64,000 nucleotides of DNA from Dendrophyllia cribrosa (lineage: Eukaryota > Cnidaria > Anthozoa > Scleractinia > Dendrophylliidae). The notes beneath the pieces are model-generated. The model ran no database searches, was not told where the DNA came from, and worked only from the letters and a program-made list of their open reading frames with translations. Shown piece by piece: positions 1-64,000 of this stretch. The translations under genes and the position numbers were made by a program. Each line of letters opens with the position of its first letter. The stretch's first letter is position 1. The stretch lies in contig JAJLRJ010000004.1 in NCBI GenBank assembly GCA_024195265.1, positions 28,036,434 to 28,100,433 on the forward strand, given 5' to 3'.

Positions 1-842
1 AGGTTCTTAAAAACCAGGTTCTTATATGCGGGGTTTTACTGTATCCAAAAGAACTCATGCATTTTCATAATCCCTATTGTACTTCACAACTTGTGGCGGG
101 TTTTTACAAGACATAATTGACACAAATCTCTGCCTTCTTTGTATAATACGACAGGCACTATTGTCACTTTTATACGGAAATTCCTCTGTAACTGTTCTTT
201 TCCCTTCGTGAATTTCAACATTATAAGGTTTAATATGCCAGACACGTACAACTGTCAATGGATCTGAGTAATCCATGGCAGAAACGCTGAATGAGGAGTT
301 CAGTTTTTCAATTAGAGACCCGTACAGACAACAACGCAACATAAGCTTAAATGCCCAGAAGATGCGGAGAGCTTACAGCATAACACAAATAATTAAAGCT
401 AACAGCGAAATGCGAACTCGTTTTAGCGAAAGAATCAGAAATGCCGTTCAAGCAATGAGGTTTATAAACTAGTGTACTAAACGCTAAATAAATGTATTTC
501 TTCCGATCCAAAGGAAGAAATTTAGTATTTAAACTAATGTTAACTAACCTTGTTGATGAAATACCACTGATGAGGCAAACAGGCTGAAAGGGATAAGCTT
601 CACTTACTTGGACAACCAGGCAATGATCACAAATACACCCAAGTTCTCCGCACAGAATGATGGGACCGCGACACACACCTCTCGGCAACGAAAATTAGGA
701 ATGGCAGGGAAATTTAGGATTTGAATTGAGTTTTGTTCACTTCGTTTGACAAACAGTGACAGGTCGTTTGAATAACAGTGACAGGGGGAAGACAGGAGGT
801 ACAAAGACCTTTTAGGGGGTTTGAAATTTGTGGTATCAGGAC

Positions 843-856
843 TTTTTTTTTTTTTT

Positions 857-887
<31 letters not shown>

Positions 888-889
888 GG
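843..889. repeat. Poly-T then poly-G tract
   Basis: A run of 24 T is followed directly by a run of 23 G. A poly-Phe/poly-Gly frame across it is an artefact of the homopolymers. The run length is prone to sequencing error. Confidence 0.9.
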
Positions 890-1517
890 TTAGAAACTTT
901 GTCGTGCTTTTTGGGGGCCGGTGAAAGATTTCGGCGAGGACTTTTTTGGGGTAACCTTTTTATGCAGAGAGGACAGGGCTGTTGGAATTTTTTGGGTCTA
1001 ACAATATGGCCCTATTTACAGCCCATTTACAATTACCTGTCACTGTAATAATATGTAATATGTTATTTTCATGGTGCAAATAAAGAGTCTCGATTCGCTT
1101 ACAACACAGAACTGAGAGATCATCATAGTACACAGCCAGCAAGAGGCATTTCAAGAAATTTAGCACAGAATATACCTTATAATCTCAGCTGAACGGTCAG
1201 CCTTCAGGCTTGATTTAAATTATTTCTTATTTATATAAAACGTTCCGGTTACATCCACCAGGATCCGGCGACTTTGTACTATGCGTTGACCCTTGCAGGG
1301 TGTTCATCGCTTGCAACCCGCCAGTGATGACCCGACTGAGCTGGACTTCTTCGGATCTAGGCGGCTTGATCCTCCACCGTCGCAGCACACGTGAGCCGGC
1401 CGCGGTTTCCGGAAACTACACAGCTGTAATCCCTTTCTTCGGCCAACGGAGTTCCACAAAAGACCCAATAAAAAGTTGTGGTACCCTAGGCTTGTTGCCT
1501 TGACCTCAGTTGTTCGT

Positions 1518-1587
1518 CTATCCAGTGGATAAATTGCTATCCTGTCGATAACAGCGCTGTGGGTAATAATTTATCCGGTGGATAGCG
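1518..1587. repeat. Short inverted repeat
   Basis: CTATCCAGTGGATAAATT on the left is mirrored by AATTTATCCGGTGGATAG on the right, giving a 70 bp hairpin-forming, MITE-like remnant. Its family is not identified. Confidence 0.5.
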
Positions 1588-4500
1588 ATGACCTTTTGAC
1601 AACTAGGACCTGATTAGTGTCCATGTTAAATTTATAAACTATTAAACCAATAACAGGCTCTTCCTAGGGCAGTGTTGCAATGTACTTGATTTATAGTCGT
1701 TAGTTTAGCTCATATGGCTCTGCATAGAAGGCGCCACGCGATAGAAATCTCGATAAAATTTGTCAGGCGTCGGTTTATATATAGAGCTTAACCCGTACTC
1801 ACGTCCTGGAAATAAATTAATTGCACCCTATTTGAAAAAAGGCACCTGCTCAAAGACCAGTCGTCATTTTGTTTTGTTAGTGTATTTAAAAAATGAGTCA
1901 GTTAATTTTTTTTCAGTAACCGAGTAACATCTAAGAACTCTCGATACTCTGCAAATAAACTTTTCTTTATGAAAAAAAAAATTAAAAAACAGCAGCCACT
2001 GAAAATATAATGGTGAAACTTGCCAACAGCTAACCATTTTTAACGACAACATTATTGTTCATAATCGTTTCCGATTATGGCGCGCACATGGACCGATTTT
2101 CAACTCAACGTTTTTGTTGGGCGACGTGTTGTAAGTTCATGGAAAGTCTCCTGTTTTCCAAAATATTTCCGCAACAAGATGCAACGTTAACTTTCAAGAC
2201 AACAAAACAGCACTGTAAATACATAATATAATTTCGGATATAATATAGGAAAGGGTTTGAAGTGATTTTATTTTGTCTGACCATGGATATTTTTTATGGA
2301 TTCTTTTGGGTTTTGTTGTGGCCCATGTACCTTTTCCCATACTGCCCCTCCCCCTCCGCAGCTCCTCTCTGGGAGTCAGACTCGCATTCACAATTCCTGA
2401 AGCAACGTTGGTCAAGAATGCAAACAGTTTATTTTATGTCTCTTCTTTAAAGTTTATCAATTTCCCAACTCCGCACACTCGACACAAATGCAAACACAAC
2501 GGATTATTTTTTTTAAATTTAACTTCTGTTTAATTCAGTTTTGAAACTGAATTCTTCAATTTTTCAGACACCATTGCATGATTTTGCATTTTGCGATCTC
2601 AGTGAATGGAAAAAAGAATAGGTGGGTGGGGGTGGGGAGCCACCTACCCTCCCTTAGTCAGTCGCATTTTTGAGCTCTCGCCCAGTTTATTACTTGTTCT
2701 CATTCTTCGCGCCCAAAGAGTTGTCAGAGGAGGAGGCTGGGGCAGTCTCTGATTCTCTATTGAGAGTAAAGTTTCACCGCGGCAACCAATTTACACGCGC
2801 GTACTCGCGTGTTCCTCTATCTCTTAAGAACATAGTTAAGTTTGTGATCTAGATTACATATTACTCTTTTAACTTATTCTCACATTTAAACGAACTAAGG
2901 GCGAGTTTTCTCGGACATACTCTAGCTATTCCAAAAACAGACCTCTAAATATTGCACCTATTCCTCTCGTAAAATATGGAAAGAAAAAGCTACTTTCACT
3001 TTGTATACCTGGAATGTGTTAGAATGTAAACAACATAATTTTGTTAGTGTATTTTGATTTCAAAATGACCAGAGTATGTCCCAAAAAACGCGCCGTAAGT
3101 TAAATAATACGTATTTTTACAATTCAAAGGGATAACGCGATATAATTTGGTCACCCCACACAATGATACTCTCAGATCCAGCTGAGATTGACTGCACAGT
3201 TCACTGATTCAATAAATTTCATTCGTCACATTATAATTTATTTTAGTTTCGCTTGGAAAACTATTCCGTTCGAGTAGAGTAAACTGCATGAAATAGGCCA
3301 GGCAACGACATTCATATCCAAAAACGTAAAAATATAGGTTACGGGAACTATAGCATTTCTTGAGATAATTGAATTCTGTTGCCAAACAAGTAGTTTGAAA
3401 ATGAAAACAGAACCCGCGATTGTCGTTTCCTGGTCAGCATGATCGGAAAAGATTCGTATCTTGGAAACCCGTACGATTCTTTACGAGGACTGGCCTAAAA
3501 CCGCACACTTATTCCTTGAAGGGGGAATTACACCTTAATGCTATTTCGCCATTTGAGATTGGCTTTATGGAATTATCTCGTTACCTTTTCAAGCAATTAA
3601 AAAATGCCATCACAGGTTTATATGTAAATGCTATGCAATGATTTGTGAATTTTTTGGTGATTTTAGGAGCTGTGTGCGAGGGAAGAAGAAAATTGCTCTT
3701 GCGTGGGTATCAACTGTTTGTTGGTTTTTCATAAAAATACTTTTTCTCTATCCCTTTTTTAAAACTCTTATTACAACATTAAAATTCAGGTGTAGCTCCC
3801 CCTAAAGAATGGTTTAAAATTGACTCGTCCCCAGTCGTCTTGTGATTCAAAACAATAGAGAGGACTGGACACGTGTCCGGCAGGGTTTGAAAGGTATTAA
3901 CGACATTACTACAAGAAAATCTACACAAGGACATGCAATAAAGAAACTTGTAAAAGTTTATGGTGAAAAAATAACAATAATTTTATATTTTTACTGTTTG
4001 CAGCAAAACTGAATTTAAATTTCAATACATCCACAACGACCCCCTAAATTTCTCCCGCGCTTTTGCCATGCGAAATTCGCATAAATTTCTTCATAATATT
4101 TGCATTTTGAGACGGTAAAATAGATTTATAAATACAGTCGACTTCTATGTTAACGGATGACTTGTTGCAAGTGTTCAGGAATGATGGGGAGTCATGAGTG
4201 GTAAAATCCATGCGGCGCTCGTATTTGGTCTCTTTGCAAGCCGCCTCTCCCTCGTTCCCTTCTAATTTTGCCTCAGTTCCAAACCTTTGTAACTGAGGCC
4301 AAGCAAGAAGGGTTTGTAAGAAGTCATCATGCTCTTTCCGAATATCTCATCAAATCCCATAATTTCACAAATTGAAGTACTTTGGTACTCTATTGTCAGC
4401 TGGCCTTGACCAGGTTATTTACTAACAGGGCAAAGTCACGTATTTTAAATATAACTTTGAAAAGCCAAAAAAAAGAGTATTTATAGCAACGGAAATAAAA

Positions 4501-5017
4501 AACAATAACGCTCCATTTTTGTTAACCCTTACTATAATGGTGTAACGAGAGTACCAAAGCGTGACTTTGATTGTAGATGGCCCAGATGGAAATGGATTCC
4601 AACTTCAAAAAATTAGCATTATGGTTGGTTTCACTTGGTGTTTTTTTAGGTGCTTAAGAGCGTTTTGCAAAGGTGCTCATAGTAAAATATTTAGTAGAGT
4701 TTTGATAAAAAAAAAGAACAAAATCCCTTGACACTGTTACTTTAATTTCCCTCTACAACGTACACCTCGCAACAGTTGAATCTAATCGCTGACAAGCGCG
4801 TTTTAGAAGAAGTTGACTGTAACAAGAATTTAATAGCCTTCATTTAGACGTTTCCTATTGCTTATTTCTTTGTTGAAGAAAGCTAACAGGAGACGTCTGC
4901 GCAAAAAAGGTAAATTAATGAACTTATAGAATGTATTTCACTACAATTTGAATTAAATATTCATCAGAAGCCCAAATGGGCATCTGATGCTTATAAATTA
5001 TATGTATATTGGACATT

Positions 5018-5205
5018 TTACTGTTCCTCGCTGAAGCTTGACGCCAAAGGTTGTTTGTCTTCGGAGGTGTGAGTGGGTTGAACTTCGTGTACATCTTGTG
5101 CAATGTCTGGAGTTCCTTGCAGGATAAAATCATTGTCATTTGAGTCTTGTTTCGGAGTTCCTTCCACGCTATTTCTAATTCCATAACCAAAGTAGATGAC
5201 AAATC
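5018..5205 (-). CDS. CAT-type amino acid transporter gene A, last coding exon
   Basis: This exon encodes the C-terminal 62 residues of gene A. On the minus strand the sequence reads tttttttgtag|GATTTGTC, a good splice acceptor with the exon starting at 5205. It begins in phase 1, matching the donor at 9926, so the codon split across the intron is Gly. The peptide opens with FVIYFGYGIRNSVE, the last membrane segment and the Y-G-I-x-x-S-x-E signature typical of CAT transporters. An acidic, polar cytoplasmic tail follows and the frame stops at 5018-5020. The exon was found by looking for the missing C terminus of the large exon upstream. Its homologue in gene B is at 25938-26080 with the same phase. 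Confidence 0.88.
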
Positions 5206-5575
5206 CTACAAAAAAGAACCAAAAAACAAAAACAGAACGATTAGCAAACATTGCCAGGGGCTAAAACATCTCGCCCCACTTTCTCAACCAATCAGAAGTA
5301 AAACCAAAACCAATCGTGTCTTGCTCGCACGCGTTTTCCAACGCTTTGCGCCGGTCACATGTATTTGCTTCGAGTTTTGATTGGTTCATTGGATTGACTA
5401 CGGCTGTTGTGATTGGCCAGAGTGATTACTTTGGTTTTGTATTTTTTAGAACTGCTCTAAATGGAAAATATATTTGTTTAATCCCGGCGAATAATCCCCC
5501 TACCCTCCCCTCCCACATGCATTCCATAAATCTCTTGAGAAAAAGGCTCCCAACATGGTAACAAAACCTATGATT

Positions 5576-5839
5576 GGCCGTATTTATACAAGAGACGACC
5601 TTAGCGAGTAGACGACCTTAGCGCACCAAAGCGGCTAAGGTTGTCTAGTATAAATTCGAGAAAAAGGGAAGACGGCTTAGCCGTCTGACGGCTTAGCCAT
5701 CTGAAATTAAGGGCGTCTGATCGATGACCTTAACGCGTAAGGACGACTTAAGGTCGTCCCGAATTTACACTAGACGACCTTAACTAAAAGTGTTAAAGTC
5801 GTCTGGACGACTTAGCCGCCTTCTAGTATAAATACGGCC
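5576..5839. mobile_element. Non-autonomous TIR element (MITE), 264 bp
   Basis: The termini are inverted copies of GGCCGTATTTATAC[AT]AGA. Inside are several inverted and direct copies of a GACGACCTTAGC-like motif, so the whole element can fold. ATT flanks both sides (5573-5575 and 5840-5842) and may be a 3 bp target duplication. No coding frame is present. The superfamily is not assigned. Confidence 0.8.
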
Positions 5840-6127
5840 ATTCCAGTTCTATTAAACCCTTTCTGATGTACATATCCTTGTTAATATACTTTCCCTTAAT
5901 AAAGATACAGAAAACAGCGCTTTACTCTCACAAAAAGCGCCGCTTTTTGAAATAGCGCTTTATTATCACAAAAAGCCGAAATGGTGACAGGAATACATGT
6001 ATAATTATTTTAAAAATACTCATACTAAAATCACTAACGAATTCAATGTGTAGGTTGTGAAGACCTGTTTTTGTAAAAGGTTTCTGTTAAAGCAACTTAA
6101 AACGCTTTTTAAAATTTGGCTTTTAAA

Positions 6128-6260
6128 GGTGATGTTACACGGGACGATCAGTCTAAACGCAACATTAATGAGTTTTAAAAAAGTTGTGTTACACGACGCG
6201 ATTTTTAATGCAACAATGCTGCATTAAAAATCGTCGTTTTTGTTGGTGCAGTTATACCAT
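6128..6260. repeat. MITE remnant with internal hairpin
   Basis: The sequence opens with a GTGATGTTACACGGGACGAT-like terminus. It contains a perfect 14 bp stem, CGATTTTTAATGCA (6199-6212) with its complement at 6220-6233. The matching outer terminus is unclear, so boundaries are approximate. Confidence 0.5.
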
Positions 6261-6407
6261 AAAACTGATAACAAAAGTTCAATGGTGCCTACGACTAGCG
6301 TATTGCGCAACATTTTTTTGATTCTCTGGTCATTTCTAGGTGAGCTTTATACCAAAACAAGATAAGATGGTTTTTGTAATTTTCGTAATATACTGTAAAC
6401 ACATTGT

Positions 6408-6568
6408 AATAGCCCAATTTCGATATATTAAAATTCAACTTGAGACAAAAGACATCACTGCGAGGCTTAGGGGAATAAACCATATAAATCCCTACTATCA
6501 TTCCCCTAAGCCTCGTAGTGATGTCTTTTGTTTCAAGTTGAATTTTAATATATCGAAATTGGGCTATT
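6408..6568. repeat. Near-perfect 161 bp palindrome
   Basis: Arms of about 67 bp (6408-6474 and 6502-6568) are reverse complements with two mismatches, around a 27 bp spacer. The outer ends are AATAGCCCAATTTCG and its complement. It is probably a small foldback MITE in the intron of gene A; if transcribed it would form a long hairpin. Confidence 0.85.
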
Positions 6569-8263
6569 CATTTTTAATGCGAAAATGTGGTAATTAAATA
6601 TTATTATTATTTGTTTCGACGCAAAAAAACAAAAAACAAAAACAAAATCCATACACCAGACTTTTTACAACTGTGTGGTTCACCACATCGGTAAAATAAT
6701 TACAACAGAGACAACAAAAGAGATTCCTAGTTTCTTACGAATTGATAGTCCTTAACTTATCGTAGCGCGAAATCGATAATAGACATTTTTACCGATACGG
6801 CAGCCATATTGATTTTGCTCATGTGAATCCATAATGAGAATCCATAATCCATAGCACTCGCGTGCTAGAACTCTTAGAAACTTAAATAAATTTGATTTGA
6901 ATTTTATTTAATGACTATTAAAATTAATTGTTAATAACAATATATATTATATGACTGCCGTATCGGTAAAAGGGTCTATTAAAACCATAAAAGACGAAAT
7001 TTATGTAAAAATGCATAACGTGAACACGCGAGTGAAACGCGAGTGGTACGCGCGCGATAATCATATTAATTCGGTACGCAAAACACCTGCGCTCCCGACA
7101 ATAAACAAAACAATGGAAACACAAAGAAAGACAGAAATATCTCGCTTTACCGCAAATAGGAAGGATATTGGTTTGTGAGAAAAAATCACGCAGAAGAAAA
7201 GAAAAAAGGAGACTTCAAACGTACGAGAACCTGCCTCTCTTGAAGCTGAAGAAAAAATAATTTCACTCCCGAGAGCGCTCAATCTCAAAATGAAAGCGAC
7301 ATAAGTACAAGAAGAAGCATAACAGCACGTGTGTTCAGTGAAAACGGGCCTGACATAAGCATTAAGCGCGTATGTCCAAGCGACAAGCATAAGCGGAAGT
7401 AAAGATCAATCATGTTTATGTCAATGTTCGTTTTCACTTGACGCAAATTCTTTTTGCTTCCGCTAATGCTTATGTGAAAACCTTTGCATATAATACGTAC
7501 TTGAAAATAAACATCACCCATGATGCTAGAACTCAAAAGCTTTCATTTCAGTGGTCAAGGATTTCATTTGCATGTTAAGAAAATCAAACCAAAGGGCCAC
7601 AGAGCTAAATGCCCTAGACTTCTAGCTGTTTCTTTTTTAGTCAGTTAAGTTATTACTTTCGCATCACTTTCAATCGCTCGGTCGATGACAGTCGCAAAAT
7701 TTACTCGCCCCCTCGACTAACCAGACTAGAGGAACCATTAACACTGAATCTATGAATGGCCGAACGAAAATACGGACACCTTCTCCATATAGAGAAATTG
7801 GACTAAATTTACTTTCGATGGGTAAAAAAGAGAATGGGAAAGTCAAATTTCGAGCTACGAGTTTAAGATATTAAAACGAAAAAAAAAAGGATCTTCCGCG
7901 AATAAGCGAAACAGTGGGAAGATTAAATTTCGAGATTAACAGAAGAGTAAGGCAATACAACTGGCTCCGTTGTGAACGTTTTCCGGCTACACTATAAACC
8001 GACAAAGACAAAAAATATCGCGAGCACTGTATAAACTAGTTGAAAAAGTCCCGGTATAATCTTCCCTTGATTACTGTAAATCTGATCTATATTTAGCGAA
8101 TACCACTATTAAGTCACCTTTTTTTCTAGATCCCAACGAGTTTTTTTATTGTTTTCACTTGCATTAAACGACCACTTTGTAAACCCTTTCAATCCAGAGT
8201 CAATTATAGAGACATATGCATGTGGTGTGGTTCTAACTTTTGAGTCTGTTGACGAAATCCTAT

Positions 8264-8349
8264 GGTGTGGCCATTCAAATGAAACCATTTCGGCAGTACA
8301 TTTGCATGGTACCATTTGTTTGTCAATATTTTACAAAATAAAATTTGGC
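8264..8349 (+). repeat. Dispersed repeat, copy 1
   Basis: This stretch, beginning GTGTGGCCATTCAAATGAAA, matches the reverse complement of 41791-41878 over about 86 bp with scattered mismatches. It is a dispersed repeat of unknown class. Both copies contain the core GGTACCATTTGTTTTTCAAT-like segment. Confidence 0.7.
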
Positions 8350-9925
8350 AGTTTTCTTGAATTTTGATTTTGGCACTCTTAAAAGTTAAAGGGACAAGAG
8401 AAACCATACGAGTATACATTAAACAACCTCGTTCGCAGGATCTCATCTCCCCGCAGATCTTCCCACCTAGGTTGTGCATAAGAGAAATTTATGTATGGCC
8501 TCTGTGCTGGTAAACAAATTCTGTTATTTCTTTTTTTATATCTTATAAACTTTCGCTTCTATGGTTTCAAGGAAATGCGTCAAGCACGGGGGAGGTAAGA
8601 CAAGTGCTCAGCAGCTGAAATCGCAAAGTGATATTTTATGACGCGTTGGAAAATAAACTCATTAAAGACCACGCGTCGAGACCGCTGGTGTAGAAATATA
8701 AATGTTTAATGTTTAAATCATTCTCTACAAAATGAAATTTGCAGTTCTCGACGCATACATGTATGATGAAACAAGTTGAGATGCAATTTGTTTTGCAGAG
8801 AATTAGGGAAACGTGAATTTATTCTACTGGGCTAAAAGATATCTCGAAAGATTACAATTCGGCGACTATATAAATAGCTAATCGCATGTTGTAAGAAAGA
8901 GTATAGGTGTACGTTTTGGCGGGTCGTAAAACACCGAGATAATTAAACCCCACCGGCGGTCAATCATTTTCGGTTAATTATTCCGTTTGTTCGCCCACGC
9001 GCGTAATAAAGATTGCGGGGAAAAAGGCGAGCGAGTAATGAAACGAACAAAGTAAAAATAAAGAGAAGAACAGTTAAAAACTAGTGAATTGATAAAACAT
9101 GTAAAGGCGTCTCGTGATAGATGAAATACGAAATGTAGTTGATATTGTTAAAATATTCAGTATTGCAATATTATTCTACTTTTAAGTGCTCACTTATTAA
9201 TTTTTTTTACCTCGTTTCACTACCGCGAATAAACCGAATATTTTGATTATCAGAAGACAGTCACGAAATTTGTATTTTATCAACACAGAGTACTAAGAAT
9301 CTAACTTACTTAAAGTAAAACAGAACCTCAGTGAGCAATTTGTTTTCGTATTGAGGCGGAAAAATTATTCATTGACAGAGCATAAGACCACCATGATAAT
9401 TCAGTTTCGACTCAATTTGCATGTAAATATACATCTTTAGCCCTTGTCATGCTATGAGCAATATATTTTATCCTTCTAGCTAAGTTTAGGTTAAAACCGC
9501 TGAAATAGCAGATTAAGATAATTTTAGAGATGTTATGTTCGACATTCTCGCGATAGTTGAAATATCGAACGGATTTCCTTTAAGAATATTTCTACAATTT
9601 ACATGTACATTGAAAATGTGTTCAAATCGAGTCAAAAAGTTAACTTAATTCCCGGTCTTTCTCTCTGTCGCACTTTCACAGTAGGAACAGTTTTATATAA
9701 CAAAGTGATTGATTTATGCGACAAAGAAAATAAAATATGTTGTGTTGAACTGAATTTAAAATCGATTGAAGAGCGAAAAAGAAACAAATGAAAGAAGAAG
9801 TAATGATACCGTTGATCTGACAGAGAAAAGATTAAATAAAAAAAATAACGAAAGAAAGAAATGTATATTTAATTTTGGAAAAAAAGAAACAATTGTATAT
9901 TATTAAAAATGTAACAAATCCTTAC

Positions 9926-11633
9926 CTATGATCATCCAAACTCCGAACCGTACCCACGTCCATGGGGACAACTTGAGAAGAAGAAACATGTTAACAACAA
10001 CGCTGGCGAAAGGAAGGACTGGAATACACGGAACAGTGAAAGGAAATTTCGCATTGTTCGTCGGTTGTAGCTGCATAACCACCACGCCAAAAATGATTAG
10101 AATCCCGAGGAAAACGGCTGTGAATATGGCCCAGGCATCACGGTCCCCTAAATCTCCCCATCCTGCTAATAAAAGAGCACAGAATCCTGCAAGTCCAACA
10201 ACCACCAGCGAAATAGCAGCCGTGGCGATTTGACTTGTGGTGTTGGTAGGTTCTTCCGCGTCCTTAGTGTCTTGTTTGTTCTCGTCTTTGGCACTTTCCA
10301 GGGGCTTGTACTCGGGGCCTTGAGATTCAGGCAGCATCTTCTGACAACATATTACTCTGTAGCTTAGTACAGAGCTTGAGGTGTCTTCATCGTACTCGAC
10401 GTCTTGAACGCCGGGCTGAAACCTCAGAACGAGAACAGATATAGATACGAGGGTGTAGGCAAGTAAAGTGCCAATCGATAGCATTTCAACTAGTTGGGTT
10501 AGGTCCAGCATCAGCGACAGGATTGCTGATAGCACCCCTGCGAAAGCGATTGAGATGATAGGGACGTTTGTGCGTGCGTAGATCCTGGAGAAAAACTTAA
10601 AGAGGAGACCGTCATTCGCCATGGAATACATGATCCGGGGTACGGCGAAAATCCCGCTCATGAGTGATCCTGCCAAGGCACACAACCCTCCAACGGCTAT
10701 CACATATTTAGCTGCGGGGACACCGGCTGCTTTGAAGGCTTCTGGCAACGGCGCGAACTTGTCCAGCTTGTCGTAGGACACCATCAGCGTCAAAATGGAG
10801 GCCACGCCGAAGTAAGCCAGGAAACTGATGATGAGACATAACATGATGGACAAAGGGATGGCGCGCTTGGGATTGATTGTTTCTTCGCTTGCTGTTGCTA
10901 CCACATCAAAGCCGACAAAGCAGTAGAAACAGCTTGCAGCCCCGGCCAAGATTCCTGATACCCCGTATGGGAGGAACTGATGTCTACCGGCCCAGTTGCT
11001 GGGGTTGATATGGAACAAGCCTACAGCCAACACGAACAGGATCACCAGCATGTTGACGGCAGTGACAACTTTGTTGAACATGGCAGAATGTTTGGCACCG
11101 GTAGCAACAACCATGGACACTGCAAGCACGAGAACAAACGCCAGGAAGTCAGGATACGAACCCAAGCCAGAGGCATTAAACGTTCCAATGTTTTCGACGA
11201 AGAACTTTCGAAACACTCCCCCAGCAATGGAGTCAATGTACTCGCTGCTTGCTCTGCCTAGCGAAGCGGTTCCGATCACATACTCTAGAATCATATTCCA
11301 ACCGATTATGAAGGCCCATATTTCTCCCAGAGAAGAATAGATGTAGACGTAGGCCGAACCAGCTTTCGTGATCCGACAACCGAACTCCGAGTAGCAAATC
11401 CCCGACAGGAAAGCAGCAACGGCAGCGATGAAGAAGGACAACACGACGGCTGGACCAGCGACGTCTCTCGCTATCTGCCCTGTAACAACATACAGACCCG
11501 CTCCAACCGTCGCTCCAACCCCAATGGCAGTTAAATCAAACACGTTGAGGCATCGGCGAAGCGGAGAGCTTGAAAGATCATTGTCGATCTCTTTCCGACG
11601 TGTTAGAAGCCGAAGAAATCGTGCGAGAGTCAT
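9926..11633 (-). CDS. CAT-type cationic amino acid transporter gene A, main coding exon
   Basis: The exon encodes residues 1-569 of a predicted 631-residue multi-pass plasma-membrane transporter of the APC superfamily, SLC7A1-4 branch, whose characterised members carry arginine, lysine and ornithine. Family signatures seen are CLNVFDLTAIGVGATVGAG (about 29-46, first membrane segment and substrate loop), GICYSEFGCRITKAGSAYVY (78-97), GEIWAFIIGWNMILEY (103-118, including the conserved Glu104), the DVVATASEETINPKRAIP segment, and the APLPEAF and PRIMYSMANDGLLFKF segments. The length fits CATs. The ATG at 11633 was chosen because the family N terminus starts about 25 residues before the RCL motif. 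The exon ends at 9926 before a GTAAG donor, and reading through gives only a few unrelated residues before a stop. Unlike gene B, no intron interrupts the QLVEMLSIGTL region. I cannot tell CAT1, 2, 3 or 4 apart. Confidence 0.95.
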
Positions 11634-12629
11634 TGTTGAACTAGATCTCTAAACACTGTAAAACGTTTCCTCCCAGTGGGTTTTCAGTTTTCAATACGGC
11701 TAATTGATAAAGGTTTAGAAACCTCCCTTCGCTTTAAAACGTCTCTAAATGAGTGCCATAATTAAATTCTCTCCCCCAGAAATGGTTCAACCTTCTCCTA
11801 CGTTAAAAAAACGTAACCCTCTTCTGCTGGGCCAAGATTGAATTGAATTTTCTCTCGAACGCTTCGTGTGTAACTCTCTAAGAAAATCGAATCAGGATTT
11901 TTAATTGACAGACGATATTCAGAATTGTTGGTAAATTTGCATGACACTTATCTGTGTGACGTCTTGATCACAATAGCAGATGTCTTTTGACCAATTGTTC
12001 TTAAGCCGCAAAATACTGAGGTCACAACAAATGACAACAACAGGAAAAATTTACATCGCCAACCCAATGACTAAATCGAAAACAGCCGCGCTTTACATAT
12101 ATTTTGTAGCAAACTTATTAACCGGTAATTTAAGAAATAAATACAGTAAATAAGGCTTATTCCTTGGCATACGAAAAATGGGGCCCCCGATAAGGTCAAT
12201 TTCGTGTGATGATTTCGATTCCTTAGTGATAGCGTAGCTAATTTTTTCCCAACATATTTTTATAACGTAAAGACGTCAGTTTTGGGAATTGTTTACCACG
12301 ATCTTTAATGTAGAAATAATTCTGCTGTTGTCACAGCGAAAGAAAACGCTGTGAACGAATTTAGCTTTGCCAGGGCAGGAACGGAACTTTTTTCTTTAGT
12401 TAGGTGATAAATCAGTTGATCCGACGTACGGGGGTGGATCAAAATAGAGAGCTTTGAAATGCAAATCATCGAAGTAATGACACTTTCTTCCGCTGTCTTG
12501 AAATAAATTCAACACGATCGAAGGAAAAAAATAATAATTTGCGGCCATTTCATTCCATGCCAATATTTTTCAGCTATGTTAGTTTTATATTTTTAAAGAG
12601 GCAGTACTTAAGTACTGTACCTATTAACG

Positions 12630-12675
<46 letters not shown>

Positions 12676-13369
12676 TGAATGCAAATTTAAACAATTGCGA
12701 AAGTTAAAGACAAAATTTTATCATCTTTAGCCATCGCGCCGTGATCAGAAACTTTTTTTTTACTTTAATCTTTAATTCGATATATTTCTCATTGTACTTG
12801 TCGGAATCAGTCTTGATAAGAAAGCTTTGTACACAGGGAAGCTTTACATGCGATGGTTTAAGTAAAAAGAGAATGAAAGGTATTGATCGTGGGAAACATA
12901 ATAGATCACAAATCTCCAAGATAACGAAAGTTCGGCTTATCGACCCGGGCTTATCGACCGGGGGAATAGTATATAAATAGGATGATACGCGAAGCAACGG
13001 AAATTGCTTTTAGTTCGATTTCGAGTTAGGAAGTGGATTGCACCCTAGTTATAGCAAATCAGCTAACGTTGGTAAATATTTCTGATTTCTGTTTTTGGTT
13101 CTGAATGTTTCTATTAAACGGCAAGTGTACAATATTTCAAGTTAAGTTTTCATGGACAGCGTGACATATAAACATGGATAATTTTAGTTTCATGTACGTC
13201 GCGAAATAATTACTTCAAAAGAGATTTTATTTCTAGTCAAGTTCAAGTACCGAGGACTTCAGAAGTAGAATTGCTTTATCATGTTTCTACGTTGCGATGA
13301 CCACCCTACATCATGCAGATACAAAATGTGACTAGCTAATTATATACCTTGTTCAAATCATAGCTAATG
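11634..13369. other. Upstream region of gene A, no gene recognised
   Basis: This should contain the promoter and 5' untranslated region of gene A. A possible splice acceptor (agatctag) sits 8-9 bases before the start codon, so a 5' non-coding exon further up is possible. A TATATAAATA box on the plus strand at about 12970-12979 follows two copies of CTTATCGACC-CGGG and could mark a plus-strand start site, but no plus-strand gene follows. No coding sequence was recognised. Confidence 0.5.
12632..12672. repeat. (TA)n microsatellite
   Basis: About 20 uninterrupted TA dinucleotides. Confidence 0.95.
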
Positions 13370-13630
13370 ATTTTAAAGCGCAATGGTTATGAAACCTGAT
13401 AAATTTCTTTATTCAATGTTTTTGTTAGCGTTTTTCTGCCTTGACCGTGCACAACTACAATAGATTTTGAACTTTGTTCGAGCAACTCAGACACCTAACC
13501 AGTAGAAATGTTTCCCTTAAGTTTAATATTCAGTCATAGCGCGCTATCGAAAAACAAAACATGTGTACTGTTGTATTGTTATTGCCATTGCAGCCTACAA
13601 AGTTTTACAACCAGTCCCTCGACTAACTAT
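13370..13630 (-). mobile_element. MITE family M1, copy A
   Basis: About 250 bp, homologous in reverse orientation to 15192-15470. The inner termini are GGTTATGAAACC at 13385-13396 and a degenerate complement near 13600-13612. Homology between the copies runs some 20 bp beyond those points, so the edges are approximate. The copies share a central TTGACCGTGCACAAC segment and CAGTCATAGCG. No coding frame. Confidence 0.7.
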
Positions 13631-14599
13631 GCTCAAATCAACACCTAAATTCAATAATAAAAGTACATGGCAGGTTGTGTTGTAAGTTTTTTTTATTTCG
13701 AGCTTTGGTCGCCTTGAGATGAAATTCTTCTCATGTTTGGTTTGTAAAAAAAGAGGTAAAAAAGTGACCAAAACACAACTCCTGCCAAAAAGAGATATTT
13801 TTGCGAAATAACTTATTTGTTGTTCTTCTGTTGCATGAACCATTATGCTTGCGAGAAAACTCCTTGTAAAAAAACACGGAATTTGGTCTATTATTAAACA
13901 CACATATTTGATGACATTTTTGTGCGGCATACGCTTTTCAATATTAATTGAGGATTTGTCAGAACACTATAGATCTATCGATCGTTATATATCAACAAAT
14001 ATTGTGCACGTAACACACACTCCTGACGTAATTTAAAGTTTTAGGATGAATTTGTAGGGAGAGGTTTCCGTTTTTAGATTTTCTTCAAAGTAGCTCAATT
14101 TAGTCTATGAATAGCTCACATGTTTAAAATTCTCCGCAAGCTACCATGGAAAGCTTCAACTATCTAAAGTGCGTCCACGCGCGTTTCGTGAATGGTTCTT
14201 TTTCCGTGTTAAGTGTTACCTCTTGAACGCAAGCAATCACCGGGTATCACTGAGTGTGGGCAAATGCCCCCCCCAGGGGATACACGAGCGGATTAAATGC
14301 CCTACGGTACCGGGAATAAAAGTAGGACAATTCTTCAAATTTAGTTTAGCCATCCAAAAGTGATTTAAAGTAGGACGAACCGAGGCACTTTCCTCCGTCG
14401 GTAAAAAAATATTATTGAATACCTGTACAATCATTGTATTTCTCTTGTAAAAAAAATTAAAGAAGTGTTTTTTTTCTCTGATATTGTCTCGGTAAGAATT
14501 TCGTCTGGCAACGGTCCTGTAATAAATATTAAAGGACACCTTGTTACGTTATTATACGGAGAGTTCAGTTCACGGTCCAACAGCGGCCTCAACCAGGAG

Positions 14600-14835
14600 A
14601 ACAATAAAGGAGCTATAAACCTATTTTATATTTATCAATTAGACCACCTAACCTGTTTGAAAAGGGGTTAGTTATAAAGAAATGGTGGTGTTGCGTCGGT
14701 GGGGGTGTGAACATGAAAAGTCGTAAGAGCGAAGGCCCAGCGCTCGAAACGTTAGTTTTTTATTCTTTTTATGGTGAGCAATTTACCTTATCAACTCTGT
14801 AGTGTTTTACACCGAAGAAGAGACACGAAGTCAGG
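14600..14835 (+). mobile_element. Penelope-like element terminal fragment
   Basis: GGTGTTGCGTCGGTGGGGGT, AGCGCTCGAAACGTTAG and CAATTTACCTTATC occur here in the same order as in the terminus of the palindromic Penelope-like element at 57659-61784, with substitutions. No coding part is present, so this is a terminal (pseudo-LTR) relic. Confidence 0.6.
14721..14755 (+). ncRNA. Hammerhead-ribozyme-like core (degenerate)
   Basis: A GCGAAGG...CGCTCGAAACG arrangement aligns with the better preserved motifs at 61628-61656 and 57731-57757 (minus). The CTGANGA half of the core is degraded. It is called by homology only. Confidence 0.3.
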
Positions 14836-15191
14836 ACACAAAGTCACAAGCAAAGAACCACACTAGGTCGCCATCATGTTTTTAATCTTCCTCTAGTTAC
14901 ATAAAGTCCCGGATGTTACCACGTGTTATAACTAGTTCCCAGTACACCACAAACTCAGTGGATAAAACCAATTTATTATGATGTTGTAGTACCGTATTTC
15001 GGGTGTTTCTTGTTGTTGTTGCGGAAGCCATTGTTGGATAGCTTTTGTGTTGTGGTGTGGGTATTGTTCAGTGTCTTTTGAATCTTTTGTTTTACGTCAT
15101 TTGGTGATCACACCATCCGCAACACCAAGAAACTACCGATTTCCTCCTCGAATAATAGCCAGACGAAGTGACCATTAATTCATGTAATCAT

Positions 15192-15470
15192 ATAGTTAAT
15201 CGAGGGACTGGTTATGAAACCTTGCAGACTTCAATGGCGATAACAAAGGAGCTACAATTCATGTTAAACCGTAATTGACCGTGCACATCTTTTGTTTTTT
15301 GATCACACGCTATGACTGAATAACTTAATGGCACCATTTCAATTGGTCAGTTGCTCGAACAAGTTCAACATCGTTTGTGTTGTGCACGGTCAAGGCCGAA
15401 AAACGATAACAAAAACATCGAACAAAGACATTTCTCAGGTTTCATAACCATTGCACTTTATTATTAAACT
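15192..15470 (+). mobile_element. MITE family M1, copy B
   Basis: Same family as 13370-13630, opposite orientation. Termini GGTTATGAAACC (15210-15221) and AGGTTTCATAACC (15437-15449) are reverse complements, as expected of a TIR element. About 240 bp between the termini, no coding frame. Confidence 0.75.
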
Positions 15471-15537
15471 ATGATGTAATCAAACTCTCATAAGCCAAGT
15501 CGTGAATATGATGCGTTCAGACCCCTTTCCTCTCCTA

Positions 15538-15606
15538 TGCTGTGTTCACACTAGGGCGAAACATGATTAGTCTAAACATGTTTCGGTGCTGATGTGAACA
15601 CAGCAC
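15538..15606. repeat. Short inverted repeat (MITE-like)
   Basis: TGCTGTGTTCACACTAG with GCGAAACATG on the left is mirrored by CATGTTTCGGTGCTGATGTG and AACACAGCA on the right. It is 69 bp long and probably a minimal or internally deleted MITE. Confidence 0.65.
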
Positions 15607-16196
15607 TAGAGGTTTCGCTTCACCGACCACGTATTCACGAGTTAAAAATCAAAGGGAGCCGCCGGATCAGCGAAGAGAGAGGGGCTGATTATTTGAAGTG
15701 CACGGAGAGCACGCATTGGCCCCTTCATCAACTCGACACATAAAGGCATGAATTCACAAAGGAAATCCAGCCACCCTAAGTTCTGCTCAAACAACACTAA
15801 GCAGCTTCCAAGCTCATTCATTCTGCTTCTCACTGCACTATTTGTCTTGACCTACTCTTTCGTATCCGTAGCCTCCTCATTTTCCCTTGAAGAATAAACA
15901 AGTGTCGCGGGTATGCTCACATCATGCCTCGACGGGGTCACCCTACTCCGAAATAGCAGCTTCTCACTTTCTTCAACCGGCAATTTCGATCATCCCATTA
16001 TGAACAGACGCGACGAAATTTAATCTTCCACATATTTATTGTAATAATTTTTACTAGCCGTTTCTAGTTTTCAACCGCTACTTGTTTATTAGCCTATCAT
16101 GTGTCATAAAGACGTAACTGTGTTTGCAAGGACCACCGTAACAAAATAGAAGCACCGGATCCTGTGGTAAAGGATCTAATCAGCGTAAAAATGAAA
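15607..16196. other. Non-coding stretch, no gene recognised
   Basis: It lies between the 15.5 kb inverted repeat and the left end of the first Penelope-like element. The frames are short and without domains. Confidence 0.5.
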
Positions 16197-16250
16197 CAGT
16201 ATGATACAAAAGCAAGGCTGATTAAACGGTACGGAAATTGTATTTGAATC

Positions 16251-16284
16251 CAATATTTCGAAAGGCACAGCCTTTCTTCTTCAG
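16251..16284 (-). ncRNA. Hammerhead-like core in element 1 tail
   Basis: On the minus strand CTGAAGA is followed by a 7 bp hairpin (GAAAGGC / GCCTTTC) and GAAA, matching the CUGANGA-stem II-GAAA core. The cleavage site and stems I and III were not identified. An inverted copy is at 22738-22772. Confidence 0.4.
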
Positions 16285-16571
16285 GGTCTTACAGGTTTTG
16301 ACTCTATGGGCAAAAAACGTTACAATTTAAACATGGAGTTGCAATAGGATACTATAATAATAAGAAACCTACTTAAAACGTAAAAACGTTAAGAAATAAT
16401 AAGAAACGTTACAATTTGAAATTTGAAAAATATACACAAGTGACCTTATATAGTAACTTAAAGCAAACGTCGAGATCTAAACAAAAAAACGTTACAATTT
16501 GAATTTAAATATATATATATTTACATAAGGATACTAAAAAAGGAGTATGGAAACTAGAAACAAACAAGTCA

Positions 16572-19100
16572 TGTTTCATCTCTTCTATTTATACCTAAGG
16601 GTTCAAGAGTTTGACCTCTCTCAATGAGATATGCCTCTCTTGCTTTTCGTACACCGTCGCGATTAGATTTAACGAGTTCAAGAGGAATAAGTTGCATGTC
16701 AGAAGCGTTGTGGTTAGTAGAAAGAAAATGTTCTGAGACTGCAGTAGGTTTAGAAATGTTAGTTTGTTTGTCAACTGTTCTGCGATGTTCATTAAAGCGG
16801 TCTTTGAGTCGTCGTTTGGTTTCTCCTATGTATTGTTTATGACAACGATTGCATTGTACCATGTATATAACGTTTTTAGAGTTGCAGTCGATGTAATTAT
16901 TAATAAGTCTGGTTTCACGAGTAGTTTGAAAAGTATAGCTAGTTAATCCGTCAGTTATGTAATTGCATGTTAGACAGTTTTTGTCACATCGAAAAGAACC
17001 ATGGGGTTGATTATTATTAGTAGGTTTACCGGTAGTTGGGCGCTTACTAGTAAATCGCTAAGGTTGTTAGTACGTCGGAAAGCAATAATAGGTGCAGCTT
17101 TGAAAACGTCAGTACAACGGGGAGAAGAAGACAGTATGTTGAAGTGTTTGTGAATGATAGATGATATAGAACGAAGAGCTGGATTATAAGTGATGACGAG
17201 GGGTACCCGTTTGGGTTCGTCTGTTTTAGCAGTGTCTTTGGGTGTAAGTGCTTCACTACGTGTGATGTCGTGAACGCGTTTGATTTCCTGATTAAGGAAA
17301 GAAAGATTGTATCCACGTTTGTTAAGATAGGATTTAAGTTCATTAGTGCGGAGTGTGAAAGTCTCGTTAGAGGAACAGACACGACGAAGTCTAAGAGCTA
17401 AGCTGAATGGAATGGCTCGTTTAGTATGTTTTGGATGACATGAAGAGTGTAACAAGTATTGATGCTTGTCAGTAGGTTTAGTGTAAAGGTCAGTAGTGAT
17501 TCTGCCGTTGTTGAGAGACACGTTAACATCTAGAAAGGGTATGGATGTAAAGGAATAATTACATGTGAATTTAATAGTGGGGTGAATGTTATTAAGATAG
17601 GTTGTAAAAGTATGGAGGTCGTCTAAAGAGTGCGTCCAAATAATAAAGATGTCGTCAATGAAACGTTTCCATGTGTGTGGTTGGTAAAGGGCACGTGATA
17701 GAGCGTTGGTCTCAAATTTGGCGAGAAAAAGATTGGCATAAGAAGGTGCCATTCTAGTTCCCATGGCAGTACCGTGCATCTGTAAATAGTGCTTGTCGTT
17801 AAACGAAAAATTGTTCATAGTAAGGATAATGCATATGAGGTCACAAATAGTTTCTGTTCTGACAGTAGAAGTGCGGTTACGTGTATTAAGAAAGTATCGA
17901 CAGGCGTCGATGCCTTCATTATGGGGTATGTTGGTGTAGAGAGATGAGACGTCAAGAGTAACAAGAAAAGCATTGTCTGGCAGTTGTCCGAGTTGTTCGA
18001 GTTCGTTGAGGAAGTGTGTAGTGTCTTTTATGAAAGATTGTGTCGTCTGTACTAAAGGTTTAAGATTGTGAGATACGTTCTGTGGGGTGGGAGTTGGAGG
18101 AAATTATAGGTCGTCCAGGGTTATTCTGTTTATGTATTTTGGGTAAAATGTAGAAACGTCCTGCTTTAATGTTGGTCTGTATTAAAAAGCGTTTGGTTCG
18201 ATCGTCAATAATGTGGTCATGGTGCATGCGTTCTACGTATATACGTACGCGTTTGTGGATGTCATCGGTAATGTCATTGTCAAGGGTTTTGTAAAATTTA
18301 GTATTGTTGAGTTGGCGTAAGCATTCGTTTATGTACCAGTCTCTGTCCATAACAACTACACCAGAACCCTTGTCTGCAGATTTAATGACAATGTCATTTC
18401 GTCTACTGAGTAGTTTACAGGCATGTCGTTCCCGTGCAGTAAGATTGTCGCGTACGGGTTTAGGTTTAAAGTTAAGCAGGTCATGTTCTACAGCGTCTAA
18501 AAAAGTGTCAAGTGCAGGGTCTCTGTGGGGAGGAGGGGTCCAAGTACCTTTAGGACGGAATGGGTTAGGATTAGATTGAGGGGAACAGTCATGAAAGTAT
18601 TCGAGAAGTCGCATACGTCGGCTGAATTCATTAAAATCAGCTCTAACTTCAGTCCAGTCAATATGGCGAGGAGTGGGAGAAAAGGAAAGACCCCTAGCAA
18701 GCAACTGGGTTTCGTCTTGAGTAAGAGTTATGTTACTTAAGTTAATTACAGCGTTAGTGTCCAGTTGAATATTATGGTTATCGCGTCGCCAGTATTTGTT
18801 TTTGTTAGTTCTCCGTTTACGGCGGCGTCTGTTATTGCGTGTAGAAATAGAATGATTGACAGCGGTGTTGTTAGGATTGTTAATAGGTTGATCGTGAATG
18901 TGATTAGTGGAAGTGGTGTCGGTGACCTGTGAATTATGTCGTGAATGTGGACGGTTGAAAGAAGTTTTAAGTCGGTTAGAATTATATTGACGTGTACGAA
19001 CAGAAGCCTGAGAAGCACACTCACCGGTTGAAGATCGTTTCTTGCGGTGCCGAGATTGAAGGGTATCAAATAGTTCAGTTGCAGAATCACGAAGAAAGGA
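16572..19100 (-). pseudogene. Penelope-like reverse transcriptase with GIY-YIG endonuclease, frameshifted
   Basis: Read from 19100 downwards, the frame gives a basic N-terminal region, then ADKGSGVVVMDRDWY and the KIHKQNNPGRPIIS block. The reverse transcriptase core follows, with GTAMGTRMAPSYANLF, RFIDDIFIIW (FIDD in place of the usual YxDD) and FLDVNVSLNNG. Next come a Cys-rich linker (CDKNCLTC) and the GIY-YIG domain with QYIGETKRRLKDRFNEH, ending at GINRRDET. Two single-base frame changes, near 18082 and near 17050, break the frame into three pieces. Members of this class copy themselves by target-primed reverse transcription. The copy looks inactive, unless the breaks are sequence errors. 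The start is lost in the inverted-repeat junction near 19101. Confidence 0.85.
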
Positions 19101-19574
19101 CGACGACTCAAAGACCGCTTTAATGAACATCGCAGAACAGTTGACAAACAAACTAACATTTCTAAACCTACTGCAGTCTCAGAACATTTTCTTTCTACTA
19201 ACCACAACGCTTCTGACATGCAACTTATTCCTCTTGAACTCGTTAAATCTAATCGCGACGGTGTACGAAAAGCAAGAGAGGCATATCTCATTGAGAGAGG
19301 TCAAACTCTTGAACCCTTAGGTATAAATAGAAGAGATGAAACATGACTTGTTTGTTTCTAGTTTCCATACTCCTTTTTTGGTATCCTTATGTAAATATAT
19401 ATATATATATTTAAATTCAAATTGTAACGTTTTTTTGTTTAGATCTCAACGTTTGCTTTAAGTTACTATATAAGGTCACTTGTGTATATTTTTCAAATTT
19501 CAAATTGTAACGTTTCTTATTATTTTAAGTAGGTTTCTTATTATTATAGTATCCTATTGCAACTCCATGTTTAA
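19101..19574 (+). repeat. Inverted copy of element 1 tail, inner part
   Basis: Reverse complement of 16327-16814, exact in the region checked near the GIY-YIG stop codon. It carries the same truncated GIY-YIG coding end on the plus strand (…GINRRDET). It ends with the TTAA (19571-19574) used by the nested foldback element. Confidence 0.85.
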
Positions 19575-20081
19575 GAGCGACTCTCTCAACCGACCGGGTG
19601 AGATCCGAAAAACCTGGCAGGAGGTCGAAATATCAAGCACCCAAATATTTCACCCAGAGATACCCTAATGTGTCCTAGTAAATGTGAGAAACTTATTTTG
19701 TTGTGGAGTTAAATATATTTTTAGAAAATAATGAAAAGCTCAAGACGGCCTGATTTGCCCAAAAATCACAAATCCGACCTCAAATACCGGGAGGTTCAAA
19801 TCGATCTCGCGCACACGCGCAAAGCAAAATATTATAATTAATTTCAAATCACGTGACTAAGAAGATAATTCTGAGCTGTTTGAGCTATAATAGAAAAATA
19901 AAGCGCTTTTATTTTATTTTTGGCGGCTTTGCAAAAGTTGATAAAATTTCAGATTTTAAAAATACCGAATTATACACTGTTTTCGAATGATTAAAAACAC
20001 ACTCGGTATAATTCGTAATTCCTTCAAACTTTCAAAATAGCAAGTACATGAGTTATATTTCAGCTGTGCATAAAAATTTGT

Positions 20082-20498
20082 TTGGTAAAATTTGATTCTG
20101 AGGAGACCGGCTGCATGTTATTTGACCTAAATTGGGCTAAGTTTACAGGCAGAAATGTAAACATTCGGTACCGACTTTTGTCTAACCAGCTATACAATCG
20201 TCCCGAAAACGATGCAGTTGCTCTAAAAGCTATCCAAATTCAAAATCCCCTTGAAATTAACACTTATTATGCAGCTTACCTGGATTCTCGGAGGATTTAC
20301 AGTCCTGTAATTCTTGTATTTGTTCAGTTCGAACCGGGATTGAAGAAACATTTCCAGACCACTGTTGAAGTGTATTCCATCCCTGGCAAAATTCTCGCCT
20401 TTGACGTCCTATTTTCTTTACGTGCATTGGTAGTGACTTTTATATGTATCTCCCTAAGCTTTGTATCTGATAATTTTCTCGGTATCTCTAACCTTTGA
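20082..20498 (+). CDS. Unknown 138-residue frame in foldback arm
   Basis: An open frame in the left arm of the foldback element (first residues MVKFDSEETGCMLF). The right arm contains the same segment on the minus strand (21885-22097 and beyond) with 1-2 residue changes, but it is interrupted by a stop after SIPG and by an upstream break. A hydrophobic stretch (VVTFICISLSFV) lies near the end. I recognise no domain. Sharing by both arms follows from the inverted repeat and is not evidence of selection, so it may not be a gene. Confidence 0.25.
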   Translation: MVKFDSEETGCMLFDLNWAKFTGRNVNIRYRLLSNQLYNRPENDAVALKAIQIQNPLEINTYYAAYLDSRRIYSPVILVFVQFEPGLKKHFQTTVEVYSIPGKILAFDVLFSLRALVVTFICISLSFVSDNFLGISNL

Positions 20499-20879
20499 GG
20501 GTGAAACGGGCAAATTTCTGGCCAACTTGAAAGGTCCTGCAAGGCGCCGAAACGACAACTGAAATATGATCGCAACAGTGCCCTGTCAGGCAATATGCAG
20601 ACTCATTATATTGTAACGCAAGACTTTCTCCTCACTAGGAGTAAGTGGGGAGGCGGTTAGGGAATTTTATGACGCATAATTTTTATTCACCAGTGTCTTT
20701 ATTTTGCACAACCGCTGCTGTGATAAGGGTTATATGCCAGACTATTTTAACATACACAGAAACTATCCAGGAAATGCAATCAAAACGGCTCATTACAACC
20801 TACACTAGTTTGGAGAACTTGAGAAAACAAAACGTCTACAACTCTATGGCTCCGCAAACGGCTACTTTGTTTTAAGTGA

Positions 20880-21300
20880 TATTTACTTATAACCACTTAC
20901 GTGCAAACTAGATGTGTTTTTCCTACACATTTCAACTTACCAGGCCACTCTTCCGCAGACATGAGACTCATCCCGCTTGAACTGCAGCCTACCATCAATG
21001 CTTCCCGTCGAAAAGCACGCGAGGCCTTTTTAATTCATAGAGGGAACACTTTGTCACCAGAAGGCATTAACCGAAGGAACGAACGCTGAACTCATTTTTG
21101 TATCATACACTATATATGTCATATATTATTTTTATCTTATGTTTACAAGTGCGCTGTCTACATGTCATGTATTAGCCAATCATTTATAACCATGTAATTT
21201 TCAAATTTTAGGAGCCGTTACAATATTTTGTTTCAGTACAGCCCTGGCCCTGAGGAAGACTAATACTATTAGTCGAAATATTGGCCATTAATAAATCTGC
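20880..21300 (+). pseudogene. Penelope-like 3' fragment (GIY-YIG end)
   Basis: The frame at 20901-21089 encodes the C-terminal end of a GIY-YIG domain: HFNLPGHSSADMRLIPLEL, then RKAREAFLIHRGNTLSPEG and INRR. This parallels the ends of element 1 and differs from it enough to be another family. It is followed by a non-coding tail with a hammerhead-like core at 21249-21284. The fragment sits in the loop of the foldback element, so it was captured by it or inserted into it. Confidence 0.75.
21249..21284 (+). ncRNA. Hammerhead-like core
   Basis: CTGAGGA, a perfect 7 bp hairpin (GACTAAT / ATTAGTC) and GAAA follow each other, matching the CUGANGA-stem II-GAAA core. Stems I and III and the cleavage site were not verified. 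Confidence 0.45.
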
Positions 21301-22691
21301 CCTTTGCCGTAGTGCCAGCCTTGCATTCAGTTTTGTATTTTCACATTCCAGTGACGCCTGGCACGAGATCTTTCACAAGGAAGATCCGGCAACTATAAGC
21401 AAGTTTAATTTCTGTGTCGTGTGGACCTCTGCATTCAGGTTTTTTAGTTTTGTATACTTCAATATCATATGAGCTAGTGGATCCAGTTGAGGAGGGGCTC
21501 AGCGTCGCTCCTCTCCAGTCCCCCGAAAATAACATGACATGGGAAAAAACGTATGAAATATTTCGTTTTAGTTAGTTATCATATTGAAAAAAATAAGAGG
21601 TTATGTTTTATCCTCTATTTATTATGTTTTCAAAGAGAAATCGTGTTTTTAACTCGCGTTACAATAATGATACTCTGCGTATTGCGTGACAAGGCACTGT
21701 TGCGATCATATTTCAGTTGTCGTTTCGGCGCCTTGCAGGACCTTTCAAGTTGGCCAGAAATTTGCCCGTTTCACCCTCAAAAGTTAGAGATACCGAGAAA
21801 ATTATCGGATACAAAGCTTAGGGAGATACATATAAAAGTCACTACCAATGCACGTAAAGAAAATAGGACGTCAAAGGCGAGAATTTAGCCAGGGATGGAA
21901 TACACTTCAACAGTGGTCTGGAAATGTTTCTTCAATCCCGGTTCGAACTGAACAAATACAAGAATTACAGGACTGTAAATCCTCCGAGAATCCAGGTAAG
22001 CTGCATAATAAGTGTTAATTTCGAGGGGATTTTGAATTTTGATAGCTTTTAGAGCAACTGCATCGTTTTCGGGACGATTGTATAGCTGGTTAGACAAAAG
22101 TCGGTACCGAATGTTTACATTTCTGCCTGTAAACTTAGCCTAATTTAGGTCAAATACCATGCAGCCGGTCTTCTCAGAATCAAATTTTACCAAACTAATT
22201 TTTATGCATAGCTGAAATACAACTCATGTACTTGCTATTTTGAAAGTTTGAAGGAATTACGAGTTATACCGAGTTTGTTTTTAATAATTCGAAAACAGTG
22301 TATAATTCGGTATTTTTAAAATCTGAAATTTTATCAACTTTTGCAAAGCTGCCAAAATTAAAATAAAGGCGCTATAATTATGTATTATAGCTCAAACAGC
22401 TCAGAATTATCTTCCTAATAAAGTGTTTTGAAAATAATTAAAATATTTTGCTTTGCGCGTATGCGCGAGATCGATTTGTACCCCTCGGTATTTGAGGTCG
22501 AATTTGTGATTTTTGGGCAAATCGGGCCGTCTTGAGCTTTTAATTATTTTCTAAAAAAATATTAAACTCCACAGCAAAATAAGTTTCTCACATTTACTAG
22601 TACACATTAGGGTATCTCTGGGTGATATAGTTGGGTGTTTGTATTTTCGACCTCTCGCCACGTCTCACCCGGTGAATAGGGAGAGTGTCTC

Positions 22692-22825
22692 TTAAATTGT
22701 AACGTTTTTTGCCCATAGAGTCAAAACCTGTAAGACCCTGAAGAAGAAAGGCTGTGCCTTTCGAAATATTGGATTCAAATACAATTTCCGTACCGTTTAA
22801 TCAGCCTTGCTTTTGTATCATACTG
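22692..22825 (+). repeat. Inverted copy of element 1 tail, outer part
   Basis: Reverse complement of 16197-16330. Together with 19101-19574 it rebuilds the uninterrupted tail. It contains the second copy of the hammerhead-like core (22738-22772: CTGAAGA, hairpin, GAAA). Confidence 0.85.
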
Positions 22826-23000
22826 TATCATGTGTCAGCATTTTATCTTAGCTCTTTTTAAATATTGTAACCGTTTGTTTCCATCTTCGCTTAGCTTTTT
22901 TAGCCCCTGATGAAGGTTAGTTTTGTCTGAGCGAAATATTGGGCAATAAAAAGAAACCGAACAAATTCAGTTGTTTGATCAGCCTTGCATGTTAAAGCTA
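22826..23000 (+). mobile_element. Second Penelope-like tail fragment
   Basis: Directly after element 1 comes another tail-like sequence with CCCTGATGAAGG, GCGAAATATTGGGC and an ending (TTTGATCAGCCTTGC) that resembles the end of element 1 (TTTAATCAGCCTTGC). A hammerhead-like core (CTGATGA at 22907-22913, GAAA at 22933-22936) is present with an imperfect stem II. No coding part remains. Confidence 0.55.
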
Positions 23001-23868
23001 TGTTTTAATTATTTGGTTGTTCGCCTAACCCAAGTTGTTGGGGCAAATTTACAATAATCCGGGATAAAGTTAACTAACCAGTCTAGTTTGAGGAGTTAAG
23101 ATAAAAGGACGAAGAATTAAGACTGGCTGACACTTATCTTGAACTTGCCTTATGTTATATGATTTTAGCTCGTCCAGGCTTGGAGCTAGGTTACTATGGC
23201 TACCACTTTCAGACTGTTTCACCGCAGTCTGGTTGTTTTCTTTGGTACCCAACCTTCTTAGTTTCCGGGTGAACGAAGTTGATGACATGGAGGAGAGAAC
23301 CCTGAGAACTGAGGTTGAGAAGGCCCTGCATGAACAAGAACCAAAAGGAGGTAGCCTTTTCCAGGCGTTCAGTCAGATGGTTGGGAACGAACCATCAAGC
23401 GGCGCGCGGAAGGAAAAATATCGCGAGTGCTGGCGCGCCTCCCCTCTCCCCAGTCTCCCTTCGTTTTCCCTGCGCATTCACGCGCCGATTTGTTGCTACT
23501 TCCCGGCAGGCTAAAAGGAGGTAAATATCCCTTGTCCGTTTGCTTTTTGGTCACTAAGTTAACATCTTAACATGCTTGTATAAAGGCGCTTCAGACTTCT
23601 ATTACTGACAGAACAAGTATAATTCAAGCTATCTTTCTTTAAAATGATACCTCAGAAATCTTAGAAAACAGTAGAATTATTGATACGTGCATAAGACGTT
23701 GCAATGTGTTATTTAAATTGGCTGGTATGACGTTATCCATTAATGTTTGGAAAAATATAAAAAAGAAAACGGAAAAGAAAAACGTTTATTTAGTTCCACC
23801 ATACATTATTTCATAAAAACCAAGTCTAAATACGAAATATCAGATGATAAACATGTATCTAGTTTAAT
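23001..23868. other. Non-coding stretch with GC-rich patch
   Basis: Around 23390-23515 the DNA is GC-rich (GCGAGTGCTGGCGCGCC and neighbours) and yields a Pro/Ser/Arg-rich frame in two phases. This looks like repeat-derived sequence; no domain is recognised. Confidence 0.45.
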
Positions 23869-24151
23869 TAGAGTGGTTTTACTTAGAGTGATTTTCCTCA
23901 GACCGTGAAATAGTTAGTACACTAATAGAGGTTAGTAGATCTTATTTTCATTGTTTTCTTTTGTGTCTGTTTGACTATTATACACTAACTACTAGAAACT
24001 GTTTCACGGTCTGAGGAAAATCACTCTAACCCGTGAAACACTATCTAACAATTAGTGTTTGATAGTCCAAATTAAACAAAAGAAAACAATGGAATTTTAG
24101 TCTTATGGTGCGTACTATTCTACTAATTATTTCACGGGTAAAATCACTCTA
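23869..24151. repeat. Complex foldback repeat
   Basis: TAGAGTGGTTTT at the left edge is mirrored by AAAATCACTCTA at the right. AGAGTGATTTTCCTCAGACC (from 23887) is mirrored near 24007-24030, and ATTGTTTTCTTTTGT by ACAAAAGAAAACAAT. It is a MITE-like element with nested inverted repeats. Confidence 0.7.
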
Positions 24152-25937
24152 TACAACTATGTCATGACTATGTTGCATCTGTTTTTCGCAATCGTCTAGC
24201 TATCCAGAGTACCACAATGAGTCTATGGAGCCAGGATATTTCTTCGAATATAAGATAAAAAAAACTTGTACAATACTTTTCCTTGTTATGAGAGCGGTTT
24301 TCAATTAAAATCGAGTGTCGAAAAACCAAATCCAAAGTGATAAAAAAACAAAACAAAACAAATGCATGTAGCCGGAGACAAGCACATGGAAAACGTGTGC
24401 AAGCAAGTCGCTTTGGCAAGTCGTTTTGGTCTAAGTTCTGATTGGTTCTTGAATCACAACTGACGAATGAATTAAAAACCAAAGCAAACGTGAACAACTT
24501 TCTACAATTTCGAAAATAAAATTAAAACCACTCTTTGACAAAGCAATACTGTTTACCGTGGCAGCAGGTAGCTAAGTAGCGCCTGAAAAGATTCATTCAA
24601 TGGAGGACTTCGAGCTGAATGCGACCAGGGCAAACATGCAGCCAAATAAAGCGTTGTATGGAAATACAGTGTCAAAAAATTTGAATCGGTAAAATATAAA
24701 TTTCAAATATTTGTGAATTGAAAACTGACGATACTTAGAAGAAAACTTGAGGAATGTAACTGTGGTAGAGAGCGTGTATTTTTTTTTGTTTTTCATACTG
24801 ATTTATCAATGAAACTCACTGAAGTCTACGAAAACATTTACAGACAAATCTAGGAAAAACAAAAAAAAATCAATTGTCCGCTTTCAAAGACAGCTACAAC
24901 CCTTATTTGACGAGTAAAATCTGTCCCTTCAACATTTTTTGTACATCGTTTCGATTTTCATATATTAATTTTATTACATTGACCACTCTCCACAGTTATT
25001 CTTTATAGGGGCAACTTCGCAGATTTTTAGTATCACTTTGAAAAGAAAAAGACCATTCATATTTGAATCAATTGAAACCTAAAAAAATATGGGTGGTAAT
25101 AGATTGCAGCTTGAAACAGTGACCTGATATAATTTTTCACGTTGTTATTGTAAGATAGCTGTGTGTTGATATGTGGATTCTTTGGGATGTAGGTTACATA
25201 ATCATACTAAGAATTGAATATTTAAGAAGTTTTTGAGGTCGTTTGTCAGTTGGGAGTTGTCATTCGACGGCATCTCCGTGTTTGGTCCACTTCAAACTCG
25301 AAATGTTACTTTAGTAAAATTTGTATTATGTCTGATCCAGGTTTAGTATATTAGTTGTAGCAAGCTATATGTTAAGGCCGTTTATGCGTGATCAATAAAC
25401 GAGATGCCTCCTCCTGTATGTCTGGTTTTATTACTTGTACAAAGTTAGAAATTATTTTGTTTTCGTTTCACTGCAGAGTGATTAGACAGCAATTATCATT
25501 TACAAGTTATTCCCGTCTGTGTGGGAAAAAAAATGCTGAAACACCGATTATGGCTTGACGTTCCTAGCTACTTAATAAATAACTAAATTGAATTAAGTAA
25601 ATGAAACCAAAGAAAAATAGGACTTTCTCCTGCAATTCAAACAATAGAGACTTAATATTTAAATCTTATTTTTTATTTTTCTGTAATAGGCAACATACAA
25701 CGCGTTGTCGGAGTTTTGGAAAACCATTCCCCATATAACTCAAGGAAAACACCAAAAATTGTTTGGAGCACGCATTTCGAAAAAGAGTATTAAAAACTTT
25801 TCTTACTTAGTTTTTAAATGCTATGGTAAGTACTCATGGTACATAGCTTGGGAGATTTGAAAAAGAAAGAGACCTGTTAAACTTCCACTCCTGCATGTTA
25901 TAACATGTTAATGGCAAAAGAAGGAAACGGGTTTTAT
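24152..25937. other. Intergenic stretch, no gene recognised
   Basis: AT-rich region between the foldback repeat and the 3' end of transporter gene B. On the minus strand an AATAAA starts directly at the stop codon of gene B and another lies near 25671; one of the later signals may serve as its polyadenylation site. Confidence 0.5.
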
Positions 25938-26080
25938 TCAATTAGAAATCGACGGATATTCTTCAACTTCTTTACCGAAGTCTGGCGTCTCTGATAAAAT
26001 AAACTGATGGTCTGATCTTTCGTTTGGTCTGACGGCTTCCACACTGTGACTGTAACCATAGCAAAAATACACGAGGAGCC
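25938..26080 (-). CDS. CAT-type amino acid transporter gene B, last coding exon
   Basis: This exon encodes the last 47 residues of gene B. The acceptor reads aattgttgcag|GGCTCC with the exon starting at 26080, phase 1, matching the donor at 38053. The peptide begins LLVYFCYGYSHSVEAV, the final membrane segment and the family Y-G-x-x-x-S-x-E signature, and ends at a stop at 25938-25940. It was identified by homology to the gene A last exon: both have a tail with a DxxFIL.xTPD segment, which strengthens the assignment. It lies about 12 kb from the preceding exon. Confidence 0.88.
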
Positions 26081-26150
26081 CTGCAACAATTAAACAATAT
26101 GAAAAATGTAACCTTAACTAAGAATTAGGACGACGATGTATTAGTATAGG

Positions 26151-26271
26151 TAATCATACGGTTTCGAGTTCAATTTGGGATTAATTTGCAGGCGGCGAGT
26201 GCAATTTGAGCTTTTTGAAAAACTCACAAGTGCAAATTAATCCCAAATTGAACGAGAAAACCGTATGATTA
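26151..26271. repeat. Palindromic repeat next to the last exon of gene B
   Basis: TAATCATACGGTTT... (26151-26190) and its near reverse complement (26231-26271) form arms of about 40 bp around a 40 bp loop. It lies 70 bp upstream of the exon, in the intron. Confidence 0.8.
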
Positions 26272-26356
26272 CTTATTGATAATTATACATGAAAAAATTT
26301 GCATCCATTTTTGTTTGGAAATTTTTTTTTTGGGAAAATTTTTTTCGATTTGTAAT

Positions 26357-26415
26357 TTGCACTGGTGTTACACTTTTTGCACCGGTGTTACACGTTTTGC
26401 ACTGGTGTTACACTT
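26357..26415 (+). repeat. Short tandem repeat
   Basis: About three copies of a 24 bp unit, TTTTGCACTGGTGTTACAC with small variations. Confidence 0.7.
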
Positions 26416-26494
26416 GAACTGCACTGCTCTTAGCCAATCAGAATCGAGTAATTTTTTCATGTATATTATTATTCCTTTAACTGCATGCATATGG

Positions 26495-26896
26495 GACGTA
26501 TACTTCACCGCGGTCAAACGTCCGAAGCGTTTTTCGTTTTATTTAGTGAGATTTCATTTAATATTAAGTGGAAACATGGGCAAGGATGTGTAAAATAATT
26601 AGTTTATGTGACTATCTTTTCATCTTTTTCAAAATAATGAACTTCTTTTCGTTGAAAACTGACCAAAACGCTTCGTGCCTGAGCAAAATTGTGTTGGCAA
26701 ATAGCGCCGACAATTCTGAAGTTCATAGTTTTCAAACGTTTAGAACTTTTTTTAGTGAACTTTCAAAACGTTTAGTGAATTGACAGTGTATTGGTAATAT
26801 ATTAAACTTTAAACAGTGAAAATGACAACCTTAACTTTGAAGTACTTTGCTTAACTTTTGCAAATTTCTCTCGTTTGACCGCGGTGGAGACGTATA
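26495..26896. mobile_element. TIR element, about 400 bp
   Basis: Termini ACGTATACTTCACCGCGGTC (from 26496) and GACCGCGGTGGAGACGTAT (to about 26895) are reverse complements with small differences. No coding frame is recognised. Confidence 0.65.
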
Positions 26897-26919
26897 CCAT
26901 CTGTTATTATGACTTAAAG

Positions 26920-27404
26920 GGACCGGACACTGTCCCGGCTGAAATATCGTGTTTCATGATTATATGGCCAGGAGCTTGCTTTAAGCTTACTCTATTATCT
27001 TAAAGGAACACTGTCCCGGCTGATATATCGTGTATTCATGATTATGGTCAGAAGCTTGCTTTAAGCTTACTCTATTATCTTAAAGGAACACTGTCCTGGC
27101 TGATATATCATGTATTCATGATTATGGTCAGAAGCTTGCTTTAAGCTTACTCTATTATCTTAAAGGAACACTGTCCTGGCTGATATATCGTGTATTCATG
27201 ATTATGGTCAGGAGCTTGCTTTAAGCTTACTCTATTATCTTAAAGGAACACTGTCCTGGCTGATATATCGTGTATTCATGATTATGGACAGGAGCTTGCT
27301 TTAAGCTTACTTTACTATCTTAAAGGAACACTGTCCTGCCTGATATATCATGTATTCATGATTAAGGACAGGAGCTTGCTTTAAGCTTACTTTACTATCT
27401 TAAA
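26920..27404 (+). repeat. 80 bp tandem array, six copies
   Basis: Units start at about 26920, 27005, 27085, 27165, 27245 and 27325. Each begins GGAACACTGTCC and contains CATGATTATGG and GCTTGCTTTAAGCTTAC. The first copy is about 85 bp and more diverged. There are no unique spacers between units. Confidence 0.95.
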
Positions 27405-27466
27405 ATTGGAAGAAACCATCGTCAAAAATGATGGAAGCAAAGAAAGATGAACTAAATAACAGACAA

Positions 27467-27497
<31 letters not shown>
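27467..27497 (+). repeat. (AAT)n microsatellite
   Basis: About ten AAT repeats, followed by a GGGAACCCAACTCGCC-AAGG segment that looks repeat-derived. Confidence 0.9.
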
Positions 27498-27501
<4 letters not shown>

Positions 27502-28005
27502 TATTTAATGAGGGAACCCAACTCGCCAAGGCGGTTTTCAGTGGGGCCCTCGCTAATATTAATTACCTAATTACATACAACATTAATAAAAAGTAAATAT
27601 ATAATTATATGCAGATATAAAAAATCAACTTAAAATTAGTACAAATTAATTAAAAAATTAAAAATAGTTAAAGAATTTGTTTCTTTAAAGTCAATTGGAA
27701 GGCTGTTTCAGTCTTTCGCAGCTTGATAATTATGGTTAGACAAGTCAAAATTTCACAAGAATGGCAAGTTTGATTATGACCCCCTGTCAATAAATCAAAC
27801 TTCATGAACTGTAATCCACTTTAATCCTCGAGCTACAGTCAGCCCTCTCGCTCGGAGCTTAATGTAGCATAAGTACCTAAGATTATTGCTACTCCCCCTG
27901 GATCAGATGCTATCCATCGCAGGGTTACCCACAGTATTATCTCGCCAGTACCTATTTATACACCTGGGCGGAGAGAGAAATGTTGCGTAAAGCTGCTTGT
28001 CTAAA
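27498..28005. other. Non-coding stretch, no gene recognised
   Basis: Intronic sequence of gene B between the microsatellite and the 406 bp MITE. Only short frames are present. Confidence 0.5.
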
Positions 28006-28411
28006 GGCCCTGTCACACTATTGCGTATGAGAGAAACGTATGAGTTGCGTATGAAAATTCATAAAATAATTTTCATACGCACAAAATGCCCTTGAAAATA
28101 CAGCGTTTGACCAGCGTACTTGACCTATGAGTAACGTACCTCTAGCGTAACTCTCGCGTATTCAGCGTATGCCTAGCGTATGCTTAGCGTATAAACCATA
28201 CGTCCGAATACGCACAAAATTTTTAAGCATGCTTAAAAAAAATTTCTGCCTCTCCGTATGCTAGCGTATGCCACCGTAAGCGACCGTGCTTGAAACGTAT
28301 ACAACCTATTCCTAACGTAGCCCTAGCGTATGTCAGCGTATACGAGCGTATGAGTGATATTTTTCATACGCTGGCATACGCTTGTACGATACGCAATAGT
28401 GTGACAGGGCC
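28006..28411. mobile_element. MITE with GGCCCTGTCACACT termini, 406 bp
   Basis: The first and last 22 bp are perfect reverse complements (GGCCCTGTCACACTATTGCG...). The interior is built from many direct and inverted copies of GCGTATG, so it folds extensively. No coding frame, and no convincing target duplication beside the ends. Confidence 0.85.
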
Positions 28412-29439
28412 ATAAGGAAACAACACGACTGTTCAGACAAGGCTTCGAACTACTGACCGTCAGATATGCGCTAACCCGAACCATTTCAGTAATGCGCCTC
28501 CACCATAAAGTCAATGAAACAATTGAATCCTTACACGTAAAATTTCCAACTGGATGGCTTGTGTAAATGGTAAACACCCCTGATGTTTTAACAAATTCCT
28601 GATGTAGGCGTAGCAAATCTCTCTCTGATGTAGGCGTAGCAAATCTCGGTCCCAGTCCCTTTTCAATACTATATAAGTATAGTTTTTCAACACTGTAACG
28701 GTCACTTTTGAAAATGTATGTAGTAGCATACGAAACGTCAAGTTTTATAAAAAATGAATAAGTTCAATATGTTTATCACCGCGGTTTGTGTTCTATTTCT
28801 TATCAAGCTACGATGGCCCCAGAACAAAAGTCTTTAGGCGTAGCAAATTTTACTGCGGAATTCCGGAATCCTGCCCACCTTGGATTCTTAAGTCCATATG
28901 CATAGGGCTATTTTTATTGTCAAACAGGTTTCGAGGAGAACTTGGACGTTCTCATTGTAAAGAGAAACAGCTGATACGTAATATTTAAAAAAGAATCTCG
29001 AATTTTGGTTATTTCGACACGGAATGCTACAAATGTACACAAAGAAACAAGTGGCTGATCTTTTGTGTTCAAAGGCAACGAGACCCAAATGGTGAAAATG
29101 TTTTCCATTCTTGAATAATATTAACCCCGCCCACACCCTTTTTATTGCTCTGATCTCCCCACCTTACACCACTTGTAACCACCGAGATAACAGGTTAATT
29201 AATCTCTAAATCCAAAATGTCGTTTCTGTAAAACCTCATTTAAAACCGCTTTGAAAAAGTGGGGGAAATTGAATTGCCTGTATAATCTTAAAAACTTTCC
29301 GAAGGAATTTACTGAAAAGGAAGGACGACACAAATTAAGGGTGGATAAGATGAAGCTGTCAAAAATCTGTAGCCAACTTATACATATATATATAACCGTA
29401 AATTGCTTTATCGTAACTTCAAAATGCCAACATAATCAC
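28412..29439. other. Non-coding stretch with possible Penelope-like tail
   Basis: No gene is recognised. Around 28700-28740 the arrangement GTATG-TAGTAG-CATAC-GAAACGTC resembles the hairpin plus GAAACG motif of the Penelope-like tails in this window. TGATGTAGGCGTAGCAAATC is repeated in tandem near 28595-28650. Confidence 0.4.
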
Positions 29440-30315
29440 TATCCACCACGGTATGACCATCAACACCATTGCCCACATGACCATCATACTCACCATAACT
29501 GCTACACAACGACCAGGATTAGTACCAGCGCTACCATCGCCAGCACCATCAACACCATGTTATTTACCACGCCACCACCAACGCCACAACCATCATCACC
29601 ATGTACTCATCATACCTGTCGCCACCACCATCATCATCAGCAACAACATGACCATAATCATCACAACCACCATCATCAACAGCAAGATCATGACCATAAC
29701 CATTACCAATCATCATCACCAGCAAGCTCAAGACCATCATCATTACCACCACCTTCATCAGCTGCAACAGCAACAGCCACATGACCATCAACATTACCAA
29801 CACCTTCATCATGATCACCAGCAGCAAAAACCATGCCCATCATCTTTACCACCACCATCAGCCGCAGCAACCTCATGACCATCATTAATACCATCACCAC
29901 CCTCATCAGCAGGCACATGACCATCATCATTACCACCACCACCCTCATCAGCAGGCACATGACCATCATCATTACCACCACCACCCTCATCAGCAGACAC
30001 ATGATCATCATCATTACCACCACCCTCATCAGCAGGCACATGATCATCATCATTACCACCACCACCCTCATCAGCGGGCACATGATCATCATCTATACCA
30101 CCACCACCCTCATCAGCAGGCACATGATCATCATCATTACCACCTCCCTCATCAGCAGACACATGATCATCATCATTACCACCACCATCATCGGCGTCAA
30201 GCTCATGACCATCATCAATACTACCACCCTCATCAGCAGCAACCACATGACCATCATAATTACCATCACCATCATGTTCAGCAGGAACCACATGACCATC
30301 ACCATTACCACCACC
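29440..30315 (+). repeat. CAT/CAC-rich tract with 39-42 bp minisatellite
   Basis: The tract is built from CAT, CAC and CAG triplets. At about 29885-30232 it forms a regular array of 39-42 bp units containing CCTCATCAGCAGGCACATGA. Long frames run through it on both strands: His/Gln-rich on the plus strand, Gly/Asp-rich (DEGGGG-DDDHVPA) on the minus strand. These follow from triplet repetition, so I do not call a gene. It lies in the last intron of gene B, just left of the transposon. Confidence 0.85.
30237..30315 (+). repeat. 79 bp direct repeat, left copy
   Basis: Matches 37844-37922 at 78 of 79 positions (C against G near the end). The two copies bracket the 7.5 kb transposon. The segment is not part of the regular 39-42 bp units, as ATGTTCAGCAGGAACCAC occurs only in these two places. 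Confidence 0.85.
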
Positions 30316-30321
30316 GTCTAG

Positions 30322-30460
30322 GAGGCAAAATTCAAAAGATGCCTACAAATACAAAAACGTAGCACCCCCTTTACAGAAAAGGTTCGTTGCATTTTTTGGG
30401 TAAAGGGACATCTGAGCAACATTTTCAGGTATGATGTACTAAGGGGAAGGTGGGTCATTA
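30322..30460 (+). repeat. Left terminal inverted repeat of the nuclease transposon
   Basis: Pairs with the complement of about 37690-37824. The best block is ACGTAGCACCCCCTTTACAG; the intervening parts differ by indels. Confidence 0.75.
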
Positions 30461-32174
30461 ATTCGCTACACATAAAAGATTAAGGGTGGGTTTAGCAAAT
30501 CAAGATATTTCTAAAATAGTAGAAACATGAAAACTCTGAGTGTTCAAAGCTTACCAATTTCGTTTAAAAGTTCTATTTTCTTGAGAGCATTATGTTATTC
30601 TGAAATTAATTACACACTGGCGATTTAAACATTTAAAATATTTATAATGAACTTATTTTATCCACCACTGTTGCCATGGTAACCATCGTTTTATAGTTCA
30701 TTATTATAAATATTATTTACACAATTTGTAATTAATGAACATGAATAAAGAATCGTTAACAAAAAAGAGTATTTAAAAAGCCAGATGACACTTCAAAAGT
30801 TTAAATCGCTTTACATATAGAAAATTAGTTGACAGTCTGTTTTTAAATGAGAGAATTAATTAACTCTATTCAGACCGGGCTGTTTTTGGACCTTCTACGA
30901 CGACCGGGGAGGGACTTCAGAGGCCCCAAACTCGTAACTCCAAGAATATTGTTGCTATAACAATGAAACTTTGCCAGCACATAGTACGTCTGAAACTGTT
31001 TCCTTTGACGTCCGCAACTTGAGTTAATGATGTCACATGACGCGGGAATTACGTCATGATTTCTGACTGGCGGCCATCTTGGTTCGCCATCTTGGATTTC
31101 TATAGTTCTCCAAAACCTCAAAAACGCTCAAAATTGATCAATACCCATTAAACACAAATAATAGAGGTAAAATGATCTAAAGTGTTGAATTTACGATGAA
31201 AAATGGAAAAATACCCATTAAAATTGAAAGAAAACTGAAATTTTGAAAAACGTGCCTGTCAAAATACGGTTGCCATGGAAACGTCAAAAATGTTCAACGA
31301 GAGACAATAATGTCAAAATGTTTTCAGGTAAATTTTGGGAAAAGTCACCAAATTTGGTGGTTATAACTTTGACGGTTTTGAATTTATGCATGTTGAAAGT
31401 TGGTGGAGACCTCAAAAGAAACCAATCCCCCACCCCCCCACCCTCCGTCGCGGTCTTGACACTGATTTCTTTGTAAATAACGAGTAAAGCTCTTTTCCCT
31501 AATACTAGCTAACACACTGAACAAATATTTTTACCAGAAGCTAATTCAAAGAACATACCTCTTTTATTTAAGTGGAAAACCCCCTAAATTCAGCATATTG
31601 AACTTCGTTTTCCTAATTTGGAAACTAAAACCACAATGCATTGCGGCCTTTTTTGACCATGCTATGGAGGCGTCCATGTTGGATGGATATTTGCTTTTCA
31701 GTCAAGGTAAAATGAATATTCATATAGTTTATGAACTTATGAAACATTTTTTTTTTCAACTTATTTTTACACCTTTGTAACGTTATAATTAGTCTCAATT
31801 TTAAAGAGCAAAATAAGAAGCTAAGAGAGTTGTTTTTCTCCACGTTTTTTTAAAACAAATTGTGCTAGTAGAGGAAATTAAACAGAGTCTGAGTCTTAGT
31901 TCTGAGTCTCAAATAGGAGGAGCAAATGAATTTTCATCGTTTTTTCATACTTTTGCATCATTTTTAAAATTACAATTATTCTATTTTACTCGCTCACAAG
32001 AAGTTTATAAACCCATTAAATACATTAAAAGAATTTTCACTGGAAATCACTCATAAAATTTGCCTAGCCTTTAATCATCAACGACACGGTTGATTACATG
32101 TATCACTATGAACTAAGCGTTTTGTTAATAGCCTAATTTGTAATTAATAACAGGAGGTATCACCATAAATCACT
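30461..32174. other. 5' subterminal region of the transposon
   Basis: No coding frame. Two X-box-like palindromes lie here, GTTGCCATGGTAAC at 30670-30683 and GTTGCCATGGAAAC at 31269-31282. A splice acceptor-like sequence (taattaataacag) at about 32138-32150 precedes the gene start, so a 5' non-coding exon is possible. Confidence 0.5.
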
Positions 32175-35100
32175 ATGGAAGATGAAGAAACCCTGCTGCT
32201 ACTTCCTCCTAAGCGGCGCAAAATCATTAACTGGTCAAAGTGTTTAATTTGCCAAGTAGATGGCAGTGAAGCTGTAAGACAGGGAACAGAAACGGGGATT
32301 AACGCGTTTACTGCTGCTTGTAGGCAACGGAAAGATGACGTGTACAACAAAATTTCTAAAGATTTAGAGCGTCTTTCAGAGTTTCAAGTTGTTTGGCATG
32401 GCAAGTGCTATCAAAGCTACACAAGTAAGCGGAATCTAAGCTTCGTTAAACCAAAGCCTCTATCATACCTATCCTCTTCCCTGCCTAATGAAACAAGTGA
32501 ATCGCCAGATGAAAGGATATCAAGATCAAAGGTGGACTGGGGACTGTGTATGTTTTGCCAGAAAAAGAAGCACCATGGAATCAAGGATTTGTGCAATGTT
32601 TGCACATTTGATGCGTGCAAAACTATTGAAACTGCTGCAGAACTCAGGGGTGATGAAGTGATGATGATTCGTATAAAAGGCATCGACTTAATTGCTGCTG
32701 AAGCGAAGTATCACAAAAGTTGTCACTCACAGTATGTCAGTAAATCGAACTTGAAACAGCAGATTTTCAAGGAAAGCAACACACAGGAAGAAAGTTTGTA
32801 TGTCAAGGCCTTCCAAAAGATAGCAAGTGACATACAAGCGGGAATGGCTAGAGGAGAGGCGTATGATATGCAGTCCTTGCTAACACGTTTTAAGGTGGCA
32901 CTGAGGGAACAAGATGTGGCGATAGCAGATAGCTACAGGAGCGAGAAACTAAAACGAAGACTTCAAAATTATTTTGGAGATTCACTCGTCTTTCACAAGC
33001 AAAACGATCCATCAAAGCCTGAATTAATATACTCAAGCCACATCTCTTTAAAAGAAATTATCAACGCTGCTTCTAAATCACTGAACACCTCAATGTCAAC
33101 TTCAGCAATTCCAACCACGACTGATGAAGATTTAGAGAAGAAACAGACGCTGTACCACGCGGCACAAATCATCAAGGCAGAAATAAAGAATTGTCAGGGA
33201 ATCGAAATACAGCCATTAGCTGCCGAGGAACTAACTCTGAACAGATCAAAGGCCCTTATTCCTGCCAGCTTAATGAAATTTCTTTCGTGGGTGATAGCTA
33301 GACAAAGTAGTAGTGATGATGTGGAAGTCACAGCAAGCCTAAGTGAAGCTGACGAGAGGCATGTGGTCATGATAGGTCAAGACATTCTGCACTCAGCAAC
33401 ACATGGAAGAATCAAGACCCCCAAACATGTTAGTTTAGCCATGTCGATTCGTCACCTGACTGGATCAAAGCAGCTAATTACCATGCTCAACCGTATGGGA
33501 CACTGTTCTTCGTATGATGAAGTTGAGGCTGTTGATACAAGCCTTGCAATGGAAGTTTTAGCTAAGTCGGAGACAATGGGAGTGATAATACCATCTAACA
33601 TTGTTCCTGGTGGATTTATACAAGCCGCTGCGGACAATAATGACATAAACGAAGAAACCCTAGATGGGAAACAGACAACCCATGCTACAACCATTGTTCT
33701 GTTCCAGCGAGGTCAGTTTGGTCCGTTTCCAGAACCAGTGAAGCTTGCAAGTCACTCTATAAGGAAACGAGCCCTCTCAGGAACATCCGTTCTTCAGCCT
33801 ATTTCTGAGTGTAGCGTTTATGGCAGGCGTCCGTCTGTTGGCAGCTTCCTCAACAAGGTTGACAAAGGCTGGTATGAGTGTAATGTTCGTCTTGATTCAG
33901 AAGCTCAAGAGAAAGACATGGCTTGGACTCTTCTTCGACAATGTTCCACTACGTTGTTCCAAGTGGATCTTGCCTCAACACAGTCAGCACCTTGCCTGGT
34001 TCCTGGATGGAGTGGTTTCAATGCTGTTGTGTCGTCTTCAGCTTCACCGTTAACCAACATTGGATATTGTCCGATGATTGCCGGTCCATCAACGGAGTAC
34101 AGTACCATCTATACAGTGATGAAGAATGTACACAAGATGACCACCAGTCTTGGACAATCCCAAAGTGTGATAACGTTTGATTTAGCTATTTATATGAAAG
34201 CTAAGGAGATCCAGTGGCGTTTTCCTGATGAGTTTAAAGACATGATAATCCGTATGGGAGGGTTTCATATCGCATTGAACTACCTTGCGGTCATTGGAAA
34301 GCAATTTGAAGACAGCGGGCTTGAAGACTTGCTGGTAGAATCAGGTGTGTTTGGAAGCAACACTGCATCAGTCCTTCTCAAAGGAAAATCGTACAATCGA
34401 GGAGTACGAGCTCACAAGATTGCTGCAGAGGCAATGCAACGGCTGCAATGGCAGGGGTTTAGCAAATGGCTGGCGGAAAAGAACGTTGTCGCCCCGGAAG
34501 AAGAAGAGAGAACCTTGCACCTCATTCAAAAGTGCCGAGCATCATTTGCAAAGAAGGAGCCAGTACAACCGAGTTTTCAAGCTCTTTGTGGTGAGATGAG
34601 TAGCCTTTGTGACCTTCTTAACACTTATCAAGACGAGAGCAGAGCTAAATCATATTTGTTTTATTTCTGGGACTCTTACATTCAGATGGTCCAGTTGTTA
34701 CTCCGCTACATTAGAGCTGAGAGAGAGGGGTCGTGGCCACTACACCTCTCAGCAACTGCTCAGATGGCTCCCCATTTCTTTGCAATGGACAGAACCAATT
34801 ACGCAAGATGGTTGCCAGTGTACCTTGGGGACATGCACCAACTTTCAGTGAAGGCACCCGAAATCCATCAAGAGTTTATGAACGGAGGTCATCCTGTTAG
34901 CAGGTCCACTCAGCCATTTGGCCAAGTTTGGACAGATATGGCCCTCGAACAGAGTGTAAATATGGACAGCAAGTCGAAAGGAGGGATTGTGGGGATATCT
35001 TTGAAGCCCAGTGCACTTGAACGGTGGTTCCTCACCGTTCATGAAAGAGCGGCCATCACTACCCGTGTTAAGACTATGTGCAACATGGGAGAATGTGAGG

Positions 35101-37002
35101 TGTCTGCTCACAAAAAAACTGGAAGCCGGCGTCATGCAAGAGATGAAGAAGATGTTCAAAAGATGATGACTACCCTAACAGCAGTCATGACCAACCCATT
35201 TGACCTTGATCATGCTGATGATGGTGAAGTTGTCCCTTTGTTGAACCTAGCCACTGGAGTTGTGATGCCTGATGATGGTGCTTTGCGGCTGGTAAGCGCA
35301 CAAAAGGAAGGAGAACAACACATGAAGGATTTTGTGGACAAGCGACTGAACACAAATACAGTTCGTTTCTGGGACTCTCTTCCCCGTCTAAACATTAAGA
35401 CATTCAAGTCATTGTCTAAAAAGAAAGAAATCAAAGCAACTGACGAGAAGATTCAAACAGTTACTGCCGATCGTGATCTGTTTGGTCGCCTTCTTATTGC
35501 TGCAAATTCGCGCGATGTCAACTTGCGCGAAGTCCTATCCTATGAGCTTTCCACTGTCCCTTACAGTCTTGCTCATGCTGATGGTACGCTGAGAAAATCG
35601 ACAAAAAGCGTCTTGCTGGCAGAGTTGGAACGGACTGTGAAAGTTGAGCCAAGAATACCTACCAACAGCAACGCACCTGCCACGGCTCATATCATTGATG
35701 GAATGGCATTAGTACAGATGCTCAAGTCCGGTGGTGCAGCTACTTTTGGAGACCTAGCTGACAAGCACTATGACATGATCACTTCACCGTACAGACAACC
35801 TGGCTGCAATAGAGTAGACATTGTCTTTGACCGTTATGACAGAGTCCAATCGATCAGGTCTGGAGAGAGGGAAAGGCGACGTCCTTCCAACCACTCAGTA
35901 GAGGTGAAGATTAGCGGATCAACTACTCCCATCCCGAAAAAAATGGAACACGTTCATAGCCTTCCAAAAGAACAAAGCCAATCTTACAGATTTTCTGAGC
36001 AACAGGTTATGTGAGCTTGCACAAAGGAAACTGCACCACGGTCAACAGCTCATTCTTGCTGGTGGATTTAGAGATGAAGAGAAAGCTGTTCTTGTCAGAG
36101 ATGGATCCTCTATTACTCTGGAACCTCTCAAGGCAAATCACGAGGAAGCTGACACTAGAATGTTGCTGCACGCTAAGCATGCATCTCTAGACCATGGAAG
36201 AGTCATTGTCCAATCACCAGATACTGATGTCCTCGTCTTGTGTACCTTTTTCTTCACATCCCTAGAAGCTGAGCAGTTGTGGTTTAAAACTGGTGTTAAG
36301 GACAAAGTTCGTTACATTCCTATTCACCAGTTGGCAGCATCTTTGGGAACAGAAACCACCGAATTGTTACCTGGATTCCATGCCCTTACAGGGTGCGATT
36401 CAACAAGTGGAATCAGTGGAATCGGAAAAAAGAAGGCTTGGAAAGAGCTTCAGAAGACCCGCTCGACAAACCAAGAAATCAGAGAGCTTGGCGATACTGT
36501 GCCACCATCAGAGAATACAGTGGGGGTGTGTGAGAAGTTTCTTTGTTCTATTTACACCAAGGCTACGAGAGCCGGAACAACAGCAGATGAAATAAGATAT
36601 TGGATGTTCTGCCAGAAGAAGCAAAGGAACGAAAGTCTGCCACCCACAACAGACAGCCTCAGACAGCACATAGAGAGAGCAAACTACCAAACAGCAGTAT
36701 GGAAGCAATCCCTTCAAGGAATTGTGGACATACCACCCCCTGTTGGTAATGGATGGTCAGTTACAAATGGCCATTTAGAGCCCACACTAATGTGTAAAGA
36801 CCCAGCACCCGTTGGCCTTCTTGAATTAACCGCCTGCAAATGTGAGAAGTCAGCTTGCAAGAGAACTGATTACTGTATGTGCAAGGCCAACGAGCTCCCG
36901 TGTACTGAAGCGTGCCGGTGTATGGGGGACGATGAGTGCGAGAATCCTCACAAAGTTTACATTGATGATGACGTCAGCGAGGATGATGATGAAATTCAAT
37001 AG
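32175..37002 (+). pseudogene. Transposon protein: zinc modules, putative transposase core, FEN1/XPG-like nuclease; one frameshift
   Basis: The gene is intronless. Two frames (32175-36014 and one running through 36160-37002) join if one base of an A7 run at 35937-35943 is discounted, giving about 1,608 residues. N-terminal residues hold two similar modules, each C-x2-C ... [WY]H-x2-C-x3-Y (CLICQ/WHGKCYQSY and CMFCQ/YHKSCHSQY). The middle has an Asp-rich AADNNDINEETLDGKQTTH (about 485), TFDLAIYMKAKE (about 664) and GGFHIALNYL with a Glu-rich stretch (about 695-722), possibly an RNase H-like DDE core. The C-terminal third matches FEN1/XPG nucleases: HIIDGMALVQML, VFDRYDR..SGERERRR, HEEADT, SPDTDVLVL and GCDSTSGISGIGKKKAW. 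A tail of Cys pairs (CKCEKSACKR...CMCKA) ends it. A nuclear role in element excision or integration is inference. Confidence 0.8.
35937..35943 (+). other. A7 run at the frame break
   Basis: In the 5' frame the run is read AAA AAA A(TG) and leads to a stop at 36012-36014. Coding similarity resumes at once in the frame reached by skipping one base. That is a +1 shift; the usual -1 slippage on A runs would give the wrong frame. A homopolymer length error or a real inactivating insertion are the likeliest causes. Confidence 0.85.
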
Positions 37003-37689
37003 CTATGTTTTAATGCAGTCGAAAGTTCTTCTGTTTCTTATTTAACAGTTATTAATGTAATACACTTGGAAAACATTTGTCACCTTTTCTTTGATATAGA
37101 ACTCCATGCAATTGTTGAGATTGGTCCCCTTAGCAACCATTGCTATGGAAACGAACAGCTTAGAGTATTGTTGTCAGCTGCATTGACAAGATACACAATG
37201 TGTCAAATTTCCAAAAGAAAAGGATGAGCACTGTACCCAATGTATGAACTAGTGTACAACCAGAAGCAAACACTAGAACGTCACTAGGAACAATGTAAAT
37301 TATTTCCTCATCCGATTCTGTAAATTGTTGAGGGACATATCTATTAAGATATCGATTTAGTCACAAGTAATGTAACAGGGTCCTGTCTTCTCAAGACATA
37401 TGGAGCAAGAATAAACATTGAGTTTTGAATATTTGGTCCATAAATGCCGATTTGGAGGGACAAATAAAGAAAAATATAGCCCCTTAGCAACCGTTGCCAT
37501 GGTAACGCACAACTCAGAAATTTAAACAGTGATACAATGTTACTGTTGACATAAACACTGTGTCCAAATTTCATAAGTAATGGGTGGATGTATCTCGAGA
37601 AATGATCAGTTATCTATTAAAAGAAGCCCTATCCGGTTTCATATACACTTGATTATAGACCCCCACCCCCTAACAGAAACATTCGCTCA
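37003..37689. other. 3' subterminal region of the transposon
   Basis: It contains two related segments of about 90 bp (37125-37215 and 37478-37578), each starting CCCCTTAGCAACC. Each includes an X-box-like palindrome, ATTGCTATGGAAAC at 37139-37152 and GTTGCCATGGTAAC at 37493-37506. No coding frame. Confidence 0.6.
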
Positions 37690-37824
37690 GCCAATCACTG
37701 ACCCCATATTTTGGTAGTACATCATCCCTACAAATATTGCTTAGGTATCAGCCTATCATATTATGAAGCCAAACCTTTTCTGTAAAGGGGGTGCTACGTT
37801 GGCTATCTCTACCAGCTCTGCCTC
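37690..37824 (-). repeat. Right terminal inverted repeat of the nuclease transposon
   Basis: Reverse complement of about 30322-30460, ending TGCCTC before CTAG. Shares the CTGTAAAGGGGGTGCTACGT block. Confidence 0.75.
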
Positions 37825-37843
37825 CTAGACTAATCATCATCAT

Positions 37844-37922
37844 CAGCAACCACATGACCATCATAATTACCATCACCATCATGTTCAGCAGGAACCACAT
37901 GACCATGACCATTACCACCACC
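37844..37922 (+). repeat. 79 bp direct repeat, right copy
   Basis: Same segment as 30237-30315 with one mismatch. It is followed by more CAT/CAC-rich sequence to about 37970, the continuation of the minisatellite tract on the far side of the transposon. Confidence 0.85.
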
Positions 37923-38052
37923 ATAATCATCAGCAGCAGCCCTATGACCATCATTATTACCACCAACATATAAATATATATATAAAACAAAACCAATAAC
38001 TAAAGAAACTATGTTGCGGAGAACAAAGAAATCCATATTAGCACCAACTCAC

Positions 38053-38626
38053 CCAAAGCCATCCAAACGCTAAATCGAATGTAGGTCCAATGATTTAGCA
38101 TCACCAGCAGTAGGACGTTGAAAAATATTGTAATGGCTGGAATGACTGGGACTCCTGGAACCATGAACGGGAATATGGCGGAATTTTTTGGTTGCCTGAT
38201 GATAAACATCAAAGAGGCGACGATTATTAAGCCAAAAATGCAGCAAAGAAGAATCGCCCAGGCTTCTCTTCGACCCAATTGTGAATGAGTACGAGTAAGG
38301 CAAATCGTTAATGCTGTTATGGATAAAGTCAGCACAAATGCACCAACGCGAGCCCGAAAACTTGTGTTTTCATCTGGTTGCCTTATGCTTGAGGGTCCTT
38401 CATCGTTGCTTTGGACCTGTTGATAGCTGATCTCTGGAAGAATTTCATCTTTGCTATCTGTTTCGCCGGGGCGGCAGCAGATCGTGTTCAGCCATCTTTT
38501 GGTTGTCTCCTTGGTTCCATCTTTTTCCAATGTGACACTTTGAACTCCAGGTGTGTAACGAGTCACGAGTACAGAAATTGCTACCATTGTGTAAGCCACA
38601 AGTGTGCCAATGGACAACATCTCAAC
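38053..38626 (-). CDS. CAT-type amino acid transporter gene B, second coding exon
   Basis: This exon encodes 191 residues of gene B. The acceptor reads gattttgttttcag|GTTGAG with the exon starting at 38626, phase 0 after the exon 1 donor at 39872. The peptide begins VEMLSIGTLVAYTMVAISVLV, homologous residue by residue to the uninterrupted gene A exon, and continues through a long polar loop and four further membrane segments (SITALTICL, LLCCIFGLIIVASLMF, FPFMVPGVPVIPAITIFFNV, WTYIRFSVWM). The exon ends at 38053 before GTGAGT, phase 1, at the same point as in gene A. The PFMVPGVPVIPA segment is a family signature. Confidence 0.93.
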
Positions 38627-39871
38627 CTGAAAACAAAATCCAGGATTTCAGTGAAACTATGGTGATGCATGGTGCATGGTGGTGTTAAAATCCTCACTCG
38701 TTGATACAACTCATTTGTGTCTCAGCTGTGTCTGTGTTGTCCAGTAGGAAAGGGCATTAGGCACCAGCCTAACTCAGGCAACTTAAGGCATGACTCACTG
38801 GCTTACTAAATTAGTTCTATTTGAGGAGGAAGGTTTTGCTTAATCTTATTGAAAATTTCTCGGAAGCCTTAATAATACAACATATTCTTGAAGTTCAAAT
38901 GCTAGTCATGTGACCTGTAATTGTACGTTAACGGTTAAAATCTTCAGGGTAAAATGAAGAACATAAAATCAAATTCAAGTAAATCTTTTTGGGTACTTAT
39001 ACTTTACTTCTTTGATGCTTGTTAGCCTTGTATGCATGTCCAAGCTTAATAGCAATGATGTAATTAATTAAGATAGGTTAGTGACTTGCGAAATGCTTAA
39101 TAACTTCTAATTCAAATTATAGATACTACCTTACATATTAGGCATAATAATATTGCTTACACTTAATTTAATAATTTAATACCAAATAATTTCAAAATTA
39201 CGGTGTGTAACCTTTCCTCATTTAGAAAAAAGGCATTTCGTGACGTTACTGAAAAAGAAATGTCACGTGATACCAACAAATACTCTCATATGATTAGTCT
39301 AGTCAGGAGTAAATCATGCTAGGTCCATCGAACTATGATGTTAATTTTATTGATGGATGATATAGATTTCTAAGTTTTCCGCGAGGGATCTTATTGAGCT
39401 TCTTACACTTACCTTAATTTGCCTAAATTAGGTGCATCGTACATATACCTTAATCCTACGGCAACTAAAGGTACCAAACTATTAATCTATGATATGCAAA
39501 GAGCAGGAAACCTGCCAAAAGGGAACACATGGCATTTTTCCCAGTCCGAGAGAAGAAAGTAATGATGGTGATGATGATCCTAGAACTAAACGAACACGGC
39601 TGGCTAATTTAACATAAACATTTATTAATTTTTTTTAGCGAGGAGCTCCATTCAGGAAAGGGATAAACGTAACTTGCCAATTGTCTTACGTCCAGTAAAG
39701 ACGTTACCACACTGGCGTTACGTCTAGTAACGCCAGAATTGCGATTTAAACTTCATCAACCAAAGTTGTTTGAACCGGAACTTTCGTTGAAAAAGTTATA
39801 ATTTGGGAAATTCTCAACAATGCCCCCTTAGAAAAAAATGTGGCTGAAAATTTCGATAAAAAAAAACTTAC
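38627..39871 (-). other. First coding-region intron of transporter gene B
   Basis: About 1.25 kb, GTAAGT at the donor (39871) and TTTTCAG at the acceptor. Gene A has no intron here. Apart from the decayed exon copy at 39689-39793, no recognisable feature is seen. Confidence 0.85.
39689..39793 (-). pseudogene. Decayed copy of the end of gene B exon 1
   Basis: On the minus strand the sequence after 39793 parallels the last ~26 codons of the functional exon: KVPVQTTLVDEV here against KVPVRATLVDGV in the exon, then the shared IAILALL. A stop codon follows DEV, a roughly 30 bp insertion disrupts the DVKQL end, and the donor is GCAAGT instead of GTAAGT. It lies about 80 bp beyond the functional donor, in the same orientation. 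In vertebrate SLC7A2 this protein region is encoded by alternative exons, but the present copy cannot be used as it stands. Confidence 0.8.
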
Positions 39872-41011
39872 CAATTGTTTAACGTCCAGCAGTAACGCCA
39901 GAATTGCGATCAAGACTCCATCAACCAACGTTGCTCGGACCGGAACTTTCGTCTTCTCATGCACATGCGCAAACCAGTTGAACAGCAAACCATCGGACGC
40001 CATGGAGTATACTACGCGTGGGGCTGCAAAGGAGTTGGTCAACAGTGTACTCATTGTTGCGCATAATCCTCCAGTTGCCACGATGTATTTTCCGCCAATA
40101 AATCCACGCTGGGCGAAGGCTTCAGCCAGAGGAGCGAACCGGCTCAGTCGATCATAAGGCAGTATGAGCGTAAGAACTGTGGCGACTCCAAAATAGGCAA
40201 GGAAACTGATCGCAAGGCTTAAGATGATCGACAGTGGCACTGAACGCTTGGGATTTACAGCTTCTTCGCTCGCTGTACCTATGACGTCAAACCCCACAAA
40301 GGCATAAAAGCAACTTCCCGCTGCTGTCAGAACTCCGCCCACTCCGTACGGGGCAAATTTCGATTGCCAGTTCTTTCCATCGACAAAGTATAATCCAGCG
40401 CAGATGATGAAGGTGATGACAGAAAGGTTTATGAAAGTCATCACTTTGTTAAACACGGACGATTTGTGCGCACCCAGCGAGACTATGGCTGCGAAAATCA
40501 AGGCCAAAGCCATGGCTAAGAAATCAGGAAAACTTCCTAGGGCTGGAACATTCCATTTGGCGATGTATTCCATGAAAAACTTGTAGATATATCCTTGGGC
40601 AAAGGAATCGATGTACTCGCTACATGCCCGTGCGAGGGTTGCAGCCGCGATCAGATATTCTAGAATCATGTTCCAACCCACAACGAAGGCCCAGAACTCT
40701 CCAACAGCCACATAGGAGTAGACATAAGCAGATCCAGCCTTAGGTATACGACAGCCAAACTCCGCGTAGCAAATCCCAGAAAACAGTGCGGCTAATCCAG
40801 CAATGAAGAAGGAGATAATAACTGCTGGTCCTGCAACGTTACGAGCCAACTCCCCTGTGACTACATACAGCCCTGCACCGACTACGGTGCCCACCCCTAA
40901 GGAGGTGAGGTCCAGGGTGGTGAGACATCTTTTAAGGGGGCTCTCCGAGAACCAGTCTTCTGCTTGTTTCCTCCGAGTTAAGTTGCCGCAAACTTTGGAG
41001 CAACTATTCAT
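39872..41011 (-). CDS. CAT-type cationic amino acid transporter gene B, first coding exon
   Basis: The exon encodes residues 1-380 of a predicted 618-residue CAT transporter, paralogous to gene A. Signatures include KRCLTTLDLTSLGVGTVVGAG (about 27-47, split by the substrate loop), GICYAEFGCRIPKAGSAYVY (79-98), GEFWAFVVGWNMILEYLI with Glu105, DVIGTASEEAVNPKRSVP and PRVVYSMASDGLLFNW. The start at 41011 (MNSCSKVCG) is preferred to the upstream ATG at 41038. A strong acceptor, ttttatttttcag|ATATG, lies between them, indicating a 5' untranslated exon further up. The exon ends at 39872 before GTAAGT, phase 0, joining QL to VEM in the next exon. Reading past the donor gives unrelated residues. Transport of arginine and lysine across the plasma membrane is the family role. 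Confidence 0.94.
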
Positions 41012-41790
41012 ATCTGAAAAATAAAATTGCATTGTCATTTTTAAATATTTAATAAAGGAAAATTGTGGCTTTCTTAACCAGGATTAGTAATAGCGGGATT
41101 TACTTATTTCTGTCCCTGGCTAAATGCTGCTAATACATGTAAAAACAGATCTTTGGTACTTCAAATTTCAAACAATGAACCCACGTAGTGGCATCAAATC
41201 GCTATCATTTTAGCTTTCCCTATTCAAACTATGAATTAGAAAACAAATCACTGTGAAAGGGTTGGCCAACTTTAATTTTATCCTTGGATCTAAGCTATGT
41301 AGTTGAAAAAACATTAAGGCTTAATCAGTGTTTAATAAAGAAGAAATCGTTCAGTTAATGGCTCAGTCACTTCCAAGCTTGACATCACTCTTTCAGTCGA
41401 TGGACAACAATATTCATTGCATGTGATGATGAATCTGTAACTGACCGATATGAACAGAACAAATTGTCATTGGAAAAAATATACTGAACCTTGAAGGTTT
41501 TTCAGGTTGAATTTCTAATTCTAATTCTAATAAATGCATTATTTATTTAAATATTCCCCAATTGTCGTTAATTTTGATTTTCAAAGAGTAATTTAAAACT
41601 CAGTAATTTTCAGAAAGTTATGCAGGTAAATTACTGACGTAACGCCCCCACAAATAATCAGTTTGGTATTGCTTTTTATTTAGCTCTGCGTAGACATCAA
41701 CATTTCATGTTATTTCGCATGCTACTGATTCATAAAATTGCATGCAGTTTAAAACTATAGTGGGATTCCTTTTCAATCAACAAAAATATC
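41012..41790. other. Upstream region of gene B, no gene recognised
   Basis: It begins with the polypyrimidine tract and acceptor of a 5' intron (41014-41028). The 5' untranslated exon and promoter of gene B were not located. Confidence 0.5.
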
Positions 41791-41878
41791 AAATTTCATT
41801 TTGTAAAATATTGAAAAACAAATGGTACCATGCAAAAGTACTGCCAAAGAGGTTTCATTTGAATGGTTACACCACAGT
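41791..41878 (-). repeat. Dispersed repeat, copy 2
   Basis: Reverse complement match to 8264-8349. Here it abuts the degenerate gag sequence on its right. Confidence 0.7.
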
Positions 41879-41902
41879 GTGCCCTTTTCTTCCACAATTA
41901 TA

Positions 41903-43190
41903 TCACACAGCGGCACTAAAACGAGAGCGAAAACCCCTTGGTTGAAAGGACGACTGGTCAGAGGGCTGATTGAAACTACAAGGCTTGGAAGCCGCATTTT
42001 CCATTAACTCTCGAAACTCATCCCTAATAATTTGCTTCATATCAGACTTGCTCACATAAGGGTCTCTTTGACCAACAACACTTATCGTCTTATCTTTGGG
42101 AGTACTAGTAATTGCCTTTGACAACTCGTCCGAAATTTGAGTTGAAACCTCTTTTGGGTCAAACTCTGCACGTTTGCTTGAACTCGTTAGCACCGACTCC
42201 TTTAACTTTGCAAAATTTTCTGCCGCCTCTAAATCGTCAGGCTGCTGCAGTACGACATATTCACGAATTTCAGGAAGGAGACCCTGTACAAAATAGTGTG
42301 CCCACTCTGTTCTAGGCAAATTTATTCTTGCACAATGCGTTCGGAGACTGTATGAATAGTCCGCAACGGACTCCTTTTCTAAATGACGGCGTTGGCCAAG
42401 CGCCTGCCTTACGCGCCACTCACTAGCTCAGGAAACAAAATGCGTAATTAGCTGTGCGGACAATTCATCGAAAGACATTTCGTTCGGTGCGGGCAGAGTT
42501 TTGAACCACGCACTGGCGTGACCTTTTAAATATAGTGGAAGCCCTAAAGCTAAATTATATTCGCCCCAACCATGTAACCGACCAGCCCTCTTATAATTCC
42601 TAATAAACTCGTGCACGTCTTCGCATTCGTCTCCCCTAAACACTGGAAAAGTTACAGACGATTTCACACCGATATTTCCACCCTGCGCCGAATTAAGAGA
42701 CGCTTGCATTCGCTCGACCGCTTCGCACAACTGACTGACTCGATTTTCCACCTCAGCGTGAGCCGGCGCGAGAGAAATATCACTAGATTCCAAAACAGTG
42801 AAATTATCTGGCGACGAAGAACGATTCTCCTCAATTGAATCTTCACTTAGAGATTCACGACTAGACTAATTTTTCTCTAGGTTCTACGTTCTCATAAACT
42901 ATTTCCTCTTCGGAATCTGAGCTATGATTACTAGCGCACCAAGAAATTACAGAGTCCTCAATAATCAGAGTTGGAATTACATCTAACGCTTGTGCCTGAG
43001 CCTCGGTCCTAGGAGTCCTAAACGATCTTAGAAAAGAACGAAACAATGACCTGCTAGTTTGTGGAGCGGGAGGAGGAGGGGCTGGCCAGTCACTCGAATC
43101 TAAAGACGCAGCCAAACTTTCCTGGTCGGCGGCCCGTTCGGCCAGGGCTCGCGCTCTTTGCCTAGTAATCAGGATTACGAATTACTATTG
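41903..43190 (-). pseudogene. Ty3/Gypsy-like gag remnant
   Basis: Read from 43190 down, the frame starts within RQRARALAERAAD, passes a Pro-rich stretch (WPAPPPPAP), an acidic segment and a gag-like core, FPVFRGDECEDVHEFIRNYK then GLPLYLKGHASAWFKTLP and FDELSAQLITHF. A C-terminal part follows with EWAHYFVQGLLPEIREYV. This layout fits the retrotransposon gag family. A single-base frame change near 42862 and an in-frame stop at 42428-42430 disable it. No zinc knuckle, protease, reverse transcriptase or clear LTR was found in the neighbourhood, so only the gag end survives. Confidence 0.75.
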
Positions 43191-45540
43191 CTAAAATCAA
43201 AATTCATAAGGGCGAAATGCTGCAAAGCACTAACAGAAAATCCAATTGTGAAATTGACCCATTATTATGAAGTCTTAAGACAACACTTAACTAAAACAGA
43301 TAAATACTAAATAAGAAGCTTACAACACGCGCCTGTACCGCGACTAACGAAACATATTAAGAAATCTAGCTTGCAATGGGAAGGATATAAATAAGGAAGA
43401 CAGTTCCACTCACAACTATAGGCGATCTTGAGTTCTCCACCAAGTATGTTGAGGGTTACGACTGCGCTTAGACAATCACAAGAGGTATCGGGACTCTGAT
43501 TTATTCAGCGTCAGTGCTTCTACTCCTACTGACTTTCAACTCGACTACAAGCAACTTATATACCCTAATTTTAGACATATTTGGGTTTGCTGACCGTGGG
43601 ACCTTTTACTGCACATCCCGTGTCCTGTAGACCTATATTTTGGCTTCTGAGCGTGGGACCTTTTAATGCATATCCTGTGGCCGTACAAAGCGGGTAAAAC
43701 AACATCTACACGGTTGTTGATAACAAGTACTAGAGAACCAATGGAATCACTGGAGGTAAAACTGTAAAGTTGGACTAGACACCAAAACAGGAATCCTAGT
43801 GTAGGTAAAATCCAAGGTCAGTTTTAGTTCCCAAGCATGCCTACTTCAAGAACCGACGTTCAAGTTTAACAAATTCATAAAGTAGACAATACTACTCAAA
43901 AACCTAAGAGTACCAGTGTGGGCTAAACCTTCAATAACCTTGAACTATGAACGCAAATTATAAAGAAACCCTAAACATAAGAGAAACCTTAAGCATAACA
44001 TTTTAAACGACTAAACACTTCACAACAATAGCATTTTGTCCTGACTCAAAAGTTAGGACTACGCTACCTGTCTTCATAATTGACTCTAGAAGTGAAAGGG
44101 TCCAAGAGGTTTTCTTCTTGGAGCAAGGTAGCTTTTGGGTATCGGAAAGCGAACGTTTTACTCAGCGCAATAGCAGATTGTAATTTGGTTTAGTAAAATG
44201 AGCGGTGAAATGACTTTTTGATCATCCGCACTTAAGTTATATTATTTCCTGAGGCGAAATAAAAATACAGTAAAAATAAATTCACGGCAATTTAGACCTC
44301 ATTTGACACCGTAGATTTTCCTTGTTAATAACTTGTAAAGATATAAAGCCATTTTCGTAACGATTGTGTTGTTATCAGTTATTTTAGAAACCGAACCAGG
44401 CTTTAATACTTTGAACGTCTTTCAACATGTGAAATGATCAGTTTAGAAAAGATTCGAACACTAGTCATGCATTAGCATTTTGAAGTGCAGTGAAGCAGTG
44501 AAGTACAAGGCAATGATAAGCATCCAAAATGATAACACTTTTCAAAATTGTGCTTAACTAACAACTTGTTAATTGAGCAGTTAAGACACCAAGAACACCA
44601 AGGTACTTTTATGACTTTTAGACCTCGAATTGCTAAAAGCGAATTTTGTTTTTATAATTATTGCCTCACGGCATATGCGTCTCTTTCTCTGATAGAGCTA
44701 CAAAAAAATGAACTCCGAATATTGGAAGGGCATAACACAGTTAGCTTTCTCTGGAAATTTGAGCCGAATATACTAGATAATCTTCGTGCAATTCTGTTTT
44801 GACTGAAAACGCAAAATTTTACAAAGCATGTATGGCTCATTAGCGCTTTGCCACCCAGCAATTTTGAAAGCTGATATTTCCTTAAAAATTACACACAAAG
44901 ATCTAAAACTTGCGTAGGGTACTAAGTTAACAAGCTCTTTCAACTTTTAAAGTCGATTTTTATTTGGTATGATGCCTTTGCTACGTTAATTCGTATGCCG
45001 AATAAAACAAAATGTAAACAATGACAACAAAAATTCGCCTATTCTCAGCTTCAGGCAGAGTCAAGTAAGCGTGTCAACGGAATAATTAATTAAAAGTTAA
45101 TTCTTTAGATTCTTTCGTAGTAAAAAGCCATTTCTATAAGGAACCTCATCCCTGCAAGAAATTCAGCCACAAGTCATGTAATTTCAGAATAACACTAAAG
45201 CAAACCAGGGCGATGGCTGGTTTGTGGTATCCATTCAAAGGAAAGATATGCATTTGTAAAGCGAATACTCTCGCAGAAATAATTATCGGAGCGCGACAAT
45301 TGTGGTTAATGTTGAATAAATACATCCCTTTTATAGCCAGCGAGCTGGTAGGATTTTTCGCCTCAGAGCTACAAAGCGAAAAATCCTGCCAGCTACTGAA
45401 GCTCAAACTTCGTTTCGAACCAGCCTGTGTCAGCTGTTTCCGTTATATAACTAATCAGAGGTAACGACTTGAGTAATTCTGGCGGTAAAAGGCAAGCTAG
45501 GCGATGTGGTCAAAGTTTACCTCTTTTTGCAACCGCTCTC
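43191..45540. other. Long stretch without recognised gene
   Basis: It may include the degraded 5' end of the gag-bearing element. A direct repeat of about 40 bp containing CGTGGGACCTTTTA occurs near 43592 and 43650. No coding sequence or repeat family is otherwise identified. A short hairpin GGATTTTTCGC / GCGAAAAATCC lies near 45351-45385. Confidence 0.5.
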
Positions 45541-45661
45541 GTAAGCGACCAGATTCCTTCAGTGATCACCCTCACGAAGTCCCACGTGATTGAAAGCTCT
45601 CGTAAGCCACCAGCTCTATTTTATACGGAAACCTTTTTCAAATCCACAAGGTGGTCGCTTA
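45541..45661. repeat. Possible MITE
   Basis: GTAAGCGACCA at the left is mirrored by TGGTCGCTTA at the right, and CTCTCGTAAGCCACCA is an internal near copy. About 120 bp, boundaries uncertain. Confidence 0.5.
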
Positions 45662-46309
45662 GGATTGCTTCGACTGTGCTGAACAAACATATATAGAAAC
45701 GTATTCATACTTTCAGATTAAATTAACACTCACATCTTGTTAGTTTTTAAAGAACAAAATAAGCGTACGGTACCTTCACTGGCGTCCTTTTTGTTATTTC
45801 GCAAGAACAATTCAGTCTAATATTTGATGGCATCCACATAGCATACGCAGAGGAAAGCGATACTTTATATGCAAATAATGTATGCAATATATTTGCAATA
45901 TAAGCAAATGTTTGCTTTGTTCAATAAAGAGATATGCAAATCGGCAGACCTATTCATGCAGTCCCTTCCCTAATCATGTAATATTCTCTATAGAGGAATA
46001 CTCCTTATCTACCTAAAACGGATGTTAAAAAGAATGTATACCAGAGCTAGAAGATTTCCTAAGATATTTGAAACAAATTCATCAAATGGAGAAGAATAAT
46101 CCTTTCGTTTCAAAGAAATGGGATCCTCTTTTGCGTCACCTTTAATGCGCTGAAATGCACTGACCCTTGGTTCCAAAAAATAATGTTAGCTTGTTTTTAC
46201 ACCAACCCATCTTTTATTTAAAAAAGATATCTGGCCCAAACTTTCGACCCAATAGCACTTCTGCAATACTTACTACTTTTCTGTTTTTTTTTTAAGTACT
46301 GACTGATCA

Positions 46310-46311
<2 letters not shown>
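45662..46311. other. Non-coding stretch, no gene recognised
   Basis: Short frames only. Sequence around 45850-45930 is rich in TATGCAAAT. Confidence 0.5.
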
Positions 46312-46340
<29 letters not shown>

Positions 46341-46386
46341 TGCAAAAACTAAATTCAGTTCTTTAGAAGGGGGGGGAGGGGGGGGG
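46312..46386. repeat. Poly-G tracts
   Basis: A 29 G run (46312-46340) and a second interrupted G run (about 46369-46386). Lengths are unreliable in sequencing. Confidence 0.9.
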
Positions 46387-46630
46387 TATTACCTTATATT
46401 TTCTTACTTGAAGCCCATTTTCCAACCCCCCCCTCCTGTGTTTGTTTATATTTTTGTATCTTCACCGATACCATCTTCTGGCACCCAGCGATTTCGTTTT
46501 AGTAAATTTCCACGATTTCAACAAGCCAAAGAGGACGACTCAATTTTTATGTGGCTCCTAGACCGAAGAAATAGTGAACAAGTAAACGCTGAGGCGTCTG
46601 TAACATGTTTCAATGAATTTGCTCTGGCTT

Positions 46631-46795
46631 AGGGCCTGGTCGCACTACAGTCAAAAACAAAAATTAGACAGTGCAAAATGACATAAAAACAAAAACATTC
46701 CACAAAAAGCGTGTTCCACTGGAGCGGTTTCTTTTGTTTTCCTCGATTTTTGCACGGGCGGATTTTTGTTTTTGACGGTAGTGTGACCAGGCCCT
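46631..46795. mobile_element. MITE with AGGGCCTGGTCGCACTAC termini, 165 bp
   Basis: The ends are reverse complements over about 35 bp, one or two mismatches (AGGGCCTGGTCGCACTAC then GTCAAAAACAAAAAT). No coding frame. No clear target duplication. Confidence 0.85.
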
Positions 46796-47461
46796 CAGTC
46801 GAAGCGCTGTACACTTGTTTATGAAATTAACATTTGCGACATATTACAAACATAAATTATTTGGAGTTGCAGTAAAGCCTTCTTTACCTATCTGAACTGA
46901 CGAAAACCCATTGTTATCTTAGGACATCCTTCCGGACTGTTTGCTTTACACATCATCCTTCCTGGTTTATCGTTTATACATCCTTCCTGCTACATTTCTA
47001 CCCACAACACTGTCAAGACAACGTGACATCATGAACATCAGTGCCGGCGTGCATTACTATTCCACTGAAGCGCACGAACATGAGACTATATGAATACCCT
47101 TTAGGGACGGACCATTAGATTTTTGAGGGGGGGGGGGGGGGTTGGGCAATTTTTTGGTGCAGGATATTTTTTTCTACGCTCGAGACTGTGCAGGATTTTT
47201 TTTTTTTGCCATGATTTGCTTGCATGATATTTTTTTTGCGAGTCAATATGTTTTAATGTCTGACACATATACGTGTTAGGAATACTGGAAAGGCCATACT
47301 AGAGATAGGAATGCAAGTCAGATCTGATGTAACAGCAGCTTGATAGCATGAAGCCTGGCCCGCGCGGTGTTGTAACTGCCCCTACAAATTTCTTTACACC
47401 AGCCCCCTGTTGATGTCACCTTCCACAGCCCATCGTAGTACACCCAACCATCTTACAATTA

Positions 47462-48304
47462 CAGGAGCGGCGCCGGAAAAATAATGTTGTTGGGCCGGGC
47501 GAATCTCCTGTGCCGAGCGCCGAAGGCGCGAGCTGCTAGGGGGGTCCGGGGGCATGCTCCCCCGGGAAATTTTTGAAATGAAACTCTCTGAAATGCTATT
47601 TCCAGCGTTCCTGAGACCGGAGAAACAGTTTCCAAGGCCAGCTTTGAGTTCAGTTTAATTCTCATGAAAAGTACATGTACACAAAACACTCTCTGAAACT
47701 TGGGTGTAACTCCATTTTGGTTGTTTGTTCAAAGTAAATTTGACTGTCACTCGAATATTCTCTGTCAATTCTTTTCAGTATGGGAAGGCTTTGGAAACGA
47801 ATTTTCCAAAGCGATTTTCTCTGTCATTAGAGGCAGAAAGAAACTGATTGCCATTATCAGCCATGTTCAATTTGTCAGTTAATGCAATGTCTGGATAATG
47901 CAATGATTTAATCTTTCTTGTGACATAGTTTGTTCGTAGATATGTCTTGAACCTTCTTAGGGCAGAGGCCGAGCACTAACTCACAGCATTGATGGATTTG
48001 TTTGATGGATTTGTCAGTAGCTGGAGTCCGATAGCTGACGTCCGAGTAACTCAAGGGGTATTGAAATGCTTGGTTCACAATATCCAATCTCCAGTCTAAA
48101 GTCAGTCACAATATCTCCGATGCTAAAATTGTAGGCTTTTGATTAATTAACGGAATATTTATTTTGCAAACTCTAATGCATTAAAGTGCCCCACCATCAG
48201 ATCTGGTCAAGGGATGTTGCTACACTATTCATCTCCGCCCACCGCCATTTTGAGCTGTCGAAAGTTGGTGGGGCAAATGCCCAGTAGCGGTAGCGGCGCC
48301 CCTG
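47462..48304. mobile_element. Nested element with CAGG...CCTG ends
   Basis: Ends are CAGGAGCGGCGCC and its near complement GGCGCCCCTG. CAATTA flanks both sides (47456-47461, 48305-48310). The CAGGGGCG-like terminus suggests a hAT-like non-autonomous element, though hAT duplications are normally 8 bp. No coding frame is recognised. Confidence 0.65.
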
Positions 48305-48744
48305 CAATTACAAGCTTGTTGTACAACACATAAACAAAGTATTTCTCATCCATTGAGATATACATGTACCTAAAATGCCACTGTACAACTATAAAAGAGC
48401 CATTCCTTGTGTCAGAAAATATCTTACATGCTTATGAAATCAGCTAAAAAGCCTACAAAGAAACACAACTTACGTCAGGTCAAAAATAAACCATTGTTAT
48501 TGGCTAAACTAAACAAGCCAATGAAAAGACAGAACATTTGATCCTCCCCAAGTGCATATAAGTCGCTAACATTCTACAACGTCAGTGTGATTTATTTTTG
48601 TTCTGACCATCTGCTCCTGGATATAAAATATTGTTCTAAAAATATAAAGCTTTGCAGGAATTTTTTTTCTGGGGTTTTTGTTTTGCACGATATTTTTTTT
48701 GCAGTTCAAGGCCGTGCTCGAATTTTTTTTTGGTATTTGCCCAA

Positions 48745-48770
48745 CCCCCCCCCCCCCCCCCCCCCCCCCC
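48745..48770. repeat. Poly-C tract
   Basis: 26 C in a row, part of the right terminal region of the 47104-48793 element; the left end carries the matching poly-G tract near 47127-47142. Confidence 0.9.
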
Positions 48771-48796
48771 TCAAAAATCTAATGGTCCGTCCCTTA

Positions 48797-49389
48797 CGTT
48801 TTCAGTAAAACGCTAATTTTAACAGAAAGGATCAACCCGTGCATGATTGCACACGTAAGTAGTACTCTATCAATTACTTTTAAGTAAAACACTGGTCTAT
48901 GCACTGACGCCGTATGGATTTCAAAACTAGTCATGGCGCAGTTTTAGAATTTTATCTTGTTCCGTCGGATTTTAATAAAAATATTTAGAACATTGTCCTC
49001 GGAATTCAGTCGCAAGGCGTAATGAATGCCCTGAGATAACTTCATGCTGACCTTAGGGATCACAGCTAGAAGATTAACGACTAAACTCTTATTTACAATT
49101 GTCCACTAAATTGGACAATTGGGATGAACCGTTCCATTTGTTTTTCCACCGGAATAACCGGTTTTTCCATACAAATGGTAAACGCTCAATATTACACATT
49201 TGATGATCGCATGCTGCGATTTTTTTTTGAGGCCAAAGATCCTCATGGCAAACAACCTTCTTTTGTTTTCTCATATCACTCCACATAGTTTCATCGATAT
49301 TGGACAAAATGGTCATGAATTATTAACGATTTTTTTAAGTCATTCAATAAACTCATTCAATAAACGTGTTTTAAGTCATTTAATAAACT
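48797..49389. other. Non-coding stretch, no gene recognised
   Basis: Only short frames. A segment TTTAAGTCATT-AATAAAC is tandemly repeated near 49335-49390. Confidence 0.5.
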
Positions 49390-49475
49390 TGCAGCACGTG
49401 TTTTATCAGGTATAAAATCCCTCGGGCTTCGCCTTCGGGATTTTATACCTGATAAAACAAGTGTCTTGTGCTGCA
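49390..49475. repeat. Palindromic repeat P1
   Basis: GTTTTATCAGGTATAAAATC (49400-49419) is mirrored by its complement, around a CCTCGGGCTTCGCCTTCGG loop that is itself palindromic. TGCAGCAC and GTGCTGCA close the outer ends. Confidence 0.85.
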
Positions 49476-49529
49476 GATGGCCAGGATGGAAGTGGATTGC
49501 AACATGAAAATACCCAATTTTTTCAGACT

Positions 49530-49688
49530 CGTACCTAGTCCCTATTAATTGGTTTTTGGGGCGAGAGAAGATTGGATACTTGGGTAAATTGAGGCGCGCG
49601 GGGTGTCATGGGAACCCCGCGCGCCTCAATTCACCCTAGCATCCAATCTCCTCTCGCCCCAAAAACCAATTAATAGGGACTAGGTACG
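49530..49688. repeat. Palindromic repeat P2, 159 bp
   Basis: CGTACCTAGTCCCTATTAAT at the left is mirrored exactly at the right. The symmetry continues through TTGGTTTTTGGGGCGAGAG to TGAGGCGCGCGGGG, leaving a loop of about 11 bp. Confidence 0.9.
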
Positions 49689-50004
49689 ATTCTGCAATTT
49701 TTTCAGGTTTATCATCTGGTGTCTTGGAAAACTCGCTAAAACCCTTATTATGGTTTACTCTCTCTTCAAACATTCACTTGATATTTTCCTCTTACTGTTC
49801 TATAAGCAATTCATGTTTGACAAAGGCATTCAGTTTTAATTTGGGGCAGTTTTAACCCCAAACGTCAAAATCGCCATGATTTAGCTCCTTCGGTTAAGAT
49901 TCAGGTGGAGAGCAGCTTAATAACTCTCGTGCTACGCCCAATAATGTCAGCCCTCGCATATGTTTATCGCGCACCCCATCTTTCCTTCGCCCCCTGGAGC
50001 ATAC
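49689..50004. other. Non-coding stretch between palindromes
   Basis: No gene or repeat recognised. Confidence 0.5.
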
Positions 50005-50181
50005 ACCTCATTCCAAAATGGCGGCCAATTTATTATTCTTTTATATGCATGTTAATTAGCCCTCTTGGCCTCATTTTCGCTTGAAAATTCTTTTGTATTT
50101 TGCACATGCTGACGAGGCCAAGAGGGCCAATTTACATGGATATAAAATAATAATAAAATGGCCGCCATTTTGGAATGAGGT
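50005..50181. repeat. Palindromic repeat P3, about 177 bp
   Basis: ACCTCATTCCAAAATGGCGG at the left and its complement at the right begin arms of about 65-70 bp that end in CCCTCTTGGCCTC / GAGGCCAAGAGGG, with a few mismatches. Confidence 0.85.
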
Positions 50182-50262
50182 GCATTATGCAGATGCGCAC
50201 GGTCTTGAGGAGTGCGAGTGGAGAGAGCTGTCCGCATCCGCGCGCATTCCACATGCACATGG

Positions 50263-50267
50263 TGTCT
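50263..50267. repeat. Target duplication, left (TGTCT)
   Basis: TGTCT directly precedes the 5' LTR and directly follows the 3' LTR (57477-57481). Five bases is the usual size for BEL/Pao integration. Confidence 0.85.
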
Positions 50268-50506
50268 TGTAAAGTTCATTTTGTGATTGTTATATGAAGT
50301 AGTTACGTGGAAGGTTCATTTTGTGATTGTTATACGAAGTAGTTTTAGATACCGCCATGTGACTTCAATGGCGAACGTGTTTCAGGCATAATATTTTCGA
50401 ATCGTTCAGAGATGTAAACATGCAGAGAGCAATACACAGACACTTTGGACGAATGTGTTGTTTTATGCCTAAGTTTAAAAGTAGCCCAGTGTAACTGGCC
50501 CTTACA
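50268..50506 (+). repeat. BEL/Pao 5' LTR, 239 bp
   Basis: It starts TGTAA and ends TTACA. It differs from the 3' LTR at one visible position (A for G at base 7). It contains a 33 bp direct repeat starting GTTCATTTTGTGATTGTTAT, two copies 40 bp apart. Confidence 0.95.
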
Positions 50507-50529
50507 TCATTCGAAAATATTGCAAGATC

Positions 50530-53500
50530 ATGACGAAGAAGAGGAGATCGGCGACAAATGCTTCCAAAGGCGCCGATCGTGCAAGATCGCACGTGACTCA
50601 GCGAAAAGAAAAAGCGGCCGAACCGGTAAAGTCGTCGAGTATGGACACGTTTCGGAGCGACAAGAATGGTGGAAACGGTGAATTATTGCCATCATTGCCC
50701 GAAGGAAACGTGGATATGGCCTTTGTTGACGAAAATCCGCAAGACCTTAATGGCGTATCAAGGCCATCAAGAGTGAAAGTGCCGAGCACGTGGAACGAAC
50801 AAGAAGTGAATGCCGAGAAAGCTGTACAGGCGAAGCGACAGCGAGCTGGGCATATTGGTGAACTTCGAAAACGGCGAAATCAAGTACACGAATTGCTAGC
50901 AAGTCCAGATGTTGAAGTGAAAGAAGTGGAAGAGAGTGTTGCAAGGTATGAGGCAGCATTTCATAACTTTGTTTGTAGTCATGATAATTATCTTCTCTAC
51001 GAAGACGACGAAGAGAAGAAAGAGTTCATGCTTGACAGTTACAATAATCAAAGAGACATGACGTTGCAGTTAGATATCCTAGTCAACAATTGGAGAGCTA
51101 AAAGGGAAAGAATGAACAGACTCCCATCTGAGTCTGGCTTTAGTCTTAAATCTGCAAAGAGTGACAAGAGTTGTGCCAGTAGAAATAGTGTTAAAGAGAA
51201 GAAGAGATTGATGGAAGAAACCAGGTTAGAAATGCATGCCCTGCAAGAAAAGCAAGAACTGCAACGTGAAATAGAAGAGGTTGAAAGGAGGAAAGCGGAG
51301 TTGAGCAGGAAATTAGAGTTATTGGATGCCAAAACGAAAGTGAAGCATGCTGAGATTGACTTGTTCATAGAGCAAAGTGTAGAAGATGAAGGAGGGGATG
51401 GGATGAATGATTATCTTAAGGAACATTATGCTCGTGGCCCCACCCGTGAAGATCCTTCATTGCAACTTGATGTAAACAGTGCCACACCCATCTCAAAATC
51501 ACACCCAGTCAAAAGTCATGGGGCTATGTCAACATCATTTGTGACACCTACTTCTGCTCAGCCTCAAGTCCCTTTGTCATCGACCCGAGAAACTGTAAGG
51601 CCACCACCGATAATCACCCTCTCCTCAACGCCTCGTATGGTTGCAGTAGCTAGCAGTAAGACATGTTCAGATGATTTGGCTGATGCAGGACTACCACCTA
51701 ATAGTTCTAAGGATAATGTGACTGTCAGTTCTGTGCCTCACCTCGTGCATCAGAAGATCTCACCTGAAATTGTTAGTGCCCCTGGGCCATTGTACACCTT
51801 TGCTGATCTGACGCCAATAAGGAATCAATCGACACCAGGAACGTTTACGCAGTCTTGTAGTCCACAGACTACGTGTTTGAATGCAAAGTCAACAGAGTTT
51901 TACCCAGGGAACACCACACAGCAGGCCACTTTCCCTGTGGTACGTCACCCATGGTCATCACCTCAACAGCGTAGCAGCCTCCAATCACAGCAGTCCGATG
52001 CTTGGATAACTATTGCGCAAGCGATTAAGCAAGGTCCATCCTTGCCAAAGGTTGAGTTAATGAAGTTCAGCGGCGACCCCTTGGAGTATGCAGAGTTCGT
52101 CACAAACTTTAGAGACAACATCGAAAGCCAAGTATCTGATGAGTCGCAGAGACTCACACGCCTGCTTGCGCAGTGTACAGGGAAAGCTAAGGAGGCGATT
52201 AAGAGCTGTGTAAATCTGCCAATTGGTTACAAGTACTCTGAAGCGTGGAAGACCCTTCATGAAAATTTTGGCCAGTCTCACATGATCGTAGAAGCCCATA
52301 TGAAGAAGCTAAGAGATATACAAGTGCGTAAGGCTGATGCATCAACTCTCATGGATCTTGCACGGCGGCTGGAAGATGCGAGACGAGTCTTGACGAGTAT
52401 GGGGAGTACTTATGCAACTCGCTTGGACAGTGAAGATGTGATCGTTATGTTGATGAGAAAGCTTCCAGATGAAAGTCTGAAAAGAAAGTGGGCAGACAGA
52501 GCAGGGGACCTCATCAAGAGTAAAGGCCAAGCAGAATACATAGATTTTGTTCGCTTCATTAAGAGAGCCGCAGAGCGCATTAACAATAGATATGGACAGG
52601 AACTGAAGTTGCCCCCAACCAATGACAGAGAAAGAAAGGAACCTGGAAAAGGAAAATCAGATTGTTCACCCAGATTCACAACATTGGCAACTCAAAGTGA
52701 GGACAGTCAGCAGAGCTCAGGCACATCATCAGGGATCCCCCAAAAGTGTCCGCAGTGCTCAGGTCCCCACGGAGTCTGGAGGTGTCGAATATTTAGGAGC
52801 TCTTCATTAAGAGACCGACTTAAGACTGTGCGACAGCACCGACTTTGTAGAGTGTGTCTTTCAGAAGGTCACAGTGCGAAAAATTGCAAAAGGGGCTTCA
52901 CTTGTGGAAAGGCAGGTTGTCGAAAGGACCATCACTATCTGATTCATTCTGATGAAGGAGACAGCAAAGAGAATGAAAGTCAAGCTAATGCAGTACAAGG
53001 TGCCAGGAGCAACGGCGTAGTAGATAGGTCTGGCACAGAACCTCTCAACGTGTCAGAGAGGACGACTGCGAAAGTGAACCCAGTTCCCCCTCCGACAGTT
53101 CATGGTTCCACTTCATCATCCAGTCATCCTGTTACAGTCAGTACTACCAGAGCTGGTAGACCGAGAGTATGCTTTAAAGTTGTCCCGGTGAAGATTAGTG
53201 CTCAGGACGGTGCCAAAGAGATAGTCACCTATGCATTTCTGGACAGTGGGTCTGATGCAACATTTTGTGTCGAAAGTCTGGTGGAAGAGTTAGAATTGAT
53301 GGATATGAAGCCAACCACCTTTACGATGACGACGGTTAATTGTGAAGAGAAAAGAACCGGTCATGAGGTGCAGCTAAATTTAGAATCTCTTGATGGAGAC
53401 GTGAAGTTCCAACTTGACCATGTCTTGACTACAAGCAGTCTTCCAGTTACGCCAAAGCATATGGCAACTAATGAGGAAATAAAGAAATGGTCTCACCTTG

Positions 53501-56500
53501 ATGACATCATTCTACCAGAGACAGGAGATAGGAAAGTGACAATCTTAATAGGCAGTGATCGTCCAGACATAATTGACAAGCAACTAGACAAGAGGGAAGG
53601 AGAACATGGCCAACCTTCAGCCGTGAAAACACCCCTTGGATGGACTGTTTATGGACCGATCGGAAACTCTGCAGATGATCAAGTCCATGTAAGCTTCACC
53701 CATACTGAGCAAGAAATTCTGAATGCACAGTTGGAACGCATGTATGATGAGGAGTTTAGTGACACAAACAGAGGTTTAGAAGAAGGCATGTCAATCGAAG
53801 ACCATAAAGCCAAGGGAATCATGGATCAGTCTGCGACCCTAGTAAATGGGCACTACCAAATTAAACTCCCGTTCCGTCAAGAATTTCCAAACCTTCCTGA
53901 TAGTCTGCCAACAGCAGAAAAGAGACTGACGTGGTTGAAAAGGAAGATGCAGAGAGATCCAGCCTTTCACGCCAAATACAGCAGTGTTGTGGAGAAATAC
54001 GGAACCGAGGGTTCGTCCAGACAGGTGCCAGATGAAGAGGTTCCTAAACTGGATCCAATCTGGTATCTCCCTCACCACGCAGTATGGCACCCTAGAAAGC
54101 CAGAAGAACCAAGGGTAGTTTTTGATTGCGCCTCCAAGAGTGGTGGAACGTCATTGAATGAACAGCTGCTGCGAGGGCCCGAGAACACCAGCACCCTGAT
54201 CGGAGTAATTCTCAGATTTAGAGTGGAGGACATAGCAGTCACGGCTGATATAAAGAGAATGTTCCACCAGGTGTACGTGGCACCGGAAGATAGTGGAGCG
54301 CTGTGTTACTTGTGGTGGCCGAATGGGGACCTGTCAAGAGAGCCAAAAACTTACCAGATGCTTGTACACATTTTTGGTGCGAAGTCCTCGCCAAGTGTAG
54401 CAGGATATGCCCTTAGAAAGACAGCTAAGGACAACAAGCACGATTTCCCACAAGAGGTAGTTGATACTGTGTTTAGAGATTTCTATGTGGACGACCTACT
54501 TAAGTCATTTGCTGATTCGGGAGAAGCTGTGGCCCTCAGCATACAGCTACAAGAACTGCTTGCGAAAGGGGGCTTTCAACTCACAAAATGGAATTCGAAC
54601 TGCCGTGATGTCTTGTTAGCATTCCCAGTTGAAGAAAGAGCTCCGCACATTAAGGACTTGGATTTAAAATCCGACAGTTTGCCTCTGGATAGAGCGCTTG
54701 GTATCCATTGGGACGTGGAACGTGATACCGTCAACTTCGTGTTTGATAAAGGACAACAGCCAGAGAATCGAAAGGGAGTGCTGTCCTCGATTGCGACTGT
54801 GTATGACCCACTTGGATTTGCCAGTCCGTTACTCCTACCGGGAAGAGAAATCAATCAGGAACTGTGTAAACTAAAGTTTAGCTGGAATGATAAACTTCCA
54901 GAAGAATTGAGTGTTCGTTGGAGAAGATGGAGAGAAGGCCTTATGTCCTTACAGGACTTCAGTATTCCACGTTGTTTCAAGCCAGGAAGCTTTGGCGATG
55001 TTGTACGGGTAGAGCTTCATCATTTTGCTGACGCGTCTCAAGAGCATGGTTATGGGACAGCCTCGTATTTGCGTCTCGTCAATGATCAAGGACAAATCCA
55101 TTGTAGTTTTGTCATGGGTAAATCCCGCGTGAGACCACTGAAGGGTGCAGTGACCGTGCCAAAGTTAGAACTGACGGCAGCCACCTTAGCGACCCGGATT
55201 AACAAAGTTGTGAGGAAGGAACTAGAAGGAAGACTGAAGATCGACAGTATCACCTTTTGGACTGACTCAATGATAGTCCTCAAGTACATTGCTAATGAAT
55301 CGCGAAGATTTGTCACATTTGTCGCCAACAGAGTTGCTGCTATTCGCGAAGAATCAGAACCGAGTCAGTGGCGTCATGTTAGATCGGAACTTAATCCAGC
55401 AGACTATGCCTCTCGAGGAATCAAAGCCTCAGAGACAAAGAAACTAGATATATGGAAGAGTGGTCCAGCGTTCTTATGGAAGGACAAGGAAGAGTGGCCT
55501 CCACAGCCTGAGGAAGTCTTAGATGGTCTCCTGGAAAGCGATGAAGGAGTAAAAAGGGAGAAGATTACGACTGGAGCGGCCGTTGTACAGAAGGACTTCT
55601 GGAGCTCCATGTTCGAGCGGTATTCAGAATGGGACCGGCTACGAAGAATAGTCGCATGGCTCATCCGTGTCATCTGTGCCTTCCGCATGCTCGTGCGTCC
55701 TCGACCACAGACTGAAGATAAGGGGAACTTGAAGAGGAACGTAAACCGCGGTCCTACACTATTGGCAGTACCAGGAGGACGACTGAAGCATTCAGATTTG
55801 CAGTACGATGCCAAGTACCCGATGATTCTGCCAGGAAAACACCCAGTTACGGAGATGATAATCCGTCATTACCACCATATGAATGGACACGTTGGAAGTT
55901 ATCAAGTGCTAGCCGAAATAAGACAACGCTTTTGGATCGTCCGTGGAGTCTCCTCAGTAAAGCATGTCCTGAGGAAGTGCCATGTTTGCAGACGCCAGAA
56001 TGCCAAATTAGGAGAACAAGTAACCGCACCGCTCCCAGTAGTTCGAGTGTCGTCGGACAGTCACAGGATCATCTATCCATTTGCAGCAGTAGGACTTGAC
56101 TATTTTGGTCCACTTTACGTTAAGAATGGGCCTAACACAAGATCAAGGAAAAACGCAACCTTGAACAAGCGTTACGGATGTATCTTCACATGCTTAAGAT
56201 ACCGAGCTGTACACATAGAAGTAGCTGAAGACCTGACCACAGACAGCTTCATAAACGCAGTTCTGCGCTTCGTTGGTAGACGAGGCCCACCAACAGTTAT
56301 CTACAGTGATAACGGTAGCAACTTTAGAGGAGCAGAAGTGGATGTTGTCCGAGCGTTGCAAGCGTGGGATCAGGAGAAGATTCAAGCGACATTGACCCAA
56401 CGGGGTATCGAGTGGAAGTTCAATCCACCGGCAGCCAGCCATCAAGGGGGAGTGTGGGAGAGGCTCATACGTTCTGTTAGGAGAATCTTGTACTCGCTGG

Positions 56501-57027
56501 TTGGAGAGCGCCTTCTAAGTGATGAAACCTTAAGAACATTTCTAGTCGAAGTGGAGAAGATTCTAAATGATAGGCCGATCACACCTGTTTCAAGTGACCC
56601 GCAAGATTTAGAAGCACTAACGCCGAATCATATTCTCCTGTTGCGAAGAAATCCATGTTCTCCTCCAGATGTGTTTGATGAAGCAGATCAATTCAAAGCG
56701 AGATGGAAATTCGTTCACCTACTTGCAAACCAGTTTTGGCACAGATGGACCAAGGAATACTTACCGACGCTCCAGGAGCGGCAGAAGTGGCTACGCCAAC
56801 AGCCCAACTTTAAAGTAGGGGATTTGATCTTGATAGCAGACAAGAACACGCCTCGTGGGCAATGGCCAAAAGCATTGGTAAAGCAGGTACTTCCAGACAG
56901 CGAAGGCATTGTACGCCGAGTAGTCGTTAGAACAGCGGATGGAGTTTATCACAGAGACGTGCGAAAACTGTGTTTGTTGGAAGAGAAGTTACTAAGTTGC
57001 ATTGAAGAACAGGTGAACCAAGTGTGA
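50530..57027 (+). CDS. BEL/Pao gag-pol polyprotein, 2,165 residues
   Basis: The domain order is that of BEL/Pao. There is a charged coiled-coil N terminus (about 60-300) and a low-complexity Ser/Pro region. A DUF1759-type gag core follows (about 505-640, with VELMKFSGDPLEYAEFV). Next are Cys/His knuckles (CPQCSGPHGVWRC and CRVCLSEGHSAKNC, about 738-795) and a DUF1758 aspartic protease (FLDSGSDATF, about 903). The reverse transcriptase has TADIKRMFHQV and YVDD (about 1317), and RNase H has HHFADAS and FWTDSMIVLKY (about 1576). The integrase has an HHCC-type zinc region (HHMNGHVGS...CHVCRRQ). Its DDE core is GLDYFGP, SDNGSNF and the Glu of WERLIRS (about 1856, 1926, 1975). A C-terminal DUF5641-type segment has FWHRWTKEYLPTLQERQ. 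No stop or frameshift interrupts it, so it could be active. The ATG at 50530 is the first after the LTR. Confidence 0.97.
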   Translation: MTKKRRSATNASKGADRARSHVTQRKEKAAEPVKSSSMDTFRSDKNGGNGELLPSLPEGNVDMAFVDENPQDLNGVSRPSRVKVPSTWNEQEVNAEKAVQAKRQRAGHIGELRKRRNQVHELLASPDVEVKEVEESVARYEAAFHNFVCSHDNYLLYEDDEEKKEFMLDSYNNQRDMTLQLDILVNNWRAKRERMNRLPSESGFSLKSAKSDKSCASRNSVKEKKRLMEETRLEMHALQEKQELQREIEEVERRKAELSRKLELLDAKTKVKHAEIDLFIEQSVEDEGGDGMNDYLKEHYARGPTREDPSLQLDVNSATPISKSHPVKSHGAMSTSFVTPTSAQPQVPLSSTRETVRPPPIITLSSTPRMVAVASSKTCSDDLADAGLPPNSSKDNVTVSSVPHLVHQKISPEIVSAPGPLYTFADLTPIRNQSTPGTFTQSCSPQTTCLNAKSTEFYPGNTTQQATFPVVRHPWSSPQQRSSLQSQQSDAWITIAQAIKQGPSLPKVELMKFSGDPLEYAEFVTNFRDNIESQVSDESQRLTRLLAQCTGKAKEAIKSCVNLPIGYKYSEAWKTLHENFGQSHMIVEAHMKKLRDIQVRKADASTLMDLARRLEDARRVLTSMGSTYATRLDSEDVIVMLMRKLPDESLKRKWADRAGDLIKSKGQAEYIDFVRFIKRAAERINNRYGQELKLPPTNDRERKEPGKGKSDCSPRFTTLATQSEDSQQSSGTSSGIPQKCPQCSGPHGVWRCRIFRSSSLRDRLKTVRQHRLCRVCLSEGHSAKNCKRGFTCGKAGCRKDHHYLIHSDEGDSKENESQANAVQGARSNGVVDRSGTEPLNVSERTTAKVNPVPPPTVHGSTSSSSHPVTVSTTRAGRPRVCFKVVPVKISAQDGAKEIVTYAFLDSGSDATFCVESLVEELELMDMKPTTFTMTTVNCEEKRTGHEVQLNLESLDGDVKFQLDHVLTTSSLPVTPKHMATNEEIKKWSHLDDIILPETGDRKVTILIGSDRPDIIDKQLDKREGEHGQPSAVKTPLGWTVYGPIGNSADDQVHVSFTHTEQEILNAQLERMYDEEFSDTNRGLEEGMSIEDHKAKGIMDQSATLVNGHYQIKLPFRQEFPNLPDSLPTAEKRLTWLKRKMQRDPAFHAKYSSVVEKYGTEGSSRQVPDEEVPKLDPIWYLPHHAVWHPRKPEEPRVVFDCASKSGGTSLNEQLLRGPENTSTLIGVILRFRVEDIAVTADIKRMFHQVYVAPEDSGALCYLWWPNGDLSREPKTYQMLVHIFGAKSSPSVAGYALRKTAKDNKHDFPQEVVDTVFRDFYVDDLLKSFADSGEAVALSIQLQELLAKGGFQLTKWNSNCRDVLLAFPVEERAPHIKDLDLKSDSLPLDRALGIHWDVERDTVNFVFDKGQQPENRKGVLSSIATVYDPLGFASPLLLPGREINQELCKLKFSWNDKLPEELSVRWRRWREGLMSLQDFSIPRCFKPGSFGDVVRVELHHFADASQEHGYGTASYLRLVNDQGQIHCSFVMGKSRVRPLKGAVTVPKLELTAATLATRINKVVRKELEGRLKIDSITFWTDSMIVLKYIANESRRFVTFVANRVAAIREESEPSQWRHVRSELNPADYASRGIKASETKKLDIWKSGPAFLWKDKEEWPPQPEEVLDGLLESDEGVKREKITTGAAVVQKDFWSSMFERYSEWDRLRRIVAWLIRVICAFRMLVRPRPQTEDKGNLKRNVNRGPTLLAVPGGRLKHSDLQYDAKYPMILPGKHPVTEMIIRHYHHMNGHVGSYQVLAEIRQRFWIVRGVSSVKHVLRKCHVCRRQNAKLGEQVTAPLPVVRVSSDSHRIIYPFAAVGLDYFGPLYVKNGPNTRSRKNATLNKRYGCIFTCLRYRAVHIEVAEDLTTDSFINAVLRFVGRRGPPTVIYSDNGSNFRGAEVDVVRALQAWDQEKIQATLTQRGIEWKFNPPAASHQGGVWERLIRSVRRILYSLVGERLLSDETLRTFLVEVEKILNDRPITPVSSDPQDLEALTPNHILLLRRNPCSPPDVFDEADQFKARWKFVHLLANQFWHRWTKEYLPTLQERQKWLRQQPNFKVGDLILIADKNTPRGQWPKALVKQVLPDSEGIVRRVVVRTADGVYHRDVRKLCLLEEKLLSCIEEQVNQV

Positions 57028-57226
57028 GTCGTACCGGAGCAGTGACGTGCAGCAAGCTGCGTGCGAGCAATGAACAGACGTAGATGTTGTTTTAAAAGAG
57101 ACACTAAGGAGACACTAAGGATAATTGAACATTGTTTGAGACTGTTTTGAGTATAGAGACTTTGATAGATCGATTTCGCGATCTAGTGTTGTTGTTTAGT
57201 TTAGAAAGACTCCCCTATCGTCTTTC

Positions 57227-57237
57227 GGGGGGGAGCG
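57227..57237 (+). promoter_or_regulatory. Polypurine tract of the BEL/Pao element
   Basis: G7-AG-CG directly before the 3' LTR, the expected place for plus-strand priming. Confidence 0.6.
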
Positions 57238-57476
57238 TGTAAGGTTCATTTTGTGATTGTTATATGAAGTAGTTACGTGGAAGGTTCATTTTGTGATTGT
57301 TATACGAAGTAGTTTTAGATACCGCCATGTGACTTCAATGGCGAACGTGTTTCAGGCATAATATTTTCGAATCGTTCAGAGATGTAAACATGCAGAGAGC
57401 AATACACAGACACTTTGGACGAATGTGTTGTTTTATGCCTAAGTTTAAAAGTAGCCCAGTGTAACTGGCCCTTACA
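57238..57476 (+). repeat. BEL/Pao 3' LTR, 239 bp
   Basis: TGTAAGG...CCCTTACA, matching 50268-50506 apart from one base. Followed by the TGTCT duplication at 57477-57481. Confidence 0.95.
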
Positions 57477-57645
57477 TGTCTCCTATAGGAGATTGCTTTG
57501 ACACCTACTTTTGTACTGGCTTATCAGATCTTCGACTTCCACACTGCATGAAGCAAGCATGGGCACTTTTGATCTTTCTATTCTCCATTGGAATAAGATG
57601 CACACGGACGTGTCCTTTTTCCTTTCTTGGTCGTCTACGACAAAC

Positions 57646-57660
57646 TGGATTGGACGTTAC
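57646..57660. repeat. 15 bp flanking repeat, left
   Basis: TGGATTGGACGTTAC occurs here and at 61785-61799, at the two ends of the palindromic Penelope-like insertion. This is a likely target-site duplication. Confidence 0.8.
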
Positions 57661-57730
57661 ACGAGAATTTAGTTTTATCGACTGAGTCGATAAGGTAAAT
57701 TGACCACCGTAAAAAGATTCAAATAGCTGA

Positions 57731-57757
57731 CGTTTCGAGCGCTAGCCCTTCGTCGGA
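57731..57757 (-). ncRNA. Hammerhead-like core, left copy
   Basis: Minus-strand CCGACGA, a short stem (GGGC / GCTC around TAGC) and GAAACGTC. It mirrors 61628-61656. The first core U is replaced by C, so activity is doubtful. Confidence 0.35.
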
Positions 57758-57854
57758 GCGAATCAAGGAATTGTGGGTAGTGTGTGGTTTTATATAGTAA
57801 GCGGTGGAGCTACGCTATTGGTGGAAGTTTGGTGACGTGAAAAACAAATGTAGA

Positions 57855-59945
57855 TTAGTTGAATGAAAAGCGTTCGTTGATTCCGTGGGGTTTGAGAGTG
57901 CCGATTTGAAAGATGATTTTTTGTTCTAGGTTTTTACGGCTTTCTGTGTTACCCTGGTGTAGGGAAAGGCCGCAGATTGTCATGTGTTGTTTAGAATGGT
58001 TAGTAAGATTAAAATGGCGCGCGACTGGTTTGGATGCGTCTTTGTCATTTTTTTCAACGTCTCGGAGATGTTCACGAAAACGGTCGCCCAGTCTCCTCCC
58101 TGTTTCGCCAATGTATATCTTTTTGCAAAAAGTACATGTTATGCAGTAGATAACATTTACGGAGGTGCATGTAAAACGATCAGTGATTTTAATAGATCGT
58201 TTGGGTCCTGTTATTTTGTCCGCGTTGTGAATGAAAGGACAAGTGTTACATCGTGTGCGTGTGCATTTGAAAGTTCCCGGTACATCGTCAGATTTCAGTG
58301 CGCTCGTAACTAGAAAGTTGCCTATGTTTTTGTCACGTTTGAATGAAATTAGTGGGGGTTGTGAAAAAATTCTGCCAGTTTCGGGGTCGTTTTGGAGTAA
58401 TTTGAAATTTTTTAAAATGATGCTTTTGACTGTGTTGTTGTGTGGGTGGAAAGTGAGGGTGAATGGAATTCTCTCGTTCTCTTCCATCTGTGGCATTTGT
58501 AGTGCTGATTGTCTGTCGATCTGTTGTGCACGTTGTTGGCCCGTATTAACAACAGAGTCAGGGTACCCACGTTTCTTGAAAAACTGGCACATTTCTTCTG
58601 ATTTGTTGGAAAAATCAGAGTCATCACTACATAGACGTCGAAGTCTGAGAAATTGAGAATACGGAATGGCGTTTTTAACGTGCGATGGATGTGAGGATGA
58701 ATGTAACAGATAACTGTGGGAATCTGTAGGTTTGTAGTGCACACTTGTGGATAAACTGTTACCGTTGATTGAAATATTAATGTCAAGAAAAGCGACTGAG
58801 GTTTCGGAAATTTCCCAGGTATATTTTAGAGCTGGATGAAAAGTATTGACAGAAGTTATGAATTGATTAAGTTCCTCTTTACTGGAAGAGGTAGCGCCAA
58901 TGCAATCATCGATGTAGCGGCCGTAGAGTTCGGGTTTGGTTCCGTGGTACTGATTAAAAAATTTGTCTTCGATGTGGCCTACAAAAAGGTTAGCGTAGCT
59001 TGGTCCCATTTTGGTGCCCATGGCGACTCCATTTACTTGTTTGTAGTAGTTTTGGGAAAATGAAAAACAGTTAAGTGTCAAAACTAATTCGGCCAAGCGG
59101 AGCAGTGTTTCTGAGCTTGGGTTTTGAATGGAGCGCTGGTCGAAAAAATATTTTAGTGCTTGAAGTCCTTCGTCATTGGGGATGACGGTATATAAAGAGG
59201 TAATGTCCATAGTGAAAATTAATTTGTTTTCGCTGGGAAAACTGAAATCCCGGAAAATTTCGAGTGCGTGATTGGTGTCCTTAATGTACGAGGGTAGTGA
59301 TTTGACAATGGGGGCCATGATTTTGTCTAAATAGCTAGAAATTAGTTCGGTAGGACAGCTACAAGCGGAAACAATTGGTCGGCCCGGATTGTTTGGTTTA
59401 TGAATTTTAGGTTTGAAATAAACGCGTGAGGTTCTAGGAGTAGTGATGATGAGATTGTTGGCGGTAACTGGTAATTGTTGTTTAGTAATGAGGTCTTGGA
59501 TAGTTTCTTTGACAATTTTTTGGTTGGTAGAAGTGAGATCTTTATCAACTTTGGCATAGAAAGCGGTGTCAGAAAGTTGCCGAAAAGCCTCTTGTCGGTA
59601 AAGGTCGGTCCGCCAAACAACTACCGCCCCGCCTTTGTCGGCCGCTTTGATAACAATGTCGCGTCGTTTGCTAAGACTTTTGAGCGCTGCCCATTCTCCT
59701 GTTGAAAGGTTGGAAATTTTGGTGTGGCGGTTAAATTTAAGTTTTTGGACATCGTGACGACATTTTTTGATGAAAAAATCTAGAGAAGAAAACTGGCCCT
59801 CTGGGGGAGTCCATTTTGATTTGCGAACGTTGAGTGTTTCAAAAACATCTTTTTCCGAGGTGTTAGAATTGTCTTCTTTGTCGTGGAAAAAAGCTCTTAA
59901 TTGCACGCGGCGAAGGAATTTTTCAACATCTTGTTTGACTGAAAA
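57855..59945 (-). CDS. Penelope-like reverse transcriptase / GIY-YIG protein, left copy (5' partial)
   Basis: The frame is open from the palindrome junction (about 59945) to the stop at 57855, over 690 codons, with no internal break. Order of motifs: ADKGGAVVVWRTDLYRQEAF, KIHKPNNPGRPIVSACSCPT, DITSLYTVIPNDEGL, GVAMGTKMGPSYANLFVG, YIDDCIGATS (catalytic YxDD), AFLDINISINGN and HPSHVKNAIPYSQ. Then follow CTRTRCNTCPF and the GIY-YIG domain with YCITC..CKKIYIGETGRRL and DRFREHL, ending GINERFSFN. The start codon is lost at the junction; a GTG at 59906 is not a credible start. The enzyme class primes reverse transcription at nicked target DNA. Confidence 0.9.
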   Translation of the reverse strand, partial: FSVKQDVEKFLRRVQLRAFFHDKEDNSNTSEKDVFETLNVRKSKWTPPEGQFSSLDFFIKKCRHDVQKLKFNRHTKISNLSTGEWAALKSLSKRRDIVIKAADKGGAVVVWRTDLYRQEAFRQLSDTAFYAKVDKDLTSTNQKIVKETIQDLITKQQLPVTANNLIITTPRTSRVYFKPKIHKPNNPGRPIVSACSCPTELISSYLDKIMAPIVKSLPSYIKDTNHALEIFRDFSFPSENKLIFTMDITSLYTVIPNDEGLQALKYFFDQRSIQNPSSETLLRLAELVLTLNCFSFSQNYYKQVNGVAMGTKMGPSYANLFVGHIEDKFFNQYHGTKPELYGRYIDDCIGATSSSKEELNQFITSVNTFHPALKYTWEISETSVAFLDINISINGNSLSTSVHYKPTDSHSYLLHSSSHPSHVKNAIPYSQFLRLRRLCSDDSDFSNKSEEMCQFFKKRGYPDSVVNTGQQRAQQIDRQSALQMPQMEENERIPFTLTFHPHNNTVKSIILKNFKLLQNDPETGRIFSQPPLISFKRDKNIGNFLVTSALKSDDVPGTFKCTRTRCNTCPFIHNADKITGPKRSIKITDRFTCTSVNVIYCITCTFCKKIYIGETGRRLGDRFREHLRDVEKNDKDASKPVARHFNLTNHSKQHMTICGLSLHQGNTESRKNLEQKIIFQIGTLKPHGINERFSFN

Positions 59946-59975
59946 TTTATTTCAAAATTATAGTAAAAATTATAG

Positions 59976-61530
59976 TAAAATTCATAAACCAAACAATCCG
60001 GGCCGACCAATTGTTTCCGCTTGTAGCTGTCCTACCGAACTAATTTCTAGCTATTTAGACAAAATCATGGCCCCCATTGTCAAATCACTACCCTCGTACA
60101 TTAAGGACACCAATCACGCACTCGAAATTTTCCGGGATTTCAGTTTTCCCAGCGAAAACAAATTAATTTTCACTATGGACATTACCTCTTTATATACCGT
60201 CATCCCCAATGACGAAGGACTTCAAGCACTAAAATATTTTTTCGACCAGCACTCCATTCAAAACCCAAGCTCAGAAACACTGCTCCGCTTGGCCGAATTA
60301 GTTTTGACACTTAACTGTTTTTCATTTTCCCAAAACTACTACAAACAAGTAAATGGAGTCGCCATGGGCACCAAAATGGGACCAAGCTACGCTAACCTTT
60401 TTGTAGGCCACATCGAAGACAAATTTTTTAATCAGTACCACGGAACCAAACCCGAACTCTACGGCCGCTACATCGATGATTGCATTGGCGCTACCTCTTC
60501 CAGTAAAGAGGAACTTAATCAATTCATAACTTCTGTCAATACTTTTCATCCAGCTCTAAAATATACCTGGGAAATTTCCGAAACCTCAGTCGCTTTTCTT
60601 GACATTAATATTTCAATCAACGGTAACAGTTTATCCACAAGTGTGCACTACAAACCTACAGATTCCCACAGTTATCTGTTACATTCATCCTCACATCCAT
60701 CGCACGTTAAAAACGCCATTCCGTATTCTCAATTTCTCAGACTTCGACGTCTATGTAGTGATGACTCTGATTTTTCCAACAAATCAGAAGAAATGTGCCA
60801 GTTTTTCAAGAAACGTGGGTACCCTGACTCTGTTGTTAATACGGGCCAACAACGTGCACAACAGATCGACAGACAATCAGCACTACAAATGCCACAGATG
60901 GAAGAGAACGAGAGAATTCCATTCACCCTCACTTTCCACCCACACAACAACACAGTCAAAAGCATCATTTTAAAAAATTTCAAATTACTCCAAAACGACC
61001 CCGAAACTGGCAGAATTTTTTCACAACCCCCACTAATTTCATTCAAACGTGACAAAAACATAGGCAACTTTCTAGTTACGAGCGCACTGAAATCTGACGA
61101 TGTACCGGGAACTTTCAAATGCACACGCACACGATGTAACACTTGTCCTTTCATTCACAACGCGGACAAAATAACAGGACCCAAACGATCTATTAAAATC
61201 ACTGATCGTTTTACATGCACCTCCGTAAATGTTATCTACTGCATAACATGTACTTTTTGCAAAAAGATATACATTGGCGAAACAGGGAGGAGACTGGGCG
61301 ACCGTTTTCGTGAACATCTCCGAGACGTTGAAAAAAATGACAAAGACGCATCCAAACCAGTCGCGCGCCATTTTAATCTTACTAACCATTCTAAACAACA
61401 CATGACAATCTGCGGCCTTTCCCTACACCAGGGTAACACAGAAAGCCGTAAAAACCTAGAACAAAAAATCATCTTTCAAATCGGCACTCTCAAACCCCAC
61501 GGAATCAACGAACGCTTTTCATTCAACTAA
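59976..61530 (+). CDS. Penelope-like reverse transcriptase / GIY-YIG protein, right copy (5' truncated)
   Basis: Identical to the left copy from KIHKPNNPGRP onward except for one residue seen (His for Arg in DQHSIQ). The open frame continues upstream to 59767, but that part is the antisense of the left copy and is not element coding sequence. The fingers part of the reverse transcriptase is therefore missing, so the copy alone could not be functional. Confidence 0.88.
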
Positions 61531-61627
61531 TCTACATTTGTTTTTCACGTCACCAAACTTCCACCAATAGCGTAGCTCCACCGCTTACTATATAAAACCA
61601 CACACTACCCACAATTCCTTGATTCGC

Positions 61628-61656
61628 TCCGACGAAGGGCTAGCGCTCGAAACGTC
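61628..61656 (+). ncRNA. Hammerhead-like core, right copy
   Basis: CCGACGA, short stem, GAAACGTC, the mirror of 57731-57757. Confidence 0.35.
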
Positions 61657-61784
61657 AGCTATTTGAATCTTTTTACGGTGGTCAATTTACCTTATCGACT
61701 CAGTCGATAAAACTAAATTCTCGTGTTTCATCCCCCCACCGACGCAGCACCACAGTTTCTCTAGAAACTAACCCCATTCATTTG

Positions 61785-61799
61785 TGGATTGGACGTTAC
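61785..61799. repeat. 15 bp flanking repeat, right
   Basis: TGGATTGGACGTTAC, same as 57646-57660. Confidence 0.8.
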
Positions 61800-61826
61800 C
61801 CTATCCCGGGGCACATGTCTATATAC

Positions 61827-63957
61827 TATGGCGCGTTTTCAGGGTCAAAATTAAGTGTATAGTTACGACACAAATTGAATTGCCAAATAAATTGTTAACG
61901 TACGTGATGATTTCTGTTAATGGCCTCTGTTGACTTGCTGTCTTGCAATGGAATGGTTTTGTTGCGTCATGACTTTCAAATGTGCACTTCTTACTCGAGT
62001 TTATTTGAGAATGGGTTACGCGCATGCATTATTACTTTTGAAATCTCTTTGCATGCTGACTTGCGAATGCGCTTGTGTGATGCAATTCCTCCAACATGAA
62101 AACGTATGCATTATTACTTTTTGAAATCTCTTTGCATGCTGACTTGCGAGTGTGCTTGTGTGATGCAATTCCCCCAACATGAAACGTATGCATTATTACT
62201 TTTGCGAGTAAAAACGCGACATGTAATGACTTTTGAATTAACTTTCGTCTCACCGCAATGACTTGCGAATTTTCAACCAGGCACTACCTACCCTACAGGG
62301 CGCGGAAAGAGTCAGTGTCTTTAGGTCAAACCCCCCCCCCCCCCCCATTCCCCGCCGCCCCTCCTTAACGTCCACTTAGAATTTTCAACGTCCCGACGTC
62401 GCCTGGAGTGACTTTTTATTATCGTTTGCGGTCCTTTGCAGATTTCACGTTTGTTTTTTAATAGTCGGGTGAATACAGTTTGCGAGACTACTGATGTGTG
62501 AAACAACAAACATTATTGGTGACATGTTTCTTTGTGATTAAAGCGAACATGAGAACGTTGACATGTGTGGCACTTCTAGGATTAAAAACTAACAATTTCA
62601 TACTTGCTCCAAATGCCCCGCCGGCTAACGTCCAAATCTCGACTCTCCCTACCCCCTCCAAAACAGGCCTGAATAGCGCTATAGCCGTCACGTTGTAAGT
62701 GTCGCAAGTCGCTTTAATACTCAAGTTCTTTTTCCGATTTACTTCAAGCTTCGTCGCGTCGTATGGAATGGATCCCAATTTGTTAAGGGAATGTGCCCAA
62801 CGACTAATTGAAACAGCCGATTTTATTCGCGGTGCAGGAGTTAGTCGCGGATCCGCTTCATCATCAAGCGCCCCTGCGTGGGTTTCTCCTTTCGTGGAGA
62901 TACACTTTATGATACCTCCAACCGTGACTTTGGAGTTTCATTTTGTGTAGATCACACTTGCGTTTTCCTGTTTCTGAAAAGCGCCTTCACTCGCTTACTG
63001 CCACAAATCGTGACTTTGTGAGTTCTCCCATTTCCGGGGAACAAGTTAATGGAACCTCAAATCATGACTTTGCGGTTTCAATTCGTGACAAAAACACTAA
63101 TCGTGACTCCGTGATTGATCCTGATTCTGACGATCACCAGAACACTCGTGGTGCCACAAATCGTGACTTTGTTGTCCTCCGTTTCTGAAGATAACCAACC
63201 GACGTCTAATGCGTTTTTTTTTCACATCAGTACCGAAACATGTTTAGAGTAAACACGTTTCAATGAAACACGTTTCCCGTTATCATGTTTGCAATTTCAT
63301 TGTTCACATTAGTTGTTAATTTCAAAACACGTTCACGCCTGCTTCTATAATTTATGCTGTTTTACAAAACATTCATAAGCTTGCATGCGTGACGCCTGCC
63401 GCCACTTTTTATTTTCGACCCAAAGACACTGAGGAGGAGGTTGGTATGTGACCTATTTTCCAGACTCTTTCCGCGCCCTGTAGGGTAGGTAGCGCCTGGT
63501 TGAAAATTTGCAAGTCATTGCGGTGAGACGAAAGTTAATTCAAAAGTCATTGCATGTCGGTCCATGTCGCGTTTCTACTCGCAAAAGTAATAATGCAAAC
63601 GTTTCATGTTGGGGGAGTTGCATCACACAAGCGCATTCGCAAGTCAGCATGCAAAGAGATTTCAAAAGTAATAATGCATACGTTTTATGTTGGGGGAATT
63701 GCATTACACAAACGCATTCGCAAGTCAACATGCAAAGAGATTTCAAAAGTAATAATGCATGCGCGTAACCCATTCTCAAATAAACTCGAGTAAGAAGTGC
63801 ACATTTGAAAGTCATGACGCAACAAAACCATTCCATTGCAAGACAGCAAGTCAACAGAGGCCATTAACAGAAATCATCACGTACGTTAACAATTTATTTG
63901 GCAATTCAATTTGTGTCGTAACTATACACTTAATTTTGACCATGAAAACGCGCCATA
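61827..63957. mobile_element. Foldback element, 2.13 kb
   Basis: Outer ends are TATGGCGCGTTTTCAGGGTC and its near complement. Arms are about 61827-62328 and 63418-63957; the right arm has a small extra insertion near 63430-63465. Each arm holds two to three copies of an about 80 bp unit with GCATTATTACTTTTGAAATC. The centre (62329-63417) is not repeated. No transposase was recognised. Confidence 0.85.
62329..63417 (+). other. Unique centre of the foldback element
   Basis: It starts with a poly-C run. A frame at 62699-62950 contains MDPNLLRECAQRLIETADFI (from about 62765) and then a Ser-rich stretch; I do not recognise it. Downstream, AATCGTGACTTTG-like words recur five times (about 62920, 63005, 63060, 63100, 63157) at uneven spacing. 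This may be captured sequence or an eroded coding part. Confidence 0.4.
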
Positions 63958-64000
63958 ATAAACAAACTTGGTCAGAATTGTTGTGACACTTAACCTTTTC

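Follow-up and report, generated by a model that had tools for sequence, protein, structure and literature searches.

The locus studied here raises three linked questions: whether the long gene lying between inverted repeats in the window (the whole 64-kb stretch of DNA analysed, positions 28036434-28100433 of contig C17 in a 627-Mb assembly of 22 contigs) belongs to a mobile element, what kind of element this would be, and what the C-terminal domain of the encoded protein is. The host gene around it is marked by three features:

25960..26080, minus strand: last-exon candidate of the transporter, place approximate, a reading frame with LLVYFCYGYSHSVEA near 26072
38009..38620, minus strand: frame with a host transporter exon (AA_permease_C, PF13906, E 2.5e-12), adjoining the intron
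39746..41038, minus strand: transporter frame with an AA_permease domain, from a domain match

Since the AA_permease frames and the last-exon candidate are all on the minus strand, the element appears to lie antisense to an SLC7-type amino-acid transporter gene, within its last intron, and the placement in a transporter intron made in an earlier note is supported by these reading frames. Indeed, a donor-like GTGAGT directly follows the coding part of the frame 38009-38620. Another last-exon candidate, near 5197, was rejected as lying beyond the sister transporter gene, whose frame is at 9903-11633. Searches with blastn and tblastn found no further copies or fragments of the element elsewhere within the 64 kb. 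The element itself comprises the following features:

30316..37832, plus strand: whole transposon, 7517 bp, left tip without its first two bases; from independent insertions and the tip pattern
30316..30327, plus strand: left outer tip GTCTAGGAGGCA, where TAGTCTAGGAGGCA is expected from the C18 and C16 copies and the right tip
30356..30384, plus strand: inner inverted repeat, left arm, 29/29 complementary
32175..36014, plus strand: transposase gene, first frame, 1279 aa, with 117 homologues listed
32241..32408, plus strand: Cys/His module 1 (C23, C26 ... H75, C78), from conserved columns in 25 sequences
32547..32723, plus strand: Cys/His module 2 (C125, C128 ... H180, C183), from invariant columns in 25 sequences
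34029..34958, plus strand: central part, presumed DDE/D core, from the PF20231 (DUF6589) match in divergent relatives (P0066, E 1.1e-9)
35682..36446, plus strand: putative FEN/XPG-like nuclease domain, split by the frame break, borders approximate, from conserved acids, with EXO1 and PolA in register at non-significant scores
35937..35943, plus strand: A-run, place of the frame break, from the sequence and the comparison of copies
36832..36945, plus strand: candidate Tesmin/TSO1-type CXC zinc module, C-terminal (PF03638, E 9.4e-4, 19.9 bits against a cut-off of 23.5)
37772..37800, minus strand: inner inverted repeat, right arm, 29/29 complementary
37819..37832, minus strand: right outer tip TAGTCTAGGAGGCA, read inward, with ATC outside; from copy comparison and the tip pattern

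Terminal inverted repeats had been described before, and they are indeed present, in two parts: an outer tip is separated by dissimilar sequence from the perfect inner repeat of 29 bp, to which a 35-bp inverted repeat at 80% is added in the window element. The outer tips read GTCTAGGAGGCA on the left and TGCCTCCTAGAC(TA) on the right, the TA of the tip being missing at the left end. The same reading, TAGTCTAGGAGG, is shared by the left end of the C18 copy, the right end of the C16 copy and the right end of the window element, and the right end of the C5 copy is altered at the tip. Independent insertions give borders at 30316 and 37832, so that the interval first delimited was 6 and 8 bases short. 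The tips start with TAG, and the CTAG that had been placed at both tips falls inside them: it is neither the tip itself nor a target duplication. A 4-bp target duplication CTAG was rejected because GT/AC adjoins it at 4/4 ends from three insertions, and because the relatives have 3-bp duplications and a border at TAG; moreover, TA is still found farther out at three of these four ends. A genome search with a pattern combining tip and inner motif returned 18 places, and the reversed pattern used as a control returned none. The end structure is not due to chance.

The gene had been described as a single intronless one. It is single and intronless (32175-37002), but it is split over two frames by a break in the A-run, the second frame holding the rest of the nuclease part. 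The encoded protein would have roughly 1630 residues in total; apart from these two frames, none longer than 104 aa is found in the element. The near-full C5 copy has an A-run of different length at the frame-break site, but its stops lie elsewhere. Homologues, 117 of them listed and with full lengths of about 1600 aa, occur in several animals, the sources including Actinostola, Exaiptasia, Nematostella, Porites, Oculina, Branchiostoma and Holothuria, and one bacterial bin, where the homologue is taken for host contamination. For the alignment, 24 homologues of 1479-1662 aa were joined to the first frame of the window, giving 25 sequences.

The central domain, which is DUF6589-like, is presumed to be the DDE/D core. 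The conserved acids of the protein include D487, D669, E752 and D921, found in all 25 sequences, and E925, found in 24. PF20231 (DUF6589) was matched by 7 of the 31 relatives in a Pfam scan (best E 1.1e-9), and the match in P0066 was mapped onto residues 619-928 of the window protein, whose first frame itself has no Pfam match. This family has 102 matches in the element's own genome and 0 in 14 control genomes; our literature search found no mention of DUF6589. Behind the nuclease, a Tesmin/TSO1 CXC module is seen in 16 of 41 relatives, at E-values up to 1.

Is the C-terminal domain a flap nuclease? The motifs named in the earlier note are all present, and their acids are invariant or nearly so over the 25 aligned sequences. 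Eight of them follow in order: D and D, each in 25/25 sequences, then E 24/24, E 24/24, D 24/24, D 23/24, D 24/24 and D 24/24, the last six being counted over the 24 homologues, as the first frame of the window ends before them. We take them to correspond, in order, to the catalytic acids of FEN1; on this footing, the ordered catalytic acids of the FEN/XPG family are present. The likeness to FEN1, XPG and EXO1, and to the PolA 5' nuclease, further includes the VFD...S..ER..R motif and the GCD plus GIG loop. However, compared with FEN1, the stretch between the second and third acid motifs is longer here, and, unlike FEN1, XPG and EXO1, the domain is fused to a transposase, with a similarity below significance.

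Were the domain another metal nuclease, or a PIN fold devoid of flap activity, it would resemble FEN in its motifs only, and several of the profile results would suit this reading. In three solved-structure searches, made with overlapping profiles that share members, Exonuclease 1 recurs as 4/7, 4/4 and 4/5 of the matches, at best E-values of 0.77, 0.82 and 1.4, below significance, and in two of the three it is outscored by the chain 1ml8 (E 0.48 and 0.5). The match to 1ml8, near the HEEAD motif, is short and was judged to be chance despite the better score. The best match in the 4/7 search, lin-54 (E 0.05), concerns the CXC module. The search for XPG_N and XPG_I that had been proposed gave no Pfam match in the window or in the scans of 31 and 41 relatives; the best 5_3_exonuc_N match (E 0.055, in 2 of 41 relatives) and the 5_3_exonuc match of the window (E 0.16) are not significant, no FEN family is listed in the NCBIfam and PHROGs scans, and no nuclease was matched when the window's own C-terminal part was compared with the PDB. 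One of the 41 relatives also matches phrog_4161 (E 6.6e-5), for which no function is given. Against a resemblance in motifs only, Exonuclease 1 is the sole solved-structure match of profile A4 (four sequences), and with profiles A4 and A5, which share members, its VFD...RR and GCD...GIG stretches align in order, the VFD stretch alone scoring below zero. PolA falls in register at E-x-D, D-x-D and the GIG loop; the comparison gave P 0.49 with one PolA sequence and 0.037 and 0.021 with profiles, and 2 of 100 column shuffles exceeded the PolA profile score. A nuclease of another kind thus seems unlikely to us, and the sequence argues, with good confidence yet statistically short of proof, for a FEN-type nuclease. 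The FEN1/XPG assignment made earlier stands for the catalytic positions, whereas no profile reaches significance.

Other copies, which the earlier note had proposed to look for, were found in the genome: a near-full copy and two end fragments belong to the same family. The C18 copy retains the left 2.2 kb (97.4%) and the C16 copy the right 321 bp (98.8%); that on C5 is nearly full, 95.7-96.9% identical in three pieces, with a 357-bp insert and an N run on its left side. More widely, a protein search of the same genome gave 41 match rows, the window and 40 further ones at 31-96% identity, from 36 scored of 1044 first-look candidates, some rows being pieces of one locus. Three paralogues have frames of 1580, 1587 and 1612 aa with no stop in the match. 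Terminal inverted repeats were found in the window, L038/L039, L045-L047 and L050. A second family (L038 and kin) carries 260-bp inverted repeats with tips TAGACTAAGAGG and TAGTCTAGGAGG; four of its copies, at different loci, are 98.5-99.6% alike pairwise, and two more match at 99.5-99.8% over pieces of 0.6-1.9 kb. In L045, the copy examined for this, the gene is interrupted by an intron of some 0.7 kb, bounded by GT and AG, which is absent from the corresponding site of the window gene; three other copies show the same two-frame layout as L045. Among viral contigs, the search for close relatives gave 2 pattern matches, neither of them confirmed.

Both ends were examined in the window and at eleven loci selected among the protein-search rows, twelve in all. 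Both tips are readable in eight of the twelve, and all eight are flanked by perfect 3-bp duplications (TAA, ATA, CAA, AAT, AAA, CCA, TAG and AAG). They represent three families: six copies of the second family, L047 and L050. Among the divergent relatives, no inverted repeat was found at L048 or L049, and L051 has inverted repeats but no visible duplication. The window copy, whose left tip is damaged, has no readable duplication of its own; its right flank starts with ATC, and its left flank would fit a 5-base deletion that removed the duplication and the TA. One end only was found for each of the divergent relatives L028-L031, which therefore give no information on duplications. With other copies, common tips and 3-bp duplications in eight relatives with two readable tips, the identification as a transposon holds.

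Academ elements are among the less studied eukaryotic DNA transposons, and the AcademX lineage of the superfamily was reportedly described by Kojima in 2020. Our literature search found no paper joining Academ with XPG, and a single one naming AcademX. Academ is listed among the superfamilies with a DDD/E transposase in PMC9587614, and PMC10294476 reports its amplification in bivalves, with a mean length of 5565 bp. According to PMC10045372, duplications are of 3 or 4 bp in AcademX and of 9 or 10 bp in AcademH, a difference tied to the nuclease of the former and the helicase of the latter. AcademX is the best filing because the probable nuclease and the 3-bp duplication fit the traits given there. 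The transposon is long, like AcademX, has 3-bp duplications in its relatives and would share the nuclease and the DDE/D core, and the comparison, which is one of described traits, brought out no difference. AcademH may have the same transposase core; in contrast to its helicase and its duplications of 9-10 bp, as given in PMC10045372, the eight readable relatives have 3 bp here, Pfam scans, one of 31 relatives and one of 41, list no helicase family, and the element holds no other long frame.

A separate superfamily, in which a DDE/D transposon had fused a nuclease of its own independently, would agree with a comparison made with described traits and no reference alignment, and with a first frame that has no Pfam match. 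Against it, nuclease and 3-bp duplication are the very trait pair given for AcademX (PMC10045372), and DUF6589, matched by 7 of 31 relatives, links the element to a wider group that has many copies in this genome. We give such a separate origin a small chance. This is most probably a cut-and-paste DNA transposon of Academ type, of the nuclease lineage AcademX; the Academ-with-nuclease reading of the earlier note agrees with this trait pair (PMC10045372), in a comparison of described traits. A host gene, namely a domesticated transposase, as the long and nearly open reading frame could suggest, is highly improbable in view of the frame break, the inverted repeats, the many paralogues and the target duplications of the relatives.

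How might such an element move? Binding of the two-part ends would fall to the pair of N-terminal Cys/His modules, perhaps together with the CXC module at the C terminus. The DUF6589-like domain, presumed DDE/D, would cut these ends and join them to the target at positions staggered by 3 bases. The FEN-like nuclease could then trim flaps or tidy the single-strand gaps left by cutting or joining, and may thus act in excision or integration. With a broken reading frame and a damaged left tip, the window copy is probably inactive, although the assembly may contain a base error in the A-run.

The insertion sites offer one lead. Using Tandem Repeats Finder, we found the insertion point inside a tandem array in 5/15 cases, namely at 4 of the 9 two-sided and 1 of the 6 one-sided sites, the call at L039, among the two-sided ones, being weak (1.9 copies). 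Arrays make up 4.1% of the window outside the element, and 8.6% of the 35,465 bases in twelve arbitrary 3-kb stretches, half of it from a single stretch. At 8.6%, the binomial P is 0.0066 for 5/15 and 0.034 for 4/15 without L039. As the test was unplanned, the choice of sites non-random and the background limited in size, we keep this excess as a lead. It is conceivable, if doubtful, that the FEN-like nuclease takes part in transposition and sets the short stagger of 3 bases, where the helicase lineage has 9-10, and that the elements prefer tandem-repeat arrays, whose unusual DNA structures would offer flaps.

In conclusion, the element belongs to a known type of transposon, for which this genome gives clean evidence on ends and target sites. 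Because one family is present in at least six copies that are 98.5-99.8% identical and whose ends and target duplications can be read, what the fused nuclease does becomes testable in a cell assay.

Family 2, a transposon family related to that of the window element, has probably moved recently. Six copies, each with both tips and 3-bp duplications, are 98.5-99.8% identical and have inverted repeats of 260 bp; an intron is present in the copy examined (L045).

Family 2 copies in the D. cribrosa assembly (G000)
C18:735570-743225, L038
C21:23019876-23027499, L039
C12:51505318-51512979, L045
C21:35709420-35716722, L046
C18:48251078-48258720, L040/L041/L044 (one copy)
C12:203272-210849, L042/L043 (one copy)

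Tandem arrays contain the insertion point at 5 of the 15 sites surveyed, versus about 9% of arbitrary sequence. These sites are those of L038, L042/L043, L053, the window element (array at window 29622-30315 and 37833-37969) and, weakly, L039. In the near-full C5 copy of the window family (L027), a 357-bp insert at L027:6818-7173, whose ends are short and look inverted by eye, is perhaps a small non-autonomous element.

The window also holds frames of retroelement type. An uninterrupted 2165-aa frame of BEL/Pao type (50530-57027) encodes Peptidase_A17, DUF5641, DUF1759 and Integrase_H2C2 domains. A large inverted repeat at 57855-61530 consists of a pair of frames that resemble reverse transcriptase, run in opposite directions and have nearly identical residues along most of their length; the RVT_1 test covered only the first, and by eye the type is Penelope-like, with a GIY-YIG tail.

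DUF6589 (PF20231), which is without a name in Pfam, is multi-copy in this genome, with 102 matches. One 1023-bp match recurs in five copies that all have the same score, so further DUF6589 families also look recently amplified.
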